From positions 1 through 64,000 of the forward strand of contig JAIBEW010000010.1 of the NCBI GenBank assembly GCA_019459085.1: 64,000 nucleotides of DNA. Reading direction: 5' to 3'. This DNA comes from Kaistella sp. GTDB lineage: Bacteria > Bacteroidota > Bacteroidia > Flavobacteriales > Weeksellaceae. Under the pieces are notes generated by a model, which saw only the letters and a program-made list of their open reading frames with translations, was not told the DNA's origin and searched no databases. Position numbers and translations under genes: made by a program. This document shows, in pieces, positions 1 to 64,000 of the stretch. Numbering within the stretch: position 1 is the stretch's first letter; every line of letters starts with the position of its first letter.

Positions 1-1986
1 TATATGACGGTTGAGGGTTTTATGCTCGCTTGCATAGTTCAGGCCGAAACCTGCGGTCAAATCTTTCAGGATGCCGTGCTGTACTTTGTAGTTTGCCCAG
101 AAATTCGCGAGGATTTCAGGGCCTGCTTCTTCGGGTCTTAGGCCTATATAAGAAGGATCGCCTTCTGTTGTTTCGCTTTTGTTTTTGCTGAAACCTGCGA
201 TCAGATTCAGACCTTCGACCGGATTTCCAACTGCACTGAATTCAAAACCTTTGCTGAATACTGTTCCACCCTGAACGGTACGGTTTGGCGTAAGAGGATC
301 CGGCATTATTTTATTGCTTACCTTAATATCGTAGTAGCTAACGGTAAGGGATAGCCTGTTGTCTATGAGATTTGCTTTTAGCCCGGCTTCCCATTGGTTG
401 GCTCTTTCCGGATCAAAATAGGTTACGATCTTGTCAGTGGTACCCTGGGGGACTACCACCTCGGGATCTACGTACTGAAAACCATTCATATAATTTGCGA
501 AAACGGAGAGTTTATTCAGAATTGGCTGGTATACCAAGCCTAATTTCGGAGACAGGAACGTTTCATCCACGTCCTCTGTAGACCACTGGGTAGGCTTTCC
601 GCCAAAGTTATCGACCCGTAAACTCACCATTGCAGAAAGTTCAGGTAAAATATTGAGCACATTGGAGAAATACGCACTTTTGACGGTATATTCAGGCGAA
701 ACAGGATTTACTTTTGCATTCAACAGGCTGTAATCTGCAGCCTGAGTAGTCAAGGGGGTAGTTTCCAAAACCCCTGTCACCGTGTTCGGCATGAGGTCCG
801 TCTGATTAACCAGGGAAACGACGCCCAAAGCCTGCCATTCGGAATCGTTATTGTTCACTTTAGCGTTCAGATAATCAAGACCTACCACGAGACGGTTTCT
901 CATATTGCCGAGCTTGAAATCGCCAATGAAATTCTGCTGAATGCCAGTTGCGAGCGTTTCACTGTTGCTTTTGGAAATGAAGCGGGTGAAGTTGTCGCCA
1001 TTGGAATCGTCCCACAGGTACTGATAATAACCAGTGGCTTTACTGGAGCTGCTTGAAAACTGGGTCTGGGAAGTCCACTTATCAGATAATTTATAAATCA
1101 TCTGAGACTGCAGGTTGAAACTTGGGTTTGAAGTGGTGAGGTTGTTGCTCGTGTAGGACTTTTTATAGCTGTTCTCAAAAAGGTCTATGCGGCTGAACGA
1201 AAGCGGCGCATAGCGACTGAGAAAAATCATCGGGGCATTTGCCGTTTCGTTGTTCTTGAATTCCGTATTCACGAGGAAAGTCAGCTTATCACTGGCTACA
1301 TATTTCAATGACGGTGCAATGAAGAATGATTTGGTAAATCCCGCGTCCTGAAAGGAGTTTTCAGAGTGTACCGAACCGTTCAGCCTTAAAAACAGGCCAT
1401 CTCCAACAGGCGTATTGACATCGAGCGTTACCCTGTTCAGGGCATTGGCTCCGGTAATGTAATTTACTTCACCGCCAAAATGATCGTAGGGTTTTTTGGT
1501 CTGGATGTTCACCAATCCGCCGTAGGAAACCAGGGAGCCGCCATACAGCGTTCCTGCGGGACCCTTGATCACATCAATATTCTCAATATTTGCAGGATCG
1601 AGTCCGCCGTTGTTAAAACTCGCCATTCCGTTCACCAGCCTCGACTGGGTAGAGAAGCCGCGCATTGTATAGTACTCTGCTCCATCACCACCACGGGAGG
1701 TACTTTCCCAAAGACGGGTGATTCCGGTGGCGTTCGTCAGCACACTTTTAAAATTCGTGGACACCTGGTCTTTCAGCATTGCTTTGGGAATACTGTTATA
1801 GACCTGAGGGTTTTCGATGTCCTTCAGCGGCAGTTTAGAAACCGCGAATGCATTCTCATTCTTGTATTTCTTAGTCTGATTGATAATCACCTCGGTGATG
1901 TCTTCCGATTTTAGGGTGTCTGTTTTTTGCGCCAGCATATTGGCAGCCGTCATTAACAGGGCAATGGGTAATACAATTTTTTTCAT
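1..1986 (-). CDS. TonB-dependent siderophore receptor (3' end outside window)
   Basis: Reading the minus strand from the ATG at 1986 gives a continuous frame that runs off the left edge, so the C-terminus is missing. A signal peptide (about 20 residues ending MLA-Q) is followed by a plug domain with the features of siderophore receptors: a region resembling TRGFSTQSRLVNG, then IENIDVIKGPAGTLYGG, then alternating beta-barrel strands. Such receptors import ferric siderophores across the outer membrane using TonB energy. There is no N-terminal carboxypeptidase-like domain, so it is of the FhuA/FcuA kind rather than SusC. A -7 box lies 31-38 bp upstream in a very AT-rich leader, which would suit iron regulation, but I cannot prove a Fur site. 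The substrate cannot be named from sequence alone. Confidence 0.9.
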   Translation of the reverse strand, partial: MKKIVLPIALLMTAANMLAQKTDTLKSEDITEVIINQTKKYKNENAFAVSKLPLKDIENPQVYNSIPKAMLKDQVSTNFKSVLTNATGITRLWESTSRGGDGAEYYTMRGFSTQSRLVNGMASFNNGGLDPANIENIDVIKGPAGTLYGGSLVSYGGLVNIQTKKPYDHFGGEVNYITGANALNRVTLDVNTPVGDGLFLRLNGSVHSENSFQDAGFTKSFFIAPSLKYVASDKLTFLVNTEFKNNETANAPMIFLSRYAPLSFSRIDLFENSYKKSYTSNNLTTSNPSFNLQSQMIYKLSDKWTSQTQFSSSSSKATGYYQYLWDDSNGDNFTRFISKSNSETLATGIQQNFIGDFKLGNMRNRLVVGLDYLNAKVNNNDSEWQALGVVSLVNQTDLMPNTVTGVLETTPLTTQAADYSLLNAKVNPVSPEYTVKSAYFSNVLNILPELSAMVSLRVDNFGGKPTQWSTEDVDETFLSPKLGLVYQPILNKLSVFANYMNGFQYVDPEVVVPQGTTDKIVTYFDPERANQWEAGLKANLIDNRLSLTVSYYDIKVSNKIMPDPLTPNRTVQGGTVFSKGFEFSAVGNPVEGLNLIAGFSKNKSETTEGDPSYIGLRPEEAGPEILANFWANYKVQHGILKDLTAGFGLNYASEHKTLNRHI

Positions 1987-2016
1987 GGTTATTTGGAATG
2001 ATTTTAAATAAGGATG

Positions 2017-2024
2017 CAAATGTA
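2017..2024 (-). promoter_or_regulatory. -7 promoter box of the siderophore receptor
   Basis: On the minus strand this reads TACATTTG, a perfect match to the Bacteroidota -7 consensus TAnnTTTG, 30 bp before the receptor ATG. No TTG -33 element is seen at the usual distance. Instead the upstream 35 bp are almost pure A/T, with a TTTAGAAT stretch. That would fit a promoter needing derepression or activation, but it is only suggestive. Confidence 0.5.
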
Positions 2025-2053
2025 AATAATATTTTCTATTATTTTTATTGATT

Positions 2054-2266
2054 CTAAATAAAATTAGCATTTGCTGCATAAAAAATTCGTTGGAAATCCA
2101 TCGTTTCTTCGCCGGACGTTGGTCCAAGAGGTGACGTATAAAAGAAAATTTTCAAATTGATTGGCTTAGATTTACCCTTTGCCGGAAACCTCTGAATAAT
2201 TTCGATTTGTATCTCATGATCCGCAAAGCCAACCAATTCATGCTCTACGTAGTGATTCTCGTACAT
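2054..2266 (-). CDS. possible small hypothetical protein (70 aa)
   Basis: An ATG-started 70-residue frame with mixed composition and no signal peptide or membrane segment. I do not recognise it. Its balanced residue use (acidic and hydrophobic alternation, a P-L-G-P turn, an A-A-N-A-N-F-I end) looks more protein-like than most spurious frames. It may be the remnant of a longer gene, because a degenerate repeat begins about 30 bp upstream. It is read in the same direction as the siderophore receptor 67 bp downstream. The AT-rich receptor promoter lies between the two, so they are not clearly co-transcribed. It could also be non-coding. Confidence 0.3.
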   Translation of the reverse strand: MYENHYVEHELVGFADHEIQIEIIQRFPAKGKSKPINLKIFFYTSPLGPTSGEETMDFQRIFYAANANFI

Positions 2267-2294
2267 GCGAGATGTGGCTGAAGCGAACGGATTG

Positions 2295-2322
2295 GAGCAA
2301 AGAGTATAGAATAAAGAGTAAA
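2295..2322. repeat. degenerate heptamer tandem repeat (GARNAAA type), copy 1
   Basis: Four consecutive 7-bp units: GAGCAAA, GAGTATA, GAATAAA, GAGTAAA. It lies in the gap between the small frame at 2054-2266 and the ClC gene. Part of a family of 7/8-bp degenerate tandem repeats found at several places in this window. Confidence 0.7.
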
Positions 2323-2409
2323 AATGTGAGATACAGGGTTAACACTCAGTTTCGCTCAGAGAAATCACCGAGAGATGGTTAAGTTCGGAATTGGGTGGAT
2401 TCGGGGTTG

Positions 2410-2444
2410 GAGAAAAGAGAAAAGAATAAAGAGCAAAGAATGGA
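2410..2444. repeat. degenerate heptamer tandem repeat (GARNAAA type), copy 2
   Basis: Five consecutive 7-bp units: GAGAAAA, GAGAAAA, GAATAAA, GAGCAAA, GAATGGA. It is the same unit type as the array at 2295-2322 and lies 49 bp beyond the 3' end of the ClC gene. Confidence 0.7.
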
Positions 2445-2492
2445 GCTGCACCTTGACTGCATTGCAGGGAGCACGCTAAGGAAATTCTACAC

Positions 2493-3743
2493 TCAATTTT
2501 TCATATAATAAGTGTACACGTTGTACGGAAAGATCTTCGGGGCTGCATATCTGGAAATGAGACTGGTCATAAGAATCGGGACCGTTAAGGCGAAACCATT
2601 TGGAACAAGACTGCAGATCAGGAACAGCGCTGTAAACGGGGCGTATATGGATGCCGACAACGTTGCCGCTGCACCTGCCAATGCGAAATTCACCAGATTC
2701 AAAGAAGTTCCGAACCATGCGTTGCAGCACAACGCCAGTGTTATTCCGAGGAAACCGCCAGCCACGATGCTCGGAGCAAACACTCCGCCGTCTCCGCCTG
2801 CGCCTAAAGTGAGTGCGGAGGCCAAAGGTTTCAGAAAAATCAGAAGGAATAGAAAGGCAAAGGAGTACGGATGGGCATTGGTCAGAATTTCCGTAAGCGC
2901 ATGATAGCTGTCGCCGTACAGAAACGGGAAAAAGCAGATGAGTCCGCCCACCAGCAATGCTCCGAGGTTCACTTTGACAAACTCACTCTTGATTCCAGAG
3001 AAGAAATTTTTGATTCTGATGATCATTACAGTAAAATAGACGGAGAGCAAAGCTCCTAACAGACTCAGAATGACGAAATACGGAAGCGCGGACCAGTACC
3101 AGCCCGTGATTTTGAAATGAAGCAATGGTTCACTTTTAAAATAAACCATCAACAGCCACGAAACACCGGCTGAAACCGTGCAGCTGAGGAGGAGCGATCT
3201 GTTCCATTTTCTGGCAATGACCTCAAGGGCGAACAACCAGCCTGCAACCGGACTTCCGAAAAGCACCGCCACTCCCGCGACCACTCCGGCGCAGATGAGT
3301 TCGAGTTTATATACCTGAGCCGAAAAATTTCTTTCGTACGCTGCGTTTCCTATAGTGGCTGTTGCGACTACGGTTGAAACCTCGATTCCGGTAGATCCAC
3401 CAAAAATAACGGTCAGAAAGCCGTTGAAAAAATGCGAAGGGATTTTAAAAAGCGGCAGGTGCTCCTTCCTCTGGTCCACCGTTTTATAGATTTCTGTAAT
3501 TCCTTTGTTCTTCCGGTTCCTGAACAGGTATTTCCTCAAAAAATAGATTGCTGTAATGCCTATGGTCGGAAAAAAAATGAACAACAGAGAATTGGTTCTG
3601 TCGGCAAAATTAAAAAGCTGTCCCTGAAAATGTTCGGTAAGGGTCTTGAGCGAAAAAGCCAGCAGCGCAGCACAGAGGCTTATTACGGCCGAAATAAATA
3701 TGAGTCTCCAATAATGATGTCTCTGTATTTTCTTTCTCTGCAT
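2493..3743 (-). CDS. ClC family chloride channel / H+-Cl- antiporter
   Basis: A 416-residue polytopic membrane protein with ClC signatures. The gating-glutamate loop is present as GGSTGIEVST (in E. coli ClC the equivalent is GREGP), followed by GSPVAGWLFALE and the second anion-coordinating loop GGDGGVFAPS. It lacks C-terminal CBS domains. I chose the ATG at 3743 (MQRKK). The open frame extends upstream to 3935, but that extension translates an 8-bp tandem repeat into a low-complexity Q/T/S/N-rich stretch, which is very unlikely to be real protein. Family members move chloride or other anions across the inner membrane. Whether this one is a channel or an exchanger cannot be decided here. It is the only gene of its transcription unit. 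Confidence 0.9.
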   Translation of the reverse strand: MQRKKIQRHHYWRLIFISAVISLCAALLAFSLKTLTEHFQGQLFNFADRTNSLLFIFFPTIGITAIYFLRKYLFRNRKNKGITEIYKTVDQRKEHLPLFKIPSHFFNGFLTVIFGGSTGIEVSTVVATATIGNAAYERNFSAQVYKLELICAGVVAGVAVLFGSPVAGWLFALEVIARKWNRSLLLSCTVSAGVSWLLMVYFKSEPLLHFKITGWYWSALPYFVILSLLGALLSVYFTVMIIRIKNFFSGIKSEFVKVNLGALLVGGLICFFPFLYGDSYHALTEILTNAHPYSFAFLFLLIFLKPLASALTLGAGGDGGVFAPSIVAGGFLGITLALCCNAWFGTSLNLVNFALAGAAATLSASIYAPFTALFLICSLVPNGFALTVPILMTSLISRYAAPKIFPYNVYTYYMKN

Positions 3744-3791
3744 CGGAAATTTTTTTTCAAAATTAAGGATATTTCTTGAGGTGGCAGGTTG

Positions 3792-3903
3792 TTGAGTTGT
3801 GAAGCCGTTGAGTTGTTGAGTCGTTGAGTTGCTGAGTTGCTGAGTTGTGAAACCGTGAAGTTGTGAAACCGTGAAGTTGTGAAGCTGTGAAGCTGTGAAT
3901 TTG
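3792..3903. repeat. octamer tandem repeat, 14 units (TTGAGTTG / TGAAGTTG type)
   Basis: Fourteen head-to-tail 8-bp units can be laid out without gaps, among them TTGAGTTG (3 copies), CTGAGTTG (2), TGAAACCG (2), TGAAGTTG (2) and TGAAGCTG (2). It lies directly upstream of the ClC gene and keeps that frame open, making a false N-terminal extension. Related arrays occur at 10763-10802 and 10858-10905. Confidence 0.85.
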
Positions 3904-4136
3904 GAGGGTGACGATTGAACTTTAAGATGAGTCATAAACAGGCATCTTTACAATACGGTTTTATCATTCAATAAATTATCTTATTTTTGCAGCTTATGAT
4001 GAGAAATACCGCACATTTTATCATCGTTACACCGCCTTGATGTAATTCCTTCCGTTTTACGGGCTTCCCCGACTTTTACGTTTTTTCAATGCTTTTCAGT
4101 ATCCCTGAGAGCATCTCATCCTATTTTATTACATCA

Positions 4137-5672
4137 ATGAAAAATATATTCAATTTATTCGACCTGTCTCAGAAGGTAAATTACAAGACCGAGATATTAG
4201 CCGGCTTAACAGTGGCTATGACGATGATTCCTGAATCACTTTCTTTTGCAATCCTCGCTGGTTTTCCTCCTCTGGTAGGATTATACGGTGCTTTTATCAT
4301 GGGCCTTATTACTGCAGTTTTCGGCGGCCGTCCCGGTATGGTTTCGGGAGGCGCCGGAGCGACGGTCATTGTGCTTATTGCATTAATGAAATCGCACGGA
4401 CTTGATTATGTATTCGCGGCGGTGGCATTGGCGGGTTTCATTCAGATCGCAGTGGGACTTCTGAAGCTCGGCAAATTCATCCGGCTTGTTCCTCAGCCTG
4501 TTATGTTTGGTTTTGTGAACGGACTTGCCATTATAATCTTCATGTCTCAACTGGAACAGTTTAAAAGTATCGTCAACGGAGAGAGCACCTGGCTTACCGG
4601 AACTCCTTTCCTGATTATGGCAGGACTCGTTGCGCTTACGATTGCCATCGTGGTGGGACTTCCAAAGCTTACCAAAAAAATACCATCTTCTCTGGTTGCC
4701 ATCTTTGTTGTGTTTGCGGTGGTGATGGTTTTTAACATCGACACCAAGCAGGTGGAGGATATTGCGTCGGTAAGCGGAAGTCTGCCTCCTTTTCATATCC
4801 CGAATATCCCGATCACTTTTGAGACCCTTCAGGTTATTTTTCCGTATGCCCTTATTATGGCTGCAGTGGGTTTAACCGAGGGACTTCTTACCCTGAATCT
4901 TGTTGATGAAATTACCGGTACCAAAGGGAACAGTAACCGGGAGTGCCTTGCACAGGGCGGAGCCAATATGGTAAATGGTTTTTTCTTTGGTATGGGCGGC
5001 TGCCCGATGATTGCGCAGACGCTTGTTAACCTTTCTGCTGGTTCAAGGGCAAGACTTTCGGGAATTGTAGCCGCATTGGCAATTCTTGTCATTATCCTTG
5101 TTGGCGCCCCGGTTATTGGAAAACTTCCGATGGCTGCTTTGACCGGCGTTATGATCATGGTAGCACTGGGCACTTTTGAATGGGCAAGTCTGAAAATTTT
5201 CAGACGCATGCCGAAATCAGATATTTTTGTGATGGTTCTGGTCACCCTCATTACGGTGCTTTTACATAATTTAGCACTCGCAGTTTTGGTTGGAGTAATC
5301 GTATCAGCGCTTGTGTTTGCATGGGACAATGCGAAAAGAATCCGTGCCCGTAACTTCACCGATGACAACGGAGTAAAACATTATGAAATCTACGGACCGC
5401 TTTTCTTCGGATCGGTCACTGCTTTTTCAGAAAAATTTGATGTCGCTGAAGATCCTGCAGTGGTGATCATTGATTTTGCAGAGAGCCGTGTTGCAGATAT
5501 GTCGGCTATAGAAGCCCTTAACGGCATTACGCACCGCTACCATAACGCAGGCAAGACTGTTCATATCAAGCATTTAAGCCCCGACTGTATTGTGTTGCTC
5601 AAAAATGCAGAAGCCATTATAGATGTGAATATTATGGAAGATCCGCTTTATATGGTAACGGACATGAAATAA
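4137..5672 (+). CDS. SulP family inorganic anion transporter with STAS domain
   Basis: A 511-residue inner-membrane transporter. The N-terminal two thirds hold the SulP/SLC26 core of about 12-14 hydrophobic segments, with the family motif TMIPESLSFAILAGFPPLVGLYG shortened here to its start (IPESLSF...GLYGAF). A cytoplasmic STAS domain (roughly residues 415-510) includes the conserved stretch FAESRVADMSAIEAL, with a Ser where related anti-sigma antagonists are phosphorylated. Family members carry sulfate, bicarbonate or other anions in symport or exchange; the substrate is not resolved here. The ATG at 4137 (MKNIF) matches the usual start of relatives; an in-frame ATG at 4089 would add 16 residues. 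It is a single-gene unit ending at a hairpin shared with the convergent DUF2490 gene. Confidence 0.9.
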   Translation: MKNIFNLFDLSQKVNYKTEILAGLTVAMTMIPESLSFAILAGFPPLVGLYGAFIMGLITAVFGGRPGMVSGGAGATVIVLIALMKSHGLDYVFAAVALAGFIQIAVGLLKLGKFIRLVPQPVMFGFVNGLAIIIFMSQLEQFKSIVNGESTWLTGTPFLIMAGLVALTIAIVVGLPKLTKKIPSSLVAIFVVFAVVMVFNIDTKQVEDIASVSGSLPPFHIPNIPITFETLQVIFPYALIMAAVGLTEGLLTLNLVDEITGTKGNSNRECLAQGGANMVNGFFFGMGGCPMIAQTLVNLSAGSRARLSGIVAALAILVIILVGAPVIGKLPMAALTGVMIMVALGTFEWASLKIFRRMPKSDIFVMVLVTLITVLLHNLALAVLVGVIVSALVFAWDNAKRIRARNFTDDNGVKHYEIYGPLFFGSVTAFSEKFDVAEDPAVVIIDFAESRVADMSAIEALNGITHRYHNAGKTVHIKHLSPDCIVLLKNAEAIIDVNIMEDPLYMVTDMK

Positions 5673-5738
5673 ATCCACTTAAAAAAAATCGGCTACCCAT
5701 CCTGGATTCATAAGAAAAAGTCCAGCGGTTTTAATTCA

Positions 5739-5771
5739 GTGCCGCACAACTATTTACAGTTGCTGTGGCAC
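5739..5771. terminator. imperfect hairpin between convergent genes
   Basis: GTGCCGCACAACT pairs imperfectly with AGTTGCTGTGGCAC across a short ATTTAC loop. It lies between the 3' ends of the SulP gene (+) and the DUF2490 gene (-), so it may stop transcription from both sides. There is no long T-tract on either strand, so efficiency is uncertain. Confidence 0.5.
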
Positions 5772-6463
5772 TAAATTTCGATATATATATTAACCGTTAC
5801 CCAATAACTGTGCTGTCTGCTGTTTTTAAACACCCCGCCGGCTCTGTAATCCAGGCCTGTTTCCCATTTCAGATTCTCGGATATGCCGTAACCCAAAAGC
5901 GGGACCAATCTTATTTCGAAATCGGATTCGGATGCCTGTATCCCATACAGGTATTCGTTATTCAATTTTAAGTACAATTCACCGGGATCGGCTGATTCTC
6001 CATTCAGAGGAATTTCAGAGGAAATTCTGTACCGCAGTCTTACTTCAGGTTTTTCGGTCCGGGAAAAAGTCTGGTCACTTGCAAAGCGGTGTGCCAAGCG
6101 GAATCCGGAGAATTTCTGCACCACACTGTACTGTTGTATGAGGCGGTGAAACAATTCACCTTCGCGCAACCTCATCAAGTATCCTGCGCCGATCTGGGAA
6201 TTTAAACCCACTTTTTTCGCTGCAATCAATGAGAAGTCTGTAAGGACGTACCTGTAATTTTCTTCTATTTCTCCATTCACTTCACCGCTCTGAAAACGCT
6301 GCCGCGATTCTATCTTCGTATTCAGAGACCAATCGTTTTTCAATTTGCTGTTTAAGTTCACAGAAGGCAATATCCCCCACTCGTAGGTGTTTTGAGCCTC
6401 TAATACGCCCGTGCCTCCGATCAGCACAAGAAAAAAGAACAAAGACTTTATCTTAGTATACAA
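5771..6463 (-). CDS. DUF2490 domain protein, probable outer-membrane barrel
   Basis: 230 residues with a signal peptide (hydrophobic core FFFLVLIGG, cleavage near LEA-QN), then amphipathic beta-strands ending in a terminal strand SYWVTVNIYIEI. The pattern WGILPSVNLNSKLKNDWSL and the later FRLAHRFASDQTF are typical of DUF2490 proteins, outer-membrane barrels of unknown function found in Bacteroidota. The frame starts with TTG at 6463 and overlaps the upstream gene by 11 bp; no ATG lies near enough to keep the signal peptide. That overlap indicates translational coupling with the exported PepSY-like protein, so the two probably act together in the envelope. Confidence 0.8.
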   Translation of the reverse strand: MYTKIKSLFFFLVLIGGTGVLEAQNTYEWGILPSVNLNSKLKNDWSLNTKIESRQRFQSGEVNGEIEENYRYVLTDFSLIAAKKVGLNSQIGAGYLMRLREGELFHRLIQQYSVVQKFSGFRLAHRFASDQTFSRTEKPEVRLRYRISSEIPLNGESADPGELYLKLNNEYLYGIQASESDFEIRLVPLLGYGISENLKWETGLDYRAGGVFKNSRQHSYWVTVNIYIEI

Positions 6464-7031
6464 GGTGACTGCTGTTTTTAAAGATTATTTCTGAGGCAGA
6501 AATCTGTTTGCCGCTCTCGCTGAACAAATATTCGAAGAGGCTTACCTTTCTCTGTTTACTGCATCTTACAACCAGCTCATATTTTACCGTCAGAGACGGA
6601 TTATCTGCGCCGGTCTTCAGCATTGACAATAAGTTTGATTCGCTTCCAGTATACTGTTTCTGAACCTTTATAACCTGGTGTTTCAAACAGTCTGATTTGA
6701 GTTTTAATTCTACAGCTTCTCTTAAGCCGGGATTTAAACTGCCCCAATCTACGGTGATTTCAATATCCGCAACATTGCCCGAGGTGTCGAATTCGATACT
6801 GTATTTTGCATTATTATGTCTGAATTTTGCTTCAATACTCTCTCCGGTAAGTGCTTCTTCCCTGTACCATTTCAAGCTGTTTTTACCGGCAACTTCATCA
6901 ACAAACCGGAGCGCTTTAGCCGGCACGTCCTTTTCCTTTATACGGCTTTCCCGCTCAAATTTTTTCTGTGCACTGAGTGTGCCTGAATAAGCACAGCCCA
7001 TGATCAGCAGTATGGAGAATAATTTATGCAT
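6453..7031 (-). CDS. exported PepSY-like hypothetical protein
   Basis: 192 residues from the ATG at 7031. A GTG 15 bp upstream would add four residues, three of them Lys, and is a possible alternative. The signal peptide ends TLSA-QKK. The mature part resembles Bacteroidota PepSY-like proteins, with repeated helix-then-strand units of the sort 'VPAKALRFVDEV...WYREEAL...IEAKFRHNNAKYSIEFDTSGNV' (seen in pieces). These are thought to be periplasmic, sometimes inhibiting proteases, but no function is established here. Its 3' end overlaps the DUF2490 barrel gene, suggesting a two-gene operon. The family assignment is by pattern only. Confidence 0.65.
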   Translation of the reverse strand: MHKLFSILLIMGCAYSGTLSAQKKFERESRIKEKDVPAKALRFVDEVAGKNSLKWYREEALTGESIEAKFRHNNAKYSIEFDTSGNVADIEITVDWGSLNPGLREAVELKLKSDCLKHQVIKVQKQYTGSESNLLSMLKTGADNPSLTVKYELVVRCSKQRKVSLFEYLFSESGKQISASEIIFKNSSHLVY

Positions 7032-7164
7032 CAGTTTCTTTTTCACAATTTATTTAAAACGTCTTTTCGGGCAAATTATTATTGTACTTCGGTTTCCAAA
7101 AATATAAAAAACAGTTCAACGAACATGCGTTTCACTTTTTGTAATTCCTATGGTATTTATACAG

Positions 7165-8235
7165 CTATGCTTTTTCGGCATCATAGTATTTCCGTTTCAG
7201 CCAGAAGGCCACATTTACCAAAGCGATCAGTGCGGGAACTTCGACCAAGGGACCGATGACGCCGGCAAAAGCCTGTCCTGAATTGATGCCATAGACCCCA
7301 ATCGCGACTGCAATGGCCAGTTCAAAATTATTGCCGGCTGCAGTAAAAGATACCGCGGCATTCTTGGAATAATCTGCGCCGAGTTTTTTGCCGAGAAAGA
7401 AACTCACCAGAAACATCAAAACAAAATAAATCATCAGCGGCACGGCGATCCGCAAGACATCAAAAGGAATCTGTACGATCATTTCGCCTTTCAGACTGAA
7501 CATGATTACGATCGTGAACAACAAAGCGATTAAAGTAATTGGAGAAACCTTCGGGATGAAGACATGATTGTACCATTCTTCCCCTTTTGCCTTTAGTAGA
7601 AAATACCGTGTCAAAAAACCCAGTACAAATGGAATTCCGAGATAGATTGCCACACTTTCAGCGATCTGTGCAATCGTGATGTCGACTTCAGAACCTGTAA
7701 TTCCAAATAACGGCGGCAATACCGTGATGAAGAGGAAAGCATAAATGCTGTAAAAAATAACCTGAAAAATACTGTTGATGGCGACCAATCCGGCTGCGTA
7801 TTCACGGTTCCCTTCGGCGAGTTCGTTCCAGACCATGACCATCGCAATGCATCTGGCCAAACCGATGAGGATAAGACCGATCATGTATTCCGGTTTGTCG
7901 TGCAGAAAAATAACGGCCAGAATAAACATCAAAATTGGTCCGATGACCCAGTTCAGAAGCAGTGAGGCTCCGAGTATTTTGGTGTTTTTAAAAACTTTAG
8001 GAAGCTCCCTGTAACGGACTTTCGTAAAAGGCGGATACATCATGAGAATCAAACCAATCGCCAGCGGAATATTGGTGGTTCCGTAGGAGAATTCATTGAT
8101 GATATTTGATGAATCTGGATAGAAATAACCAATTGCCACTCCGAGGAACATGGCCAGGAAGATCCAGAGCGTGAGGTTTTTATCGAGGAAGGAGAGTTTT
8201 TTTCTTTCGTGCGGAGCACAGTTGTTTGCAGACAT
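7165..8235 (-). CDS. arsB: ACR3 family arsenite efflux transporter
   Basis: A 356-residue polytopic protein of the ACR3 (BART superfamily) type, not the unrelated 12-segment ArsB. Recognisable parts are the N-terminal cytosolic stretch leading to [11 protein letters not shown], the [17 protein letters not shown] segment containing the conserved Cys implicated in As(III) binding in this family, and the C-terminal [15 protein letters not shown] segment. It expels arsenite using the proton-motive force. It is the last gene of an arsenic operon starting at arsR (10686) that also carries the arsenate reductase supplying its substrate. It lies 47 bp after the DinB-like gene. The name arsB follows annotation habit; acr3 is equally apt. 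Confidence 0.92.
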
Positions 8236-8282
8236 ATCCGTCAGTTTCTTTGAGTTATAAAATTTGGAGAATTATGGAATCA

Positions 8283-8741
8283 TTATTCCGATCCATATTT
8301 GTTGACAATGGCCATTTGTCCGGCATGGTAAGCCGTATGCGAAACAATTCTTCCGAAGGCTTCGGCTTTTGTTTTGGCACCGAATTCTTTGGTGGAAATC
8401 ACGGTTTCCCAATCGGCATCCGTTTGGTTTGCAACAATGCTGTACAGCGTTTCAAAAGATGATTTCAGATACTCTTTCAGTTCCTGCAGATCGGTCCAGA
8501 CACCGGTGTCGTGTCCGTCAATAACAGTTTTTGCGAACACCTTCACTTCCGGATTTCCAAAAACATTCTTTGCAAACAGCAGTTCAACATCGGCCATGTG
8601 GCGGATGAGGAAACCGACGGAATTGGGAGCAGGCAACAGTTTTTTCCTAAGATCTTCTGAAGTCAGACCATCCAACTGTTTGGTGAATCTCGTTCTGGCT
8701 TCCATCCAGAGTTCCAACAGTAATTCGGTTTTTGTTTTCAT
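8283..8741 (-). CDS. DinB family protein
   Basis: 152 residues that fit the DinB/YfiT four-helix fold. An early His sits in FLIRHMADVE and two more in the C-terminal SHTAYHAGQM; together they form the usual three-His metal site of this family. Many DinB-like proteins are metal-dependent thiol transferases (for example bacillithiol-dependent), but none has an assigned role in arsenic resistance. Here it sits inside the arsenic operon between the DUF2892 protein and the ACR3 pump, so a thiol-linked detoxification role is a reasonable inference and no more. Confidence 0.8.
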   Translation of the reverse strand: MKTKTELLLELWMEARTRFTKQLDGLTSEDLRKKLLPAPNSVGFLIRHMADVELLFAKNVFGNPEVKVFAKTVIDGHDTGVWTDLQELKEYLKSSFETLYSIVANQTDADWETVISTKEFGAKTKAEAFGRIVSHTAYHAGQMAIVNKYGSE

Positions 8742-8878
8742 CGGTTTTTTTCTTAAGTATTAAAGTCATTTTCTTTCACAATAAATTAAACACAGTCATC
8801 CTGCCGGAAGCACTGATTAAGGGCAATCCGGGCCTGATTCAAACGCTTTCTTCAACACCAATTTGTAATGAATCCCAT

Positions 8879-9091
8879 TTAAGGTTGCTTATCCCTTGGA
8901 CAGGTATTCATTCCAAAAAGTGCATAAAGCGGGCAGAAACTGATTAAACTTGTTAATACAAATACGCCTGCCAAAACCAAAAGCACGATTCCTAAAGTTC
9001 CGGAGATCACATTTGTAAAAAATAGAACTGCGATCAGTACTGCAATCAGTATTCTGATGATTTTGTCGGTGGAGCCCATGTTTTTTTTCAT
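8879..9091 (-). CDS. DUF2892 small membrane protein
   Basis: 70 residues: an N-terminal MGSTDKIIRI motif, two transmembrane helices separated by a Gly-rich turn, and a C-terminal CPLYALFGMNTCP with the paired Cys typical of DUF2892 (YgaP-like) proteins. The function of the family is unknown. In many genomes it accompanies rhodanese or metal-resistance genes. Here it is within the arsenic operon, 123 bp after the arsenate reductase. Translation could start at Met1 or Met5. Two further proteins of this general type occur in the sulfur cluster of this window (14861-15097 and 17297-17506). Confidence 0.85.
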   Translation of the reverse strand: MKKNMGSTDKIIRILIAVLIAVLFFTNVISGTLGIVLLVLAGVFVLTSLISFCPLYALFGMNTCPRDKQP

Positions 9092-9213
9092 TGTTTTGAA
9101 TTTTAGATTGTTTTAGTATTTTCGTTCATCTAATCCCTTATAAAAATTACACCATCCGCCAGAAAGAAATGTTGCCACCGGATGGAAATGTCAATGCATT
9201 AGCGGTTCCCCCT

Positions 9214-9825
9214 TTAAATTGTTACAGATTGCATCACAAAATGCATTTCAGCGGCAATTTCCTGACTTCTTTCAAAATAGGTACGGTCCATTTCATGGGT
9301 TCCGTCGCTGGATTTTGGATCTTCAAATTTTATCGGGATGCGTTTTTCAGCGCCGGCGATAAAAGGACAGCCAGCATCGGCATTCGAACAGGTTATTATT
9401 GCAGCAAAACCCGAAACAGGATTGAAGGCATCATCATATTTTTTAGAAAAACAGATGACAGGATGAGCATTTTCCGCATATTTTACGGCGTATACCGGGT
9501 TATCGGTTTCAGAGAGTCTCTGAATTTCAAGTCCCTGCCACTCCAGCGTTTCTGCCACTTTCGGAAACATGGCCGTAGCCTCGGTTCCGCCCGAATAACA
9601 GAATACATTTTTAATTTTAAAATACTCTGCCATTACCTGCGCCCAGATCTGGGACAGATGGCTTCTCCTGGAATTGTGGGTGCAAATGAAGTTCAGGTTG
9701 ATTTTTTCGCCGGCATCTGCTTTTTTCTGAATGAATTCCGCCAGTGGTTTTAAAATTTCCTTTCTCTCGTCTGATAGGTGCATGATGGCAATGACCTCAA
9801 TGCTTTCTTTTAATTTTGCAAACAT
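9214..9825 (-). CDS. arsC: thioredoxin-type arsenate reductase (LMW phosphatase fold)
   Basis: 203 residues with the low-molecular-weight tyrosine-phosphatase P-loop C-T-H-N-S-R-R (Cys48 to Arg54), preceded by a roughly 40-residue N-terminal extension. Two further cysteines, Cys146 and Cys153 in TCSNADAGCP, have the spacing and context of Cys82 and Cys89 (CSDADNNC) in the Staphylococcus pI258 ArsC. These carry out the disulfide relay that reduces arsenate to arsenite. The full catalytic triad therefore argues for arsenate reductase rather than a plain phosphatase, and the surrounding ars genes agree. Start: ATG at 9825. The open frame reaches 9951, but that part overlaps the preceding gene's 3' end. 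Reductant: probably thioredoxin. Confidence 0.8.
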   Translation of the reverse strand: MFAKLKESIEVIAIMHLSDERKEILKPLAEFIQKKADAGEKINLNFICTHNSRRSHLSQIWAQVMAEYFKIKNVFCYSGGTEATAMFPKVAETLEWQGLEIQRLSETDNPVYAVKYAENAHPVICFSKKYDDAFNPVSGFAAIITCSNADAGCPFIAGAEKRIPIKFEDPKSSDGTHEMDRTYFERSQEIAAEMHFVMQSVTI

Positions 9826-9866
9826 GTTTATAGGTTTTATTTGGTTTTTAGATGCTTTGAAATACT

Positions 9867-10331
9867 TTAGCAACATCCGGAGCCCGGAGCGCAACTGCTG
9901 CCCTGCAGGTCGGCCATTTTCACCTTTGGTTTCTCCTGCGGAATTCCACACGCATCTTCTGCAAGACAGGCGGTGGTTTTTGCGGTAAGTACAAACGCGC
10001 TTCCGTTAAATTCGAGTCCGAATTTCCCGATCGTCGACTGCTGGTATTCCACTTCGATTTCAGCATCTTCAAGACCCAGTTTGTCTTCGGAGAGTGCGAT
10101 TATTTTTCTCAGTTTTTCCGCTTCCAGGCGGTGGTCGTTATCCGTTGAAAACCACAACTGAAAGTTGATTGCTTTTTCGTCGCGGACCACGCCGCCACAG
10201 TCGATAAATTTTTTGTTGATCTGACCTACTTCGGTTACGTGGAAGTGTTCAGGGACCTGCTCGCCGTTTTGCAAAACAAAATGAAGTTCTGTAAGATCTG
10301 CGAGAATGGTTTTGATTTCTGAAAGTTTCAT
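9867..10331 (-). CDS. DUF6428 family protein
   Basis: 154 residues, soluble, no signal peptide. It matches the DUF6428 proteins that follow arsR in many Bacteroidota ars operons, with the core VPEHFHVTEVG near the start and W-F-S-T-D-N-D-H-R-L in the middle. The C-terminus is Cys-rich (SSCAPGSGCC) with two more Cys in ACLAEDACG just before, so metalloid binding is plausible but unproven. It lies 22 bp downstream of arsR and 41 bp upstream of the arsenate reductase, clearly in the same operon. The molecular function is not known. Confidence 0.85.
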   Translation of the reverse strand: MKLSEIKTILADLTELHFVLQNGEQVPEHFHVTEVGQINKKFIDCGGVVRDEKAINFQLWFSTDNDHRLEAEKLRKIIALSEDKLGLEDAEIEVEYQQSTIGKFGLEFNGSAFVLTAKTTACLAEDACGIPQEKPKVKMADLQGSSCAPGSGCC

Positions 10332-10353
10332 CTCTTTTGTTTTTTATTATTGA

Positions 10354-10686
10354 TTAACAGCAACCGTTTTCCTGTTTTTCTATTTTATGGAAAATATGGT
10401 CGATGAATGATTCGAATTTCTGCATCGTTTCTTTATTGATGCAGTATTTGATTGAGGTTCCCTCCACTGTTCCCTGAATGACGCCGGCATTTTTCAGTTC
10501 CTTTAAGTGCTGGGAAACGGTGGGCTGCGCAAGCGGAAGCACCTCCACAATATCATTGCAGATACAGGTATCGATTGAGAGCAGATAATCGATGATGGCA
10601 ATCCGGGCAGGATGTGCCATTGCTTTTAAGAGCACTGCCATTTCATTCTGTTCTGCGGTAAAATGTTCTGTTTTAGTAATTCCCAT
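10354..10686 (-). CDS. arsR: ArsR/SmtB family metalloid-sensing repressor
   Basis: 110 residues with a winged-helix DNA-binding core: LKAMAHPARIAIIDYLL, then the recognition helix around AQPTVSQHLKELKNAGVI. The alpha-3 metal-box segment contains D-T-C-I-C-N-D, equivalent to the ELCVCDL As(III) site of classic ArsR, and the protein ends in Cys-Cys. Such repressors leave DNA when As(III) or Sb(III) binds. It is the first gene of the ars operon (arsR, DUF6428, arsC, DUF2892, DinB, ACR3). A perfect inverted repeat overlapping the -7 box 18 bp upstream is the likely self-regulatory operator. Confidence 0.92.
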   Translation of the reverse strand: MGITKTEHFTAEQNEMAVLLKAMAHPARIAIIDYLLSIDTCICNDIVEVLPLAQPTVSQHLKELKNAGVIQGTVEGTSIKYCINKETMQKFESFIDHIFHKIEKQENGCC

Positions 10687-10703
10687 AATGTATTATTCTA
10701 TTG

Positions 10704-10733
10704 CAATATTACAATATTGTTTTTAACCGGCAA
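10704..10733 (-). promoter_or_regulatory. ars operon promoter with overlapping ArsR operator
   Basis: On the minus strand a TTG (10731-10733) is followed after 19 bp by TAATATTG (10711-10704), close to the Bacteroidota promoter TTG-N19-TAnnTTTG. The inverted repeat CAATATT-AC-AATATTG (10704-10719) covers the -7 box. A repressor bound there would block RNA polymerase directly, as expected for ArsR. Confidence 0.7.
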
Positions 10734-10762
10734 AGGAAATCTTCAAAATAAGAGTTAAGTGG

Positions 10763-10802
10763 TGGAGTCGTTGAGTTGTTAAGTTGTGGAGTTGTGGAGT
10801 TG
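10763..10802. repeat. octamer tandem repeat, 5 units
   Basis: Units TGGAGTCG, TTGAGTTG, TTAAGTTG, TGGAGTTG, TGGAGTTG in a row, the same octamer family as at 3792-3903. Confidence 0.8.
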
Positions 10803-10857
10803 AATGATGTTTCTTTAATCAGGGAGAGACGGAGAAAGTACGGTTCAGCAGTGGTTG

Positions 10858-10905
10858 TGGAGTCGTTGGGTCATTGAGTTGTTGAGTTATTGAGTTGTTG
10901 AGTTA
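10858..10905. repeat. octamer tandem repeat, 6 units
   Basis: Units TGGAGTCG, TTGGGTCA, TTGAGTTG, TTGAGTTA, TTGAGTTG, TTGAGTTA. It begins with the same TGGAGTCG unit as the array 95 bp earlier, so the two may be duplicates of one array with different expansions. Confidence 0.8.
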
Positions 10906-11235
10906 ATTGATGATGCTTTAATTACGGAGAGCAGGATGCAGAACTTTCGCTACACGCATATCTGACGTGAAAAGATGTTTTATTTTTTTCTTTTTTCGAT
11001 TCTGCTTTTTGTGCACGCAATCATCCATTTGAACTTTCGGGAGAACCGGCCTCCCGATATACCACAAATTTGCTGATTCGGTATGTTCGTTTTATTTTTT
11101 TTCTGACCACTGTTTAAAATCTATAGACATTATTGGGTAAAAAAAAGATAATCACAGGAATAGTTCACATGAATAAATCGCCGCCAGAATCCTTACCCTG
11201 AAAAGGTTTCGATGGAGGAGATTATTCTTTAGAGT
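10906..11235. other. gene-free stretch between arsR and the barrel gene
   Basis: I see no credible gene here. The only structure is a short perfect hairpin, TCGGGAG-(7 nt)-CTCCCGA at 11037-11057, with no T-tract. The stretch from about 10980 is T-rich. Together with the two octamer arrays it makes a roughly 550-bp non-coding zone upstream of arsR. Confidence 0.5.
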
Positions 11236-11817
11236 TTAAGTAATTCCCAGAAGCGTGAGAAAATGAATATCTTCTTTAGCAAAATTATACGGCTTGCTTT
11301 TCATTCCGTTAATTGGGTCAAAAAACTGAAAACCCGGCTGCAATTTAAGGGCGAATTTTTCACTTACATTATAATCCATAATTCCTGAAACATTTACTGA
11401 TGGAAAAGTATGGTCGACAGAATAGTTTTCTGAATTAAACTGAATTATTTGTTTGGTAAAACCAACTCCGAAATTCCCTCCAAAATTTAATTTTCGACCG
11501 CTCCTTTTCAGATACTCAACGAGTAAAAACAGAGAATTATCATCAACAGTTGCAGTGAAAGGTTGATTGGATTCGAACCATTTCTGCCCGCTTACCGAAG
11601 TGTTTGCATATTGATATCTTAATAAAATACCAATATTTGAATTGTTTGGGGTATACTTCAAATCTGTATTAATGGATACAGGTGTTTTATAGGTAACATT
11701 TACTGAATTTTCAACGATATAATTTGCGCCGGTTCCCAAACCGATCCCAAATTCCAATGACTGCGAAAATGAAAACATAGAAATAAGAAGCGCAAAAAAA
11801 GCAAATTTTGTGTTCAT
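11236..11817 (-). CDS. exported outer-membrane beta-barrel-like hypothetical protein
   Basis: 193 residues with a clear signal peptide (FAFFALLISMFSFSQ, cleavage near FS-QS) and then alternating strands: LEFGIGLGTGANYI, NIGILLRYQYAN, LFLLVEYLKR and GGNFGVGFTKQ. This is the pattern of small outer-membrane barrels (porin-like OM_b-brl families), and the strand ending at the C-terminus supports the membrane location. No function can be named. It stands alone: the next gene in the same direction, the T9SS phospholipase-D-like protein, ends at 12000 beyond a 180-bp AT-rich gap. Confidence 0.65.
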   Translation of the reverse strand: MNTKFAFFALLISMFSFSQSLEFGIGLGTGANYIVENSVNVTYKTPVSINTDLKYTPNNSNIGILLRYQYANTSVSGQKWFESNQPFTATVDDNSLFLLVEYLKRSGRKLNFGGNFGVGFTKQIIQFNSENYSVDHTFPSVNVSGIMDYNVSEKFALKLQPGFQFFDPINGMKSKPYNFAKEDIHFLTLLGIT

Positions 11818-11999
11818 AGATATTTTAGATGTTTTTAAATTTGATTTCAGATAATTTGTAAATATAAGAATTGCGGGTGTTTCACCAAAGAGTCTATTTC
11901 ATTTCAAAATAATTAATTTTGAGCAATGCTTGGGCTTTACCAATGTTGGCTTTCATTATAATGATTGATTCTGAATAATAATAGCCGTCCTCCCTAAAT

Positions 12000-13646
12000 T
12001 TACTTGCGGATAATTTTAGCCTGGTAAGAAAACTCCCCTATCTGAACCGTCACAAAGTACAGCCCTTTCGGCGCATTGCTCAAATCAAAAGAAGCATTCT
12101 GCATATTGGTAAAATTACGTTCCATAATCCTGCTGCCTACGACATTATATACCGTAACCCTTCCTTTTGAGCTGAACAGGCTGCTGTCTGCTTTGAAAAA
12201 AACCATACCACTAGTTGGATTGGGGTACAGCATCAGGTCTTTTTTGTTTGAAACCAGTTCTGCGGTTGCCAATGTGCCACCCGCCTGACCATAAAGGTAG
12301 AGAAATGCCTGATAGTATTGATCGACGATGGTTGGGTCATGGATAACCAGTGTATTTTCATCGTTTTTCGTTTCGGCAGATGCACTCCAGTTGTGGGAAC
12401 CGGTCAGAACAGTTGGATCGGAGGCAGCATTGAAATTATCGACCAGGATAAATTTGTGGTGCATGATTCCCGCACCGCCATACTGCACCATTTTGTTGGC
12501 ACCGATAGCCGTTTTCAGCGCCGGGATATCGTTGCCCGAAGGATTCTGGGTGTCGAAGACAGCCTCCACGATGCCGAGCCCCGAATTGTATTTGTTGATG
12601 AGCGTGCTGCGAACGTCGTCGCGGGTAATAAGCATGGTTGAAATTTCAATATCGTTGTTTGCAGAATTGATGACATTGATGATCTGTGCATTGGCACCGT
12701 CTGACGGGCTAAAATAATTGCCCACCACTTTGCCACCGATTACAAAGGTATGCGGAGTATTGTCTGTTTTATAAGGGCCAAATTTAGATAAGGTGGCATT
12801 TGGTAATAAGACTGAGGAGCCCCACATTTCTTCGAACTCTGTTTTATAGGCCTGGGCGAGCGCCTGATCCTGAATGGCAATCGCATTGTTCTTATCAGGT
12901 CCTTCAATCTGCACGGCTGTCCAGTTTGTGGAACCTGTCCAGACCCAGGGAAGATTGGGGTTAGAACTGTCGGCATCGAATACGACAAATTTATTGTGCA
13001 TAATGCCATAAGAGGATGAAGTTGGACTGGCCAGCTTTGGAATTGCTGGATTCAGCAATGGAATCATTACGCTGCTTGTGCTTCCGTCGTACACCACCCG
13101 GACGCGTACTCCTCTTCCGTATGCATTATTGATGGCACCGGCGATACCCGTTGTACTGCTTGGCGAATAACTGTTGTAAATGGCAATATCCAAGGTGCTT
13201 TGGCAATTATTGATGTACGCGATTAACATGTCATCCAGTGTACTTCCTAAATCCTGCGCTGGCTGGTACTGTGCAGCGGAAGTGATTACAGGATGGTTGA
13301 AATAAACATTCATTACTCCTGTAGAAAGAGCCTGCGCCGCGAGCATGGCTGTATTGTAGGTTTTATTCGCACCGTCCTTCAAAGCGTACTCATACTTGAT
13401 GAACTCGGCCGGTTCAGCGTCTGTAATCGTATAGGTGTAGCTGTTAGTACTGTCGATGGTGACTTGTTTTTCAGCCAGGGATTTTGCATTGAACGCCCGG
13501 AAAGCAACATTCTGATCAAAGGTTAAGGCGATGTTTTTATGATTATAGGTTACCGTATAACCGTTTTCCCGGACAGTGGTCTGGGAGAAAACAATTCCGG
13601 AAAACAGCGTGCAGAGCAACATAACAAAAGTCGATTTTGGATGCAT
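12000..13646 (-). CDS. T9SS-secreted phospholipase D-like protein
   Basis: 548 residues from the ATG at 13646 (another ATG lies upstream at 13667, but the -7 box at 13665-13672 favours the shorter form). A signal peptide ends near VFS-QTT. Two phospholipase-D half-domains follow, each with the HxK motif: MHNKF (His217) and MHHKF (His396), with TGSTNW and TGSHNW downstream of each. The PLD superfamily includes phospholipases and nucleases that use a covalent His intermediate. The last about 80 residues form a type-A Por secretion tail (DLMLYPNPTSG ... KGLYFVTVQ ... KIIRK), so the protein should be exported by the type IX system and processed at the surface. Substrate unknown. Confidence 0.88.
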   Translation of the reverse strand: MHPKSTFVMLLCTLFSGIVFSQTTVRENGYTVTYNHKNIALTFDQNVAFRAFNAKSLAEKQVTIDSTNSYTYTITDAEPAEFIKYEYALKDGANKTYNTAMLAAQALSTGVMNVYFNHPVITSAAQYQPAQDLGSTLDDMLIAYINNCQSTLDIAIYNSYSPSSTTGIAGAINNAYGRGVRVRVVYDGSTSSVMIPLLNPAIPKLASPTSSSYGIMHNKFVVFDADSSNPNLPWVWTGSTNWTAVQIEGPDKNNAIAIQDQALAQAYKTEFEEMWGSSVLLPNATLSKFGPYKTDNTPHTFVIGGKVVGNYFSPSDGANAQIINVINSANNDIEISTMLITRDDVRSTLINKYNSGLGIVEAVFDTQNPSGNDIPALKTAIGANKMVQYGGAGIMHHKFILVDNFNAASDPTVLTGSHNWSASAETKNDENTLVIHDPTIVDQYYQAFLYLYGQAGGTLATAELVSNKKDLMLYPNPTSGMVFFKADSSLFSSKGRVTVYNVVGSRIMERNFTNMQNASFDLSNAPKGLYFVTVQIGEFSYQAKIIRK

Positions 13647-13664
13647 AGTGATTTTATTGTGGCG

Positions 13665-13672
13665 CAAAGATA
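13665..13672 (-). promoter_or_regulatory. -7 promoter box of the phospholipase D-like gene
   Basis: Reads TATCTTTG on the minus strand, a perfect TAnnTTTG, 18 bp before the ATG at 13646. No TTG at -33 is evident. Confidence 0.5.
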
Positions 13673-13775
13673 GCAGGAAGATTGGGATTGTATTGATGTT
13701 TTAATGCAACTCTATAAACATTGCGCTGAAAACTGCAAATACATGAGAATTTAACAGCAATATAGTATTACAAAA

Positions 13776-13801
13776 AAGGCTGAATGATTCCATTCAGCCT
13801 T
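13776..13801 (-). terminator. rho-independent terminator of the thioredoxin/rhodanese operon
   Basis: A perfect 11-bp stem, AAGGCTGAATG / CATTCAGCCTT, with a 4-nt loop. On the minus strand it is followed by TTTT. It lies 44 bp after the stop of the rhodanese-thioredoxin lipoprotein and closes the minus-strand sulfur-transfer operon. Confidence 0.85.
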
Positions 13802-13844
13802 ATTGTTTATCTGTTGCGAAGCATCAGATTTTATAAAAAAGTCA

Positions 13845-14549
13845 TTATTTAGAAAGCTGTTTTCTTACTTCCTCTTCAGGTACAAAACCCAGTTTTTCCC
13901 AGACAACTTCATTATTCCGGTACAGTTTCAGGACAGGAAGCGCAGAGACATTCAGTTCTTTGCAAAGCTCTGTATTTTCATCAACATTTATCCGAACAAT
14001 TTTAACTTTATCGGGCATTTCTGCGGCTATTTTTTTGAGATAAGGCTCCATTTTTTTGCACGGAGCACACCATTCTGCATAGAAATCTACCAAAACCGGA
14101 GTTTCACTTTTCAACATTTCATTGTATTGGGCAACGCTCATTCCGACAGAAGTGGAAGCTTTGATTTCGGGAAGATCGGCATTTCTCCATTTCATCATTC
14201 CGCCCTGCATTTCATAGACATTTTTAAAGCCCATTTCCTCTAGTTTTGCTGCGGCTGCAGTACTTCTAGGCCCACTCAAACAATATACAAAAACAGGTTT
14301 ATTTTTATCCAATGCCGCAGCTTTTTCTGCAAAATCATCAGCAGACCAGTCGATATTCATGGCGTTTTTAAGATGTCCGTTCCGGAATTCTCCCGCTGTT
14401 CGTACATCCACCAACTGTGCATCTTTGATTTTATCTAATTTCTGAGAAAATTCGGTTGCAGAAAGACTGCTTCCATCAGGGCTTTTCTGTGCTTTTCCAC
14501 ATCCCGTCAATACAATAATGAATAAGGCAATAATAAGATTTCTATACAT
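13845..14549 (-). CDS. lipoprotein with fused rhodanese and thioredoxin domains
   Basis: 234 residues. A lipoprotein signal (LTGC, Cys17) anchors it to a membrane on the periplasmic side. A rhodanese domain (about residues 28-130) has the active loop C-L-S-G-P-R-S (Cys90). A thioredoxin domain (about 138-234) has W-C-A-P-C (Cys161, Cys164) and the cis-Pro in SALPVLK. Rhodaneses carry persulfide sulfur on Cys; a tethered thioredoxin could reduce or offload it, making this a plausible self-contained periplasmic sulfur-transfer unit (inference). It lies 3 bp after trxA and is the last gene of an operon starting at the metallo-beta-lactamase/rhodanese gene. Such fusions are known but the physiological substrate is not. 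Confidence 0.85.
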   Translation of the reverse strand: MYRNLIIALFIIVLTGCGKAQKSPDGSSLSATEFSQKLDKIKDAQLVDVRTAGEFRNGHLKNAMNIDWSADDFAEKAAALDKNKPVFVYCLSGPRSTAAAAKLEEMGFKNVYEMQGGMMKWRNADLPEIKASTSVGMSVAQYNEMLKSETPVLVDFYAEWCAPCKKMEPYLKKIAAEMPDKVKIVRINVDENTELCKELNVSALPVLKLYRNNEVVWEKLGFVPEEEVRKQLSK

Positions 14550-14552
14550 TTT

Positions 14553-14849
14553 TTAACTGTTTTCTTTAATTAATCTTTCGAGTTCATCGGACTGAAAAAC
14601 GCCGGACTGCTTCCATTTTACTTCGCCGTTTTTAAAAATCATCATGGTCGGGACACTTCGGATTCCGAACTGAGCGGCAACTGCCTGATTTTTATCCACA
14701 TCAATTTTAATGATATTGGCGGTGTCGCCTATTTTCTTTTTCAGATCCTGAAGAATCGGCGCCTGCATTTTACACGGGCCGCACCATTCTGCGAAAAAAT
14801 CCACCAATACAGGTTTGTCCTGACGGATTATTTCCTGAAATTTATTCAT
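14553..14849 (-). CDS. trxA: thioredoxin
   Basis: 98 residues, cytosolic, the standard thioredoxin length minus a few N-terminal residues. The active site W-C-G-P-C is followed by K-M-Q, and the conserved cis-proline is in IRSVPTMMIFKNG. It reduces disulfides and could also accept sulfane sulfur from rhodanese or persulfide substrates. It is encoded between a DUF2892-type membrane protein (12 bp upstream) and the rhodanese-thioredoxin lipoprotein (3 bp downstream), so it is an accessory thioredoxin dedicated to this operon rather than the sole cellular one (inference). Confidence 0.92.
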   Translation of the reverse strand: MNKFQEIIRQDKPVLVDFFAEWCGPCKMQAPILQDLKKKIGDTANIIKIDVDKNQAVAAQFGIRSVPTMMIFKNGEVKWKQSGVFQSDELERLIKENS

Positions 14850-14860
14850 TTATTTTGGAT

Positions 14861-15097
14861 TTATTTAATTTCCTCATATTCTACTTCATCAATAGTTTCC
14901 TTAGAATTTCCTGTAGGCACCGGACAGTTTCCTGTTGCACAACAACCGATGTTCAGCAATGGCATCAGCACAAAAACCGCTCCAACCAAAACCAGAAACC
15001 AGTTTGCTGATTTCAGAGCTTCCACCACCAGCAAAACGCCTATTGCCAGACGGAATACTCTAAAAAAGTCCCAGTTTTTATATATTTTCTGTATCAT
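14861..15097 (-). CDS. small DUF2892-like membrane protein
   Basis: 78 residues from the ATG at 15097. The frame could also begin at a TTG at 15118 overlapping the upstream stop, but the ATG form is more likely. Two hydrophobic helices (FRLAIGVLLVVEAL and WFLVLVGAVFVLMPLL) are followed by N-I-G-C-C-A-T-G-N-C-P, a paired-Cys motif like that of rhodanese-associated YgaP/DUF2892 membrane proteins, and then an acidic tail. It probably sits in the inner membrane beside the rhodanese proteins of this operon. Function unknown; the Cys cluster facing one side could take part in persulfide handling (inference). Confidence 0.75.
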   Translation of the reverse strand: MIQKIYKNWDFFRVFRLAIGVLLVVEALKSANWFLVLVGAVFVLMPLLNIGCCATGNCPVPTGNSKETIDEVEYEEIK

Positions 15098-15110
15098 CTT
15101 AAATATTTTT

Positions 15111-16499
15111 CTAAACAATGGGGTTTCCTTTTTCTTCCCATTCTTTCATTCCGCCAGAAAAATTTTTGATGTTGGCAAAACCGTTCTTTCTGAGAACTGA
15201 ATATGCAATTGACGCTCTGTCGCCGCTCTGACAGTGAATAACGACCTGTTTATCCTTTGAAAATTTATCAAGATTTTCTGCGAGCGTTCCTACAAAAACA
15301 TTTTCTGCCCCTTCCATGTGACCTTCTTCAAACTCAGTTTTACCCCTAACATCTACAATCTGCACCTCGTTACGGTTGAGATACTTTTTAAACTCATCCA
15401 GATTGATCACCTCAGCGGTCTGAAGTTCCAAGTCGGGTACTTTAACATCATCAATATATCCCATCATATTGTCCATTCCGATCCGCATCAGTTTTCTGGT
15501 AAGATCTTCGATTTGTTCGTCGCCGGCAACAAGAATAAATGGCTCTGCGTAACTGATCATCCAGCCCATCCAAGTGGAGAACGAATTATTGCCCTGAATA
15601 TTGATGCTTTTTGGAATAAAACCGGCTGCAAAATCAGTTTTATCGCGGGTATCAATGATTTTCACCTCTTCAGAATGCGCTTTTAGAAATTCTTCCTTAG
15701 AAAGTTTCTTCTGTTTCGGAACTTCGGTTAATAAAGGTCTTTCTGTTTTGTTGAGCTTTTTCATCATCGCGAAGTACTTTGGTGGTTCCGGCTGACCCTC
15801 CAAAAGCTCATCTACAAAACCTTCTTCATCATTATCGTACTGAAAAGCCCAGTTTCTTATTTTTTCGTAACCGACTGTTGAACTTGGCACTGCTCCCAAA
15901 GCCTTTCCGCAGGCAGAACCGGCACCGTGTCCCGGCCAAACCTGAATAAATGGCGAAAGCTTACTGAAATCCTGCACCGACCTGTACATTTCTTTAGCGC
16001 CTTTTTCCTGAGTTCCGATGAGTCCGGCGGCTTTTTCCAATAAATCGGGGCGGCCAATATCTCCTACAAAAACAAAATCTCCGGTGAAAATCATGACCGG
16101 TTCATCGGTTGCAGGATGATCGGTCAATAAAAAGCTGATGCTTTCAGGGGTGTGACCTGGTGTATGAAGAATTTCCAAAGTCAGATTTCCAACGTTTATT
16201 TGATCTCCGTTTTTCAGACCTTTATGCGGAAATTCGTATTGCCAGTCGGCCCCGCCTTCATCAGAAAGATACAGATCGGCACCTGTAACCGCTGCCAATT
16301 CGCGGGAACCGGAAAGAAAATCTGCATGAATATGCGTTTCGGTAATATGCGTAATTTTGAGATTGTTATCTTTTGCTATCTGCAGATAAGTATCAATATC
16401 TCTTTTGGCATCAATAACAATTGCCACGCCTTGTGCCTGACAACCGATTAAATAACTGGCCTGTGCTAAACTTTTATCGTAAATGTGTTGAAAAAACAT
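15111..16499 (-). CDS. persulfide dioxygenase-like MBL hydrolase with two rhodanese domains
   Basis: 462 residues. The N-terminal metallo-beta-lactamase domain (1-250) carries THIHAD (His56, His58, Asp60), HTPGHT (His112, His116), GDFVFVGDIGR (Asp141) and GHGAGSACG (His191). This arrangement belongs to the ETHE1-like persulfide dioxygenases, although Phe61 replaces the His that usually follows the Asp. A first rhodanese domain (about 270-350) has lost its Cys: the loop reads LVAGDE. The second (about 365-462) is intact with C-Q-S-G-D-R (Cys423). The family oxidises glutathione or other persulfides to sulfite and moves sulfur. It is first in its operon, preceded by a CRP-type site and a perfect -7 box. 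The persulfide role is family knowledge, not proven here. Confidence 0.85.
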   Translation of the reverse strand: MFFQHIYDKSLAQASYLIGCQAQGVAIVIDAKRDIDTYLQIAKDNNLKITHITETHIHADFLSGSRELAAVTGADLYLSDEGGADWQYEFPHKGLKNGDQINVGNLTLEILHTPGHTPESISFLLTDHPATDEPVMIFTGDFVFVGDIGRPDLLEKAAGLIGTQEKGAKEMYRSVQDFSKLSPFIQVWPGHGAGSACGKALGAVPSSTVGYEKIRNWAFQYDNDEEGFVDELLEGQPEPPKYFAMMKKLNKTERPLLTEVPKQKKLSKEEFLKAHSEEVKIIDTRDKTDFAAGFIPKSINIQGNNSFSTWMGWMISYAEPFILVAGDEQIEDLTRKLMRIGMDNMMGYIDDVKVPDLELQTAEVINLDEFKKYLNRNEVQIVDVRGKTEFEEGHMEGAENVFVGTLAENLDKFSKDKQVVIHCQSGDRASIAYSVLRKNGFANIKNFSGGMKEWEEKGNPIV

Positions 16500-16527
16500 A
16501 TTTTTTACTGTTTAATATTTATACGTG

Positions 16528-16572
16528 CAAAGTTATCTTTTATTTTACCCATTGTCAGTAACCTCGATTACA
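16528..16572 (-). promoter_or_regulatory. CRP-type activator site and promoter of the MBL-rhodanese operon
   Basis: On the minus strand the 16-mer TGTAATCGAGGTTACT (16572-16557) is followed by a perfect -7 box TAACTTTG (16535-16528). The gap between the 14-bp core (16558-16571) and the box is 22 bp, which would place the site near -41/-43, a class II activator position. The same motif with the same spacing precedes tolC and the lone rhodanese gene. Confidence 0.75.
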
Positions 16573-16582
16573 TAAGCCAAAA

Positions 16583-17206
16583 TTACTGCTTAACCGCTAA
16601 AATCATTGCTACTGAAGCTTCTCCTTTGTGGTAATCTCCTTCACTCAATGTAATGGTTTTAATCGCGGCTTCTTTGAAATCAAAGTTTTCGAAATCTCTT
16701 TTTAATTCTTCAAGACTGTAGAGCATTTCAGGATCGCGTGGACCGCCGGATCGCGGATCATTCTTCTGATATGCTTCCTGAAGTTTGGAAAACCCTTCTA
16801 TAATCAGGAAGCCTCCCGGTTTCAGAAATTTTGCGAGTTTCTGATGAATCCTTCGCCTTTGATCTCCCGGAAAGTGGGCATAAATTAAAGCCAAAGCATC
16901 AAAATAATGTTCGGAATAGTTGATACTCTGAACATCAGAAACGGTATATGAAATCTCCGCATTGTTTTGCTCTGCCAAGGCAAGCGCCTTCTTTTTTCCT
17001 TCTGCGCTCTGATCAAAAGCTTCAGTTGTCCAACCCATCTGCGCTGCGAAAACAGAATTCCTGCCTTCTCCTTCAGCCGGAAATAAAATTTTACCGGGCG
17101 TAATTTCTTTCAGTTTTTCTTTTAAATAATAGTTGGGCGAGGTTCCGTAAATATATTCCGTCTGACGGTAACGTTCGTTCCAGAAATTCTTCTGATCCAT
17201 ATTCAT
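16583..17206 (-). CDS. class I SAM-dependent methyltransferase
   Basis: 207 residues with a Rossmann methyltransferase fold. The SAM-binding motif I appears as LFPAEGEGRNSVFAAQMG, followed by an acidic motif II (EAFDQS) and KFLKPGGFLIIEGF as post-motif III. The N-terminal FWNERYRQTEYIYGTSPN is typical of the TehB/thiopurine-methyltransferase-like group that methylates tellurite, selenium or sulfur compounds and thiols. In a cluster devoted to sulfur transfer a thiol or chalcogen substrate is plausible, but this is inference. It stands 83 bp upstream of the MBL-rhodanese gene in the same direction; the CRP-type site lies between them, so that gene has its own promoter. Confidence 0.82.
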   Translation of the reverse strand: MNMDQKNFWNERYRQTEYIYGTSPNYYLKEKLKEITPGKILFPAEGEGRNSVFAAQMGWTTEAFDQSAEGKKKALALAEQNNAEISYTVSDVQSINYSEHYFDALALIYAHFPGDQRRRIHQKLAKFLKPGGFLIIEGFSKLQEAYQKNDPRSGGPRDPEMLYSLEELKRDFENFDFKEAAIKTITLSEGDYHKGEASVAMILAVKQ

Positions 17207-17296
17207 CTTTTGTCTATAAAATTAATTCTTTTGCAGGCAAATAGAAACCGTTTTTAAAACAAAACCATCGAAAACTTTTCTAATTTTCTCCGGATA

Positions 17297-17506
17297 TTAT
17301 CTGGAACAATTGGTAGGACCATCGTCTTTGATCCCGATTTTCCCCAGGATCAAATACATCAGACACCAATTGGTCAAAGCGTGTATCCACAGATTCACTC
17401 CGACAAAACCTGTAAGCCAGAACCAGTTTTGATTTACATAAATTCCTAATAATAAACTGGCTAAAATAATGGTTCCCGCTACCGCGTGGACTGTTCTTGT
17501 TTGCAT
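17297..17506 (-). CDS. DUF2892 (YgaP-like) small membrane protein
   Basis: 69 residues with two membrane helices (AGTIILASLLLGIYV and FWLTGFVGVNLWI) followed by N-W-C-L-M-Y-L-I-L-G-K-I-G. This resembles the membrane part of YgaP, in which a DUF2892 domain is fused to a rhodanese. Here the unit is free-standing, but several rhodanese proteins are encoded close by. The C-terminus ends T-N-C-S-R. It lies 10 bp after the small cytosolic protein gene at 17517 and probably shares its transcript. No independent function is known. Confidence 0.8.
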   Translation of the reverse strand: MQTRTVHAVAGTIILASLLLGIYVNQNWFWLTGFVGVNLWIHALTNWCLMYLILGKIGIKDDGPTNCSR

Positions 17507-17516
17507 TTTTTTGATT

Positions 17517-17816
17517 TTAAATGGATTTTTCTAACGGTAAAGTCGCAATATGAATGTGCGAAAATGTTTTTTGCTTTGAATTGAAATCTTCTACACTTTT
17601 ATAGATTTCATCGGCAAATTCATCTTCCATAAATACCGTAAAAAGTAAAGAATCAACAGACAAATGATCCTTTGCAAACCAGTTTTCACGTTCATTTCCA
17701 TTATTCTTGTAGCCTTTTACCGACTGATAGGAAAAAGATTTCACGCCAGAATGTTTCAGAATATTTTTCACTTCTTTTCCAAATTCTTCTACTGCTGTAA
17801 TTAATAAGAGTTTCAT
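17517..17816 (-). CDS. small cytosolic protein, possibly PII-like, next to the RND pump
   Basis: 99 residues. The N-terminus MKLLLITAVEEF, the helix that follows (GKEVKNILKHSGVKSFSYQSV) and the later strand LLFTVFMEDEFADEIY suggest a ferredoxin-like alpha/beta trimer fold, as in PII-type and DUF3240-like proteins. The latter are repeatedly found beside CusA/CzcA-type RND genes. I cannot confirm the family from reading alone. There is no obvious uridylylation T-loop tyrosine. It lies 146 bp downstream of the RND permease gene and 10 bp upstream of the DUF2892 gene. A regulatory or metal-sensing link to the pump is inference from position. Confidence 0.6.
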   Translation of the reverse strand: MKLLLITAVEEFGKEVKNILKHSGVKSFSYQSVKGYKNNGNERENWFAKDHLSVDSLLFTVFMEDEFADEIYKSVEDFNSKQKTFSHIHIATLPLEKSI

Positions 17817-17923
17817 ATGTAGATTTTTTATTGTGTTAAGGTTATGTAGAATCGCAGCGTCTTGATCAGTATTTCCAAATCAAGGCGATTTCTTATGTTT
17901 TAGGTTTTTTCAACCAAGTAGTT

Positions 17924-17956
17924 AAACCTCACAGATTTAAGAGACCTGTGAGGTTT
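17924..17956 (+). terminator. 11-bp perfect hairpin between RND permease and PII-like genes
   Basis: AAACCTCACAG pairs perfectly with CTGTGAGGTTT around an 11-nt loop. The T-tract (ATTTTTTT) is on the plus strand, although the flanking genes run on the minus strand, where only a weak TTTAA follows. It may therefore be an interspersed hairpin repeat of the kind common in Bacteroidota rather than a true terminator. It could still stabilise the 3' end of the RND mRNA. Confidence 0.55.
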
Positions 17957-17962
17957 ATTTTT

Positions 17963-20900
17963 TTACTCTTCAGAGATCTTATTTTCAACCTCTGTTTTAC
18001 TTTCCCATTTCTTCCTTTCCGTTACATAATAAATCAACGGCACTACAATCAGCGTAAGGATGGTTGAAACGATCGCCCCAAAAACAAGCGAGATTGCCAA
18101 ACCTTGAAAAATCGGATCGAAAAGAATAATCACCGCGCCAATAACCACCGCTCCTGTTGTTAATAAGATCGGCGTTGTGCGCACTGCTCCGGCTTCGATA
18201 ATGGCCTGTTTGATGGGAACTCCCTCATTCAGACGGATTTCTATAAAATCAATCAGCAATACCGAATTCCGCACCATTACCCCAGCCAAAGCAATCATTC
18301 CGATGAAAGAAGTTGCCGTAAAAAAAGCGCCTAAAATCCAGTGTCCGAGAACAATTCCTATCAGCGACAGCGGAATGGCAATCATCATGACCAGCGGTGT
18401 TTTAAAATTCTGAAACCAACCCACAATGAGCATATAAATAATAATGATCACCACTGCGAACGCTGCGCCCAGATCTTTAAAGACCTCTAACGTAATTTGC
18501 CATTCACCATCCCATTTTACGGTGTAATCAGACTCATTTTCAGGCTGATTCATATACAGTTCGTTGAGTGAATACCCTTGTGGAAGCTTTATTTTATTGA
18601 GTTTTTCGTCCATTCCCAAAATGGCGTAAGCCGGACTTTCCAAACCACCTGCCATATCGGCAAGCACATACACTACCCGCTTCTGGTCTTTTCTGTAAAT
18701 AGATTTTTGCAGTGTATCGCGCTGTACTTGTACCAGATCGCTTACCGGAACCATTCCCATTTGTCCTTTCACTTTCAGATTGGTTACGTCCTGAATGGTT
18801 GATTTATCACTGTTATTGAGTTTCATTACAATATCAACTCCATCGTTTGATTTTTCAGTATATAAATTTCCGATGGAATGTTCGCCCATTAAATACGTCA
18901 GATTCCCTACAATTTGTTCCGGCGCAACACCGTTCAGCATTGCTTTTTCTTTGTCCGGAACCAGTTTGAATTCTGTTTGAGGTGCTTCTACCATCCAGTC
19001 AATATCCACCACATCGTCGGTTTTGTGCAGAATTTCCTGCACCTGTTTTGCAACTTTTACCTGCCCCTCGTAATCAGGTCCATAAATTTCAGCAACAATG
19101 GTTGATAAAACGGGCGGTCCCGGCGGAACTTCCACAATTTTTACATTGGCCCTGTATTTTGCCGCAATTTTCTGAATTTCCGGCCGGATTTTTTTTGCAA
19201 TATCGTGGCTTTGCGCATCGCGATCTGCTTTAGGCAAAAGATTCACCTGAATATCCGACGTATTGCTGGCTCCTCTCATATCGTAATGGCGAACCAGACC
19301 GTTGAATGTAATGGGTGATGACGAACCGACATAATTCTGATAATTCACCACTTCAGGAATGGTTTTCAGATATTGTGCAATGTCCTGAGTGGCAGCTGCT
19401 GTTCTTTCTAAAGTGGTTCCTTCGGGCAAATCGATCACGAGCTGAATTTCATTTTTATTATCAAACGGAAGCATTTTTACTGCTACCCATTTCGTAAAGA
19501 ATGCCAAAACCGAAATCAATAAGAGTACACCGATAATTCCCATCATCGTCCATCTTTTTGATGTGCTGTCGAGTAACGGTTGTTCTATTTTTTTATAAAT
19601 TTTATAGATTCTGCCAGTTTCCAACCCTTGTTCTTCTTTATGCTGTTCGGTGTCTTTTACTTTTAATAAATGAAAACCTAAATATGGTGTTACCGTTAAA
19701 GCCACAAATAACGAAAGCAACATCGCAATTGATGCTCCAATGGGCATTGGCGACATATAAGGACCCATCATTCCGGAAACGAACGCCATTGGCAAAATCG
19801 CGGCAATTACGGTGAAGGTTGCTAAAATAGTTGGATTTCCGACTTCATTAATGGCATAAATGGCCGCCTGCCTGAACGGTAATTTCTTCATGTGGAAGTG
19901 CCGGTGCATATTTTCGGCGATAATAATGCTGTCGTCTACCACAATTCCCACCACAAAAACCAGTGCAAAAAGCGTGATTCGGTTCAGCGTGTAACCGAGC
20001 ATATAATAACTGAAAAGCGTCAAAGCAAACGTCAGCGGAACGGAGAAAAACACCACCAATCCGCCTCTCCAGCCCATGGCAAGCATGACGAGGACTGTTA
20101 CAGCCAGAATTGCAATTCCAAGGTGAAGCAATAATTCAGAAACTTTGTGGGAAGCGGTTTCGCCGTAGTTTCTGGTCACTTCTACATGAACATCATCAGG
20201 AATTAAATTTTTCTTCAGTTCATCCACTTTGGCAAGAATCTGCTCCGAAATTTTCATCGCATCGGCTCCTTTTACTTTAGAAACCGACAGCGTTACTGCA
20301 GGATATTCCGATTTAAATTTTTTCCCGTTTTCGAGCGCATTTCCGTATCCGAAGCTTACATAATTCTGCGGAGAAGCTGCCCCGTCTTCGATTTCGGCCA
20401 CCTGTTTCAGGTAAACCGGCATATTTTGGGAGGTTCCAACTACCAAATTTTCCACATCTTCTGCTGAATTTAAAAACTGTCCCGTTGTTAAAAGATATTC
20501 TTCATCGTTGGAAACAAAACTTCCGGACTGTGAACTTCCGTTACTTGCCTGTATCATCTGCATTACCGAAAGCGCATCCACATTCAGCTCCGCCATTTTA
20601 TCTTTATCAACAACAACTTTCAGCTGTCGGTTTCGTCCGCCGATCACGTTGGTAAGCGAAACATCTTTTATTTTTTTGATTTCCGACGACAGTTCTTCCC
20701 CGATCTGGCGAAGCTGGTAATCGTTGTATTTTTCGCTCCAAAGGGTGAGTCCCAACATCGGAACATCATCAATAGAACGGGTTTTCACCATCGGTTCCAT
20801 CACATTTTTCGGAAAAATGTGCTTGTTTTTCATCAGTTCATCATACAATTTCACATACGAACGTTCCGTGTCTTCTCCGACATAGAACTGTACGATGATC

Positions 20901-21184
20901 ATTGCTTTCCCGTTCATCGCCATGGAGTGAATATGTTCCACCCCTTTGATGTTGGAAATGATTTTTTCCAACGGTTTTACCACCCGGTTTTCTACTTCTT
21001 TTGGTGAAGCTCCCGGATAACCCACCATTACATCGGCCATTGGCACAATGATTTGTGGCTCTTCTTCTCTTGGTATTAATGTGGAGCTGTACATCCCGAT
21101 GATCATCAACGCGACCATTAATAAAATCGTCAGTTTTGAATTGATGAAAAACTCGGCGATACGTCCTGCGAATCCTTTTTCCAT
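17963..21184 (-). CDS. RND efflux transporter permease
   Basis: 1073 residues, the usual RND length. The layout is one N-terminal helix, a large periplasmic loop (about 35-330), a block of helices, a second periplasmic loop, and final helices ending YYVTERKKW. The proton-relay region in helix 4 reads F-V-V-G-I-V-V-D-D-S-I-I-I-A-E-N, with the Asp pair of HAE1-type drug/organic pumps, rather than the single Asp motif of CzcA/CusA metal pumps. Together with the HlyD adaptor and TolC-type channel encoded upstream it forms a tripartite efflux system from the inner membrane to outside. The substrate is unknown; given the neighbours it could be a sulfur- or thiol-derived compound (inference). Confidence 0.92.
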   Translation of the reverse strand: MEKGFAGRIAEFFINSKLTILLMVALMIIGMYSSTLIPREEEPQIIVPMADVMVGYPGASPKEVENRVVKPLEKIISNIKGVEHIHSMAMNGKAMIIVQFYVGEDTERSYVKLYDELMKNKHIFPKNVMEPMVKTRSIDDVPMLGLTLWSEKYNDYQLRQIGEELSSEIKKIKDVSLTNVIGGRNRQLKVVVDKDKMAELNVDALSVMQMIQASNGSSQSGSFVSNDEEYLLTTGQFLNSAEDVENLVVGTSQNMPVYLKQVAEIEDGAASPQNYVSFGYGNALENGKKFKSEYPAVTLSVSKVKGADAMKISEQILAKVDELKKNLIPDDVHVEVTRNYGETASHKVSELLLHLGIAILAVTVLVMLAMGWRGGLVVFFSVPLTFALTLFSYYMLGYTLNRITLFALVFVVGIVVDDSIIIAENMHRHFHMKKLPFRQAAIYAINEVGNPTILATFTVIAAILPMAFVSGMMGPYMSPMPIGASIAMLLSLFVALTVTPYLGFHLLKVKDTEQHKEEQGLETGRIYKIYKKIEQPLLDSTSKRWTMMGIIGVLLLISVLAFFTKWVAVKMLPFDNKNEIQLVIDLPEGTTLERTAAATQDIAQYLKTIPEVVNYQNYVGSSSPITFNGLVRHYDMRGASNTSDIQVNLLPKADRDAQSHDIAKKIRPEIQKIAAKYRANVKIVEVPPGPPVLSTIVAEIYGPDYEGQVKVAKQVQEILHKTDDVVDIDWMVEAPQTEFKLVPDKEKAMLNGVAPEQIVGNLTYLMGEHSIGNLYTEKSNDGVDIVMKLNNSDKSTIQDVTNLKVKGQMGMVPVSDLVQVQRDTLQKSIYRKDQKRVVYVLADMAGGLESPAYAILGMDEKLNKIKLPQGYSLNELYMNQPENESDYTVKWDGEWQITLEVFKDLGAAFAVVIIIIYMLIVGWFQNFKTPLVMMIAIPLSLIGIVLGHWILGAFFTATSFIGMIALAGVMVRNSVLLIDFIEIRLNEGVPIKQAIIEAGAVRTTPILLTTGAVVIGAVIILFDPIFQGLAISLVFGAIVSTILTLIVVPLIYYVTERKKWESKTEVENKISEE

Positions 21185-21257
21185 AATATTTGGTTTTCGT
21201 GTTTAGAGGTTACGAGTTGCGAAGTAAAACCAGCAACGCGTACCTCGAAACTTGAAT

Positions 21258-22346
21258 TTATTTTAAAGTTACTTTTGCTCCGTTATACAATTTACCTTTA
21301 GCTGAAACGATGTAAGGTTCTTTTGAATTTAAACCTGATACCACTTCTACCTGATCTCCTACTGTTTTACCTGTTTTTAACCAGCGCAAAACGGCTGTGT
21401 TTTGTGAACTCATCACATAAACTCCTGTTAACTGTCCGTTTTGTACCACAGCAGATTTTGGAATCATGACGGTTTCCTGAAAATCCTGATTGATTTTTCC
21501 TGAATTTTTAAACGGAAACTGCACATTCACAAACATTCCCGGTAACAGATCAGCGGAAGCAGGAATATTAATTTTCACCATATACTGGCCACCGGTGTTT
21601 GCAGCAGATTTGCTGATTTCGGAAACCGTTCCGCCAACGGTTTTGCCGACGGATTTCATCGTAACCTGAACCGGCATTCCTTGCTGGATCAGCGTAATAT
21701 ATTGCTCGGAAACCAAAACCTGCGCCTGCAAAGCTCCTGAAGATTCTATCGTGAGCAAAGGCATTCCCGGACTTGCCATATCGCCCTGCTCGGCGAATTT
21801 CGCGGTGATGGTTCCGGAAATCGGAGCGGTAATATTGGTGTATCTGTATTGAGAATTCACTTCGTTTTTCATTTGCTGGGCGACCTGTAAACCCGCCTGC
21901 GCCATTTCGTAACGCGCTCTCATATCATCTAATTCTTTTTGCGATGCACTTTGATTCTTATATAAATTCTGGTATCTCGCGTAATCTTTTTTAGCAATAT
22001 TGAACTGAGCCTGAGCCTGCGAAATCTGCGCACTCGCCTGTCCGCCTTTTGCCTGAATATCAGTAGAATTGATGCTCACCAAGCCCTGTCCTGCTCTTAC
22101 GTTCTGCCCGACTTCTGCTCTCATCGATGTGATGTAACCCATCATTCGGGTAGAAACATTTACGGAATTTTTGGCCACCAATTTGCCTGTTGCGGTTGTT
22201 GACAAACCAAGAGTGTTACCTGATGATTTATTTACAGTGACCGAAATGGGTGCATCGGTGTTTTGTACCGATTTTTTTTCGTCTGATGAGCAGCTGCTGA
22301 AAAGCACGGCTGATAAAAGGAGACCGGAATAAAGGTATGTTTTCAT
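21258..22346 (-). CDS. RND efflux periplasmic adaptor (HlyD/MFP family) lipoprotein
   Basis: 362 residues. A lipoprotein signal (LFSSC) is followed by a barrel/lipoyl half (MGYITSMRAEVGQNVRAGQGL), an alpha-hairpin rich in A/Q/K (about residues 100-160), and the returning lipoyl half YTNITAPISGTITAKFAEQGD. Beta-barrel and membrane-proximal domains end near KLYNGAKVTLK. The adaptor bridges the RND permease and the outer-membrane channel. Its stop lies 73 bp before the permease ATG and its start 262 bp after tolC. That 262-bp gap shows no promoter or CRP-type site, so it is probably co-transcribed with tolC. Confidence 0.92.
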   Translation of the reverse strand: MKTYLYSGLLLSAVLFSSCSSDEKKSVQNTDAPISVTVNKSSGNTLGLSTTATGKLVAKNSVNVSTRMMGYITSMRAEVGQNVRAGQGLVSINSTDIQAKGGQASAQISQAQAQFNIAKKDYARYQNLYKNQSASQKELDDMRARYEMAQAGLQVAQQMKNEVNSQYRYTNITAPISGTITAKFAEQGDMASPGMPLLTIESSGALQAQVLVSEQYITLIQQGMPVQVTMKSVGKTVGGTVSEISKSAANTGGQYMVKINIPASADLLPGMFVNVQFPFKNSGKINQDFQETVMIPKSAVVQNGQLTGVYVMSSQNTAVLRWLKTGKTVGDQVEVVSGLNSKEPYIVSAKGKLYNGAKVTLK

Positions 22347-22368
22347 AATTTTTTATTTTTATCTGAAG

Positions 22369-22399
22369 CTTGCCAAGTATTTAAAACTCTGACAAGGTT
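22369..22399. repeat. imperfect hairpin repeat in the tolC-adaptor gap
   Basis: CTTGCCAAG and a later TGACAAGG form a loose stem around an AT-rich loop. This is like the interspersed elements seen between genes in Flavobacteriia. It is the only structure noticed in the 262-bp gap; the rest is T-rich and featureless. Confidence 0.3.
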
Positions 22400-22608
22400 G
22401 GTTGGTTTATATTTTTCTTTACTTTCTATGTTAAGTCAATGTTTTACTTTTTTTTCGGCGTGTTGATAGCCCCGATGGAAACGGCATCCTTTTTCTTTTT
22501 ATGGAAGGGAAAAGCGCCGGCAAAAAGAAAAAGATATAGTGGACAGCGGGAATTTGCTCCTAAAAAAATGAAGTAAACAACTCCTGAGTTCTTTGTTCAC
22601 CGCAATAC

Positions 22609-23916
22609 CTAATTCTTTAAAAATTTATAATATTCTACAGCGGTATTGTACTCATAAATGGCCTGTATGTGTTCCAGTTCTTTTTGTGACATTTGGGTTT
22701 CGGCAGTGAGCAGATCAGCAGATTTTTCCAGACCCTGATCATAACGGTTTTTGCGGATTCGGTAGGCTTCTTTATTTTGTTCCCAGGCCATTTTCGTGAG
22801 GTTTACCTTGTTTTCGGCATCCTGAACCTGGCGCGAAGTTTTCTGGAGTTCTAACTGGCTTTGCTTCTCGTACTGTTGAATTTCGGTCTGGGCTTTGCTC
22901 AGTTCCGCTTTTAATCGCTGCTGTTCGCTTTTGGCTTTCAGACCGTCGAAAACATTCCATGAAAGTTGGATTCCTGCCAAATATCCATTGGCATCGAACT
23001 GTGCAATTTTGTTATCGTACATCTCGAAACTTCCGAATGCATTAAGTTTTGGGAGAAATTTCGCTTGAGAAGATTTGATCATCAAATCATAAGCTTCCAG
23101 AGATTTCTGGTAGGCCAGTAAATCTTTTCTGTTGGAATTCAAAGTAGGATTGCGCTCTACAATATTTTCATGATATTCCAATGTTTCCGTTGGTTTCAGG
23201 ACTTTGTTCCCGTAATTTTCGTCGAGCAGAAAATAGAGATAATCGGAGGCATTTTTAATATGGGATTTGGCGTAAGCAATCTGATTTTCGATTTCTTTCA
23301 GACGTACATCCATATACAAAACTTCAGATTTCTGAATGATGCCATTTTGGTAATAATTGTCGATGACCTTCTTGTTGGCCATCGTAGTTTTTTGGGCATT
23401 CTCTAAAGTTTCGACGGTTTTATAGGCCATTTGCAGCGTCATATATGCTTTTTTAAGCTCAAACCGAACGCTTTCTTTGGTTCTTTCGGTTTTGATTTTC
23501 AAAACATCGGATTTGATCTGTCCGGCCTTTTTCTGATAAACCGCATCGATATTGATGATGGGTTGCTGAATTTCTAATTTGGTGGCAAAATTGGAAATGC
23601 TTTTCGGAGAATTGAGGTTATCGGGATTGAAATCCATCATTGTAATCCTTTCCTGATTGAGCTTTGATCCAAATGCATACAGCGGATTGTTGGTGTTAGA
23701 AAAAGTGTAAGATGCGTTGATATTCGGGAGATACATCGCTCTTGTTCCCAACAGTTCAGCATCGGCAAGTTCGGCTTCTTTTTGCGCCATTTTTACCTGA
23801 AGGTTGTTATCGATAATTTTCTGCTCCAGTTCGGTTTGGGAAATCCGGACGGTATCCTGCGAAAATATTTGGTGAAAGGTGGTAACTGATAAAATAAGTA
23901 CCCAGACTTTTTGCAT
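22609..23916 (-). CDS. TolC family outer membrane efflux protein
   Basis: 435 residues with a signal peptide ending near IFS-QDT, followed by two long repeats of heptad-rich alpha-helix separated by short strands, the TolC/OEP architecture. Typical pieces are NLQVKMAQKEAELADAEL early, and G-I-Q-L-S-W-N-V-F-D-G-L-K-A-K in the second half (the OEP signature 'W.lFdG'). It forms the outer-membrane and periplasmic tunnel of the efflux system with the HlyD adaptor and RND permease that follow. Its promoter has a CRP-type site and a perfect -7 box; a terminator separates it from the rhodanese gene upstream. Confidence 0.9.
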   Translation of the reverse strand: MQKVWVLILSVTTFHQIFSQDTVRISQTELEQKIIDNNLQVKMAQKEAELADAELLGTRAMYLPNINASYTFSNTNNPLYAFGSKLNQERITMMDFNPDNLNSPKSISNFATKLEIQQPIINIDAVYQKKAGQIKSDVLKIKTERTKESVRFELKKAYMTLQMAYKTVETLENAQKTTMANKKVIDNYYQNGIIQKSEVLYMDVRLKEIENQIAYAKSHIKNASDYLYFLLDENYGNKVLKPTETLEYHENIVERNPTLNSNRKDLLAYQKSLEAYDLMIKSSQAKFLPKLNAFGSFEMYDNKIAQFDANGYLAGIQLSWNVFDGLKAKSEQQRLKAELSKAQTEIQQYEKQSQLELQKTSRQVQDAENKVNLTKMAWEQNKEAYRIRKNRYDQGLEKSADLLTAETQMSQKELEHIQAIYEYNTAVEYYKFLKN

Positions 23917-23932
23917 AATCTTTAATTTTTTG

Positions 23933-23977
23933 CAAAGTTAGACTGGTGGAAACGGCTGCACAGTAACCTATATCACA
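23933..23977 (-). promoter_or_regulatory. CRP-type activator site and promoter of the tolC-hlyD-RND operon
   Basis: On the minus strand TGTGATATAGGTTACT (23977-23962) precedes the -7 box TAACTTTG (23940-23933), with exactly 22 bp between the 14-bp core and the box. The leader to the tolC ATG is then only about 10 nt. No TTG -33 element is present, as expected for an activator-dependent promoter. Confidence 0.75.
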
Positions 23978-24034
23978 TAGGCCAATAATCTACCTCAAAA
24001 GACCTGTTTTTTTCTTGAAACTTCATAAAAAAAA

Positions 24035-24050
24035 CCGCCCGTGAAGGCGG
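24035..24050 (-). terminator. terminator after the lone rhodanese gene
   Basis: CCGCC / GGCGG stem with a 6-nt loop. Read on the minus strand the stem runs straight into eight T residues. It separates the rhodanese transcript from the tolC promoter. Confidence 0.8.
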
Positions 24051-24151
24051 CTACAATTATAATTATGAAATACGTTATCATTCTGGTCTGAGAAACCACC
24101 GTTCAGATTTTTGAAGTACCAAAAAATCACACTCTGATTTCTGCAGTACTC

Positions 24152-24469
24152 TTACGATGATAATTTAGCGTTCAAACTGCTCCATCCTCCGCCATTGTGT
24201 ACATTCCCGTAACCGTTATTCTGGAGAATGGTTTTTGCAGTGGCACTTCTCATTCCCGATGCGCAGCAGGTAATGATCGGTTTGTCTTTATTCTTTAGTT
24301 TTGAAAGGTTGCTTTGAAGCTGATCAACAGGAATATTGATGGAGTTTTTGATATGTCCGTCAGCATATTCGTTTTTGCTTCTTACATCAAGAATTATAGC
24401 ACCTTGCTTTAGAAGATCTGCATAATCGGTTTTATCCATACCGAAAAGGTTTTTTATTGCATCTAACAT
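24152..24469 (-). CDS. single-domain rhodanese sulfurtransferase
   Basis: 105 residues, a GlpE/PspE-sized rhodanese without signal peptide, so cytosolic. The domain entry (AIILDVRSKNEYADGHIKNSINIP) and the active-site loop C-A-S-G-M-R (Cys69, with a second Cys at 68) are intact, so it should accept and donate sulfane sulfur. It lies 67 bp downstream of the CRP-type regulator gene but has its own CRP-type site and -7 box; the site overlaps the regulator's stop codon. A strong terminator follows, making it a one-gene transcript, probably the closest reporter of the regulator's activity. Confidence 0.92.
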   Translation of the reverse strand: MLDAIKNLFGMDKTDYADLLKQGAIILDVRSKNEYADGHIKNSINIPVDQLQSNLSKLKNKDKPIITCCASGMRSATAKTILQNNGYGNVHNGGGWSSLNAKLSS

Positions 24470-24495
24470 TGTTGTTTCATTTAAAATTAATGATG

Positions 24496-24540
24496 CAAAA
24501 GTACAGTCTTTGGAACACGAAGTCAGTGATGTATGTTACA
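24496..24540 (-). promoter_or_regulatory. CRP-type activator site and promoter of the rhodanese gene
   Basis: The minus strand reads TGTAACATACATCACT (24540-24525), then 22 bp from the 14-bp core, then TACTTTTG (24503-24496), a perfect TAnnTTTG. The site overlaps the stop codon (24536-24538) of the regulator gene. It is the third copy of the motif in this cluster, with identical spacing. Confidence 0.75.
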
Positions 24541-25144
24541 AAAGGGTAATTTTATTTCGGGAAAGTTTTATTTTTCCCTCAGTTTCTATCTGTTTCAGTA
24601 CGCGGCTTACCGCTTCTCTCGTAATGCCGAGCTCGTCTGCAAGCTGCTGATGCGTAACAGAAAGTTCTTTAGATTTATACAGTTGTGATTTCTGATCCAA
24701 TAAATATAAAAGTCTGACATCTACTTTTTGGAAAGCAATTGAATTCACCATCGTTACCAAATCCTCAAACCGTTTGTGATACAATTGGAAAACAAAAGTT
24801 GACCACTCGGGATATTTGGTGAGCCATTCCTTGCCTTTTGAAAGTGACAACATCAGAATTTCAGCATCCTCTTCCACAATTGCCTTGACCTTTGAAGTGT
24901 CCTGAGCAAGTCCTGAAAGTATGGATGAAATACAACTTTCGCCGGGGGTGAGGTAATACAAAAGGATTTCTCTCCCGTCTTCTTCAGTTCTTACGACCTT
25001 AACACTCCCCGATATTACCAGTGGAATGTAGTTAACATAAGAATTAATATCTAAAATAACCGAACCTGACGGGAAGTGCTTCAGATCGCGGCTCGCTGCA
25101 ATTTCTTTTTTGAATTCAGGATCTACAATTTCAGAAATATTCAT
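24536..25144 (-). CDS. Crp/Fnr family transcriptional regulator
   Basis: 202 residues from the ATG at 25144; the longer open frame to 25243 would place the promoter inside the gene. A cyclic-nucleotide-binding-like beta-roll (about 15-120) contains DGREILLYYLTPGESC. A dimerisation helix (120-150) and a helix-turn-helix follow: THQQLADELGITREAVSRVL. In the recognition helix Arg176, Glu177 and Arg181 match the R-E-x-x-x-R bases-contacting set of E. coli CRP, which reads TGTGA. There is only one Cys (71), so no FNR-like iron-sulfur cluster. The typical cAMP-binding Arg-Ser pair is not seen, so the ligand is unknown. It likely activates the three promoters in this cluster carrying TGTRA-N6-TYACT. 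Confidence 0.9.
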   Translation of the reverse strand: MNISEIVDPEFKKEIAASRDLKHFPSGSVILDINSYVNYIPLVISGSVKVVRTEEDGREILLYYLTPGESCISSILSGLAQDTSKVKAIVEEDAEILMLSLSKGKEWLTKYPEWSTFVFQLYHKRFEDLVTMVNSIAFQKVDVRLLYLLDQKSQLYKSKELSVTHQQLADELGITREAVSRVLKQIETEGKIKLSRNKITLL

Positions 25145-25147
25145 CTT

Positions 25148-25176
25148 CAAATATAAAAATAATTGTCGAGGCACAA
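25148..25176 (-). promoter_or_regulatory. promoter of the Crp/Fnr regulator gene, possibly leaderless
   Basis: TTG (25176-25174), 18-bp spacer, TATATTTG (25155-25148): a near-ideal Bacteroidota promoter. Only 3 nt separate the box from the ATG, so transcription would start at or next to the start codon. No CRP-type palindrome is seen here, so there is no clear autoregulation. Confidence 0.7.
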
Positions 25177-25459
25177 GAGCTATATTTACACTTATCGTCC
25201 ACTTCGTGTACTTCCAATTCAAACGGAATAAATCGGAGTACACCCGAACAAACCCAAAAGCAGTATACCTTCACCATTTTTCTCGAAAATAGAGGCAGTG
25301 TCGCTTTAAAATCATTTCAGTGGTTTATGCGAACGTGCACCATCTTTAGAATCCTTAAGAAAGCCATCCTGCGGTGCAATTTCCAGATTGCGGACGCTTT
25401 AATAAAGTCATTACTGCCCTACATTCCCAATAATTAAATAAATTTGCAAAAAAGAATCC
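25177..25459. other. gene-free stretch between the regulator and the radical SAM gene
   Basis: The region between two divergent genes. It holds a distant inverted repeat (GTGTACTTCC ... GGAGTACAC, about 25206-25244) and, at 25439-25446, the -7 box TAAATTTG of the radical SAM gene. No coding frame looks real. Confidence 0.5.
25439..25446 (+). promoter_or_regulatory. -7 promoter box of the radical SAM gene
   Basis: TAAATTTG, a perfect TAnnTTTG, 13 bp before the TTG start codon at 25460. No obvious -33 TTG. Confidence 0.5.
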
Positions 25460-27655
25460 TTGAAAGATCTCCTGCTCATCACTCCCCCATTTACGCAGCT
25501 CAACACGCCATATCCGGCTACAGCTTATCTGAAAGGTTTTCTGAACACCAAAAATATTTCAGCTTATCAGGTGGATTTGGGGATTGAAGTTATTTTGGAT
25601 CTTTTTTCAAAGGAAGGAATCCGAAAAATATTTTCTGAAACCGCTGATCCGGAGAATTCTTCTGAAAACTCCCGACGGATTTTTGCTTTAAGGGATGAAT
25701 ATCTGAAAACCATTGATCAGGTCATCCTTTTTCTCCAGAATAAAAATCCAACGCTTGCGAGACAAATCTGCAGCATGAATTTCCTGCCCGAAGCCTCGCG
25801 TTTCAATCAGCTCGACGATATGGAATTTGCTTTCGGAAACATGGGTCTGCAGGACAAAGCGAAGCATCTCGCTACTTTGTATCTTGAAGATCTCTCGGAT
25901 TTTATTGTGGAGAACATCGATGCTGATTTCGGTTTCAGCAGATACGCCGAACGCATCGGTCAAAGTGCAAATTATTTTGATGAGCTGTATTCCAAACTGA
26001 ATGCACCTTCCACATTTATTGATCAGCTTACTTTAAAAATCCTGAAGGAAAAAATCGATGCGGTACAGCCAAAACTGATCTGTTTTTCGGTGCCGTTTCC
26101 CGGGAATTTATATTCCGCTTTCAGGTGTGCGCAATTCATAAAGCTGCATTATCCGCAAATTAAAACGGCAATGGGCGGCGGTTTCCCGAATACGGAATTG
26201 AGGGAAGTGAAAGACAAAAGGGTTTTCGAATTTTTTGATTTTATTACGCTCGATGACGGTGAATTGCCGATTGAACTGATTCATGCGAACACCTGTCTTG
26301 CTGAGCAAAGCGAAGAACCACAGTTCAAAAGAACATTTCTACTCGAAAACGGAGAAGTGACCTATAAAAACAATTCACCGCGACACGATTACAAACAGGC
26401 TTTTGTGGGAACTCCCGATTACAGCGATCTGCTTATGGACCACTATATTTCCGTGATTGAAATCGCCAATCCGATGCACAGTTTATGGAGCGACGGGCGC
26501 TGGAACAAGCTCACGATGGCGCACGGCTGCTATTGGGGAAAATGCACTTTCTGCGATATTTCTCTGGATTATATCAAAACCTACGAACCGGTTTCCGCGA
26601 AAATCCTGGTGGACCGCATGGAAACACTCATCGCGCAGACCGGCGAATCCGGTTTTCATTTTGTGGATGAAGCAGCACCGCCTGCGTTGATGCGGGAAGT
26701 GGCGCTCGAAATACTGCGCAGAAATCTTGTGGTAACGTGGTGGACGAATATCCGTTTTGAAAAAAGTTTCAGCCGCGATCTGTGCTTTTTGCTGAAAATT
26801 TCCGGCTGTATCGCCGTTTCGGGCGGACTTGAAGTCGCCAGTGACCGTTTACTCAAGCTCATCGACAAAGGTGTTTCGGTGGAACAGGTCGCCAAAGTGA
26901 CGAGAAATTTCACCGAAGCCGGCATCATGGTTCATTCTTATCTGATGTACGGTTATCCGACCCAAACTGTGCAGGAAACCGTGGATTCCCTGGAAATGGT
27001 GCGCCAGCTTTTTGAAATGGGCATTGTGCAAAGCGGTTTCTGGCATCAGTTTGCGATGACCGCCCATTCGCCTGTCGGGAAAAATCCCGAAGAATTTGGC
27101 GTGGAACCTTTGAAAAAGGAAATTTTATTTGCCCATAACGATATCGACTTCATTGATACTACCGGAATTGACCACAGCCAATTCAGTTTCGGCCTCAAAA
27201 AATCCCTGCTCAATTATATGCACGGGATCAATTTCGATATTCCGCTCAAAGATTGGTTCGATTTTAAAATTCCCGAGACAACCGTCCACCCCGATTATAT
27301 TCACGACTGCCTTCTGGAAGAGGAAACGTTTGTCTTTAAAGGAAACTCAAAACTCATTTTTCCGGATAAAAATGTTCTGGCAGAGCATTACATCAAATCA
27401 AAAAAGGGAAATTCCTATGCACTCACGCAACTCACCTTCCATCTTAAAACCAATATTGTAAAGATCGAACTGGAAAAAGAAAAAGCCGATTGGCTCATGA
27501 AGATTTTATCAAAAAATTCCACTGAAAACCCGCAGAAAATCACCCTTCACGAACTTAAAAATCAGTTCGAAGAGATTTTTGAGGATTTTGAACTGTTCTG
27601 GTTTTCGAAACCCATCCAGAAACTGAAAGAAAACGGCGTAATTTTAAGCCTATAG
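25460..27655 (+). CDS. B12-binding-domain radical SAM protein
   Basis: 731 residues. The N-terminal half (about 1-300) has the layout of a cobalamin-binding Rossmann domain (LLLITPPFTQLNTPYPATAYLKG; later GGGFPNTELREV...FFDFITLDDGE). The radical SAM core carries H-G-C-Y-W-G-K-C-T-F-C, a CX4CX2C variant of the usual CX3CX2C cluster motif seen in this B12-radical SAM subgroup. An L-M-Y-G-Y-P-T segment follows. Such enzymes methylate or rearrange unactivated carbon centres; the product here is unknown. Translation seems to start at a TTG (MKDLLL), 13 bp after a -7 box; no ATG lies close. Cyanophycinase follows 155 bp downstream in the same direction. Confidence 0.85.
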   Translation: MKDLLLITPPFTQLNTPYPATAYLKGFLNTKNISAYQVDLGIEVILDLFSKEGIRKIFSETADPENSSENSRRIFALRDEYLKTIDQVILFLQNKNPTLARQICSMNFLPEASRFNQLDDMEFAFGNMGLQDKAKHLATLYLEDLSDFIVENIDADFGFSRYAERIGQSANYFDELYSKLNAPSTFIDQLTLKILKEKIDAVQPKLICFSVPFPGNLYSAFRCAQFIKLHYPQIKTAMGGGFPNTELREVKDKRVFEFFDFITLDDGELPIELIHANTCLAEQSEEPQFKRTFLLENGEVTYKNNSPRHDYKQAFVGTPDYSDLLMDHYISVIEIANPMHSLWSDGRWNKLTMAHGCYWGKCTFCDISLDYIKTYEPVSAKILVDRMETLIAQTGESGFHFVDEAAPPALMREVALEILRRNLVVTWWTNIRFEKSFSRDLCFLLKISGCIAVSGGLEVASDRLLKLIDKGVSVEQVAKVTRNFTEAGIMVHSYLMYGYPTQTVQETVDSLEMVRQLFEMGIVQSGFWHQFAMTAHSPVGKNPEEFGVEPLKKEILFAHNDIDFIDTTGIDHSQFSFGLKKSLLNYMHGINFDIPLKDWFDFKIPETTVHPDYIHDCLLEEETFVFKGNSKLIFPDKNVLAEHYIKSKKGNSYALTQLTFHLKTNIVKIELEKEKADWLMKILSKNSTENPQKITLHELKNQFEEIFEDFELFWFSKPIQKLKENGVILSL

Positions 27656-27810
27656 AAATAATTCCCGAACTGAGAAATACCGTTTCATCATCCGGTTTCC
27701 TCCCCTTCTTTTTAAATGAAAACAAAACTTTCTCTGCTTTTTATTGGCTGGAATTTTGATGTGCACCAAACAGCAAACAGCACTCAAATAACAATTCCAC
27801 AAAAAAGAAT

Positions 27811-28659
27811 ATGAAAGGCAAATTACTGATTATCGGAGGCGGCGAAGACAAGGGCGAAAAAGGTTCAAATGTTGACTTTTCAGATGAAATCATTTTACGC
27901 AGGTTTATCTCCGAATCCCGTTTAAAAGAAGAGTCTAGGATTGAAATCATTACTTCCGCATCTTCAATTCCGGACGAAGTCGGCAAGGATTATGTGAAAG
28001 CTTTCCGTAAAATAGGCGCCAAAAACACCGGTGTAATGATCATGGAATGCCGTGAAGAAGCTGATGACAAAAAAATTCTGGACCGCCTCAATCATGCAGA
28101 CGCGGTGTTTTTTACAGGAGGTTCACAACTCCGACTGACCTCAATTCTTGGCGGTACCCAATTTTACACATTGCTGTTGAAAAAACTGGAAGATCCGCAT
28201 TTTATTTATGCAGGTACGTCGGCGGGTGCAGCGGCAGCTTCCGAAAGCATGATGATAGAAGGAAGCAGCGAAGATGCTGCAGAAAAAGGCGAAGTAAGCA
28301 CCACCACCGGATTAGGACTTGTGAATCATGTTATTTTCGATACGCATTTCATTACCCGCGGAAGAATCGGCCGTCTTTTCGAGATTGTCGTAAGCAATCC
28401 GACCGTTTTGGGAGTGGGCCTCGAGGAAAATACCGCTTTACTGATCTACAGAGATAAAATGGAAGCGGTAGGTCCCGGATTGGCGATCCTTCTGGACGGC
28501 AGAAGCATTACAGACAGCAATCTGCTTGACGTCATCAATGGCGCTCCGCTTTCGATTGAAAATATGACCATGCACCTCATGAGCCAGACCGATATTTTTG
28601 ATTTGAAAACCATGAAACTTAAGATCGACAATCCGCCGGAAGTTGTTGGAAAGGAATAA
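27811..28659 (+). CDS. cphB: cyanophycinase (peptidase family S51)
   Basis: 282 residues with the S51 signature: GKLLIIGGGEDKG at the N-terminus, A-V-F-F-T-G-G-S-Q (the oxyanion/glycine turn), then the nucleophile elbow Y-A-G-T-S-A-G-A-A-A and V-I-F-D-T-H-F-I-T-R-G-R, which is diagnostic of cyanophycinase. It hydrolyses the aspartate-arginine storage polymer cyanophycin to beta-Asp-Arg dipeptides. Many Bacteroidota carry it next to cyanophycin synthetase (cphA), but no cphA is seen in this window, so the enzyme may act on other isoaspartyl peptides or work with a distant partner. Start at ATG 27811. Confidence 0.92.
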   Translation: MKGKLLIIGGGEDKGEKGSNVDFSDEIILRRFISESRLKEESRIEIITSASSIPDEVGKDYVKAFRKIGAKNTGVMIMECREEADDKKILDRLNHADAVFFTGGSQLRLTSILGGTQFYTLLLKKLEDPHFIYAGTSAGAAAASESMMIEGSSEDAAEKGEVSTTTGLGLVNHVIFDTHFITRGRIGRLFEIVVSNPTVLGVGLEENTALLIYRDKMEAVGPGLAILLDGRSITDSNLLDVINGAPLSIENMTMHLMSQTDIFDLKTMKLKIDNPPEVVGKE

Positions 28660-28785
28660 AAACTTCTGAGCGATTACTTATTATGTACAGTTAAGTTAGA
28701 TGATTGCAGAAAACGGAGCGATTCTGAATGAGCATAATAAAACTATCAGCAATCCAAATTTCTTGAAACTTTTTTTTGAAACTAT

Positions 28786-29184
28786 TTATTCTGTTGTCTT
28801 TCCGTCAAATTCTTCCTTAAATTTTTCGGCATCTTCTTTTGTCGCCCTTATCGTATCATGTTTGTGATTGGGCGGGCCATACACCGTATAAATTTTTAAT
28901 TCAGATTCTCCGTTCGTGTTAATGATATTGTGTTTTGCGCCAGACGGAATAACAACAGCATCTCCGTCTTTCACCAAATATTCGGTTTCATCAATGATAC
29001 ATTTACCTGAACCACTTTCGAACCGAAAAAACTGGTCATTATGCGGGTGCGTTTCTTCTCCAATTTCTTCTCCCGGTTTCAGACTCATAAGAACGAGCTG
29101 AGGATGTTTGCCTGTATACAGCACTTTGCGGAAATTCGTGTTTTCCACGGTGTCTTTCTCGATGTTGCTTTTAAAACCTTTCAT
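28786..29184 (-). CDS. cupin domain protein
   Basis: 132 residues from the ATG at 29184 (MKGFKSN); an upstream frame to 29247 overlaps the palindromic control region and is unlikely. The cupin barrel shows the two conserved motifs: GEEIGEETHPHNDQFFRFESG (His, His, Glu-like ligands, seen as T-H-P-H-N) and later D-A-V-V-I-P-S-G-A-K-H-N-I-I-N. Small single-domain cupins bind a metal and can be sensors or enzymes; no specific activity is known. Its 3' end faces cyanophycinase. A perfect 15-bp palindrome 34 bp upstream of its start is a candidate operator. Confidence 0.85.
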   Translation of the reverse strand: MKGFKSNIEKDTVENTNFRKVLYTGKHPQLVLMSLKPGEEIGEETHPHNDQFFRFESGSGKCIIDETEYLVKDGDAVVIPSGAKHNIINTNGESELKIYTVYGPPNHKHDTIRATKEDAEKFKEEFDGKTTE

Positions 29185-29484
29185 TTTTTGGATTTTTAAT
29201 TTTGTGATGCAGTGAATTTCAAACAGTTTGAATTTTACCTCTAACAAAATTATGAAAAAGAATGACGCAATGATTCAGTTTGGGCATATCTTTTTTGGGC
29301 CGACGGAATTTCTAAAGGTGATCCTTCAAAATTCTTTTTTCAAGGATTAAAGACTGTTAAATGGGTCACGTTTTTGTATACCTTTTTTTGACAGAATTCG
29401 AGATATAATAGAAAAATATCTCAATAACAGAACTCATAAAATCCCTTAAAACACTCTCCAACAAAACATTTCACTCCACAAAAA
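29185..29484. other. gene-free stretch between cupin and tRNA-fMet
   Basis: No credible gene. It contains the 15-bp palindrome at 29218-29232; the remainder is AT-rich without further recognisable structure before the tRNA terminator. Confidence 0.45.
29218..29232. promoter_or_regulatory. palindrome upstream of the cupin gene (candidate operator)
   Basis: TTCAAACAGTTTGAA, a perfect inverted repeat of 7 bp around one A, 34 bp upstream of the cupin ATG. Position and symmetry fit a dimeric regulator site. The regulator is unknown. Confidence 0.5.
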
Positions 29485-29510
29485 AAGAGAACCACTATTG
29501 TGATTCTCTT
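29485..29510 (-). terminator. terminator of tRNA-fMet
   Basis: On the minus strand the stem AAGAGAATCAC / GTGGTTCTCTT (one G-T pair) is followed by a run of T, 7 bp after the tRNA 3' end. Confidence 0.8.
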
Positions 29511-29517
29511 CGTTTAG

Positions 29518-29590
<73 letters not shown>

Positions 29591-29668
29591 CTATTGTGAT
29601 GCAAATATACAACAATTTCGGCACCATCCAAATTTTTCTTAAAAAATTCATTTATCACCTAATTTTTC

Positions 29669-29676
29669 TACATTTG
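29669..29676 (+). promoter_or_regulatory. -7 promoter box of the threonylcarbamoyl-AMP synthase gene
   Basis: TACATTTG, a perfect TAnnTTTG, only 3 nt before the ATG at 29680. A transcript from here would have essentially no leader. Confidence 0.6.
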
Positions 29677-29679
29677 TAT

Positions 29680-30291
29680 ATGGCAAAAATCCTTAAAATC
29701 TATGCGGAAAATCCGCAGGAAAACTATATTGATGAGGTGGTAAAGGCTTTAAAATCAGGCAGCCTTATCATCTACCCTTCCGATACGGTTTATGCGCTCG
29801 GTTGCGACATCAACAATTTGAAAGCCATGGAAAAACTGGCCCAGATCAAAAAAATAAAACTCGAGAAAGCCCAGTTTTCCATTATCTGCAACAATTTAAG
29901 CCATCTTTCGGAGTTCACAAGGCCGATTGAAACGTCTACATTCCGTTTTTTGAAAAGTAAAATTCCGGGACCTTACACTTTTATCCTCGAAGCCAACAAA
30001 AATCTGCCTTTGGCGTATAAAAATCATAAAACAGTCGGAATACGCGTTCCGGCGCACCCGATTCCGCAGCTCATTGTGGAGAAACTTGGGCATCCGATTG
30101 CTTCCACGTCCATTAAAGATGACGATGAAGTCATTGAATATTCCACCGATCCGGAACTTATTGCCGAAAAATACGGCCATTTGGTCGATTATGTCATCGA
30201 TGGCGGTTACGGAGACAATGTAGCGTCCACGATTTTAGATCTTACGAGCGGCGAACCTGAAATCATCCGTCAGGGAAAAGGCGAACTTTAA
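29680..30291 (+). CDS. L-threonylcarbamoyladenylate synthase
   Basis: 203 residues of the Sua5/YciO/YrdC family. The opening helix is followed by LIIYPSDTVYALGCDINN, the family signature, then K-I-K-K-I-K-L-E-K-A-Q-F-S-I-I-C and the P-G-P-Y-T-F-I-L loop, with VGIRVPAHP and S-T-S-I-K-D downstream. It makes threonylcarbamoyl-AMP from Thr, bicarbonate and ATP for the t6A37 modification of ANN-decoding tRNAs. It lacks the extra C-terminal Sua5 domain, so it is YrdC/YciO-sized. Start: ATG 29680 just after a -7 box; the open frame upstream crosses the tRNA gene and is not real. It is followed 23 bp later by yaaA. Confidence 0.9.
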   Translation: MAKILKIYAENPQENYIDEVVKALKSGSLIIYPSDTVYALGCDINNLKAMEKLAQIKKIKLEKAQFSIICNNLSHLSEFTRPIETSTFRFLKSKIPGPYTFILEANKNLPLAYKNHKTVGIRVPAHPIPQLIVEKLGHPIASTSIKDDDEVIEYSTDPELIAEKYGHLVDYVIDGGYGDNVASTILDLTSGEPEIIRQGKGEL

Positions 30292-30314
30292 TTCTTCAAC
30301 AACTTAATTTCTTA

Positions 30315-31073
30315 ATGAAAATCATTTCTTCACCGGCAAAGCTCATGAATACGGACAATTCAACAGAATTGTTAAAATCGACGACCCCGAGATTCATCGA
30401 AAATGCGGCGCTCATCCATTCGTATTTAAAAGAAAAATCTCCAAAATATCTGGCTGAACTCATGGAACTTTCCCAAAAACTTGCCGATGAAAACTGGGAA
30501 AGGAACCAGAACTGGAAACCGAAACCGAAAACCGGCGAGTCTGCTCCGGCGGTATTTGCCTTTACCGGCGAAGTCTACCGCGGTTTGGATGTCAAAACCC
30601 TTGATAAAAAAGCCCTTGATTATCTCCAGAAAAATTTCCGCATGCTTTCCGGACTGTACGGACTGCTGAAACCATCCGACAAAATCATGCTTTACCGTTT
30701 GGAAATGGGCAGAAAATTTGAATTTGAGCATTACAAAAACCTCTACGAATTCTGGCGCGAAAAACTTACTGAACAGCTGAACAGCGAGCTTAAAGCGAAA
30801 GATCTGATCCTGAATCTTGCCAGTTCGGAATATTTCAAGGTGTTTGACCGCAAAAAACTGAATGCACCCGTCATCGATTTTGATTTTTTTGAAATGAAAG
30901 AAGGAAAACTGGAGACAATCGTTGTGTACACAAAACACGCGAGAGGAATGATGGTGCGTTTCTGCGCTGAAACACAGGCCAAAACCCTGAACGATGTTAA
31001 AGCTTTCAATCTTGAAGGTTACCGCATCGACGAAGATCTTTCCACCAAAACAAAACTGGTTTTTACCCGATAA
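30315..31073 (+). CDS. yaaA: peroxide stress protein YaaA
   Basis: 252 residues, the full family length. It opens with the hallmark MKIISSPAKLM and continues with PAVFAFTGEVYRGLDV, L-S-G-L-Y-G-L-L-K-P-S-D and the C-terminal Y-T-K-H-A-R-G-M-M-V-R-F. In E. coli YaaA lowers intracellular free iron under peroxide stress and binds DNA (HhH-like); the biochemical activity is still unclear. It sits between the tRNA-modification gene and prmC; its stop overlaps the prmC start by one base, so the three genes form one operon. Confidence 0.93.
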   Translation: MKIISSPAKLMNTDNSTELLKSTTPRFIENAALIHSYLKEKSPKYLAELMELSQKLADENWERNQNWKPKPKTGESAPAVFAFTGEVYRGLDVKTLDKKALDYLQKNFRMLSGLYGLLKPSDKIMLYRLEMGRKFEFEHYKNLYEFWREKLTEQLNSELKAKDLILNLASSEYFKVFDRKKLNAPVIDFDFFEMKEGKLETIVVYTKHARGMMVRFCAETQAKTLNDVKAFNLEGYRIDEDLSTKTKLVFTR

Positions 31074-31942
31074 TGACGCTTGCAGACCTTAAACAAAAAT
31101 TTCAGAAGGACATTTCAGAATTGTACAGCGATTCTGAAAGCCTTGAACTGTTCTTTATTTTCGCCGGGAAAATCCTGGAAATGAACCGTTTTGAAATCAG
31201 AGACAGCCTGCAGAATGAACTGGAGCCTCATCAGCAAAATCAATTTTCCGAATTTATCACTCAGCTTCAGTCGGGGAAACCATACCAGCAGATTTTAGGT
31301 GAAACAGAATTTTACGGTCGTAAATTTTTTGTGGATGAAAACGTGCTGATTCCTCGGCCTGAAACAGAAGAGTTGGTGGAACTGGCAATAAAGAAGATTC
31401 AGGAGACAAGAGTCAAGAGTCAAGAAACAAGGGCCAAGACGGAGCCGTTTAAAATTCTTGATATCGGAACCGGAAGTGGGATCATTCCGATCACTTTAAA
31501 AAAACATTTTCCGGACGCGGCGATCAATGCGATTGATTTATCGGAAAAAGCACTTGAAACCGCGAAAAAAAATGCGGATTTCCATGAGACTGAAATTAAT
31601 TTCATCCATCAGAATTATCTTACGGAAACATTGAATGAGGTTTATGATGTCATCATCTCCAATCCTCCATATATCGGCATCGATGAAGAAAAGGAAATAG
31701 AAGGGTCGGTGAAGGATTTCGAGCCCAAAATGGCGCTGTTCTCGCCCACCGCCGACGCATTGATCTTCTACAGGAAAATTGCGGAAGACAGCAAAAACCA
31801 TTTACAGAACGGAGGAATGATTTTTCTCGAAATCAACCAGAAACTCGGAAAGGAAACATTGGAATTATTCAGTTTTTTTAAGAGCGCTGAACTGCTTCAG
31901 GACCTTTCGGGAAACGACCGGTTTATTTTTGCCGTGAAATGA
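31073..31942 (+). CDS. prmC: release factor glutamine methyltransferase
   Basis: 289 residues. An N-terminal helical domain (1-75) leads to Y-Q-Q-I-L-G-E-T-E-F-Y-G, the release-factor-binding stretch L-I-P-R-P-E-T-E-E-L, and the SAM-binding K-I-L-D-I-G-T-G-S-G. The catalytic N-P-P-Y motif is at about residue 199 (SNPPYIG). PrmC methylates the Gln of the GGQ motif in RF1 and RF2. Its ATG overlaps the yaaA stop by one base. Oddly, a 35-bp heptamer repeat is translated between E-L-V-E-L-A-I-K-K and the SAM motif, adding an ETRVKSQETRAK stretch absent from most relatives. It lies at a domain linker and is probably tolerated. Confidence 0.93.
   Translation: MTLADLKQKFQKDISELYSDSESLELFFIFAGKILEMNRFEIRDSLQNELEPHQQNQFSEFITQLQSGKPYQQILGETEFYGRKFFVDENVLIPRPETEELVELAIKKIQETRVKSQETRAKTEPFKILDIGTGSGIIPITLKKHFPDAAINAIDLSEKALETAKKNADFHETEINFIHQNYLTETLNEVYDVIISNPPYIGIDEEKEIEGSVKDFEPKMALFSPTADALIFYRKIAEDSKNHLQNGGMIFLEINQKLGKETLELFSFFKSAELLQDLSGNDRFIFAVK
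31404..31438. repeat. heptamer tandem repeat inside prmC
   Basis: Five 7-bp units, AGACAAG, AGTCAAG, AGTCAAG, AAACAAG, GGCCAAG (consensus NNNCAAG), in frame and translated as a Lys/Arg/Gln-rich linker. The array resembles the intergenic degenerate repeats elsewhere in the window. Confidence 0.8.
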
Positions 31943-31943
31943 A

Positions 31944-31967
31944 AAACCTTCAGCAATCTGAAGGTTT
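31944..31967. terminator. bidirectional terminator between prmC and rhomboid genes
   Basis: AAACCTTCAG-CAAT-CTGAAGGTTT, a perfect 10-bp stem with a 4-nt loop. It starts 2 bp after the prmC stop and ends 6 bp before the convergent rhomboid stop. T-rich on the plus strand (CCGTTTTTAT). Confidence 0.8.
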
Positions 31968-31973
31968 CCGTTT

Positions 31974-32639
31974 TTATCCGATTTTTTTCTTCACAAAAAC
32001 CATATAACTCATATACAGCAGCGGAATCGCCATGATTCCTAAAAATAGAATGTTCTCCATTGCCAATTGTGGATGAAATCCAATTGCATAAATCAAACCG
32101 AAAAATGCGCCGCCCAAGTGTGCAGCATGACCAACATTGTCGTGATCTTTAGGATAAAGCATCATATAAACTGAATATCCAAAATATAAAAATCCGAAAA
32201 TATAACCCGGAACACTTAATTCTGGAGGTAAAAAGATTATTCCAATCTTTATTAATTCCGGATACATGGCAACACTTGCAAAAATTACTCCTGAAACTCC
32301 GCCACTCGCTCCAATCGCTGAATACCAAGGTCTTTCTTTATATATGTAAAGACTGAACAAATTCCCCAATAAAATTGAACCGAAATAAATCACAAGAAAG
32401 CCAATTGTACCAAAAATTTCAAAAATTGCCGGACTGAAAGCATAAAGAACATACATGTTTAATATCAAATGCATCATATCCGCATGAAGAAAACCTGCAG
32501 AAAGTAAGCGGATGTATTCTTTTTTCTGAATAATCGCGCCTACACTGAACTTGTACTTTTCAAAAAGTCCGTGGTTGCTGAAAGCGATAAAACTGATGAT
32601 GGCCGTTGCGGCTATAATAATGATCAATACCAAACTCAT
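31974..32639 (-). CDS. rhomboid family intramembrane serine protease
   Basis: 221 residues with six predicted membrane segments. The catalytic Ser112 lies in I-G-A-S-G-G-V-S-G (GxSG motif) and the catalytic His174 in G-H-A-A-H-L-G-G-A-F-F-G. The Asn/His side chains in helix 2 (HADMMHLILNMY) match the HxxxN oxyanion motif. Rhomboids cleave membrane-spanning substrates within the bilayer; the substrate is unknown. It is encoded convergently to prmC and downstream of parC (90 bp gap, AT-rich). A second Ser (116) two turns later also sits in an SG context, but 112 fits the family position. Confidence 0.9.
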   Translation of the reverse strand: MSLVLIIIIAATAIISFIAFSNHGLFEKYKFSVGAIIQKKEYIRLLSAGFLHADMMHLILNMYVLYAFSPAIFEIFGTIGFLVIYFGSILLGNLFSLYIYKERPWYSAIGASGGVSGVIFASVAMYPELIKIGIIFLPPELSVPGYIFGFLYFGYSVYMMLYPKDHDNVGHAAHLGGAFFGLIYAIGFHPQLAMENILFLGIMAIPLLYMSYMVFVKKKIG

Positions 32640-32728
32640 ATTATTTTTTTATTTTTTAAATGCCTCTGCATTATTTTGATGCATTTTGGGCAACATGATG
32701 AACGCGCTCGCTGCGCTTCCATGATTAT

Positions 32729-35332
32729 TTATTCATCGAAAAGGCTTCCGATGGTTCCTTCATCCGGGAACTCACCGTCGCGCACATCTTCGTCGATGAA
32801 ACTGATGTGGCCATCCGTAGCTTCCACCACATCAAAACCTTCGTTGATCTCTTCTGCAGGTTCCGGCATGGTGATGTTGATGGTCTTTATTTTGTTTTTC
32901 GTCAGTTGGTTACCAATCGCCTTAATCCCTTTGATGGCGATAAATTCGTCGATACTGATGGTCTCCGGCTCCTTTTCCTTGCCTTTTTCTTTGGCAAAAA
33001 CCAGTTCAGCGGTGGAATTGTCCGCAACAATTACATTTTCGATGAATGAGTTGGGATGTTCCGACGGCATGAAGTTCTGCACATTCGGTGTGTTTTCGAG
33101 CAGGAACCTTTTGATGAAATAAATGCCTTTTTCTCCGTCAAAATAAATGCATGTAATGGGTTGTTCCGGCTTCCATTTTTCCAGAACCAGATATTCGTCT
33201 TCGAAACGGTTCATCAGGTCGAAAGAAAGCAGTTTTGCTTCGCCCTGCGAATTGATGGTGAGGATTCTGTCATCGCCTTTGAAGGTTCCGAGCAGCGTTC
33301 CCCTCGCGTCGGCATTCAGTCTGCGCACCGTATCATCAAACCAGATTTTTCTCGGCGCTAAAGTGGAATGACCTTCCTCTTTCAGATCCACTTTTTTAAT
33401 CGTGTATTTCGTCACCAGATTTCCTTTCGAATCACGTCCTTTAATGGCCAGTTCCGAGAAATCGATTTCAATTTTGTTTTTTCTGACGCGCGCGTTCGGC
33501 TTCAGTAAAACCGTCACAAGTTCGGCTTCGCCGTTCGGATTGGCGGAAAAATACAGCATTTCTGACCCTTTTGCATCCGAAGCCAGCTTGTAATCGGTAT
33601 TTCTTGTAACGCCGGTTACGGAAAAACGTTTCATATAATACGGACCTTCCCTTCCTTCGCGGTAAATCATGTTGTACACCGTGCGTTTGTCGTTTTTTTT
33701 CCAGATGGCAACATGTTCAATATTCTTCCCGATAAAGGTTTTGGCCTCCACTTTCACGACTTTCATCGTGCCGTCTTTCTGGAACGTAATGATATCGTCG
33801 ATATCGGAGCAGTCGAAAAGATACTGGTCTTTTTTCAGGGAGGTCCCGATGAAGCCTTCCTCGAAATTGGCGTAGAATTTTTCGTTTGCCACTGCCACTT
33901 TGGTCGCATCAATGGTGTCAAAAATCCGCAGTTCGGTTTTTCTTTCTTTTCCTTTGCCGTATTTTTTCTGGATATTCAGGTAATAATCAATGGCGTAAGC
34001 AATTAAGTTCGCCAAATGGTGTTTTACCTGCTCAATTTTACCTTCAAGAGCCAGAAGATTTTCCTTGAATTTATCGAGGTCGAAACGCGATATCCTTTTA
34101 ATCCTGATTTCCGTCAATCTTAAAATGTCTTCTTCAGTAACAGCTCTGAGCAAATTTTTGGTATGCGGTTTCAAACCTTCATCGATCGTGGAAATTACCT
34201 CTTCCCAGGTTTTCACTTCCTCGATGTCGTGGTAAATCCTGTTTTCGATAAATATCCTTTCAAGCGAAGCAAAATGCCAGTTTTCCTGAAGTTCGTGAAG
34301 CTCAATCTCGAGTTCCTTTTTGAGCAGCGAAACCGTATGTTCGGTATTCTGTCTTAAAATCTCAGAAACGGTGAGGAACATCGGTTTGTCGCCGACAATT
34401 ACACAGGCATTCGGGGAAATCGGGATCTCACAGTCGGTGAAAGCGTACAACGCATCGATGGTTTTGTCCAAAGAAACATCGCTGTTCAAAAAAATATTGA
34501 TTTCCACCTGATCAGAGGTGTTGTCTTCAATTTTTTTGATCTTGATTTTTCCTTTTTCATTGGCTTTGATGACCGAATCGATAAGGTCGCCGGTATTTCT
34601 ACCAAACGGAAGTTCGGTAATGCAGAGTGTGTGTTTGTCTTTCTGAATAATCCTTGCTCTGGTGCGGATTCTTCCTCCCCGTTCGCCGTCGTTATAATTG
34701 GAAACATCCAGCATTCCTCCGGTTAAAAAATCAGGAAAAAGTTCGAATTTTTTGCCTTTTAAATGGGCGATTGAAGCATTGATGAGTTCATTGAAATTAT
34801 GGGGCATAATTTTCGTCGAAAGTCCTACTCCGATTCCTTCCACACCGGAAGCCAAGAGCAGCGGGAACTTTACCGGAAGATCAATCGGCTCATTGTTTCT
34901 GCCGTCATAGGATTTTGCCCACTCCGTTGTTTTCGGGTTGAAGACCACTTCGAGTGCGAAAGGCGTTAGTCTGGCTTCAATGTATCTCGCAGCAGCCGCT
35001 GAATCGCCGGTATAAATATTTCCCCAGTTTCCCTGTGTATCGATGAGGAGTTCCTTCTGGCCGATCTGCACCATCGCATCGGTAATGGAAGCATCACCGT
35101 GCGGGTGATATTTCATTGTATTCCCGACGAGGTTGGCCACTTTGTTGTAACGGCCGTCTTCCAGTTCCCGCATCGAATGCATAATCCGGCGCTGAACCGG
35201 CTTGAATCCGTCGAAAATGGAAGGAATGGCTCTGTCGAGAATTACATAAGATGCATAATCCAGAAACCAGTCCCGGTAAAGACCGGAAACCTTTTTCAGG
35301 GATTCTTCGTGGTGATTTTCTTGTTCTTCCAT
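32729..35332 (-). CDS. parC: DNA topoisomerase IV subunit A
   Basis: 867 residues from the ATG at 35332. The breakage-reunion domain contains G-F-K-P-V-Q-R-R-I-M-H-S-M, Y-H-P-H-G-D (residues 75-80) and the active-site Tyr117 in A-A-A-A-R-Y-I-E-A-R. A coiled tower (about 360-460) and a C-terminal beta-pinwheel (about 500-800) follow. With ParE it decatenates replicated chromosomes. The pinwheel does not show the GyrA-box of gyrase that I would look for (QxRGGxG), and parE follows the same arrangement upstream, so ParC is preferred to GyrA. The acidic tail (EDVRDGEFPDEG) is unusually long. It lies 68 bp downstream of parE, in one operon. Confidence 0.88.
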   Translation of the reverse strand: MEEQENHHEESLKKVSGLYRDWFLDYASYVILDRAIPSIFDGFKPVQRRIMHSMRELEDGRYNKVANLVGNTMKYHPHGDASITDAMVQIGQKELLIDTQGNWGNIYTGDSAAAARYIEARLTPFALEVVFNPKTTEWAKSYDGRNNEPIDLPVKFPLLLASGVEGIGVGLSTKIMPHNFNELINASIAHLKGKKFELFPDFLTGGMLDVSNYNDGERGGRIRTRARIIQKDKHTLCITELPFGRNTGDLIDSVIKANEKGKIKIKKIEDNTSDQVEINIFLNSDVSLDKTIDALYAFTDCEIPISPNACVIVGDKPMFLTVSEILRQNTEHTVSLLKKELEIELHELQENWHFASLERIFIENRIYHDIEEVKTWEEVISTIDEGLKPHTKNLLRAVTEEDILRLTEIRIKRISRFDLDKFKENLLALEGKIEQVKHHLANLIAYAIDYYLNIQKKYGKGKERKTELRIFDTIDATKVAVANEKFYANFEEGFIGTSLKKDQYLFDCSDIDDIITFQKDGTMKVVKVEAKTFIGKNIEHVAIWKKNDKRTVYNMIYREGREGPYYMKRFSVTGVTRNTDYKLASDAKGSEMLYFSANPNGEAELVTVLLKPNARVRKNKIEIDFSELAIKGRDSKGNLVTKYTIKKVDLKEEGHSTLAPRKIWFDDTVRRLNADARGTLLGTFKGDDRILTINSQGEAKLLSFDLMNRFEDEYLVLEKWKPEQPITCIYFDGEKGIYFIKRFLLENTPNVQNFMPSEHPNSFIENVIVADNSTAELVFAKEKGKEKEPETISIDEFIAIKGIKAIGNQLTKNKIKTINITMPEPAEEINEGFDVVEATDGHISFIDEDVRDGEFPDEGTIGSLFDE

Positions 35333-35400
35333 CAACTCTTGCTCTCCGTTTTTATATTTTCAAGTTTTTTGGTAAAACTTAAGATTTTTCGTTTTAAAAT

Positions 35401-37281
35401 TTATTCCGCTTCGGTCAGGATTTCTTTTTTATTGATGTCCGGATCTTCCACCACCAGATTTTCGAGAATAAAGGTTTGGCGGTCCGGCGTATTTTTGCCC
35501 ATATAAAATTCCAGAATCTGTTCTATGGTCTGGTCTTTCCCCAAAACTACGGGTTCCAGACGTATGTCTTTTCCGATAAAATGCTTGAATTCATCAGGCG
35601 AAATCTCTCCGAGTCCTTTAAACCTTGTGATTTCCGGATTTTTACCGAGTTCGTTTAATGCTTTCACCCGTTCCGGTTCAGAATAACAATAACGCGTTTC
35701 TTTCCTGTTTCTCACGCGGAAAAGCGGCGTCTGAAGGATATAAAGATGTCCGTTCCGGATTAGATCCGGGAAAAACTGAAGGAAAAACGTAATCATGAGC
35801 AGGCGGATGTGCATTCCGTCTACATCGGCATCGGTTGCGATGATCACATGATTGTAACGCAAGTCTTCAAGAGAATCTTCAATATTTAAGGCTGCCTGAA
35901 GGAGGTTGAATTCTTCGTTTTCGTACACGACCCTTTTCGTAAGTCCGTAACAGTTAAGGGGTTTCCCTTTCAGGGAAAAAACCGCCTGCGTTTCCACGTC
36001 GCGCGATTTGGTGATGGATCCCGAAGCAGAATCCCCTTCAGTAATGAAAATCATGGTTTCCGCTTTTCGCAGGGCTTTCTGATCGTTGTAATGATGACGG
36101 CAGTCGCGCAGTTTTTTGTTGTGGAGCGATACTTTTTTTGCCCGTTCGCGCGCCAGTTTCTGGATTCCGGAAAGTTCTTTCCGTTCGCGTTCTGAAATAA
36201 TGATTTTCCGGTGAAGGGCTTCCGCAATTTCCTGATTCTGATGCAGGAAATTATCGAGTTTGTTTTTAAGGAAATTCGTAATGAAAGTTCTTACCGTTTC
36301 TTTTCCCGGTTCCATTTCGTTGGATCCGAGTTTTGTCTTCGTCTGTGATTCGAAAACCGGCTCAATGACTTTGATCGCGACTGCTGCGATGATGGATTTT
36401 CGGATATCTGCTGCTTCAAAATTTTTGTTGAAATATTCGCGGATGGTTTTTACATAGGCTTCACGAAATGCGTTCAGGTGCGTTCCGCCCTGAGTGGTGT
36501 TCTGTCCGTTGACAAAAGAAAAATACGTTTCCGACTGTGATTTATCGGAGTGCGTGATCGCCACCTCGATGTCTTCGTCTTTCAGATGGACGATCGGATA
36601 AAGGATTTCACCTTCAATTTCTTCCTGTAAAAGGTCTTTCAAGCCGTTTTCCGATAAAAAAGTCTCGCCGTTGAAGATGATTTTGAGACCCGGATTCAGG
36701 TAACAGTAGTTCTTGAGCATTTTTTCGATATACTCTTTTCTGAACTTGAAATGGGTAAAAATGGATCCGTCGGGAATAAAAGTAATCTCCGTTCCGTTGC
36801 GGTCGGAAGTTTCCGCTTCCTGAAAATCCTGGGTAATGATTCCTTTGGAGAATTCCGCTACTTTAACCTTGCCTTCGCGAATAGATTTCACCCGGAAATA
36901 TTCGGAAAGCGCATTCACCGCTTTGGATCCTACTCCGTTCAGACCCACTGATTTTTTAAAAGCTTTGGAATCGTATTTTCCACCGGTATTCATCTTGGAA
37001 ACTGCATCTACGACTTTTCCCAAAGGAATTCCGCGGCCAAAATCGCGGATCGTGGCTTTTCCGTCGTCGATTTTTATTTCGATCCTTTTTCCGGATTTCA
37101 TCACGAATTCATCGATGGAATTGTCGATGATTTCCTTGAGCAAAATATAAATCCCGTCATCTGCAGAAGAACCGTCGCCGAGTTTTCCGATGTACATTCC
37201 GGGACGGATCCTGATATGCTCCTGCCAATCGAGGGTCCTGATGTTGTCTTCGGAATAGTTTGCCGTGATGTTTTCGCTCAT
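35401..37281 (-). CDS. parE: DNA topoisomerase IV subunit B
   Basis: 626 residues, GHKL ATPase plus TOPRIM. The ATP site shows [17 protein letters not shown] and [13 protein letters not shown]. The second ATPase lobe has [15 protein letters not shown] metal ligands are in I-T-E-G-D-S-A-S-G and [10 protein letters not shown]. It ends without the extended gyrase insert, consistent with ParE. It supplies ATP hydrolysis for the ParC strand-passage reaction and is first in the parE-parC operon. A -7 box TATTTTTG lies about 36-43 bp upstream. Confidence 0.9.
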
Positions 37282-37316
37282 ATGTTTCTGCGGATGCTTT
37301 TAAATTCAGTAACTCA

Positions 37317-37324
37317 CAAAAATA
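37317..37324 (-). promoter_or_regulatory. -7 promoter box of parE
   Basis: Minus strand TATTTTTG, a perfect TAnnTTTG, 35 bp before the parE ATG; -33 element not clear. Confidence 0.45.
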
Positions 37325-37434
37325 GCGAAACTAAGTTTATATTTAAAATTTTGTGGATAAATAATTCGGTGATTTTCTCACTTCTAAATCCTTTGTTTGG
37401 GCTAAAGCCATTTCCTATTACCAACCAAGAATAA

Positions 37435-37450
37435 ACGGGCTAAAGCCCGT
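37435..37450 (-). terminator. palindromic hairpin after the AI-2E family permease gene
   Basis: ACGGGCTAAAGCCCGT, a perfect inverted repeat just past the permease stop. The identical 16-mer occurs again at 63270-63285, and a partial copy (GGGCTAAAGCC) at 37399-37409. It is therefore an interspersed element that may double as a terminator. Confidence 0.55.
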
Positions 37451-37483
37451 TCTTACAGATGATTTTTGTAGTCGTACGAGGGA

Positions 37484-38572
37484 TTATACCGCCGGTTCTT
37501 CGGGAAGTTCCCGCGGTTCGCTCTGCACGCGTTCTTCTGACCTTTCTTTTTTAATCAGGAGTTTTTCAATTTTATAGATTTTAAAAAGAATTCCGGGCAG
37601 AGAAAGCATGACGGGCCCAAAAACCAGTCCCATCACTCCGAAAATTTTCAATCCCAGAACAACTCCGAACACGGTTATCAGCGGATGAATGTCGGCCATT
37701 TGTTTGAGCAATGTAAATCTCAGAATATTATCGATTCCTCCCACCAAAATAAGGCAATACAGCGCGAGAATCAAACCACCGTTCACATCGCCGCTGGCAA
37801 TTTGATAGACACAGATCGGAACATACACCAACATGGTTCCCAGAACCGGAACAATAGATGCGGCACCCGTGAGCAAACCCCAGAAAATAGCATTGTGTAC
37901 TCCAAAAATTGAATAGCCAATGATCGCAATAACGGCCTGACTGAACCCTAAAATAGGAATTCCGTATGCATTTGACTTGATGAGCGCAGCATTTTCAGTA
38001 ATGAAAAATTTTTTGCTTTGTCTGGAAACCGGAAGCAGTTCCCTGAATCGCGCTTCCATCGTTCTGGCATTACTCAGCATGAAATAAAGAATGAAAAGTG
38101 CAACAAAAATGTTCGCAAAAGTCTGCCCAACCCACTGGATTGTGGACGGAACATAGGAAATGACCTTGTTCACGAGTTGTAAGACCTGCGCGTTGGAAAT
38201 GGTTATATCAAGACCTTTTAAAAAATCATTGTTTTCAATAAGAATTCGGATGGAATTGAATTTATGCAGCACCGTCTCGCGGTCGCTGATAATTTCATTG
38301 ATTTTCGGGACCAGAATTTCAAGGGCAATCCAAAGCGGAATTGCAAAGGTGATGATGATTAAAAAAATAATCAGCGCAATCGAGAGGTTTTTGTTCCGTT
38401 TTTGGACTTCTGTCAACTTCAGATAGAATTTCCGGGTCAGGACGTATAATGTAACTGCTCCCAATAAACCGGATACAAAATAATTCAGTTCAATTAAAAT
38501 GATGATGATGAGCAGAAGCGCAATAATAAGAATGGCTTTCTGAACATTGATTCTCTGAAACAGTTTTTGCAT
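37484..38572 (-). CDS. AI-2E family transporter (YhhT/TqsA-like)
   Basis: 362 residues from the ATG at 38572 (MQKLFQ). The longer frame begins inside the -7 box, so it is not the start. It has about eight membrane segments in the family arrangement: paired helices at the N-terminus, a cytosolic or periplasmic mid-domain (about 90-170), then A-N-I-F-V-A-L-F-I-L-Y-F and the conserved G-L-L-T-G-A-A-S-I-V-P-V-L-G-T with a later L-V-F-G-P-V. Members of this family export autoinducer 2, Na+/H+ or other solutes; most have no proven substrate. It ends in a charged tail rich in Glu and Arg. Single gene. Confidence 0.88.
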   Translation of the reverse strand: MQKLFQRINVQKAILIIALLLIIIILIELNYFVSGLLGAVTLYVLTRKFYLKLTEVQKRNKNLSIALIIFLIIITFAIPLWIALEILVPKINEIISDRETVLHKFNSIRILIENNDFLKGLDITISNAQVLQLVNKVISYVPSTIQWVGQTFANIFVALFILYFMLSNARTMEARFRELLPVSRQSKKFFITENAALIKSNAYGIPILGFSQAVIAIIGYSIFGVHNAIFWGLLTGAASIVPVLGTMLVYVPICVYQIASGDVNGGLILALYCLILVGGIDNILRFTLLKQMADIHPLITVFGVVLGLKIFGVMGLVFGPVMLSLPGILFKIYKIEKLLIKKERSEERVQSEPRELPEEPAV

Positions 38573-38590
38573 GTCTCTGAATTTTAGTAT

Positions 38591-38598
38591 CAAATTTA
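38591..38598 (-). promoter_or_regulatory. -7 promoter box of the AI-2E family permease gene
   Basis: Minus strand TAAATTTG, a perfect TAnnTTTG, 18 bp before the ATG at 38572. It supports that start. Confidence 0.5.
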
Positions 38599-38626
38599 TG
38601 AAAACCTTGCGAGACGAAGCACAAAA

Positions 38627-38648
38627 AAGCAGACCGATAAGTCTGCTT
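38627..38648 (-). terminator. terminator of ychF
   Basis: AAGCAGAC-(6 nt)-GTCTGCTT, then a T-run on the minus strand (TTTTTT), 31 bp after the ychF stop. Confidence 0.85.
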
Positions 38649-38679
38649 GGTTATTTTTTGAGAAAATATTATACTTCGG

Positions 38680-39771
38680 TTACACATTAAATCGGAAATG
38701 CATCACATCGCCGTCTTTTACGATATATTCTTTCCCTTCCACTTTCATTTTTCCGGCTTCCTTTACTTTGGCTTCAGAACCAAAACTTACAAAATCTTCA
38801 TACCCGATCACTTCTGCACGGATGAATCCTTTCTCAAAATCAGTATGAATGACTCCTGCAGCCTGAGGTGCTGTCCATCCCTGGCCGATTGTCCAGGCGC
38901 GGACTTCTTTTACGCCAGCAGTAAAATACGTCTGAAGATGAAGTAAATCGTAAGCTTTTCTGATGAGTCTGTTTACACCCGGTTCTTCAAGACCGAGTTC
39001 TTCAAGAAACATCTGTCTTTCTTCGAAAGTCTCCAGTTCGTTGATGTCGGCTTCAATCTGTGCGGCCAGAACCACTACTTCGGCTTCCTCTCTTTTCGCC
39101 ATTTCCTCGATCTTTGCAATCCATTCGTTGCCGTTCTTGATCGAGTTTTCATCCACATTGCAAACGTACAGAACTGGTTTTTTCGTCAGCAGCTGAATTT
39201 CATCAATTATAGGCTTTGTAAAATCATCGACAGGAAATTCACGGGCGTTTTTCCCGGATTCTACAAATTCATTGAGTTTCAAAAGAGTTTCGTAGGTCAG
39301 TACATCTTCCTTCTTACCGGATTTGATGAATTTTTTGGCTTTATCAACCGCTTTTCCAAGCGCTTCCATATCTTTCAGCTGAAGCTCAATGTCAATGATT
39401 TCCTTGTCACGGATCGGATCCACAGAACCTTCCACGTGAATGATGTTTCCGTTTTCGAAACATCTGAGGACATGAATAATGGCTTCGCATTCGCGGATAT
39501 TGGCCAGAAACTGATTTCCCAGACCTTCCCCTTTGCTTGCACCCTTTACCAGACCGGCAATGTCTACAATTTCCACCACTGCAGGAAGTACCCTTTCCGG
39601 ATTTACGAGTTTTTCCAGTTCAAAAAGACGGTGATCGGGAACAGAAACGGTTCCGAGATTAGGCTCTATGGTACAGAACGGATAATTTGCCGACTGTGCT
39701 TTGGCGTTGCTTAAACAGTTAAAAAGAGTTGATTTACCTACATTTGGTAATCCTACGATTCCACATTTCAT
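38680..39771 (-). CDS. ychF: redox-regulated ATPase YchF (Obg family)
   Basis: 363 residues from the ATG at 39771 (MKCGIVGLPNVGKST). The P-loop G-L-P-N-V-G-K-S-T, the switch D-I-A-G-L-V-K-G-A-S and the specificity motif N-V-D-E (in place of NKxD, giving ATP rather than GTP preference) are all present. The TGS-like C-terminal domain ends Y-I-V-K-D-G-D-V-M-H-F-R-F. YchF interacts with ribosomes and modulates oxidative-stress responses. The frame upstream to 39810 is the untranslated leader, which holds a hairpin. Single-gene unit with its own promoter and terminator. Confidence 0.95.
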   Translation of the reverse strand: MKCGIVGLPNVGKSTLFNCLSNAKAQSANYPFCTIEPNLGTVSVPDHRLFELEKLVNPERVLPAVVEIVDIAGLVKGASKGEGLGNQFLANIRECEAIIHVLRCFENGNIIHVEGSVDPIRDKEIIDIELQLKDMEALGKAVDKAKKFIKSGKKEDVLTYETLLKLNEFVESGKNAREFPVDDFTKPIIDEIQLLTKKPVLYVCNVDENSIKNGNEWIAKIEEMAKREEAEVVVLAAQIEADINELETFEERQMFLEELGLEEPGVNRLIRKAYDLLHLQTYFTAGVKEVRAWTIGQGWTAPQAAGVIHTDFEKGFIRAEVIGYEDFVSFGSEAKVKEAGKMKVEGKEYIVKDGDVMHFRFNV

Positions 39772-39786
39772 ATATTGTTGCTTTAG

Positions 39787-39808
39787 GCTTAAGGCATGTG
39801 CTTTAAGC
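39787..39808 (-). other. hairpin in the ychF 5' leader
   Basis: GCTTAAGGCA-TG-TGCTTTAAGC, a 10-bp stem with one mismatch, lying between the -7 box and the ychF ATG. It could affect translation initiation or mRNA stability; no known riboswitch class is recognised. Confidence 0.4.
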
Positions 39809-39821
39809 ATTTTAAGGTGCG

Positions 39822-39829
39822 CAAATGTA
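39822..39829 (-). promoter_or_regulatory. -7 promoter box of ychF
   Basis: Minus strand TACATTTG, a perfect TAnnTTTG, about 50 bp before the ATG. Confidence 0.5.
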
Positions 39830-39859
39830 GTGATTTTATGACAATTTACGGCACAAAAA

Positions 39860-39883
39860 AATCTGCCGAAAGGTCAGCAGATT
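39860..39883 (-). terminator. terminator of the ferritin gene
   Basis: AATCTGC-(10 nt)-GCAGATT stem; on the minus strand followed by seven T. It lies 20 bp after the ferritin stop. Confidence 0.85.
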
Positions 39884-39903
39884 CATTTATCTGTATTTAA
39901 AAA

Positions 39904-40455
39904 TTAAGGATTCTCGGATGTTGCATTTCTGGCGAGTTCTGCATCATCGGGAGCCGTTTCAAGATCTTTATCGAAGGTAAAAAGGGATTCGTCTGATGCG
40001 CGGTCTCCACCGGCGATCTTCAGTTTATCAATTAAATCCATCGCTAAAGTTTCCTCTTCAATCTGTTCTTTTACAAACCACTGAAGGAAATTCCAGGTAG
40101 CCCAATCTTTCTGTTCCAGCGACATATCTACGAGTCTGTAAATTTTCTCTGTGTTATCCACTTCATGTTTAAAAACGCTGTTAAAACATTCGGTGAGGTT
40201 CTGTGGATCTGGTGAGGGAGCAGGAATGGATTCAATTGTTGGTTTTCCGCCGCGGTTCATGATGTACTGCATGAATTTGATGGCGTGGTCGCGCTCTTCT
40301 TTGGAATGGCGCATCAGGAAATTTCCTATTCCGCCGTAGCCTAAATCGCTGGCCCAAATTCCGTAAGAAAGATAAGTATGAGACTGGAAAAGTTCTACAT
40401 TCATTTGCTTGCTCAATGCCTCCTCCATGGAATCTGAAAGTCGTTTTGTGTTCAT
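39904..40455 (-). CDS. ftnA: ferritin
   Basis: 183 residues in a four-helix ferritin fold without haem-binding features of bacterioferritin. Ferroxidase-site residues can be read: an early Glu in N-V-E-L-F-Q-S-H, then H-S-K-E-E-R-D-H-A (Glu, His), and later F-V-K-E-Q-I-E-E-E (Glu, Gln, Glu). The shell stores iron as ferric mineral. The C-terminal tail beyond the last helix (DDAELARNATSENP) is longer than in E. coli FtnA and acidic. Single gene with a strong terminator; no Fur-like site was recognised in the 116 bp upstream. Confidence 0.92.
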   Translation of the reverse strand: MNTKRLSDSMEEALSKQMNVELFQSHTYLSYGIWASDLGYGGIGNFLMRHSKEERDHAIKFMQYIMNRGGKPTIESIPAPSPDPQNLTECFNSVFKHEVDNTEKIYRLVDMSLEQKDWATWNFLQWFVKEQIEEETLAMDLIDKLKIAGGDRASDESLFTFDKDLETAPDDAELARNATSENP

Positions 40456-40571
40456 TATAATAATTTTTAATGTCTCGTTTACATCAAGAATAATTCCTTT
40501 AAAGAGATACGGACCTAACTTTAGTACATTTTAACAGATTGTAGAGTCGGTTTGAAGGCTTTACCGCTTAT

Positions 40572-42209
40572 TTATTCACTTGCTCTGCCAACAAATGATG
40601 CTTTCCCGGATTTTTTGTCAGCGATGACCATCATTGCCTCACCCTCACTTTCGTTGCCGAGCCGGTCGACTGCTTTAAGCGCCACTGCAGTGAGTTTTTC
40701 GCCGGATTTGTTCATGACGATCGTTTTGGAATTAATGTCAGCATTCAGAATTTCAGTCTGCCACGATTCGCCGTATTTTGTGAACAGCACCCACAGAAAT
40801 ACCTGTCCCGGTTTCTTTGCCGACCAGTTAGCGTAAACCGTTCCGCCGACTTCATTCAATGTAAGAAAAGGTTTCGCAGGAAGTTCAGCAGTCAGCCACA
40901 AAGATTTCGGAATCAATGCTTTTTCTTTGTATGGACCGTTTCGGAGTGCATTTGCCATTTGAGGGTCCTGAGTAAGTCCCGCGATGCTGTAGTGGATTTC
41001 GCCGTCGCTGTCGTTTAAGATTCCGCGCGAAATACCGATTTGCTTGAGAATTTCCGTTGGTTTATCCGTAACACCTTTCACTCCAACCGTGTTGAGTCCG
41101 GGCCAGAGGTGGCGTTTTTTTAAATTTTCGTCACTCCACCATTTTAAAAGCGAACTGAACCGCTGCTGTCCTTCTTCCTTCCAGTAGAGCTGCGGCGCAA
41201 AATAATCCACCCAGCCTTCGTTCAGCCATAATTTGGCATCTGCAAAAAGCTCATCGTACTGAGAAGAGCCTTTTACATCGGCGGGAAAGCCCGGTTTCCA
41301 GATACCGAATGGCGAAATCCCGAATTTTACGCTTTTTTTCTCAGCTTTAATCTCTTCATAAATCCTTTTGATGAATTTATTCACATTCGCACGGCGCCAG
41401 TCCGGACGCGAAAGGGTTCCGCCTGCGGTTAGGAACGCGTTCCATGATTTGTCATCGGGAAAATCCCGGCCGCCGTTGTATTCTTTGTACGGATAAAAAT
41501 AATCGTCGAAATGCACACCGTCGATATCATATCGTTTCACGAGGTCTTTCACCACGTTTGAAACATGATCCTGAGTTTTCTGGTTGGCAGGATCGAACCA
41601 ATAGGTTCCGTTGCGCAGCTTTACGATTTCCTCCGGCATTTTTTTTACCATTGAATGTCCATTGACTGTTCCGCCCGTTGTGTGAAAAGCACGGTACGGA
41701 TTAAGCCAGACATGAAGTTCCATTCCTCTTTTGTGTGACTCGCTGATCCAGAATTCCAAAGGATCGTAGTACGGACTCGGTGCTTTTCCGGCTTCACCGG
41801 TTAAAAAGTAAGACCACGGCTCGTGTGTACTGCTGTACAGCGCATCTGCAGACGGCCTTGCCTGGAAAATCACTGCATTAAAATTATTGTCCTTGAGCAG
41901 ATCGAGCATCCGGATGGCTTCTGCCTTCTGTTGGTCTGTTGTTAAATTATTTCTGGAAGGCCAGTTGATGTTCGCCACCGTTGCAATCCAGGCACCACGG
42001 AACTCCCGTTTGATTTCGGGAAGATCCAGTTTCAGCATTTCACTTCCGGAGGCAGAAACCGGCGCGCTTACAGACTGTTTTGAGGAAGGGGCTTTCGTTT
42101 GGCTTTTAGCCGCCGGATACTGGCTTTTGGCTACTGGCTGTCCGGCGCACGAATGAATAAACAGTGCGAAAATAATGAGGGAGAAATATTTTAAATGGCG
42201 GATCATCAT
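40572..42209 (-). CDS. GH10-like (DUF187/YddW) family lipoprotein
   Basis: 545 residues. A lipoprotein signal (FIHSC) is followed by a low-complexity linker (about 25-60) rich in A/K/S/Q. The catalytic (beta/alpha)-barrel runs from R-E-F-R-G-A-W-I-A-T-V-A to about residue 410, with N-A-V-I-F-Q-A-R-P, L-H-V-W-L-N-P-Y-R and I-D-G-V-H-F-D-D-Y-F-Y-P motifs. A C-terminal fibronectin-like part follows (about 440-530). DUF187 proteins are thought to be glycoside hydrolases, some acting on denuded peptidoglycan. Part of the linker is encoded by a degenerate heptamer repeat. The -7 box lies only 4 nt before the ATG. Confidence 0.88.
   Translation of the reverse strand: MMIRHLKYFSLIIFALFIHSCAGQPVAKSQYPAAKSQTKAPSSKQSVSAPVSASGSEMLKLDLPEIKREFRGAWIATVANINWPSRNNLTTDQQKAEAIRMLDLLKDNNFNAVIFQARPSADALYSSTHEPWSYFLTGEAGKAPSPYYDPLEFWISESHKRGMELHVWLNPYRAFHTTGGTVNGHSMVKKMPEEIVKLRNGTYWFDPANQKTQDHVSNVVKDLVKRYDIDGVHFDDYFYPYKEYNGGRDFPDDKSWNAFLTAGGTLSRPDWRRANVNKFIKRIYEEIKAEKKSVKFGISPFGIWKPGFPADVKGSSQYDELFADAKLWLNEGWVDYFAPQLYWKEEGQQRFSSLLKWWSDENLKKRHLWPGLNTVGVKGVTDKPTEILKQIGISRGILNDSDGEIHYSIAGLTQDPQMANALRNGPYKEKALIPKSLWLTAELPAKPFLTLNEVGGTVYANWSAKKPGQVFLWVLFTKYGESWQTEILNADINSKTIVMNKSGEKLTAVALKAVDRLGNESEGEAMMVIADKKSGKASFVGRASE
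42097..42145. repeat. heptamer tandem repeat inside the GH10-like gene
   Basis: Units such as TACTGGC, TTTTGGC, TACTGGC, with degenerate neighbours TTTTAGC and CGCCGGA (consensus NNNTGGC; on the coding strand GCCANNN). It is translated as an AKSQ-type linker right after the lipid-anchored Cys. Confidence 0.7.
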
Positions 42210-42213
42210 AGCA

Positions 42214-42221
42214 CAAAAATA
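42214..42221 (-). promoter_or_regulatory. -7 promoter box of the GH10-like gene
   Basis: Minus strand TATTTTTG, a perfect TAnnTTTG, 4 nt before the first ATG, so the transcript would have almost no leader. Confidence 0.5.
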
Positions 42222-42301
42222 CTATTATTATAAGAACTGAAAAACAGATATGTCCATCAATTCGTTTTATAAAAGGATCCGGACGATGTGTTTACTTGAA
42301 T

Positions 42302-42361
42302 TTTAGGTTCCAGAGAGGTAATTTCAGGTGAATTTACCCAATTTCAGGTTCGGAACCTAAA
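42302..42361. repeat. inverted repeat with internal direct repeats
   Basis: TTTAGGTTCC (42302-42311) pairs perfectly with GGAACCTAAA (42352-42361). The 40-bp loop holds AATTTCAGGT twice (42320-42329 and 42340-42349). It lies between the small membrane protein gene and the GH10-like gene. Function unknown: a fold in RNA, an operator pair or a remnant of a mobile repeat. Confidence 0.6.
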
Positions 42362-42460
42362 TGATGGTTTAAAGAACCGGATTAGCGGGTTATCTCTAAA
42401 TAAAAACTATCCCTTTATTATCACTAGTAAGACTTTTTAAGACTAACGAAAATTGTGTTA

Positions 42461-42973
42461 TTATCTGCAGTTTTTTGTTGAAATTTCTGCCTCAAATCCA
42501 AATAATACCTTTATTAAATCAAAAAAGTTACACCTAACTTTTTTGCATTCATTTATTTCGAGTTTACTTTTTAATTGTTCATAATTTGAATAATCAAAAT
42601 TTGAAATTCGTTCCACGATTTTGTTTTCTTTTACGATGAATAATCCTTTATAATTTTTATATCTGGAAAATTCATCCTTCTCAAAATAGCAATTTAGATC
42701 CTCAAAATTGTACTGCTTACTCTTAAAAAAACACTTAAAAGTTATGTTTTTTTCTGTAATAAAAACTTTGACATGAATTTTATAGAAATACAACCATATG
42801 AAAATTAAAAAACCCAGAAGACCACCAGCTTTTAAGATTGAAACAATTTTAAAATTATTGAGTATATCTTTTAAATTATCATAAATAGTTAATGGGAAAA
42901 CAATTGAAAGCATAAATGTTACCAGGTACATAATTAAGAATGATTCAAAATTTATTTTCGATTTAATCACCAT
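42461..42973 (-). CDS. AT-rich hypothetical membrane protein
   Basis: 170 residues from the ATG at 42973 (MVIKSK); the longer frame upstream runs through an interspersed hairpin repeat and is not real. Two N-terminal membrane helices (FLIMYLVTFMLSIVFPLTIY and LLGFLIFIWLYFY) are followed by a cytosolic beta-rich part (V-F-I-T-E-K-N-I-T-F-K-C-F-F-K-S-K-Q-Y), reminiscent of small PH-like membrane proteins. Its base composition is much more AT-rich than the genes around it, and it is flanked by repeats on both sides, suggesting recent acquisition. No function is recognised. Confidence 0.65.
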   Translation of the reverse strand: MVIKSKINFESFLIMYLVTFMLSIVFPLTIYDNLKDILNNFKIVSILKAGGLLGFLIFIWLYFYKIHVKVFITEKNITFKCFFKSKQYNFEDLNCYFEKDEFSRYKNYKGLFIVKENKIVERISNFDYSNYEQLKSKLEINECKKVRCNFFDLIKVLFGFEAEISTKNCR

Positions 42974-43074
42974 TTTTTTTATAAAATTGAAACTTGAAAA
43001 ATTATTGATTAACCAAATATAACAAATAGGATTACAATTGCGAAAGGAAATTTTTTTATCGAACGCTGCGCGGT

Positions 43075-43192
43075 TGAAACATCGACATGGCGCGCGGAGC
43101 GAAGCAATCCCATTATAAAAATATGGTATTCCTTCGTCGCGACTCCCGATGGTCATCGGGAGCCGCTCCTCGCAAGGACAGTTGCATTAGTG
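43075..43192. repeat. interspersed palindromic (REP-like) element
   Basis: A GC-rich block in an AT-rich gap, with the perfect hairpin CTCCCGATG-GT-CATCGGGAG (43143-43162) and flanking GCGGAGCGAAGCAA and CCGCTCCTCGCAAGG segments. These resemble elements scattered between genes in Flavobacteriia. A shorter related stem (TCGGGAG/CTCCCGA) lies at 11037-11057. Confidence 0.6.
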
Positions 43193-43209
43193 ATGACGGC
43201 GCAATTGAA

Positions 43210-44307
43210 TTATTCCAGTCTGCTTTTAATCACAAATCCTTCAGTACCGTCAACCGTTTTAATATGGTACCATTCGCCGTTCCCGGATATGATATTGGCG
43301 TCAGTTTTTTCAGAAAGTGTGGCAACGTTGTCAAACTGCGTTCCGGGTCCTGAACGAAGGTTGGAACTTTTTTTCAGGGCAGTTGCAGATTTTACATTTG
43401 TCTTTTTTGGTTCAGGAATACTGCGTTTCTGAATAAAAGGATAGGGATCCACCGCACCGCCGGCTGAATAAATCCCGAAATGCAAATGCGGCGCGCCTCC
43501 TTCTGCATTTCCCGTGCTGCCAACAGTTCCGAGCGTATCACCGGCTTTTACCTGTTTCCCGCCTTCGACCATAATGCTGTCGAGATGTGCATAATACAGC
43601 GAGTTTCCCAAAATTCCGTCGCGCAACCAAACCTGTTTTCCGCCAAGCCCACTGTTTCCGGTGCGGGTTACGAAACCGTCGGTCGCTGCCACGACAGGTG
43701 TTCCGCGTGTAGCGAAAATATCGACGCCTTCGTGGTTTCGGTCGCCTCCATCACGGATGGCGCCCCAGAAACTTTGTACGTCCCGGTTTCCTTTTCCTGC
43801 TACTGGAAATCTCAGGGAGGGCTGTGTGTAAATTTTGAAGGGGAATGAGTCCGGGTAGTTGATTTCGGGTTGAACAACAATTTTGTATTCGCCCGTTTTT
43901 TCAATGAATTTTTTAAAAATGCCGTTTTCAAGAATTCCGCCGGAAGTTGACTCTGCAGTGGAATTCACTTCAAAAACATCAATAAAAATTTTCAGCGCCG
44001 GATTTGCGGTAGCTTCAACAGTCAGAAGGTCTCCCCGTTTCAGTTCGACCGAATAACCCATCGCGGATTTGGAACCGGATGGCGTTACGGCGGCATAACC
44101 GTCCGGAATTTTAAGCTGATTTGCCTTGGCCGAAGCAAATTCGTTTTTCCAGTTTACGAACAGACTGTCGGCTCCGGAAAACCGCCGCTCGTATGCAGCC
44201 CGTTCTGAAACTTCAAAAACGTTTTTTACGGTCCGTTTAAGACCGTCGCAGGCTGAGGCAAGAATGATGAAGGTAAGTAGCAGGAAAAAGGATTTCAGTC
44301 TAAACAT
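43210..44307 (-). CDS. M23 family metallopeptidase lipoprotein with SH3 domain
   Basis: 365 residues. The lipoprotein signal ends I-L-A-S-A-C (Cys20). A beta-rich N-terminal domain (about 60-160) precedes the LytM/M23 domain: N-H-E-G-V-D (His192, Asp196) and H-L-H-F-G (His274, His276) supply the zinc and catalytic residues. A bacterial SH3 domain at the C-terminus (about 310-365, S-S-N-L-R-S-G-P-G-T) probably binds cell wall. With all catalytic residues intact it should cleave peptidoglycan cross-bridges. It is anchored in a membrane facing the periplasm. Single gene; the terminator of typA lies just upstream. Confidence 0.92.
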   Translation of the reverse strand: MFRLKSFFLLLTFIILASACDGLKRTVKNVFEVSERAAYERRFSGADSLFVNWKNEFASAKANQLKIPDGYAAVTPSGSKSAMGYSVELKRGDLLTVEATANPALKIFIDVFEVNSTAESTSGGILENGIFKKFIEKTGEYKIVVQPEINYPDSFPFKIYTQPSLRFPVAGKGNRDVQSFWGAIRDGGDRNHEGVDIFATRGTPVVAATDGFVTRTGNSGLGGKQVWLRDGILGNSLYYAHLDSIMVEGGKQVKAGDTLGTVGSTGNAEGGAPHLHFGIYSAGGAVDPYPFIQKRSIPEPKKTNVKSATALKKSSNLRSGPGTQFDNVATLSEKTDANIISGNGEWYHIKTVDGTEGFVIKSRLE

Positions 44308-44347
44308 GACGGATCTGATACAAAAATTCAGCCGTTTTTACAAACAA

Positions 44348-44371
44348 AAAGCCTCAATAAATTGAGGCTTT
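44348..44371 (-). terminator. terminator of typA
   Basis: AAAGCCTCAAT-AA-ATTGAGGCTTT, a perfect 11-bp stem followed by TTTTTG on the minus strand; 45 bp after the typA stop. Confidence 0.88.
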
Positions 44372-44415
44372 AGTATTTAAACTCTTTCAAAGTCAGAAAC
44401 TTTGACGAAGTGCTA

Positions 44416-46221
44416 TTAAGCTTTTGCGTTTCTTTCAGTACGTTTTCTCTCTTCTTCAGAAAGGACTTTTTTACGCATTCTGATAAAGTTCGGAGTTACT
44501 TCGATCGCTTCGTCGCCCTGGATGTATTCCATACATTCTTCAAGCGAGAAAAGGATTTTCGGAGCAATACCGCCGTCTTTGTCTTTTCCCGATGCACGCA
44601 TGTTGTTCAGCTGTTTTGCTTCCACAATGTTTACCACAAGATCTCCCGGTTTGTTTTGCTCACCGATGATCATTCCGGCGTAGATTTCCTCGCCCGGATC
44701 AACAAAGAACTTGCCTCTGTCCTGCAGTTTCGCGATAGAATATTCGGTAGCAGGTCCCTGAGACTTGCTGACCAAAACGCCCACCAATCTTCCAGGAATT
44801 GAACCTTTGAAAGGTTTGTATTCGGTGAAACGGTGCGCCATAATGGCTTCACCTGCAGTTGCAGTAAGCATCTGAGATCTTAATCCGATCAAACCTCTTG
44901 AAGGAATCTCAAATTCCAAATGCTGCATTTCGCCTTTGGTTTCCATGATGTGGAGATCCCCTTTTCTCTGAGTCGCCAAATCGATTACTCTTGAAGCATA
45001 TTCTTCAGGAACATCAACCACCATTGATTCATAAGGCTCACATTTTACACCGTCGATTTCTCTTAAGATTACCTGCGGCTGACCGATCGTCATTTCATAA
45101 CCTTCTCTTCTCATTGTTTCGATCAAAACAGAAAGGTGAAGAATCCCTCTTCCGAATACCAAATAGGTATTGGCATCGTCAGTCGGTTCAACTCTTAGAG
45201 CTAAATTTTTCTCCAGTTCTTTCATCAAACGCTCTTTCAAGTGGTTTGAGGTAACAAATTTGCCGTCTTTTCCGAAGAAAGGTGAGTTGTTGATGGAGAA
45301 CGTCATGTTCAAAGTAGGCTCGTCGATCGCTGTTCTTGGCAATGGATCCGGATTTTCAAGATCTACAAATGAATCGCCGATCTGGAATTTATCAAAACCT
45401 ACGATCGCACAGATATCTCCTGCTTTTACTTCCTGAACTTTCTTTTTACCAAGACCTTCAAAAACGTATAATTCTTTTACTTTTCCTTTGATGATTTTGC
45501 CATCTTCCTGTGACAAACCAATCCATTCTGATTCTTTTACAGAACCCTGGTTGATTTTTCCAATCGCGATTCTTCCTAAAAATGAAGAAAAGTCTAAGGA
45601 TACAATCTGCATTCTAAGTGGTCCTTCTTTCGCTTCGGGAGCAGGAACGTGCTCTAAAATACCGTCTAACAACGGAAAAATATTGTCGGTCTCTTCCAGT
45701 GAAGTGTTGAACCAACCCTGTTTTGATGAACCATAAAAAGTTGGGAAATCCAACTGTGCTTCTGTAGCATCAAGGTTGAAGAACAGATCAAAAACCTGAT
45801 CATGAACTTCATCCGGACGACAGTTCGGCTTATCTACTTTATTGATGACCACTACAGGTCTCAACCCTAATTCCAAGGCTTTCTGAAGTACGAAACGCGT
45901 TTGCGGCATCGGTCCTTCAAAAGCATCCACCAAAAGTAAAACCCCGTCGGCCATTTTCAATACTCTCTCTACCTCACCACCGAAATCGGCGTGACCAGGA
46001 GTATCGATTACATTAATTTTGGTGTCTTTATAAGTTACCGAAATATTTTTTGATAAAATGGTAATTCCCCGTTCACGTTCCAGGTCATTATTGTCCATGA
46101 TAAGATCACCGGTTTCCTGATTGTCACGGAAAACACTGGTAGCGTGAATGATTTTGTCCACCAAAGTCGTCTTGCCGTGGTCAACGTGCGCAATAATTGC
46201 GATATTTCTAATGTTTTGCAT
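44416..46221 (-). CDS. typA: ribosome-associated GTPase TypA/BipA
   Basis: 601 residues from the ATG at 46221 (MQNIRN); an alternative ATG is two codons upstream. The G-domain shows A-H-V-D-H-G-K-T-T, the switch [14 protein letters not shown] and N-K-V-D. EF-G-like domains III and V and the BipA-specific C-terminal domain follow (ending with a Lys/Arg-rich [10 protein letters not shown] tail). TypA binds the 70S ribosome at the EF-G site and helps ribosome assembly at low temperature. It has its own -7 box at 46240-46247 and a strong terminator. Confidence 0.96.
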
Positions 46222-46239
46222 AATCATTTTTTGACGGTG

Positions 46240-46247
46240 CAAAAGTA
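46240..46247 (-). promoter_or_regulatory. -7 promoter box of typA
   Basis: Minus strand TACTTTTG, a perfect TAnnTTTG, 18 bp before the ATG at 46221. Confidence 0.5.
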
Positions 46248-46388
46248 GTGTTTTTTAGTGGATAATTTATGAAGTGATAGAGAATTAACAGAAATTAATG
46301 CATAAAATTAAAGAAAGTTTAATTCTGCCTGGCAAAAGTACGATGCTTCGTGGAATACATGCACCAAAAATTAACAAACCAAAGCATT

Positions 46389-46976
46389 TCAGTCGATCAC
46401 TGAAATGGCTTTTATGAACCTTGCCGTGTAATGCGGGGAAGAAAGCGAGGAAACGGTGACGCCGTTAGCTTTTCCACTCGAAGAATGGATGAATTCAGAA
46501 TTTTTACCGGCAGATTTTAAAACAATTCCGATATGTCCGACTTCAGGAACATTCAGATCGGTTCCGTTGAAGATGAGCAGGTCGCCTTTCTGCACTTTAT
46601 GAAGGGGAATTTCGCTGCCGAAATTCAGAAAATCTTTGGAAGAACGCGGAACGCTGTGACCGAAACGGCTGTATACAAAATTGATGAACCCGGAACAGTC
46701 GAAACCAACCGAAGGATCAGCAGCGCCATAAACATAAGGTGTTCCAAGGTATTGTCTGGCTAAATTTACGAGATCTTCCCTGCTTTTTCCCTTCTTTTTA
46801 AATTCACTCTCCTGATTGAATGTGTTTTCCTGAACTTGAGTTCGTTTAGATGCTGAATCTTTTGTTGAATATTTGATGTCTGAGTCATCGAGCAGCACGT
46901 TCAGATCTTTTCTGAGCTGTGAATTCTGGCTGCACGAAACCAAAACCGACAAAAAAAGGAGCAGGAGATATCTCAA
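46389..46976 (-). CDS. NlpC/P60 family (C40) peptidase lipoprotein
   Basis: 195 residues. The lipoprotein signal ends V-L-V-S-C (Cys15), and a charged linker (20-62) follows. The NlpC/P60 domain contains the catalytic Cys94 in G-F-D-C-S-G-F and His148 in E-V-G-H-I-G-I. These enzymes cut the D-gamma-glutamyl-diamino-acid bond in peptidoglycan stem peptides. The frame opens with TTG at 46976 and no in-frame ATG precedes the lipobox, so TTG is the likely start. Single gene. Confidence 0.9.
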   Translation of the reverse strand: MRYLLLLFLSVLVSCSQNSQLRKDLNVLLDDSDIKYSTKDSASKRTQVQENTFNQESEFKKKGKSREDLVNLARQYLGTPYVYGAADPSVGFDCSGFINFVYSRFGHSVPRSSKDFLNFGSEIPLHKVQKGDLLIFNGTDLNVPEVGHIGIVLKSAGKNSEFIHSSSGKANGVTVSSLSSPHYTARFIKAISVID

Positions 46977-47016
46977 AATATTTTTTTTGCAGAACCTGAA
47001 AACATTATGCCAAAAT

Positions 47017-47039
47017 AAAGCGGCCTTGTGAGCCGCTTT
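47017..47039 (-). terminator. terminator of the DUF465 gene
   Basis: AAAGCGGC-(7 nt)-GCCGCTTT stem followed by ATTTTGG on the minus strand; 24 bp after the DUF465 stop. Confidence 0.8.
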
Positions 47040-47063
47040 GAAAATGATCTTATCAATTAAAAT

Positions 47064-47300
47064 TTAATTCTTCTTTAAAAAGGAATAAAGGTCATCCTTC
47101 AGATGGACTCTTTTTTTACGTAAATCGGTTAAATGTTCATCGGTGGTGTGATTCTGTTCCCCTTCCTCGTAATGCTGAATGAGCGCGTTCACTTCCTCAT
47201 AATTCACATACATTTTTTTAAATGCAGCATCATTCAGTTTCAGAACTTTGATTTTTTCTTCCAATTCAGGGAATTCGTGGGTTAAATTGTGGTTTTCCAT
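47064..47300 (-). CDS. YdcH (DUF465) family small protein
   Basis: 78 residues, entirely helical in appearance: an N-terminal H-E-F-P-E-L-E-E-K-I segment, the core D-A-A-F-K-K-M-Y-V-N-Y-E-E-V-N-A-L-I, and a charged second helix E-H-L-T-D-L-R-K-K-R-V-H-L-K-D-D-L-Y-S-F-L, which is the DUF465 signature. The family forms a short coiled coil; no function is established. It is a single gene on the minus strand with a clear terminator. It starts about 230 bp from the tRNA-Arg 5' end; the gap between them holds the tRNA terminator. Confidence 0.85.
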   Translation of the reverse strand: MENHNLTHEFPELEEKIKVLKLNDAAFKKMYVNYEEVNALIQHYEEGEQNHTTDEHLTDLRKKRVHLKDDLYSFLKKN

Positions 47301-47426
47301 GACCTTATAATTTTAACTTGTTTAACAGATTAAAGTTAGGAAAAATCTAGTGTAAATTAATCATGAAAATTGTCATTTCGCAAATGCTGCCTTTGGAACA
47401 GTTTTATCCGAAAACTGGAAATAAAA

Positions 47427-47454
47427 AGACCGTCTGAAAAAATTCAAACGGTCT
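47427..47454 (-). terminator. terminator of tRNA-Arg
   Basis: AGACCGT-(14 nt)-ACGGTCT; on the minus strand the stem is followed by TTTTTA. Ends 5 bp from the tRNA 3' end. Confidence 0.8.
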
Positions 47455-47458
47455 ATTG

Positions 47459-47532
47459 TGACCCGGAAGGGACTCGAACCCCCAACCCTCAGAGCCGAAA
47501 TCTGATATTCTATCCAATTGAACTACCGAGCC
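47459..47532 (-). tRNA. tRNA-Arg (TCG)
   Basis: 74 nt on the minus strand, CCA not encoded. The acceptor GGCTCGG pairs with CCGGGTC (two G-U pairs). The anticodon stem TCAGA/TCTGA holds the loop TTTCGGC with anticodon TCG, reading CGA-type arginine codons. The T-arm is GGGTTCGAGTCCC. It lies directly downstream of the barrel gene (18 bp), so both might share a transcript. Confidence 0.93.
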
Positions 47533-47549
47533 GCGTAAAAATTTGTATT

Positions 47550-49322
47550 TTAAAAAGAAATCTTTACTCCGCCTAAGATCTGTGCACCCAGGACTTTGTA
47601 TCCTTTATACGTCTGATAATTGGTGTTGAGTAAATTATTTCCGAGCGCAAAAATACTGAAATTTTTGTGAACTTTGTACTCTGCCGACAGATTTATATCG
47701 GCAAAACCTCCAATTTTATCATTCGTGTTCTCTGTAGAGATGTACAAATTCGGGGTTGTACCGGTTTCTGCAAATTCAAAAGAGTTGGTGGTACGGTCTG
47801 AAGCGAAGAGCACTTTGGCACCGAGGTTCAGTTTTTTCCCAAGCATCGCATATTTTCCGCCAATACTGGCTCTGAGCAATGGAATATTGTAAATATGTTC
47901 GTAATTATCCAGGTTGTATTTCGCAAAATTCAGTTCCGCATCCAGGACTAAATTTTCGAGAGGAAAATACTGTACACTTCCCTTCACTTCACTCACGGTT
48001 CCATTGTCGTACACCGCGGAAAAAGTATTGGCAAAATTGTAAGCAGAACGGTTTAAGGTTTGGTTATAGTCGAAAAGATCATTCGCCTGGAAGAACATGA
48101 TGTCATTCATTTTCCCGAAACCGGCACTGAAATCATATTTGATGGTCTGATCGATATCGCCTCTTAAACCGAAATACACTTTATATTTCGTCTCTGTAGC
48201 GCGGAGTTCCTGATCGGAAACCAGATACGGATTCTCTTCGAGCATTTCTGCGTAGGAATTCAGTTTCAGACCGCCTTCAACCCCGGCGTAAAATTTAAAT
48301 TCATCAGTCGCGGCAAACTGCAGTTCCGCTTTTGGAAACCAGTACGTTTTATTGTTTCGCGTAGCATCGGTGATGATATTGTTCGAATTTTCAGCATTTA
48401 GAAAAGAAAATTCGGAACCGATCATCAGATAGGAATTGCCTTTGTGGAAAGTAACCTTGGGCGACAGCGTTGCGTTGAAGAAGTCCGAAGAATTTTCTTT
48501 CAGCAAAGCAAAATCGGAACGCAACGTTTCCAGATTCACGCCCAAATCACCGTTCAGCGTCACGCCGCCGAACGATGGAATTTCAACGCCGTGTTTAGAA
48601 AGATTCAGTAAAATTTCGGCCTGACTTTCCTTTGCATCGAAATGATCACTTAAAAATGAAGATTTCACGCGTACATCATTCAGGATTTCATTCGAATAAA
48701 AATCGTAAAACCCGTTCAGACGGAAGCGGTTGGTTTTCTGCTGCAAATCGATGTCTGAAGCCGGATTTAATGCATAAATTCCATAATAATTGTAATCGTT
48801 CAGCCCAAAATCCGCATTCAGATTGAATTTCCCCTTCTCGCCATAAGAATTGAGGAAGGCACCGAGATTTGCAGACATCTGTGAGGAATCCCATGAATAT
48901 TCTTTTTTCAGGCCTGTTGTCGAAAGGTAATGCACATCGGCACCCACTTCCATTTTGTTCTCTAAAAGCGACGAAATGGTTCCGTCGGCCAGAACTTTTC
49001 CGAAATTTCCCATTCCGAGACGGAAATAATTTTTCTGCTCATCTGTCTCAAATTTCGGGGAAATATCTTCGCCCTGAATAACGGAAGTTTTGAAATCCGA
49101 TGATGCCGGAACATTCGTGATCTCGTAGTTCAGCGGATTCTGGGATTTTGCTTCAGGCGGATAATTTTTCTCGGCCTCCACTGATGTTTTTTTCTTTTCG
49201 ATTTTCTTCACTTCAGGCTCGCGTTTGCGGTCGAGGACGAGTTTTTCTTCCTTGATCTGCGAAAATGCGACCTGCGAGATTCCGATGAATAATATGGACA
49301 GTATTTGAATTCTTTTGTTCAT
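47550..49322 (-). CDS. plug-less TonB-receptor-like outer-membrane barrel
   Basis: 590 residues with a signal peptide (cleavage near AFS-QIK). A charged, Lys/Glu-rich N-terminal segment (about 25-60) follows, and then about 20 amphipathic strands ending in K-V-L-G-A-Q-I-L-G-G-V-K-I-S-F with terminal Phe, the classic outer-membrane insertion signal. It resembles the barrel of TonB-dependent receptors, but I see no plug-domain signature, so uptake by the usual mechanism is doubtful. It is encoded 41 bp downstream of a long TPR protein, a pairing kept in many Bacteroidota, suggesting that the two form an envelope complex of unknown function. Confidence 0.8.
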   Translation of the reverse strand: MNKRIQILSILFIGISQVAFSQIKEEKLVLDRKREPEVKKIEKKKTSVEAEKNYPPEAKSQNPLNYEITNVPASSDFKTSVIQGEDISPKFETDEQKNYFRLGMGNFGKVLADGTISSLLENKMEVGADVHYLSTTGLKKEYSWDSSQMSANLGAFLNSYGEKGKFNLNADFGLNDYNYYGIYALNPASDIDLQQKTNRFRLNGFYDFYSNEILNDVRVKSSFLSDHFDAKESQAEILLNLSKHGVEIPSFGGVTLNGDLGVNLETLRSDFALLKENSSDFFNATLSPKVTFHKGNSYLMIGSEFSFLNAENSNNIITDATRNNKTYWFPKAELQFAATDEFKFYAGVEGGLKLNSYAEMLEENPYLVSDQELRATETKYKVYFGLRGDIDQTIKYDFSAGFGKMNDIMFFQANDLFDYNQTLNRSAYNFANTFSAVYDNGTVSEVKGSVQYFPLENLVLDAELNFAKYNLDNYEHIYNIPLLRASIGGKYAMLGKKLNLGAKVLFASDRTTNSFEFAETGTTPNLYISTENTNDKIGGFADINLSAEYKVHKNFSIFALGNNLLNTNYQTYKGYKVLGAQILGGVKISF

Positions 49323-49363
49323 GTCTATTTGTATTTGAGGAAAAAGTAAAATTGCGTTTGTGC

Positions 49364-52327
49364 TTACTTCTTAATCAGTTTTTTTACTTCTTGGGCTTCA
49401 GCAACAATCTCCGGGAAGTCCTGGTAGTTGGCAATGATCTGGTCTGCGGTATAACTCGCCTGATAACTGTCTTTAAGGCCGATGTAATTTTTCGCCATCA
49501 AAACCAAGGCTTTTGCTCCCCAATATTCTTCGGAAGCGTAATTGTTGGCCAGTTTAAAGATGGTTTCGTTGGAGTTTTTAAAGGCCTTTGCTTTGTTTTG
49601 ATAAAACGCTTTCGCGTAGAGCGATTCGGCGGCCACTTCTGTATTCGAAGATTTTTCGAGCGCCGAATAAGCGGTTTTCGCATCATTGTCTTTTCCACTG
49701 TTCATAAGGCTCCGTGCTTTAATCACTTTAGCCTGTTCCAGGACCGAAGCTGAATTTTTCGCATCTTTCAAAACGAGATCCGCAAAATTTTCTGCCTGAG
49801 CAAAATTCTTTTCCTCCGCATACAATTTCATCAGCTCTATATTGGCAAAGCTTTTCAGTGCGGGATTGGCCGAATTTGCAAGCGGCTCCAGATATTTTCT
49901 GGCTTCGCTTGAATTGTTAAGACTCAGATAAATCTGTGCAAGCCTTGTTTGCGCTTCTTCCTGATAATCGTTCTGCACACTGGCGACTTCCTGTAAAACC
50001 AAAAGTGCTTTTGTGGAATTCTGTGTCTGGTAATAACTTTCGCCAAGTTCATACTTCGCCTGATACAACCCTTCTCCGGTTGGATTCTGGGTGAGATATT
50101 TTTCAAAAAGCGGAACCGCATTTTTGTAATCTTTTTTAGCATAATAGTTTTTAGCGGTGCTCAGATTAATCTCATCGATTTCTGAAGCCTCGATTTTTAC
50201 ACCTAAACTTTCCGCAAAACTTTGGTATCCTGCTACATCGCTGTTTTTCATAAATGCCGGCCTTGACGCCTGTACAATTTTCCCTGCAAAAGCAGTATTC
50301 CGGTACTGATTTCCGAGCAGTCTGAATTCGGAAAGCGCGTTTTCACTTTGGTTCAGATCAATATAATTCTGAGCGCGGTAAATCTGTGCATTTGCGACCA
50401 TATCTTTGTCGGAACTGGTGCTGATGACTTTCGAAAAATATTCATTCGAATTGCTGAAATCGTCGTTTGCGGCATACGCGGTCGCAATTTCATATTGGGC
50501 ATCGTCGGTATATTCAGAATTTTTATACTGGCTAAGCAGTTTCTGAAGTTCGGTGATTTTCGCTTCGGTATCCCCTTTAAAACCAAGAGCCAGCGCTTTC
50601 TGGAATAACGTATAATCATTTGCATTTTCAGCTTTTTCGTAAATAGCGATCGCTTCATTCAGCTGATTATCGGCATAATAAGTGTCTGCGAGGCGAAGTT
50701 CAGCATCATTTTTAAAATCCAGTTTCGGATCTTTCAGGTATTCCGTAAAATATTGTTTTGACTTGTCGAATTTTTTCGATTTGAAATAAGCATATCCCAG
50801 ATCGTAAGACAACTGCTGCTTTTCAGGGAAATTTGCGTTAAAAAGGGTTTCGTAACGCTCGATCGCAGAAGGATAATTTCCTTGTTGATAATAGGTTTGC
50901 GCGAGCCAGTAGGTTGCTTTGGCATTGAATTCTTTATTAAGGTTGAATTCCAGACTGCGGACAAAGTATTTTTCAGCTTCATCGAAATTCCCTTTGTTGA
51001 ACTCTTCAGTGCCGAGCAAATAAGAAACTTCCTGATCGATCTTGTCGGTTTCAGGAGTTGAGTTCGTCATCTTGTCGATCGCGTTCAGCGTGCCTTTGTA
51101 ATCGCCTGAATACAAATACGATTTTACCAAAAGCGACTTCATTTCGCGGTCTTCATTGCTTCCCGGATAAGTCGTTATAAAATCCTGAATAACCGTCGGC
51201 GCAGATTCGAAAGGGTTACCGATGTCGTAACTCAGTTTTGCATACTGTACGTGCGCCATTTTCTGCAAATTTGTGTCGTAATTCATCTGCTTTGCAGAAC
51301 GGAAGGCCGAAAGTGCTTCCTGTTTTTTACCGACTTCCAGATAGGAATTTCCCAACTGGTAGTAAGCGTTTTGCGCAAGCGCCGAATTGCTGTTGATGAG
51401 CTGGTTGTAGTATGAAACCGCTTCATCGTATTTTTTAAGCTGTGCGGAGACAAAACCCATCTCGTACAGATCTTTTTCAGAAGGCGAAGGTTTGCTGTCC
51501 AGGTATATTTTAAGATGCGGATATGCAGCGGCATAATCCCCTTTCATAAAATAACTTTCACCGATTATTTTGTGGACTTCGGCTTTGTATTCCGCTGAAA
51601 TAGGTTCGTTTAACAGAGCAGTTCCTTCAGAAACAGCAAGGTCGTATTCTTTATCGTTAAAATGCATCTGCACATAGTACGGTTTAACCAGCCGTGCATA
51701 TTTTTCGTTCTGTTTGATCTGGTCGAAAAAAGTGAAAGCTTTTTCGTTCTGTCCATCTGCGTAATACAGGTGACCCAACATATAAGCGATGTCGTTTTTA
51801 GACACCTCATCAGCGTTGGTATACGCCTCTTCGAGAGCTTCAATCGAACCTTTGGAATCGCCGGTCATGAATTTCGCGTAACCGAGTTTCATGATGTACT
51901 GCGTATTCTCTTCTTTCGAAAGCTGATACTGGTTTACGTTTTTCAGCGTTTCCAGCGCTTTCGGAAAATCTTTCTGCACCAGATAATAATCCGCAAGCGG
52001 AAGATTGGCCTGCGCAAAATATGCCGAGTTCGGATATTCTTTCATAAAGGCTTCCAAACCCTGTTCAGCATGGTTCTTTCTTAAAATGACCCCAATCACA
52101 TTGTCGAAAAACTGCGAAGCCTCTTTCCGTGATTCGGAAAGCGATTCGGTATAAAAATACTGTCGTGCGTATTCAAACTGCGAGGCGTTGTATATTTTGT
52201 CCTGATACAGGCTTTCGGCGAGGCTGAAACGGTAGTTTTCGCGGTCGCTGAAGTATTGTGATTGCTGAGCTTCGGATAATCCGCAGTAGAAAACTGCAGC
52301 GGCAATGATGATTTTTTTTGAATCCAT
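49364..52327 (-). CDS. large tetratricopeptide repeat envelope protein
   Basis: 987 residues. A signal peptide (AAVFYCGLSEA-QQ) is followed by TPR helices along nearly the whole length, with many copies of the TPR pattern (for example Y-A-D-N-Q-L-N-E-A-I-A-I-Y-E-K-A and A-R-K-Y-L-E-P-L-A-N). Spacing is near 34-36 residues, giving more than 20 repeats. Such a superhelix is a scaffold for protein-protein contacts in the periplasm or at the outer membrane. It is first in a two-gene operon with the plug-less barrel. A near-consensus box TATTTTCG lies about 40 bp upstream. The biological process is unknown; a role in outer-membrane assembly or surface export is only a guess. Confidence 0.85.
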   Translation of the reverse strand: MDSKKIIIAAAVFYCGLSEAQQSQYFSDRENYRFSLAESLYQDKIYNASQFEYARQYFYTESLSESRKEASQFFDNVIGVILRKNHAEQGLEAFMKEYPNSAYFAQANLPLADYYLVQKDFPKALETLKNVNQYQLSKEENTQYIMKLGYAKFMTGDSKGSIEALEEAYTNADEVSKNDIAYMLGHLYYADGQNEKAFTFFDQIKQNEKYARLVKPYYVQMHFNDKEYDLAVSEGTALLNEPISAEYKAEVHKIIGESYFMKGDYAAAYPHLKIYLDSKPSPSEKDLYEMGFVSAQLKKYDEAVSYYNQLINSNSALAQNAYYQLGNSYLEVGKKQEALSAFRSAKQMNYDTNLQKMAHVQYAKLSYDIGNPFESAPTVIQDFITTYPGSNEDREMKSLLVKSYLYSGDYKGTLNAIDKMTNSTPETDKIDQEVSYLLGTEEFNKGNFDEAEKYFVRSLEFNLNKEFNAKATYWLAQTYYQQGNYPSAIERYETLFNANFPEKQQLSYDLGYAYFKSKKFDKSKQYFTEYLKDPKLDFKNDAELRLADTYYADNQLNEAIAIYEKAENANDYTLFQKALALGFKGDTEAKITELQKLLSQYKNSEYTDDAQYEIATAYAANDDFSNSNEYFSKVISTSSDKDMVANAQIYRAQNYIDLNQSENALSEFRLLGNQYRNTAFAGKIVQASRPAFMKNSDVAGYQSFAESLGVKIEASEIDEINLSTAKNYYAKKDYKNAVPLFEKYLTQNPTGEGLYQAKYELGESYYQTQNSTKALLVLQEVASVQNDYQEEAQTRLAQIYLSLNNSSEARKYLEPLANSANPALKSFANIELMKLYAEEKNFAQAENFADLVLKDAKNSASVLEQAKVIKARSLMNSGKDNDAKTAYSALEKSSNTEVAAESLYAKAFYQNKAKAFKNSNETIFKLANNYASEEYWGAKALVLMAKNYIGLKDSYQASYTADQIIANYQDFPEIVAEAQEVKKLIKK

Positions 52328-52462
52328 TCTTTTGGTTAAGAAATTAGTCTTTTACAGGAACGAAAATAGGAAAAACTTATTGTTTAACGGTATTTTTAAC
52401 CGTCTTAAAACTAAATTTAGGATAAAATTTAGCATTGTTTAACATTTTTTTATTGAAATCAT

Positions 52463-52470
52463 TACATTTG
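52463..52470 (+). promoter_or_regulatory. -7 promoter box of the APC permease gene
   Basis: TACATTTG, a perfect TAnnTTTG, 17 bp before the ATG at 52488. Confidence 0.5.
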
Positions 52471-52487
52471 TTTCACATTAGCAAATT

Positions 52488-54161
52488 ATGAATCAACTTT
52501 TCAGAAGAAAACACTACAGTGAAGGCGACCATCCATCGGGTCTTTTAAGAGTTTTAGGCGTTTGGGATATTGTATTTTTCGGCATAGCCGCCATTATCGG
52601 TGCCGGAAGTTTCACCAGTTTGGGTGAAGCTGTTTTCCGCGGCGGTCCCGGTGTTATTATTCTGTATGTGATCTGTGGTTTCGCGTGTGGTTTTACCGCT
52701 CTCTGCTATGCTGAATTTGCCAGCAGAATTCCTACCGCCGGTTCGGCTTATACGTATGCCTATGCCAGTTTCGGGGAACTGATTGCCTGGATCATCGGTT
52801 GGGCACTGATCATGGAATATTCTTTCGGGAACATCTATGTTGCCTTCTCCTGGTCCGATTATTTTACCAGTTTCATGGACAGAATCGGTATTCACATTCC
52901 TGAATTCCTGAGCTGCAGTTATTCGGAAGCAAAGAAGGCATTTTTTGGTGGTTCTGAAAATCAGGAACTCATCAACGCTTGGAAAAATGCGCCTCTGATT
53001 GGAAATTTGAAATTCATTGTCGATGTCCCTGCTTTGGTCATCAACGGACTTATTACCTGGCTTTGTTATGTTGGACTTAAGGAATCGAAAAACTTCAACA
53101 ATATTTTTGTAATTCTGAAACTCTTCATCATCCTGCTCGTAATTGCAGTGGGAATTGCGTACATCAATACCGATAACTGGTTTCCCGCAGCAACTCAAAC
53201 CGGAGTACGATCTTTTATGCCGAACGGTTTTACCGGTGTAATGAGTGCGGTTTCCGGAGTGTTCTTCGCCTACATCGGGTTTGATGCACTCAGTGTTCTG
53301 TCGGAAGAAACGAAAGATCCTCAGAAAAATCTGCCGCGCGGCATGATTATCTCTCTTGTACTCTGCACCGTCATTTATATTGTTCTCACCCTTGTTCTTA
53401 CCGGAATGGTTGATTACCGAAAATTCGACGGAGTGGGTGATCCGCTCTCCTTTATTTTTGAAGCCGGAAATGCCAACATTCCGTGGATGGAATTTGTGGT
53501 TTCCCTGGCGGCCGTAATTGCGATCACCACTGTTTTGCTTGTTTTCCAAATGGGACAGCCAAGAATCTGGTACGCCATGAGCCGCGACGGACTGATGCCG
53601 AAAAAATTCATGGAAATACATCCAAAACATAAAACACCTTCATTCGCAACAATTGTCACCGGTCTGGTGGTTGGAATACCGATTCTGTTCACCGATAAAT
53701 CCTTTATTCTGGATTTCACGAGTATCGGGACAATTTTCGCATTCGTGCTGGTTTGTGGCGGAGTGCTCCTGCTTCCAGCCAAAGAAAAACTGAAAGGCAG
53801 GTTTCATCTTCCGTACATCAATGCAAAAATTATTTTCCCGGTTATTTTCATCGGCGGACTGGTATTTTTCTACTTCTGGCAGCCGGCATTCTTTGAAAAT
53901 CTCATGAACTGGAGCGATCCTGATGAAAGCGAGTTCAGGATTTCTATCTTTCTTTTCATCCTCATCAATCTGGCACTTTGTGTATTGGCATTTGTAAAAA
54001 ATCTTTCTCTGATCCCGCTGATCGGTTTAAGTTCGTGCCTGTACCTTTTAACCGGAATGGGCCATAACAACTGGTTCTGGTTTGCACTTTGGTTTGGGAT
54101 CGGTCTGATCATTTATTTTTCTTACGGGTATAAAAACAGTAAATTAAGGGATAAACAATAA
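52488..54161 (+). CDS. APC family amino acid permease
   Basis: 557 residues, about 12-14 membrane segments. The first segment contains G-I-A-A-I-I-G-A-G-S-F-T-S-L-G, the glycine-rich unwound helix that binds the amino-acid backbone in APC transporters. The sixth-helix region reads F-F-A-Y-I-G-F-D-A-L-S-V-L-S-E-E-T-K-D-P, the family signature. It is longer than most (extra helices at the C-terminus), like CAT-type cationic amino-acid transporters. Substrate not resolved. Co-transcribed with a DUF962 protein that starts 5 bp later. Confidence 0.9.
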   Translation: MNQLFRRKHYSEGDHPSGLLRVLGVWDIVFFGIAAIIGAGSFTSLGEAVFRGGPGVIILYVICGFACGFTALCYAEFASRIPTAGSAYTYAYASFGELIAWIIGWALIMEYSFGNIYVAFSWSDYFTSFMDRIGIHIPEFLSCSYSEAKKAFFGGSENQELINAWKNAPLIGNLKFIVDVPALVINGLITWLCYVGLKESKNFNNIFVILKLFIILLVIAVGIAYINTDNWFPAATQTGVRSFMPNGFTGVMSAVSGVFFAYIGFDALSVLSEETKDPQKNLPRGMIISLVLCTVIYIVLTLVLTGMVDYRKFDGVGDPLSFIFEAGNANIPWMEFVVSLAAVIAITTVLLVFQMGQPRIWYAMSRDGLMPKKFMEIHPKHKTPSFATIVTGLVVGIPILFTDKSFILDFTSIGTIFAFVLVCGGVLLLPAKEKLKGRFHLPYINAKIIFPVIFIGGLVFFYFWQPAFFENLMNWSDPDESEFRISIFLFILINLALCVLAFVKNLSLIPLIGLSSCLYLLTGMGHNNWFWFALWFGIGLIIYFSYGYKNSKLRDKQ

Positions 54162-54165
54162 ACAA

Positions 54166-54477
54166 ATGGCTGAAAGAATCAAAAACTACGAGGAATATTA
54201 TACTCTGTATTTAGCAGATCACCAAAAACTAGGGACCAGGATTTCGCATTTCCTCGGAACCTTGCTGTTTCTGTTTGTCATTTTATACGTCATCACTTCT
54301 GGGAAAGAAAGATTTCTGTATTATCTGCCGATTTACGGATACGGTTTCGGGCTGCTTTCGCATGTGCTTTTTGAAAAAAACAATCCGAAGACCTTCAGAC
54401 ATCCTGTATGGAATCTGGTTTCAGATTTCAGGCTGTTTTATGAGCTGCTGACCGGTAAGCAGAAGTTTAAAGCATAA
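54166..54477 (+). CDS. DUF962 / Mpo1-like membrane protein
   Basis: 103 residues. The N-terminal N-Y-E-E-Y-Y-T-L-Y-L-A-D-H-Q-K-L-G-T-R-I-S-H-F-L-G-T holds the His residues of the Mpo1/YGL010w family, in which the yeast member is an iron-dependent alpha-oxygenase shortening 2-hydroxy fatty acids. Two membrane helices follow, then H-V-L-F-E-K-N-N-P and H-P-V-W-N-L-V-S-D-F. The bacterial proteins have not been tested to my knowledge. It starts 5 bp after the permease stop and so is in the same operon, ending at a strong palindromic terminator. Confidence 0.85.
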   Translation: MAERIKNYEEYYTLYLADHQKLGTRISHFLGTLLFLFVILYVITSGKERFLYYLPIYGYGFGLLSHVLFEKNNPKTFRHPVWNLVSDFRLFYELLTGKQKFKA

Positions 54478-54609
54478 AGAAATTACCACGATTGATGGAT
54501 TTTATCATCTGGTCCACCAAATTGCTGATGGATGTAGCACTTTTTTGAGAATCTGAAGTAGGACACAAACATTAAAATTATGTCTGGTCTGCAACAATAA
54601 GCAACTAAC

Positions 54610-54643
54610 AAGCACGCCTGCATTTTAAAATGCAGGCGTGCTT
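54610..54643. terminator. 34-bp perfect palindrome, bidirectional terminator
   Basis: AAGCACGCCTGCATTTT and its exact reverse complement meet without a spacer. T-rich flanks on the plus strand (CTTTTGG). It lies between the convergent DUF962 and SPFH genes. Confidence 0.88.
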
Positions 54644-54679
54644 TTGGTAAAAACCTTTAATCCTTTATTGGAAAAGGGT

Positions 54680-55615
54680 TTAGAAATGTTCGTGTGAAGT
54701 GGGTGGCGGCGGGAATTTCCCCTGGTTCACCTCATCCATCTTCTGGGTGGCGGCCATGGATACCACGAGATCGTTCAGCATAGAGCTGGCTGCGTGCGGC
54801 GAGTTCGGCAGTAACACCAAATTACTACGGTTGTTTGCACCGATCGAATGCAGGGTATCATAATGTTGAGTGATTACGATTAATGCGGAGGCTTCCTGGG
54901 AGCTGATCCCCGCTTCGTTCAACATTTTTACAGACTCTTCCAGACCTTTGGCAATTTCGCGTCTTTGATCCGCGATTCCCATTCCCTGTAGTTTTTTCGA
55001 TTCTGCTTCTGCTTTCGCTACGGCAACGATTCTGATTTTCTGAGCTTCAGATTCGTATTCTGCTGCCGTCTTTTCACGTTCGGCAGCGTTAATCCGGTTC
55101 ATGGCGTGTTTCACCTGCTCGTCCGGATCAATATCGGTTACCAATGCTTTGATAATGTCGTATCCGTAACTCTGCATCGCTTCCTGAAGTTCCCCTTTTA
55201 CGGCAATAGCCACATCATCTTTCTTTACAAATACGTCATCGAGTTTCAATTTCGGCACTTCTGCACGAACGACGTCGAAAACATATGAAGTAATCTGGTT
55301 TTCAGGATTTTCAAGACGGTAATATGCATCACCCACCTGAGTTCTGATCACCTGGTACTGCACTGAAACCTTCATTCTGATAAAAACGTTATCCAGCGTT
55401 TTGGTATCAATAATAACGTCGAGTTGCTGAATTCTCAGATTTAGACGTTTAGCGACCTGATCAATAAACGGAATCTTAAGATGAAGTCCAGACTGGCGCA
55501 CCGACAGGAATTTCCCGAAACGTTCCACAATAGCTGCAGTTTCCTGAGTCACCGTAAAAAATGAGGCAAACAGGACAATGAGCCCGAAAAAAATAATAAT
55601 TCCTAATAAAATCAT
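54680..55615 (-). CDS. SPFH/Band 7 domain protein (stomatin-like)
   Basis: 311 residues. One N-terminal membrane helix (IIIFFGLIVLFASFF) is followed by the SPFH domain (about 25-180), with V-E-R-F-G-K-F-L-S-V-R-Q-S-G-L-H and the stretch M-K-V-S-V-Q-Y-Q-V. A long Ala/Glu-rich coiled coil (about 190-240, A-A-E-R-E-K-T-A-A-E-Y-E-S-E-A-Q-K) and a C-terminal P-P-P-P tail complete it. This matches bacterial QmcA/stomatin homologues, which oligomerise into membrane-associated rings and often associate with FtsH or NfeD proteins. No NfeD gene is adjacent, so the partner is unknown. Confidence 0.9.
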   Translation of the reverse strand: MILLGIIIFFGLIVLFASFFTVTQETAAIVERFGKFLSVRQSGLHLKIPFIDQVAKRLNLRIQQLDVIIDTKTLDNVFIRMKVSVQYQVIRTQVGDAYYRLENPENQITSYVFDVVRAEVPKLKLDDVFVKKDDVAIAVKGELQEAMQSYGYDIIKALVTDIDPDEQVKHAMNRINAAEREKTAAEYESEAQKIRIVAVAKAEAESKKLQGMGIADQRREIAKGLEESVKMLNEAGISSQEASALIVITQHYDTLHSIGANNRSNLVLLPNSPHAASSMLNDLVVSMAATQKMDEVNQGKFPPPPTSHEHF

Positions 55616-55713
55616 GGTTTAGAATTTAATTGTTAATAACTAATCAGTCATACTTTTTCTGATTTGTCATAAAGATAGGTTAATTTTCTCTAATTTTAAT
55701 CAAAGTTTTATAA

Positions 55714-56751
55714 ATGAAATTTGTTATACTCCTATTTGTTACATTGTTAATTTTTTCTTGCCAAAAAAAACTGAATGCCAATTTTGACAATGAGAAATGC
55801 TTCAATCTAAAAGAAGAAAAAAATAATTATACAGAATTTAAACCTGTTGATCAAAAGATAATTTTGCATAAAGAATATCCCAACCTTGTGTTTGAAGAAA
55901 TTAAAAATGCAACAGCATTTGATACTAATTATTCTGGTTATACTCCTTCTTTTTCAGATGTTGAACAATTGCTTTCTCCAAATGATTTCCAATATTTAAG
56001 AAAATATAATTATCAAAATACTGATTATTATCTAGCTCAAAACGATTTTGGATACTGGTTAATTGAATATGTGAGTAAAATTGAAACACCTTATTTTTTA
56101 GGGGTTGCTACTGACAAATATATTCACATCAAAAACTCTGAAAAATTTCCATTAATATCACTAGGAAAATTTCAAGTTGAATGTGCTTTCATTAGGCTTT
56201 ACGAACAAGAAATACAACTATTTTCCGGGCCAAAATATGAAGCCGTAAAAGATAATTTACTTGTGAAAATAAATTTACAAACGATAAAGAAAGACAGTGA
56301 TCAGGATGGTTTTAATGATTTTGAAGACTCCAATCCATTGTACAAATCTACAAAATCTGATTTCACTTTTTTGTTTGAAGTTCTAAGCTCAGATTTTGAT
56401 TTTTATGATAAGACCATTTCGAATGAAGAGATTGAAAAAGCAAGAAATGGAAATAAAGACCAAATCAACTTAAAGCCATTCATTTTTTCAGTCTATTTCA
56501 GTGATTGTAATTATTTTAAAAGCATCAATCCAGTGTCTAAAAAGACTTTGATTTTAGATAAAAATTACTTGGGGAAAAAAAAATTTTCCGTAGGTAATAG
56601 TTTTAATTATTCTGATTTTTCTTTATTTAAAAAATTGGATGATGATCAAGTTGAAATTCGAAAATCTCACAATTCTGGAAGTGCAACATTTAAATGCGAT
56701 AAAACAAATAATGGATGGAAAATCAGCACCACTCAAATGGTTTCGATTTGA
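55714..56751 (+). CDS. AT-rich hypothetical lipoprotein
   Basis: 345 residues with a lipoprotein signal (LLIFSC, Cys16) and no family I recognise. Near the middle (about residues 192-210) the stretch K-K-D-S-D-Q-D-G-F-N-D-F-E-D-S-N-P-L is a thrombospondin-type-3-like calcium loop (DxDxDGxxD). The rest is a beta-rich domain with many Asn, Lys and Tyr. Base composition is clearly more AT-rich than in neighbouring genes, which suggests horizontal acquisition. It faces dgt convergently with only 3 bp between stop codons. A role in the cell envelope is all that can be inferred. Confidence 0.75.
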   Translation: MKFVILLFVTLLIFSCQKKLNANFDNEKCFNLKEEKNNYTEFKPVDQKIILHKEYPNLVFEEIKNATAFDTNYSGYTPSFSDVEQLLSPNDFQYLRKYNYQNTDYYLAQNDFGYWLIEYVSKIETPYFLGVATDKYIHIKNSEKFPLISLGKFQVECAFIRLYEQEIQLFSGPKYEAVKDNLLVKINLQTIKKDSDQDGFNDFEDSNPLYKSTKSDFTFLFEVLSSDFDFYDKTISNEEIEKARNGNKDQINLKPFIFSVYFSDCNYFKSINPVSKKTLILDKNYLGKKKFSVGNSFNYSDFSLFKKLDDDQVEIRKSHNSGSATFKCDKTNNGWKISTTQMVSI

Positions 56752-56754
56752 AAT

Positions 56755-58110
56755 CTACATCGTCATTCCAATGTCAATTCCTTTAATTTTTCTGTACAAA
56801 TCGGTAGCGAAGTTATCCGTCATTCCAGACACAAAATCGATGACTCCGAGAACCTTCTGGTAATCGCTACCTTCTTCGTACAGAAACTGTTTGGGCAAAA
56901 GTTTCAAAGCCATTTTATCATACGATTTACGAACAGATTGTTCCTTTAAAATGGGCGGAATAAAATGGTCCAGAAGTTCATACATGACATTATAACCCGC
57001 ATTTTCAATCTCAATCACAGCTTTATGACCGTAAATTTTCTCGATGGAAAAACTTTCGATTTCCTGAAGTGATTTGTTCTCGGATTTGTAAATATCGAGC
57101 AAAGCCTTATCAAGATTTCCGGCAAGGATTTCAGAAAAATTGTCCCTATAAATTTCAAGAGATTTATTGATGAGCGAATTAATGACCTTTGCGCGCAGAT
57201 AGGAAATTCTTTCGTTGGCATTAGTGAGAATCGCCAACTTTTCCTCAACTCTTTTTGTATTCTGATTTTCAGATTTAATGAGCTCGAAGAAAAGGCTTTC
57301 GCAGTCGGAAGTAGAAACAATACCGAGCCGGTGCGCATCCTCCATATCAATGATGTTGTAGCAGATATCATCAGCAGCTTCCACGAGCCAGACAAACGGA
57401 TGACGTTTGAAAACTGTTGGTTCTTCACTTTCCTTAATCAGGTCCACCGATTTTGCAATTTCGAGAAACGTTTCTTTTTCATTCTGAAAAAATCCGAATT
57501 TTTTTCGGTGAACCGTTCCTTTTTTCTTCGCGATGGCTTCGCACGGATACTTCGCGATGCTCACCAAAGTACTGTGTGTAAGCTGCGTTCCGCCTTCATC
57601 TTTTCCGTTCTGCTGATGCGTCAGAACACGGATCGCATTGGCATTTCCTTCAAAATTCACGAGATCAGCCCATTCTTTTTCTGAAAACTTTGACTTGAGC
57701 CCGTTTTCATTCTTTTCGAAATAGCTGGCGATGGCATCTTCTCCCGAATGTCCGAACGCAGGATTTCCGACATCATGACAAAGACAGGCCGCTGCAATAA
57801 CGTTATGAAGATTATGGAGATAAAAATTCTGCGCATTTTCATCCAGAGCGTTTTCAAAATTCTTAAAAATAAATTCGCCGGCTGCATTCCCCAGACTTCT
57901 GCCTACTGAAGAAACCTCGAGTGAATGCGTCAAACGGTTATGTACAAATACACTCCCCGGAAGCGGGAAAACCTGTGTTTTGTTCTGCAGCCTCCGGAAA
58001 GCAGCTGAAAAGATAATACGGTCAAAATCTCTCTGAAAATCAGTTCTGGAAGCTGCCGTTGCGGCATTTTGTCCGGTACGCTGATTCGTGAACATTCTGT
58101 TTAAATCCAT
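56755..58110 (-). CDS. dgt: deoxyguanosinetriphosphate triphosphohydrolase
   Basis: 451 residues of the HD superfamily. It opens R-T-D-F-Q-R-D-F-D-R-I-I-F-S-A-A-F-R-R-L-Q-N-K-T-Q-V-F (seen in short pieces), typical for Dgt. The metal-binding HD motif is in C-H-D-V-G-N-P-A-F-G-H-S-G-E (His, Asp), with the first His in T-H-S-L-E-V-S. Dgt releases tripolyphosphate from dGTP or other dNTPs, balancing pools and limiting some phages. Length matches the long type, with the usual insert. It starts 74 bp from the divergent Nei/Fpg glycosylase gene. Confidence 0.95.
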   Translation of the reverse strand: MDLNRMFTNQRTGQNAATAASRTDFQRDFDRIIFSAAFRRLQNKTQVFPLPGSVFVHNRLTHSLEVSSVGRSLGNAAGEFIFKNFENALDENAQNFYLHNLHNVIAAACLCHDVGNPAFGHSGEDAIASYFEKNENGLKSKFSEKEWADLVNFEGNANAIRVLTHQQNGKDEGGTQLTHSTLVSIAKYPCEAIAKKKGTVHRKKFGFFQNEKETFLEIAKSVDLIKESEEPTVFKRHPFVWLVEAADDICYNIIDMEDAHRLGIVSTSDCESLFFELIKSENQNTKRVEEKLAILTNANERISYLRAKVINSLINKSLEIYRDNFSEILAGNLDKALLDIYKSENKSLQEIESFSIEKIYGHKAVIEIENAGYNVMYELLDHFIPPILKEQSVRKSYDKMALKLLPKQFLYEEGSDYQKVLGVIDFVSGMTDNFATDLYRKIKGIDIGMTM

Positions 58111-58184
58111 CCTTCAAAAATACGGTTTTTATTGTGTTTCTATAAATGGTTTAAGTTTTGAAGCGTAAATAAAAACAAAAAAAA

Positions 58185-58919
58185 ATGCCTGAAGGACCTT
58201 CCATACAGATCATGAAAGAAAGCATCAGTAAATTTTCGGGAGAAAAGATCATCTCGGCAAACGGAAATGCCAAAATTGAGATGGAAAAACTCCCCGGGCT
58301 TACTCTTGAAGAAATTAAAACCTACGGAAAACAGACTTATCTGGTCTGCGGAGAATTTACCATCCGCATTCACCTGCTGATGTTCGGCTCCTACTCCGTT
58401 GATGAGCAGACGAAACCGGACCCGCGGCTCAGACTGCATCTGAAATTTGAAAGCGGGGATCTCTATTTTTACACGTGTTCGGTTAAACTGTTGGACCGTG
58501 AAGTTTTAAAGGAAATCGACTGGAATGCTGATGTTTTAAGTGATGACTGGAAACCTTTAAAAGCCAGAAAAAAACTCAAAGCCATGCCTGAAGCTTTGGC
58601 CTGTGATGTTCTTCTGGATCAGAATATCTTTTCGGGAGTCGGAAACATCATTAAAAATGAAGTTCTTTTCAGAATCGGTGTGCATCCGGAAAGTCAAGTG
58701 GGGAACCTGCCGCCTGCGAAACTCTCTTCATTAATCAAGGAAGCGCGCGATTACAGTTTCGATTTTCTGAAATGGAAAAAGGAATATGTCCTGAAAAAAC
58801 ACTGGCTTGTGCACACCAAAAAAATCTGCCCGAAATGTGGCGAAACCCTGACCAAAAAACATCTTGGCGTTACGAACCGGAGAAGTTTTTACTGCGAAAA
58901 GGACCAGAAACTGTATTAA
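58185..58919 (+). CDS. Fpg/Nei family DNA glycosylase (endonuclease VIII-like)
   Basis: 244 residues. The N-terminal M-P-E-G-P gives the catalytic Pro2 and Glu3 of the Fpg/Nei family. The middle helix-two-turn-helix is L-L-D-Q-N-I-F-S-G-V-G-N-I-I-K-N-E-V-L-F. The zinc finger at the end has C215, C218 and C237, but the fourth ligand position is Asp240 (C-E-K-D) instead of Cys; the catalytic Arg is retained in N-R-R-S-F-Y. These enzymes remove oxidised bases and cut the strand by beta/delta elimination. Shorter than E. coli Nei (262), otherwise complete. Confidence 0.9.
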   Translation: MPEGPSIQIMKESISKFSGEKIISANGNAKIEMEKLPGLTLEEIKTYGKQTYLVCGEFTIRIHLLMFGSYSVDEQTKPDPRLRLHLKFESGDLYFYTCSVKLLDREVLKEIDWNADVLSDDWKPLKARKKLKAMPEALACDVLLDQNIFSGVGNIIKNEVLFRIGVHPESQVGNLPPAKLSSLIKEARDYSFDFLKWKKEYVLKKHWLVHTKKICPKCGETLTKKHLGVTNRRSFYCEKDQKLY

Positions 58920-58924
58920 AACAA

Positions 58925-58950
58925 AAATCCCGAACCAAGGTTCGGGATTT
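58925..58950. terminator. bidirectional terminator between nei-like and gcvP genes
   Basis: AAATCCCGAACC and GGTTCGGGATTT form a perfect 12-bp stem with an AA loop. The T-rich side is on the plus strand (CTATTTT). It is placed between the convergent genes. Confidence 0.85.
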
Positions 58951-58984
58951 CTATTTTAAAATGCTCGAAAGCATCTTTTCTGAA

Positions 58985-61843
58985 TTACATATACGATTCA
59001 ATCGGGTCGCAAGTACAGACCAGATTCCGGTCACCAAACGCTTCATCAACTCTGGAAACGGTGGCGAAGAATTTGTGATCCCGCACCCATTCCAATGGAT
59101 ACGCTGCCTTTTCGCGGCTGTAAGGCTTGTCCCACGAATCTGAAATCACGACCTGCTCGGTGTGCGGCGCATTTTTCAACACGTTGCTGGCTGCATCGGC
59201 TTTTCCTTCTGCAATTTCTTCGATTTCTTTTTTAATGGAAATCAGGGCTTCCGCAAAACGGTCGATTTCTCTTTTGCTTTCCGACTCGGTAGGTTCAATC
59301 ATCAGCGTTCCTGCAACCGGGAAACTTACTGTTGGCGCATGGAAACCGTAATCCATTAAACGTTTTGCGATATCTGCCACTTCAATTCCTAAAGATTTGA
59401 ACTGACGGAAATCTACAATACACTCGTGCGCTACTCTTCCCTCAGTATTCGCATAAAGAATCGGGAAATGTTCCGCTAAAACCTCTTTCAGATAATTGGC
59501 GTTAAGAATCGCATGTTCGGTGGATTTTTTCAAACCTTCCATTCCAAGCAGTTTGATATAAGCGTAAGAAATGTTCAGAATCAAACCTGAACCGTAAGGA
59601 GCAGCTGAAATGGCTTCAATAGCTTCTTTTTCACCAACTTTAATGTTCGGATTTGAAGGAAGGAACTTCACGAGATGTTCGGCCACGCAAATCGGGCCAA
59701 CTCCGGGTCCGCCACCACCGTGAGGAATGGCGAAAGTTTTGTGAAGATTCAGGTGACAGACATCTGCACCGATATTTCCGGGCGAGGTGTAACCTACCTG
59801 CGCATTCATATTGGCTCCGTCCATATACACCTGTCCGCCGTGTTCGTGGATGAGTTTTGTAATTTCCTTGATATTCGCATCAAAAAATCCATAAGTAGAC
59901 GGATAAGTGATCATTGCAGCAGAAAGGTTTTCACTGTGCTCTTCTGCTTTTGCTTTCAGATCATCAAAATCAATTTCTCCGCTCTCGAGATTTTTCACCA
60001 CCACAACTTTCATTCCTGCAATTACCGCCGAAGCAGGGTTGGTTCCGTGTGCTGACTGCGGAATCAGAACGATATTCCGGTGACTCTCGCCGCGGGATTT
60101 GTGGTACTCACGAATCACCATTAAACCTGCATATTCTCCCTGTGCTCCTGAATTCGGCTGTAGGGATGTTCCGGCAAAACCTGTGATTTCGGCCAGATCT
60201 TTTTCCAGCTGTTTGATCATCAGTTGGTAACCTGCAGCATGTTCTACCGGCACAAAAGGATGAATCGTACCCCATTCAGCCCAGGAAAGCGGCAGCATTT
60301 GTGTTGCGGCATTCAGTTTCATGGTACATGAACCGAGAGAAATCATGGAATGAGTCAGAGACAAATCTTTTCTTTCCAGATGTTTAATGTACCTCATCAG
60401 TTCCGTTTCCGTATGGTATCGGTTGAAAACTTCATCCTGAAGGATTTTATCGCTTCTCAAAAGTACTTCAGGAATCGTAATTTCTTCTTTAAAATCAAGT
60501 TTAAAGCTCTGTTTGTCTAAAAACTGGGCGAACGCATCCAGAAGTTTCTGAAGCTTTTCAGCGGTTGAAGTTTCGTTCACCGAAATACTCACCACTCCTT
60601 CCGTGAAATAGTTCAGGTTGATTTTGTGGTCGCGCATAAGCAGGATCAAACCTGTTTTATCGTTTTCGTGAATTCTGATCTTTATTGTATCAAAAACCGG
60701 CTCTTCCACCATATCAAAACCAAGGCTTTTCAAACCGTTCTGCAGGGTATTCATTTTAAAATGAATCTGGTCTGCAATAAAGTTCAAACCTTTCGGACCG
60801 TGATACACCGCGTACATTCCGGCCATCACTGCCAACAAAACCTGCGCAGTACAGATATTTGAAGTCGCTTTCTCTCTTTTGATATGCTGTTCGCGCGTCT
60901 GCAGAGCCATTCTTAAAGCACGTTTTCCGTATGCATCCTGCGAAACACCGATAATTCTTCCCGGAATTACTCTTTTGTAATCTTCTTTACAACAGAAAAA
61001 TGCCGCGTGAGGACCACCGTAACCCATGGGAATTCCGAAACGCTGAGTGGTTCCTACTGCACAGTCAGCGCCCATTTCTGCAGGAGACTTCAGTTTTACC
61101 AAAGCCATCGGATCGCAGGCAACGGCAACCTGAAGATGGTGTTCTTTGTAATATTGAATATTTTCGGTGTAATCCAGAACGATCCCGTTTTTTCCCGGAT
61201 ACTGAAGTAAAATCCCGAAATACGTGTCGTTGAACTGATGATTTTTATGATTCCCAACAATAATGTCGATTCCCAAACCTTCTGCTTTTGTTTTCAGGAC
61301 AGATACGGTTTGTGGCAATACCAGATCGGACACGAAAAATTTCTGCGCTCCTGCTTTTTTCTGGTCTTTGGTTCTGCTCTCAAAAAACATATGCATGGCT
61401 TCTGAAGCGGCAGTAGATTCATCAAGAAGTGAGGCGTTTGCCAAAGGAAAACCGGTAAGATCTGACACAACCGTCTGAAAATTCAGCAATGCTTCCAATC
61501 TTCCCTGCGCAATTTCTGCCTGATAAGGCGTGTAAGCCGTGTACCAGGACGGATTTTCCAAAATATTTCTCTGAATGGCACTCGGTAGAATCGTATTGTG
61601 ATAACCGAAACCGATGTAATTGTCGAACATTGAATTTTTAGACGCCAAATCCTTTGAATGCGCAAGCATTTCGTACTCCGAGAGCGCAGGGGCAATGTCT
61701 AAATCTTTTTCTAAACGGATGGACGCGGGAATGGTCTGAGCAATGAGTTCATCAATTCCCGAAACGCCTATTTTCTTCAGCATTGCCTGTTTATCGGCTT
61801 CGTTCAGGGAAATGTGACGGTTAACAAACTGTGTTGTATTCAT
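58985..61843 (-). CDS. gcvP: glycine dehydrogenase (aminomethyl-transferring), P-protein
   Basis: 952 residues, the single-chain (alpha plus beta fused) P-protein. The N-terminal half shows [13 protein letters not shown] and [11 protein letters not shown]. The C-terminal half carries the PLP lysine in [17 protein letters not shown]. It decarboxylates glycine and passes the aminomethyl group to the lipoylated H-protein. The gcvH and gcvT genes are not adjacent, as is common in Flavobacteriia. Single-gene transcription unit; no glycine riboswitch is recognisable upstream. Confidence 0.96.
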
Positions 61844-61922
61844 ATCTTTTTACTGGATTTATTTCGAAATTAAGGTTCGTAAAAATACAATTTTTTAGGC
61901 AACAGCACAATTGATAAATCTC

Positions 61923-61967
61923 AGTTCAAAAAAATGATTTTTTTGATGATACTATTTTGAACTGTTC
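61923..61967. promoter_or_regulatory. cluster of GTTCAA/TTGAAC half-sites between gcvP and a small Cys-rich gene
   Basis: AGTTCAAAA (61923-61931) and TTTTGAACT (61955-61963) are exact inverted repeats. The second continues into GAACTGTTC (61959-61967), a short palindrome. A further TTGAAC follows at 61972-61977. The grouping around the -33 element of the small gene suggests operators. Confidence 0.45.
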
Positions 61968-61985
61968 TAAATTGAACTATATTTG
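61957..61985 (+). promoter_or_regulatory. promoter of the small Cys/Lys-rich protein
   Basis: TTG (61957-61959), 18-bp spacer, TATATTTG (61978-61985): an excellent match to the Bacteroidota promoter consensus. It ends 4 nt before the ATG. Confidence 0.7.
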
Positions 61986-61989
61986 CGGC

Positions 61990-62139
61990 ATGAATTCTCC
62001 GATAATTCCCTTTAAAGTTTCACCCTTAATGCCTGTATCCGGAAACAACGAAATGTTCTGCGGCAAGAAGAGCTGCTGCAAGAAATTCAAAAAAGGTAAA
62101 AGGTGCAAAAAATGTCCCGGAAGGCTGAAAATGGCCTGA
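61990..62139 (+). CDS. small Cys/Lys-rich protein (49 aa)
   Basis: 49 residues from the ATG at 61990. The second half is packed with Cys and Lys: M-F-C-G-K-K-S-C-C-K-K-F-K-K-G-K-R-C-K-K-C-P (shown with separators; five Cys within about 22 residues). The composition suggests a tiny zinc- or metal-binding, strongly basic protein that may touch nucleic acid. I do not know a named family, but it has an excellent promoter, its own ATG and a stop codon, all indicating a real gene. It is too small for many gene finders. Divergent from gcvP and convergent with the DnaJ-like gene 24 bp later. Confidence 0.7.
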   Translation: MNSPIIPFKVSPLMPVSGNNEMFCGKKSCCKKFKKGKRCKKCPGRLKMA

Positions 62140-62163
62140 TTTCAATTGCATTTAGCCTGATTT

Positions 62164-62805
62164 CTATTTTGAAAAAAATATCAGGAATATAGCGAGGGCA
62201 ATGGCGAGCAAGACCATCACCAGTATTTTAAGTGTTTTGGGCATTGCATTCTTTTCTGCATTTCGCTGCGGCTTTAGCAAATCCTCTACTTCATCTCTGT
62301 ACTTTTCCTTATCATTTTCAAAAACCTCGGTTATCGTGATGCCCTGAACAGCAGTTCTGTGCGTGAGTGAGTTGGTGGCGTGAAGCAGGATCTGAAATTT
62401 TCCGTCTTTGAACCCAGTAACTTTAAAAATTCTTTCGCCATAGTATTTGTCGAGTCCGAAAGGAAGGATCTTCACCACATCAGCATTCTGCGTTTTCCAG
62501 GTAATGATGATTTCTTCGCCCTTTTTGGCGTGAACTTTATTGGCAGAAAAACTTTTAATCACGGGCGGCGAAGTAGTTCTGTAACTTCTTTCCTGGGTTC
62601 CAAAATTCTGGTCATACGTCCTTCTTCTGTCCGGATCAATGAGATTTTCATAAGCTTCCTGAATTTCCCGGAAACGGTCGGCAAAAAACTCGTCGTTTTG
62701 ATTTTTGTCGGGGTGATATTTTAACGATAATTTCCTGTAGGCTTTTTTAATGTCCTCTTCCGAAGCTCCTTCTTTAACGCCGAGAAAATAATAGTAGTTC
62801 TTCAT
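62164..62805 (-). CDS. J-domain (DnaJ-like) membrane-anchored protein
   Basis: 213 residues. The N-terminal J-domain (1-68) has the H-P-D motif (His31-Asp33) needed to stimulate DnaK. A beta-rich middle (about 80-165) follows: [26 protein letters not shown]-terminal membrane helix ([18 protein letters not shown]) anchors it with the J-domain in the cytosol. It lacks the zinc-finger and C-terminal domains of DnaJ, so it is a class III J-protein that probably recruits DnaK to a membrane client; the client is unknown. Confidence 0.9.
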
Positions 62806-62855
62806 CTTGAATTGCGAAAACCAAAAATAAGATTTTTAAAACCGGTAAAACAAAA

Positions 62856-62879
62856 AACGGAAAGAAAAATCTTTCCGTT
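62856..62879 (-). terminator. terminator of the 62908-63177 gene
   Basis: AACGGAAAGA-AAAA-TCTTTCCGTT, a perfect 10-bp stem. On the minus strand it is followed by TTTTTT. 28 bp after the stop of the small hypothetical gene. Confidence 0.88.
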
Positions 62880-62907
62880 ACAAAAATAACTGAGTTGAAC
62901 TGAATGT

Positions 62908-63177
62908 TTAAGCTTCTGCTGCTTCTTTTTTACGGCTGAAATCTGTGCAGCACCGTGAGGCGAATTGTTCTTTGATTTTCCCTTTGAGTTCGCTGTACTG
63001 TTTGTCATCCATTTCCCTTATTTTATCGGCGAAACCGAAAGGTGTTTTTTCTTTGATTCCGTACTCCTCAAAAACCCCTTTCATGAATTTTCTTCTTTCC
63101 GCCATTTTTTTCACTGCGAAAGCGACTCCAACTAATGCCAGTGCACCGAATGCACCTTTTAAACCTGAATTTTTCAT
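62908..63177 (-). CDS. small hypothetical protein with N-terminal membrane helix
   Basis: 89 residues. A single helix at the start (GAFGALALVGVAFAV) is followed by a basic patch (K-K-M-A-E-R-R-K), and then a charged soluble part with R-C-C-T-D near the end. I do not recognise a family. It could be an inner-membrane anchor with a cytosolic tail. A convincing terminator follows, and the gene runs in the same direction as the two upstream ones, so it may be co-transcribed with the sigma-factor operon. Confidence 0.65.
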   Translation of the reverse strand: MKNSGLKGAFGALALVGVAFAVKKMAERRKFMKGVFEEYGIKEKTPFGFADKIREMDDKQYSELKGKIKEQFASRCCTDFSRKKEAAEA

Positions 63178-63269
63178 TTTTTTAAATTTTACGTTTTAGT
63201 AATGTTCTTTTTAACATAGACGGCGAGATCCTCTTTTTCCTTTAACATTTTAAAAAAGTCCATAAAAAA

Positions 63270-63285
63270 ACGGGCTAAAGCCCGT
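63270..63285 (-). terminator. palindromic hairpin at the 3' end of the 63275-63622 gene
   Basis: ACGGGCTAAAGCCCGT, identical to the 16-mer at 37435-37450. Here it overlaps the stop region of the small membrane protein and is followed by a T-run on the minus strand (TTTTTTTATGG), so it may have been recruited as a terminator. Confidence 0.7.
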
Positions 63286-63622
63286 CTCCATTATTCTTTC
63301 TGAAAAAACTGCCGCGTTCGCAGCGCTGTTTCCACATTTCCTTGAACTTTAATTTTTCCTCGTCGGTCATGCCGTTCATCCTTTCTTCTTTCAGCTTCCG
63401 GAATTTTTCTCGGCCAAAACCTTTTTTCCCGCTGAAACCTCCGAACAGAATCTTGCAAAGCACCAGAATTCCGGCGGCCTGCCAGAAATTCAGCATCTTT
63501 ACTCCCAGAACTTCCGGAAGAATGCTGTTCCAGAGCCACATTACCAAACCTGAAACCACTGCAAATATGAATATTGCCAGCAATATAAAAAGTGCAATTT
63601 TTCCTTTAAATGTATTATTCAT
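63275..63622 (-). CDS. small membrane protein downstream of the sigma factor gene
   Basis: 115 residues. Two membrane helices (K-I-A-L-F-I-L-L-A-I-F-I-F-A-V-V and F-W-Q-A-A-G-I-L-V-L-C-K-I-L-F) lead into a Lys/Arg/Glu-rich amphipathic tail (E-R-M-N-G-M-T-D-E-E-K-L-K-F-K-E-M-W-K). The last residues are encoded by the interspersed palindrome, so the natural C-terminus may have been altered. It starts 7 bp after the ECF sigma factor stop; small membrane proteins in this position often act with the sigma factor (for example as anti-sigma or regulated product), but that is only inference. Confidence 0.7.
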   Translation of the reverse strand: MNNTFKGKIALFILLAIFIFAVVSGLVMWLWNSILPEVLGVKMLNFWQAAGILVLCKILFGGFSGKKGFGREKFRKLKEERMNGMTDEEKLKFKEMWKQRCERGSFFRKNNGDGL

Positions 63623-63629
63623 TTGTTCT

Positions 63630-64000
63630 TTATTCGTTTAAATCCCGGTAAAGGACGGTCATTTTTTTCCGCAAATGCTTTACCGCATAATTTTTCCGGC
63701 TGATGATGGTCTTGATGTTCTCATTTTGTTCATCAGCAATTTCCTGTAATTTTTTGCCTTCAATTTCGCTTTCCACGAACGCCAGACGCTGCTTTTCCGG
63801 CAGTTCATCCAACGAGGCAAACAGTTCCTTCCACACTTCTTCGCGGAAAGCCAAAAGTTCCGGGTTTTCAGAATCATCCAGCAAAAGGATGTCTTTAATC
63901 GTAAAACTTCCGTCTTCATCCTCGTAAGCATGATCTTCCAGATTTTCGGTCTTCTTTTTTCGGTAACTGTCGGTGATTTTGTTCCGCGAAACGGTATAGA
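63630..64000 (-). CDS. ECF RNA polymerase sigma factor (5' end outside window)
   Basis: The frame is open to the right edge, so the N-terminus is missing; about 122 residues are visible. The end of sigma region 2 is present (Y-T-V-S-R-N-K-I-T-D-S-Y-R-K-K-K), then a linker (ENLEDHAYEDEDG), then region 4: L-P-E-K-Q-R-L-A-F-V-E-S-E-I-E-G-K-K-L-Q-E-I-A-D-E-Q-N-E-N-I-K-T-I-I-S-R-K. The domain order and small size fit a sigma-70 family ECF factor. The small membrane protein gene follows after 7 bp. The stimulus and regulon are unknown. Confidence 0.88.
   Translation of the reverse strand, partial: YTVSRNKITDSYRKKKTENLEDHAYEDEDGSFTIKDILLLDDSENPELLAFREEVWKELFASLDELPEKQRLAFVESEIEGKKLQEIADEQNENIKTIISRKNYAVKHLRKKMTVLYRDLNE

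Follow-up and report, generated by a model that had tools for sequence, protein, structure and literature searches.

Putative class II operators of a Crp/Fnr-family regulator upstream of sulfide and persulfide oxidation genes in Kaistella sp. and related Bacteroidia

Escherichia coli CRP recognizes TGTGA-N6-TCACA-like sites, which are centred at -41.5 at class II promoters, and the cAMP-dependent protein carries a phosphate-binding Arg (R82) in its pocket. CstR, SqrR/BigR and FisR contain CsoR, ArsR and AAA+ sigma54 domains, respectively, and the folds of CstR and SqrR/BigR differ from that of Crp/Fnr proteins. In the available text of PMC7315123 and PMC8148161, the bacterial sulfide/persulfide regulators are CstR, CsoR, SqrR/BigR and FisR, together with OxyR and SoxRS; none of these is of the Crp/Fnr type, and no such regulator from Bacteroidota is described there. 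CstR and SqrR/BigR, which control SQR, PDO and sulfurtransferase genes, are persulfide-sensing repressors (PMC7315123, PMC8148161), and in Cupriavidus and Acinetobacter the SQR/PDO genes are under the sigma54 activator FisR (PMC7315123). Among the Crp/Fnr proteins of Bacteroidota, PgRsp and HcpR of P. gingivalis bind heme, and neither sulfide nor rhodanese is mentioned in the available main text of PMC12040651. No Crp/Fnr protein regulating SQR or PDO was among the literature matches listed, a weak absence as subscription journals lay mostly outside the search.

The window analysed here, 64,000 nucleotides of Kaistella sp. DNA, carries the following features.

24536..25144, minus strand, Crp/Fnr-family regulator, 202 aa, proposed activator (PF00027 and PF13545 above cut-off)
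24525..24540, minus strand, putative operator site 3, TGTAACATACATCACT, upstream of the lone rhodanese (pattern match and box)
24496..24503, minus strand, -7 box of site 3, TACTTTTG, predicted +1 at 24491
24152..24469, minus strand, lone rhodanese, 105 aa (PF00581)
23962..23977, minus strand, putative operator site 2, TGTGATATAGGTTACT, upstream of tolC-hlyD-RND (pattern match and box)
23933..23940, minus strand, -7 box of site 2, TAACTTTG, predicted +1 at 23928
22609..23916, minus strand, TolC-type outer-membrane efflux protein (PF02321)
21258..22346, minus strand, HlyD-type periplasmic adaptor (PF16576, PF13437)
17963..21184, minus strand, RND (AcrB-type) efflux permease (PF00873)
17517..17816, minus strand, PII-like protein, candidate operon member after the RND gene (PF00543 below cut-off, E 4e-4)
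16557..16572, minus strand, putative operator site 1, TGTAATCGAGGTTACT, upstream of the MBL-rhodanese operon (pattern match and box)
16528..16535, minus strand, -7 box of site 1, TAACTTTG, predicted +1 at 16523
15111..16499, minus strand, MBL-fold protein with two rhodanese stretches, persulfide-dioxygenase type (PF00753 and two stretches of PF00581)
14861..15118, minus strand, small protein, 85 aa, without Pfam match, presumably DUF2892
14553..14849, minus strand, thioredoxin (PF00085)
13845..14549, minus strand, rhodanese-thioredoxin fusion (PF00581 and PF00085)

With a probability of about 0.78, the sites would be operators through which the Crp/Fnr protein encoded at 24536..25144 activates sulfide/persulfide oxidation genes from a class II position. 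Such a protein would resemble FisR in activating sulfide oxidation genes (SQR, PDO, TauE), but FisR is an AAA+ sigma54 activator, whereas here a Crp/Fnr protein would act at TAnnTTTG promoters. It would share the targets of CstR and SqrR/BigR but as a proposed activator, and against the dithiol pair of BigR (C34, C100) it has one invariant Cys. Its domain make-up is that of E. coli CRP, the proposed site is TGTGA-N6-TCACA-like, and the predicted centre would likewise be at -41.5; it differs in the lack of Arg at the R82 position, the flavobacterial -7 box and the sulfur gene targets.

The 16-mers that the earlier note had described as shared by three promoters were found at their claimed minus-strand coordinates, upstream of the MBL-rhodanese operon, tolC-hlyD-RND and the lone rhodanese. 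The gap from the end of the 16-mer to the TAnnTTTG box was 21 bp at all three sites, that is, the claimed constant 22 bp when counted from the 14-mer core. WGTRAYN4RTYACW had three matches in the window against 0.12 expected, and three were obtained in none of 100 shuffles, which bore out the claim of a non-chance recurrence. When one mismatch was allowed, 10 matches were found against 4.92 expected and 4 of 100 shuffles reached 10, so only the exact pattern clearly exceeded chance in the window. At site 3 the 16-mer shares bases with the regulator's stop codon. In the flavobacterium F. psychrophilum the -7 box is placed at -12 to -5 (PMC9723704, available text). With this placement and the predicted starts, the sites would be centred at -41.5, so a class II position fits, in agreement with the -41/-43 proposed before. 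The proposed absence of a TTG -33 element stood literally, but CTG occupies this region at the three window sites (ACTGAC, ACTGTG, ACTGAC).

Taken by itself, the 16-mer was not enriched genome-wide (16 places against 15 for the reversed control). Box scoring took in 15 of the 16 places, one on contig 33 being left out, and 4 of the 15 had a box at gap 21, where ∼0.016 was expected. The distinguishing feature genome-wide is the 16-mer plus the box at gap 21, not the 16-mer alone. The fourth site, also at gap 21, lies upstream of a gene assigned, by homology to solved structures, as a probable sulfide:quinone oxidoreductase (SQR): its best PDB match was 3hyv, Aquifex sulfide-quinone reductase (E 6e-67, residues 3-394), and it scored 119 bits with NF049943, below the cut-off of 525. 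The -33 region of this site is ACATAA, without CTG. The regulon of three sites suggested in the earlier note is hence right in its sites but too small. No site was found at the rhodaneses of this genome outside the window (L182-L186, contigs 2, 18 and 23), and an extension of the regulon to them was rejected; its second MBL-rhodanese locus (contig 2) had no gap-21 site. The MBL-rhodanese protein of the window is probably a persulfide dioxygenase with rhodanese, judging by its domains and its homology to PRF/ETHE1; it matched 3tp9 and 3r2u over nearly full length and BpPRF and ETHE1 partially, and its NF040641 (Blh) score was 39.7 bits, under the cut-off of 625.

The DNA pattern is strong and conserved. 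Conservation upstream of orthologous operons, the condition by which the earlier note could have been refuted, was observed: site and spacing were present at the rhodanese promoter in 23/23 regulator loci (21 genomes) and at the tolC promoter in all 21 regulator loci having a tolC match. Bergeyella (L036) was no exception, although its tolC-hlyD-RND genes are on the opposite strand at a distance of ∼4 kb. A box at gap 21 accompanied 47 of 50 16-mer places in the 23 loci, and among 21 position-aligned tolC upstream regions 17 of 25 invariant columns belonged to the box, to the 16-mer or to the three bases following the 16-mer. When 153 distinct oriented 16-mers from the window and 77 loci were pooled, each place being read both ways, the gap histogram gave 62 at 21 and one each at 22, 43 and 44 (0.107 expected per gap); the reversed control contained 12 16-mers, none with a box. 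The MBL site was the least constant of the three. A strict site with box was also found at the MBL promoter in L018, L121 and L128, and L025 and L027 had no site; among 30 MBL loci, the window's own included, 10 lacked a gap-21 site and 5 of the other 20 scored just 12.3. Gap-21 sites were further observed upstream of SQR1 in G010 (L101), of Tll0287 in L103, and of both Tll0287 and a type III SQR (NF049943 650 bits, cut-off 525) in L037. In G035 (L100), SQR1, Tll0287, rhodanese and regulator all lie inside 3.5 kb, and the gap at SQR1 is 22, not 21; no good site was found at SQR3 in L101 or at Tll0287 in L100. Beside distant regulators across the class, the geometry was often kept next to rhodanese, TauE, YgaP-like or OsmC genes: the best gap was 21 in 20 of 29 loci (6 of the 29 with other or unassigned neighbours; 1 locus left out of the scan), and 18 of those 20 exceeded the top shuffled score of 14.8. 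The -7 box of this distant group was often [GC]AnnTTTG, which would suit an activator-dependent promoter.

The protein that the earlier note had taken for a ligand-controlled activator belongs to the Crp/Fnr superfamily, with a cNMP-binding-type domain (PF00027, 42 bits, cut-off 27.5) and a Crp-type HTH (PF13545, 44.7, cut-off 27; PF00325, 30, cut-off 21). Its other Pfam matches were the generic HTH_11, MarR_2 and Sigma70_r4, and no CsoR, ArsR or AAA+ sigma54 domain was detected by Pfam. All 83 distinct regulators share Cys71, R176, S180 and R181. The downstream half-site varies with residue 177 of the recognition helix: the right half was RTYAC at 62/62 sites of E177 regulators and at 4/44 with other residues, 11 loci (2 with E, 9 with V) giving no such site. 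Because the tree needs one change (support 94/84), this agreement counts as one event, and reading it as many independent events was rejected. Autoregulation was also rejected, as no site scoring above 10 was found upstream of the regulator's own gene. Dependence on cAMP is unlikely: the window regulator lacks an Arg equivalent to R82 (T83 in the gapless register, V86 in the phmmer alignment), position 83 is T in 71, K in 9, P in 2 and R in 1 of the 83 regulators, and the genome gave no match to class III adenylate cyclase (PF00211); cAMP signalling was therefore rejected. The window regulator has one Cys, and the matched part holds one Cys in 37 of 38 close regulators, so the four cysteines of an FNR-type 4Fe-4S cluster are absent and such a cluster was rejected.

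A regulator dimer would bind WGTRA-N6-TYACW centred at -41.5 at the three window sites and the SQR site, and would activate RNA polymerase in the class II manner at promoters that have a good -7 box but lack a full -33 element. SQR, the MBL-rhodanese persulfide dioxygenase, rhodaneses, thioredoxins and the TolC-HlyD-RND pump would make up the regulon, with a Tll0287-type protein joining in some relatives. Judging by these target genes, the inducer would most likely be persulfide, polysulfide or sulfide, read by the sole invariant Cys, C71, a candidate sensor which by sequence alignment lies near the cyclic-nucleotide place of CRP. C71 need not be a sulfur sensor, because the nearest solved sequence, 3dv8 (E 1e-19), has a Cys at this position; 3dv8 was deposited as a Crp/Fnr-family regulator, and we know of no published function. 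Tentatively, at somewhat less than even odds, this Bacteroidia-wide family may consist of single-Cys persulfide/polysulfide sensors, in which modification of C71 by sulfane sulfur would make the protein activate, in the class II manner, the genes for SQR, persulfide dioxygenase, rhodanese, TauE/YgaP-like proteins and RND pumps. Such a sensor would add a new fold to the known persulfide sensors CstR, SqrR/BigR and FisR, and would work as an activator where the promoter has an ordinary -7 box.

The same regulator and operators might instead answer to redox state, heme, NO or oxygen, with the sulfur genes induced as one branch of a broader redox response. PgRsp and HcpR sense redox or nitrosative stress (PMC12040651, available text), and C71 might serve more generally as a thiol switch; but across families most of the genes that follow the sites handle sulfur, and the single Cys argues against an FNR-type cluster, which makes this reading rather unlikely. 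Repression, or action both ways, from the same position appears improbable: Crp/Fnr proteins are able to repress, and one whose site overlaps the -33 region could obstruct polymerase, but the fixed class II spacing, the lack of a full TTG -33 and the frequent [GC]AnnTTTG box favour activation.

That a Crp/Fnr paralogue or another factor uses the sites, the adjacent regulator being incidental, was suggested by a second match to the regulator in the genome (E 1e-30 or better). It is quite improbable, as in 23/23 loci site 3 is found where the regulator gene ends, and residue 177 of the adjacent protein follows the half-site. Chance or common DNA ancestry, with sites lacking function, would agree with the near-control genome-wide 16-mer count and with the non-independence of orthologous sites; however, the spacing is identical upstream of six or more gene types (rhodanese, tolC, MBL, SQR, Tll0287, TauE) and conservation is sharper than in the flanks, so this is very improbable, chance being rejected by the window shuffles and the histogram peak at 21. 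Under the preferred reading, a class II activator of sulfur genes, the recurrence of a single regulator family, with a single operator and spacing, in many Bacteroidia families would define a precise regulon with a candidate Cys and clearly exemplify promoters that are built on the Bacteroidota -7 box and probably depend on an activator. An RND pump with no other assignment would also be tied to sulfur stress. The PII-like gene follows the RND gene in 14 of the 18 loci that have one.

The coordinates of the three CRP-type sites claimed in the earlier note were confirmed in the window, as was their constant spacing to a TAnnTTTG (–7) box, which was 21 bp from the end of the 16-mer (gap 21) at each site. 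The interpretation as a CRP-type regulon was supported and widened, as a prediction from sequence. The elements are as follows:

16572–16557, minus strand: 16-mer before the MBL-rhodanese operon (MBL-fold plus rhodanese gene of the persulfide dioxygenase, PDO, type; hereafter MBL)
23977–23962, minus strand: 16-mer before tolC-hlyD-RND
24540–24525, minus strand: 16-mer before the lone rhodanese gene
24536–25144, minus strand: gene of the regulator, a Crp/Fnr protein (202 aa)

It was found that the exact pattern (WGTRAYN4RTYACW) occurred 3 times in the window against 0.12 expected, and 0 of 100 shuffles got to three, in agreement with the earlier view that the sites were hard to explain by chance. 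The excess faded once one mismatch was permitted (10 matches against 4.92 expected, with 4 of 100 shuffles equally high). Because the 16-mer alone was not enriched in the genome (16 places versus 15 for the reversed control), the signal lies in the combination of operator and box rather than in the operator by itself. In the window plus 77 loci, with every place read in both directions, 62 of 153 distinct oriented 16-mers had the box at gap 21, and gaps 22, 43 and 44 had one each (0.107 expected per gap); these orthologous sites are non-independent, and the loci were selected for carrying the regulator or its targets. The reversed control in this pool gave 12 oriented 16-mers, none with a box. 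A better measure than the pooled count is how many unrelated gene types carry the site.

The sites were conserved before orthologous operons, as expected of the regulon proposed earlier. The close-relative set comprised 23 regulator loci from 21 named genomes, including several MAGs; two genomes carried the regulator-rhodanese locus twice (L017/L018 and L020/L021). The rhodanese promoter in 23/23 loci, and the tolC promoter in all 21 loci with a tolC match, had a site of the exact pattern and a box at gap 21. The other two, L017 and L037, had no tolC match in the locus, for L017 within the 3.4 kb examined downstream. Overall, of 50 16-mer places in these loci, 47 were flanked on one side by a box at gap 21. 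The site was retained in Bergeyella (L036), in which tolC-hlyD-RND lies on the opposite strand ∼4 kb from the regulator. L037 had two more gap-21 sites, before a Tll0287 gene and before a type III sulfide:quinone oxidoreductase (SQR) gene, a bona fide member of its family (NF049943, 650 bits). The MBL promoter was less constant, the site being present in L018 and absent from L025 and L027. When tolC upstream regions were aligned by position (window and 20 of the 21 loci, L036 omitted), 25 columns were invariant: the 16-mer contained 8 of them, the adjoining bases 3 and the –7 box 6, with the other 8 spread over ∼130 bases elsewhere. A G+C-rich hairpin-like stretch followed by a T run was observed between rhodanese and tolC (∼24030–24050, minus strand) and at the same place in relatives; it probably terminates transcription of the rhodanese unit. 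A PII-like protein is encoded after the RND gene (17517–17816), a position kept in 14 of 18 loci with an RND gene.

At the class level, a regulator relative (E of 1e-35 or better) was found in 132 of 247 genomes, which include the Kaistella genome itself and family members. Matrix scoring of the best 29 new loci (L150–L178, of which L175 belongs to the same family) gave a best gap of 21 in 20, 22 in 2 and 23 in 1, and no match in 6. Base-shuffled copies had no match in 25 of 29 and a maximum score of 14.8, which was exceeded by 18 of the 20 gap-21 loci. By Pfam, applied to all of the 29 loci but L168, 20 had a rhodanese, TauE, YgaP-like or OsmC gene a short way downstream of the regulator or of its site, and a DUF6132 gene lay behind a site in L152 and L166; the neighbours were of other types or unassigned in L150, L157, L159 (where a thioredoxin-family gene was present), L167, L173 and L174.

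The family was extended by 20 further genome stretches and 30 MBL loci from a longer match list, and gap-21 sites were found upstream of rhodanese, tolC, MBL, Tll0287 and SQR1, the flavoprotein gene type described below. The SQR1 site of genome G035 had gap 22. At the rhodanese promoters of L100, L107 and L108, missed by the strict pattern, gap 21 was chosen when the spacing was left free from 17 to 25. By matrix scoring, no good site was found for SQR3 in L101 or Tll0287 in L100. Counting strict sites or matrix scores >12, a threshold set afterwards, 20 of 30 MBL loci (own included) had a gap-21 site; five of these scored just 12.3, and the boxes of L123 and L146 were weak. No gap-21 site was found in L127, L131, L133, L135, L139, L140, L141, L142, L147 and L149; some site-less loci are second genes in runs of MBL genes. 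Near the MBL gene of L131, L132, L134 and L135 a distant regulator was observed (34–36% identity, three cysteines, GC...TCC), and AGTAACCAATGTTACC was located 21 bp before TAACTTTG in 2 of these 4. Contig 2 of the Kaistella genome (∼121.1–122.0 kb; L182, L183, L186) carries a second multi-rhodanese gene followed by a rhodanese; judged by size (open frame of 483 aa) the former is probably an MBL-rhodanese, and the matrix scan gave no site at this locus.

Of 13 other 16-mers in the Kaistella genome, 12 were examined and one had a box at gap 21, with ∼0.013 expected among 24 orientations by calculation. This fourth site, outside the original finding, points to sulfide oxidation as the pathway: it is followed by a 399-aa flavoprotein gene (SQR1) and a Tll0287-family gene. 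The flavoprotein matched Aquifex sulfide-quinone reductase over nearly its full length (E 6e-67) and scored 119 bits with the NCBIfam type III SQR model, under the 525 cut-off. SQR1 was 97% identical between the Kaistella genome (L016:6740–7939) and G035 (L100:7705–8901), the regulators being 64% identical, and 3 of the 80 genomes searched in the family, own counted, had close copies, which suggests that SQR moved into the regulon by recent transfer.

The class II position of CRP is –41.5. The sigma-A box TAnnTTTG of Flavobacterium psychrophilum spans –12 to –5 (PMC9723704, in the part consulted), and with this register the site centre was predicted at –41.5, in line with the class II position claimed earlier; the predicted start sites gave leaders of 24, 12, 22 and 16 nt. 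The claimed lack of a TTG –33 element held at every site, but CTG occupies that place at the three window sites and is absent from the SQR site. Of 62 composites, 56 retained the T of this CTG and 54 its G, so the operator and a partial –33 element may overlap. In the far regulator group [GC]AnnTTTG often replaces TAnnTTTG, as would be expected for activator-requiring promoters.

In the recognition helix, R176, S180 and R181 were invariant across 83 distinct regulators. Residue 177 was E in 38/38 near regulators, and V in 33, E in 7 and A/S/T in 5 of the other 45. When sites were searched by left half-site and gap 21, with the box definition relaxed, the right half was RTYAC in 62/62 sites of E177 regulators versus 4/44 of non-E177 regulators, in which GTAGCT-like forms prevailed; 11 loci gave no such site, 2 of them with an E177 and 9 with a V177 regulator. 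A single change (support 94/84) accounted for the split between E and non-E regulators on a 76-row tree, so this agreement counts as one event, not many.

No Arg was found at the cAMP-binding R82 position of CRP in the window protein in either alignment register, and the search of the Kaistella genome for a class III cyclase gave no match. An FNR-type cluster was ruled out, because the matched part had a single cysteine in 37/38 near and 29/41 middle regulators. C71 was invariant in 83/83 regulators, and 3dv8 has a cysteine at the equivalent position. From the nature of the target genes, persulfide, polysulfide or sulfide would be the likely signal, with C71 as the likely sensor.

The consulted parts of PMC7315123 and PMC8148161 name CstR, CsoR, SqrR/BigR and FisR as sulfide/persulfide regulators; those of PMC7315123 describe persulfidation of an Acinetobacter Crp and place neither SQR nor PDO in a Crp regulon. 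Portions of two further papers describe Porphyromonas gingivalis Crp/Fnr proteins as redox, nitrosative or ligand-free regulators (PMC12040651) and predict some Flavobacteriales homologues to be MalR-like carbon sensors (PMC8510549). The kind of regulator predicted here, a Crp/Fnr class II activator, is already known; the target pathway, host phylum and candidate single-cysteine input are new.

Elsewhere in the window (7165–10686), ORF reading showed an arsenic-type cluster with ArsR-like regulator, arsenate-reductase-like and ACR3-like genes, labelled by eye.
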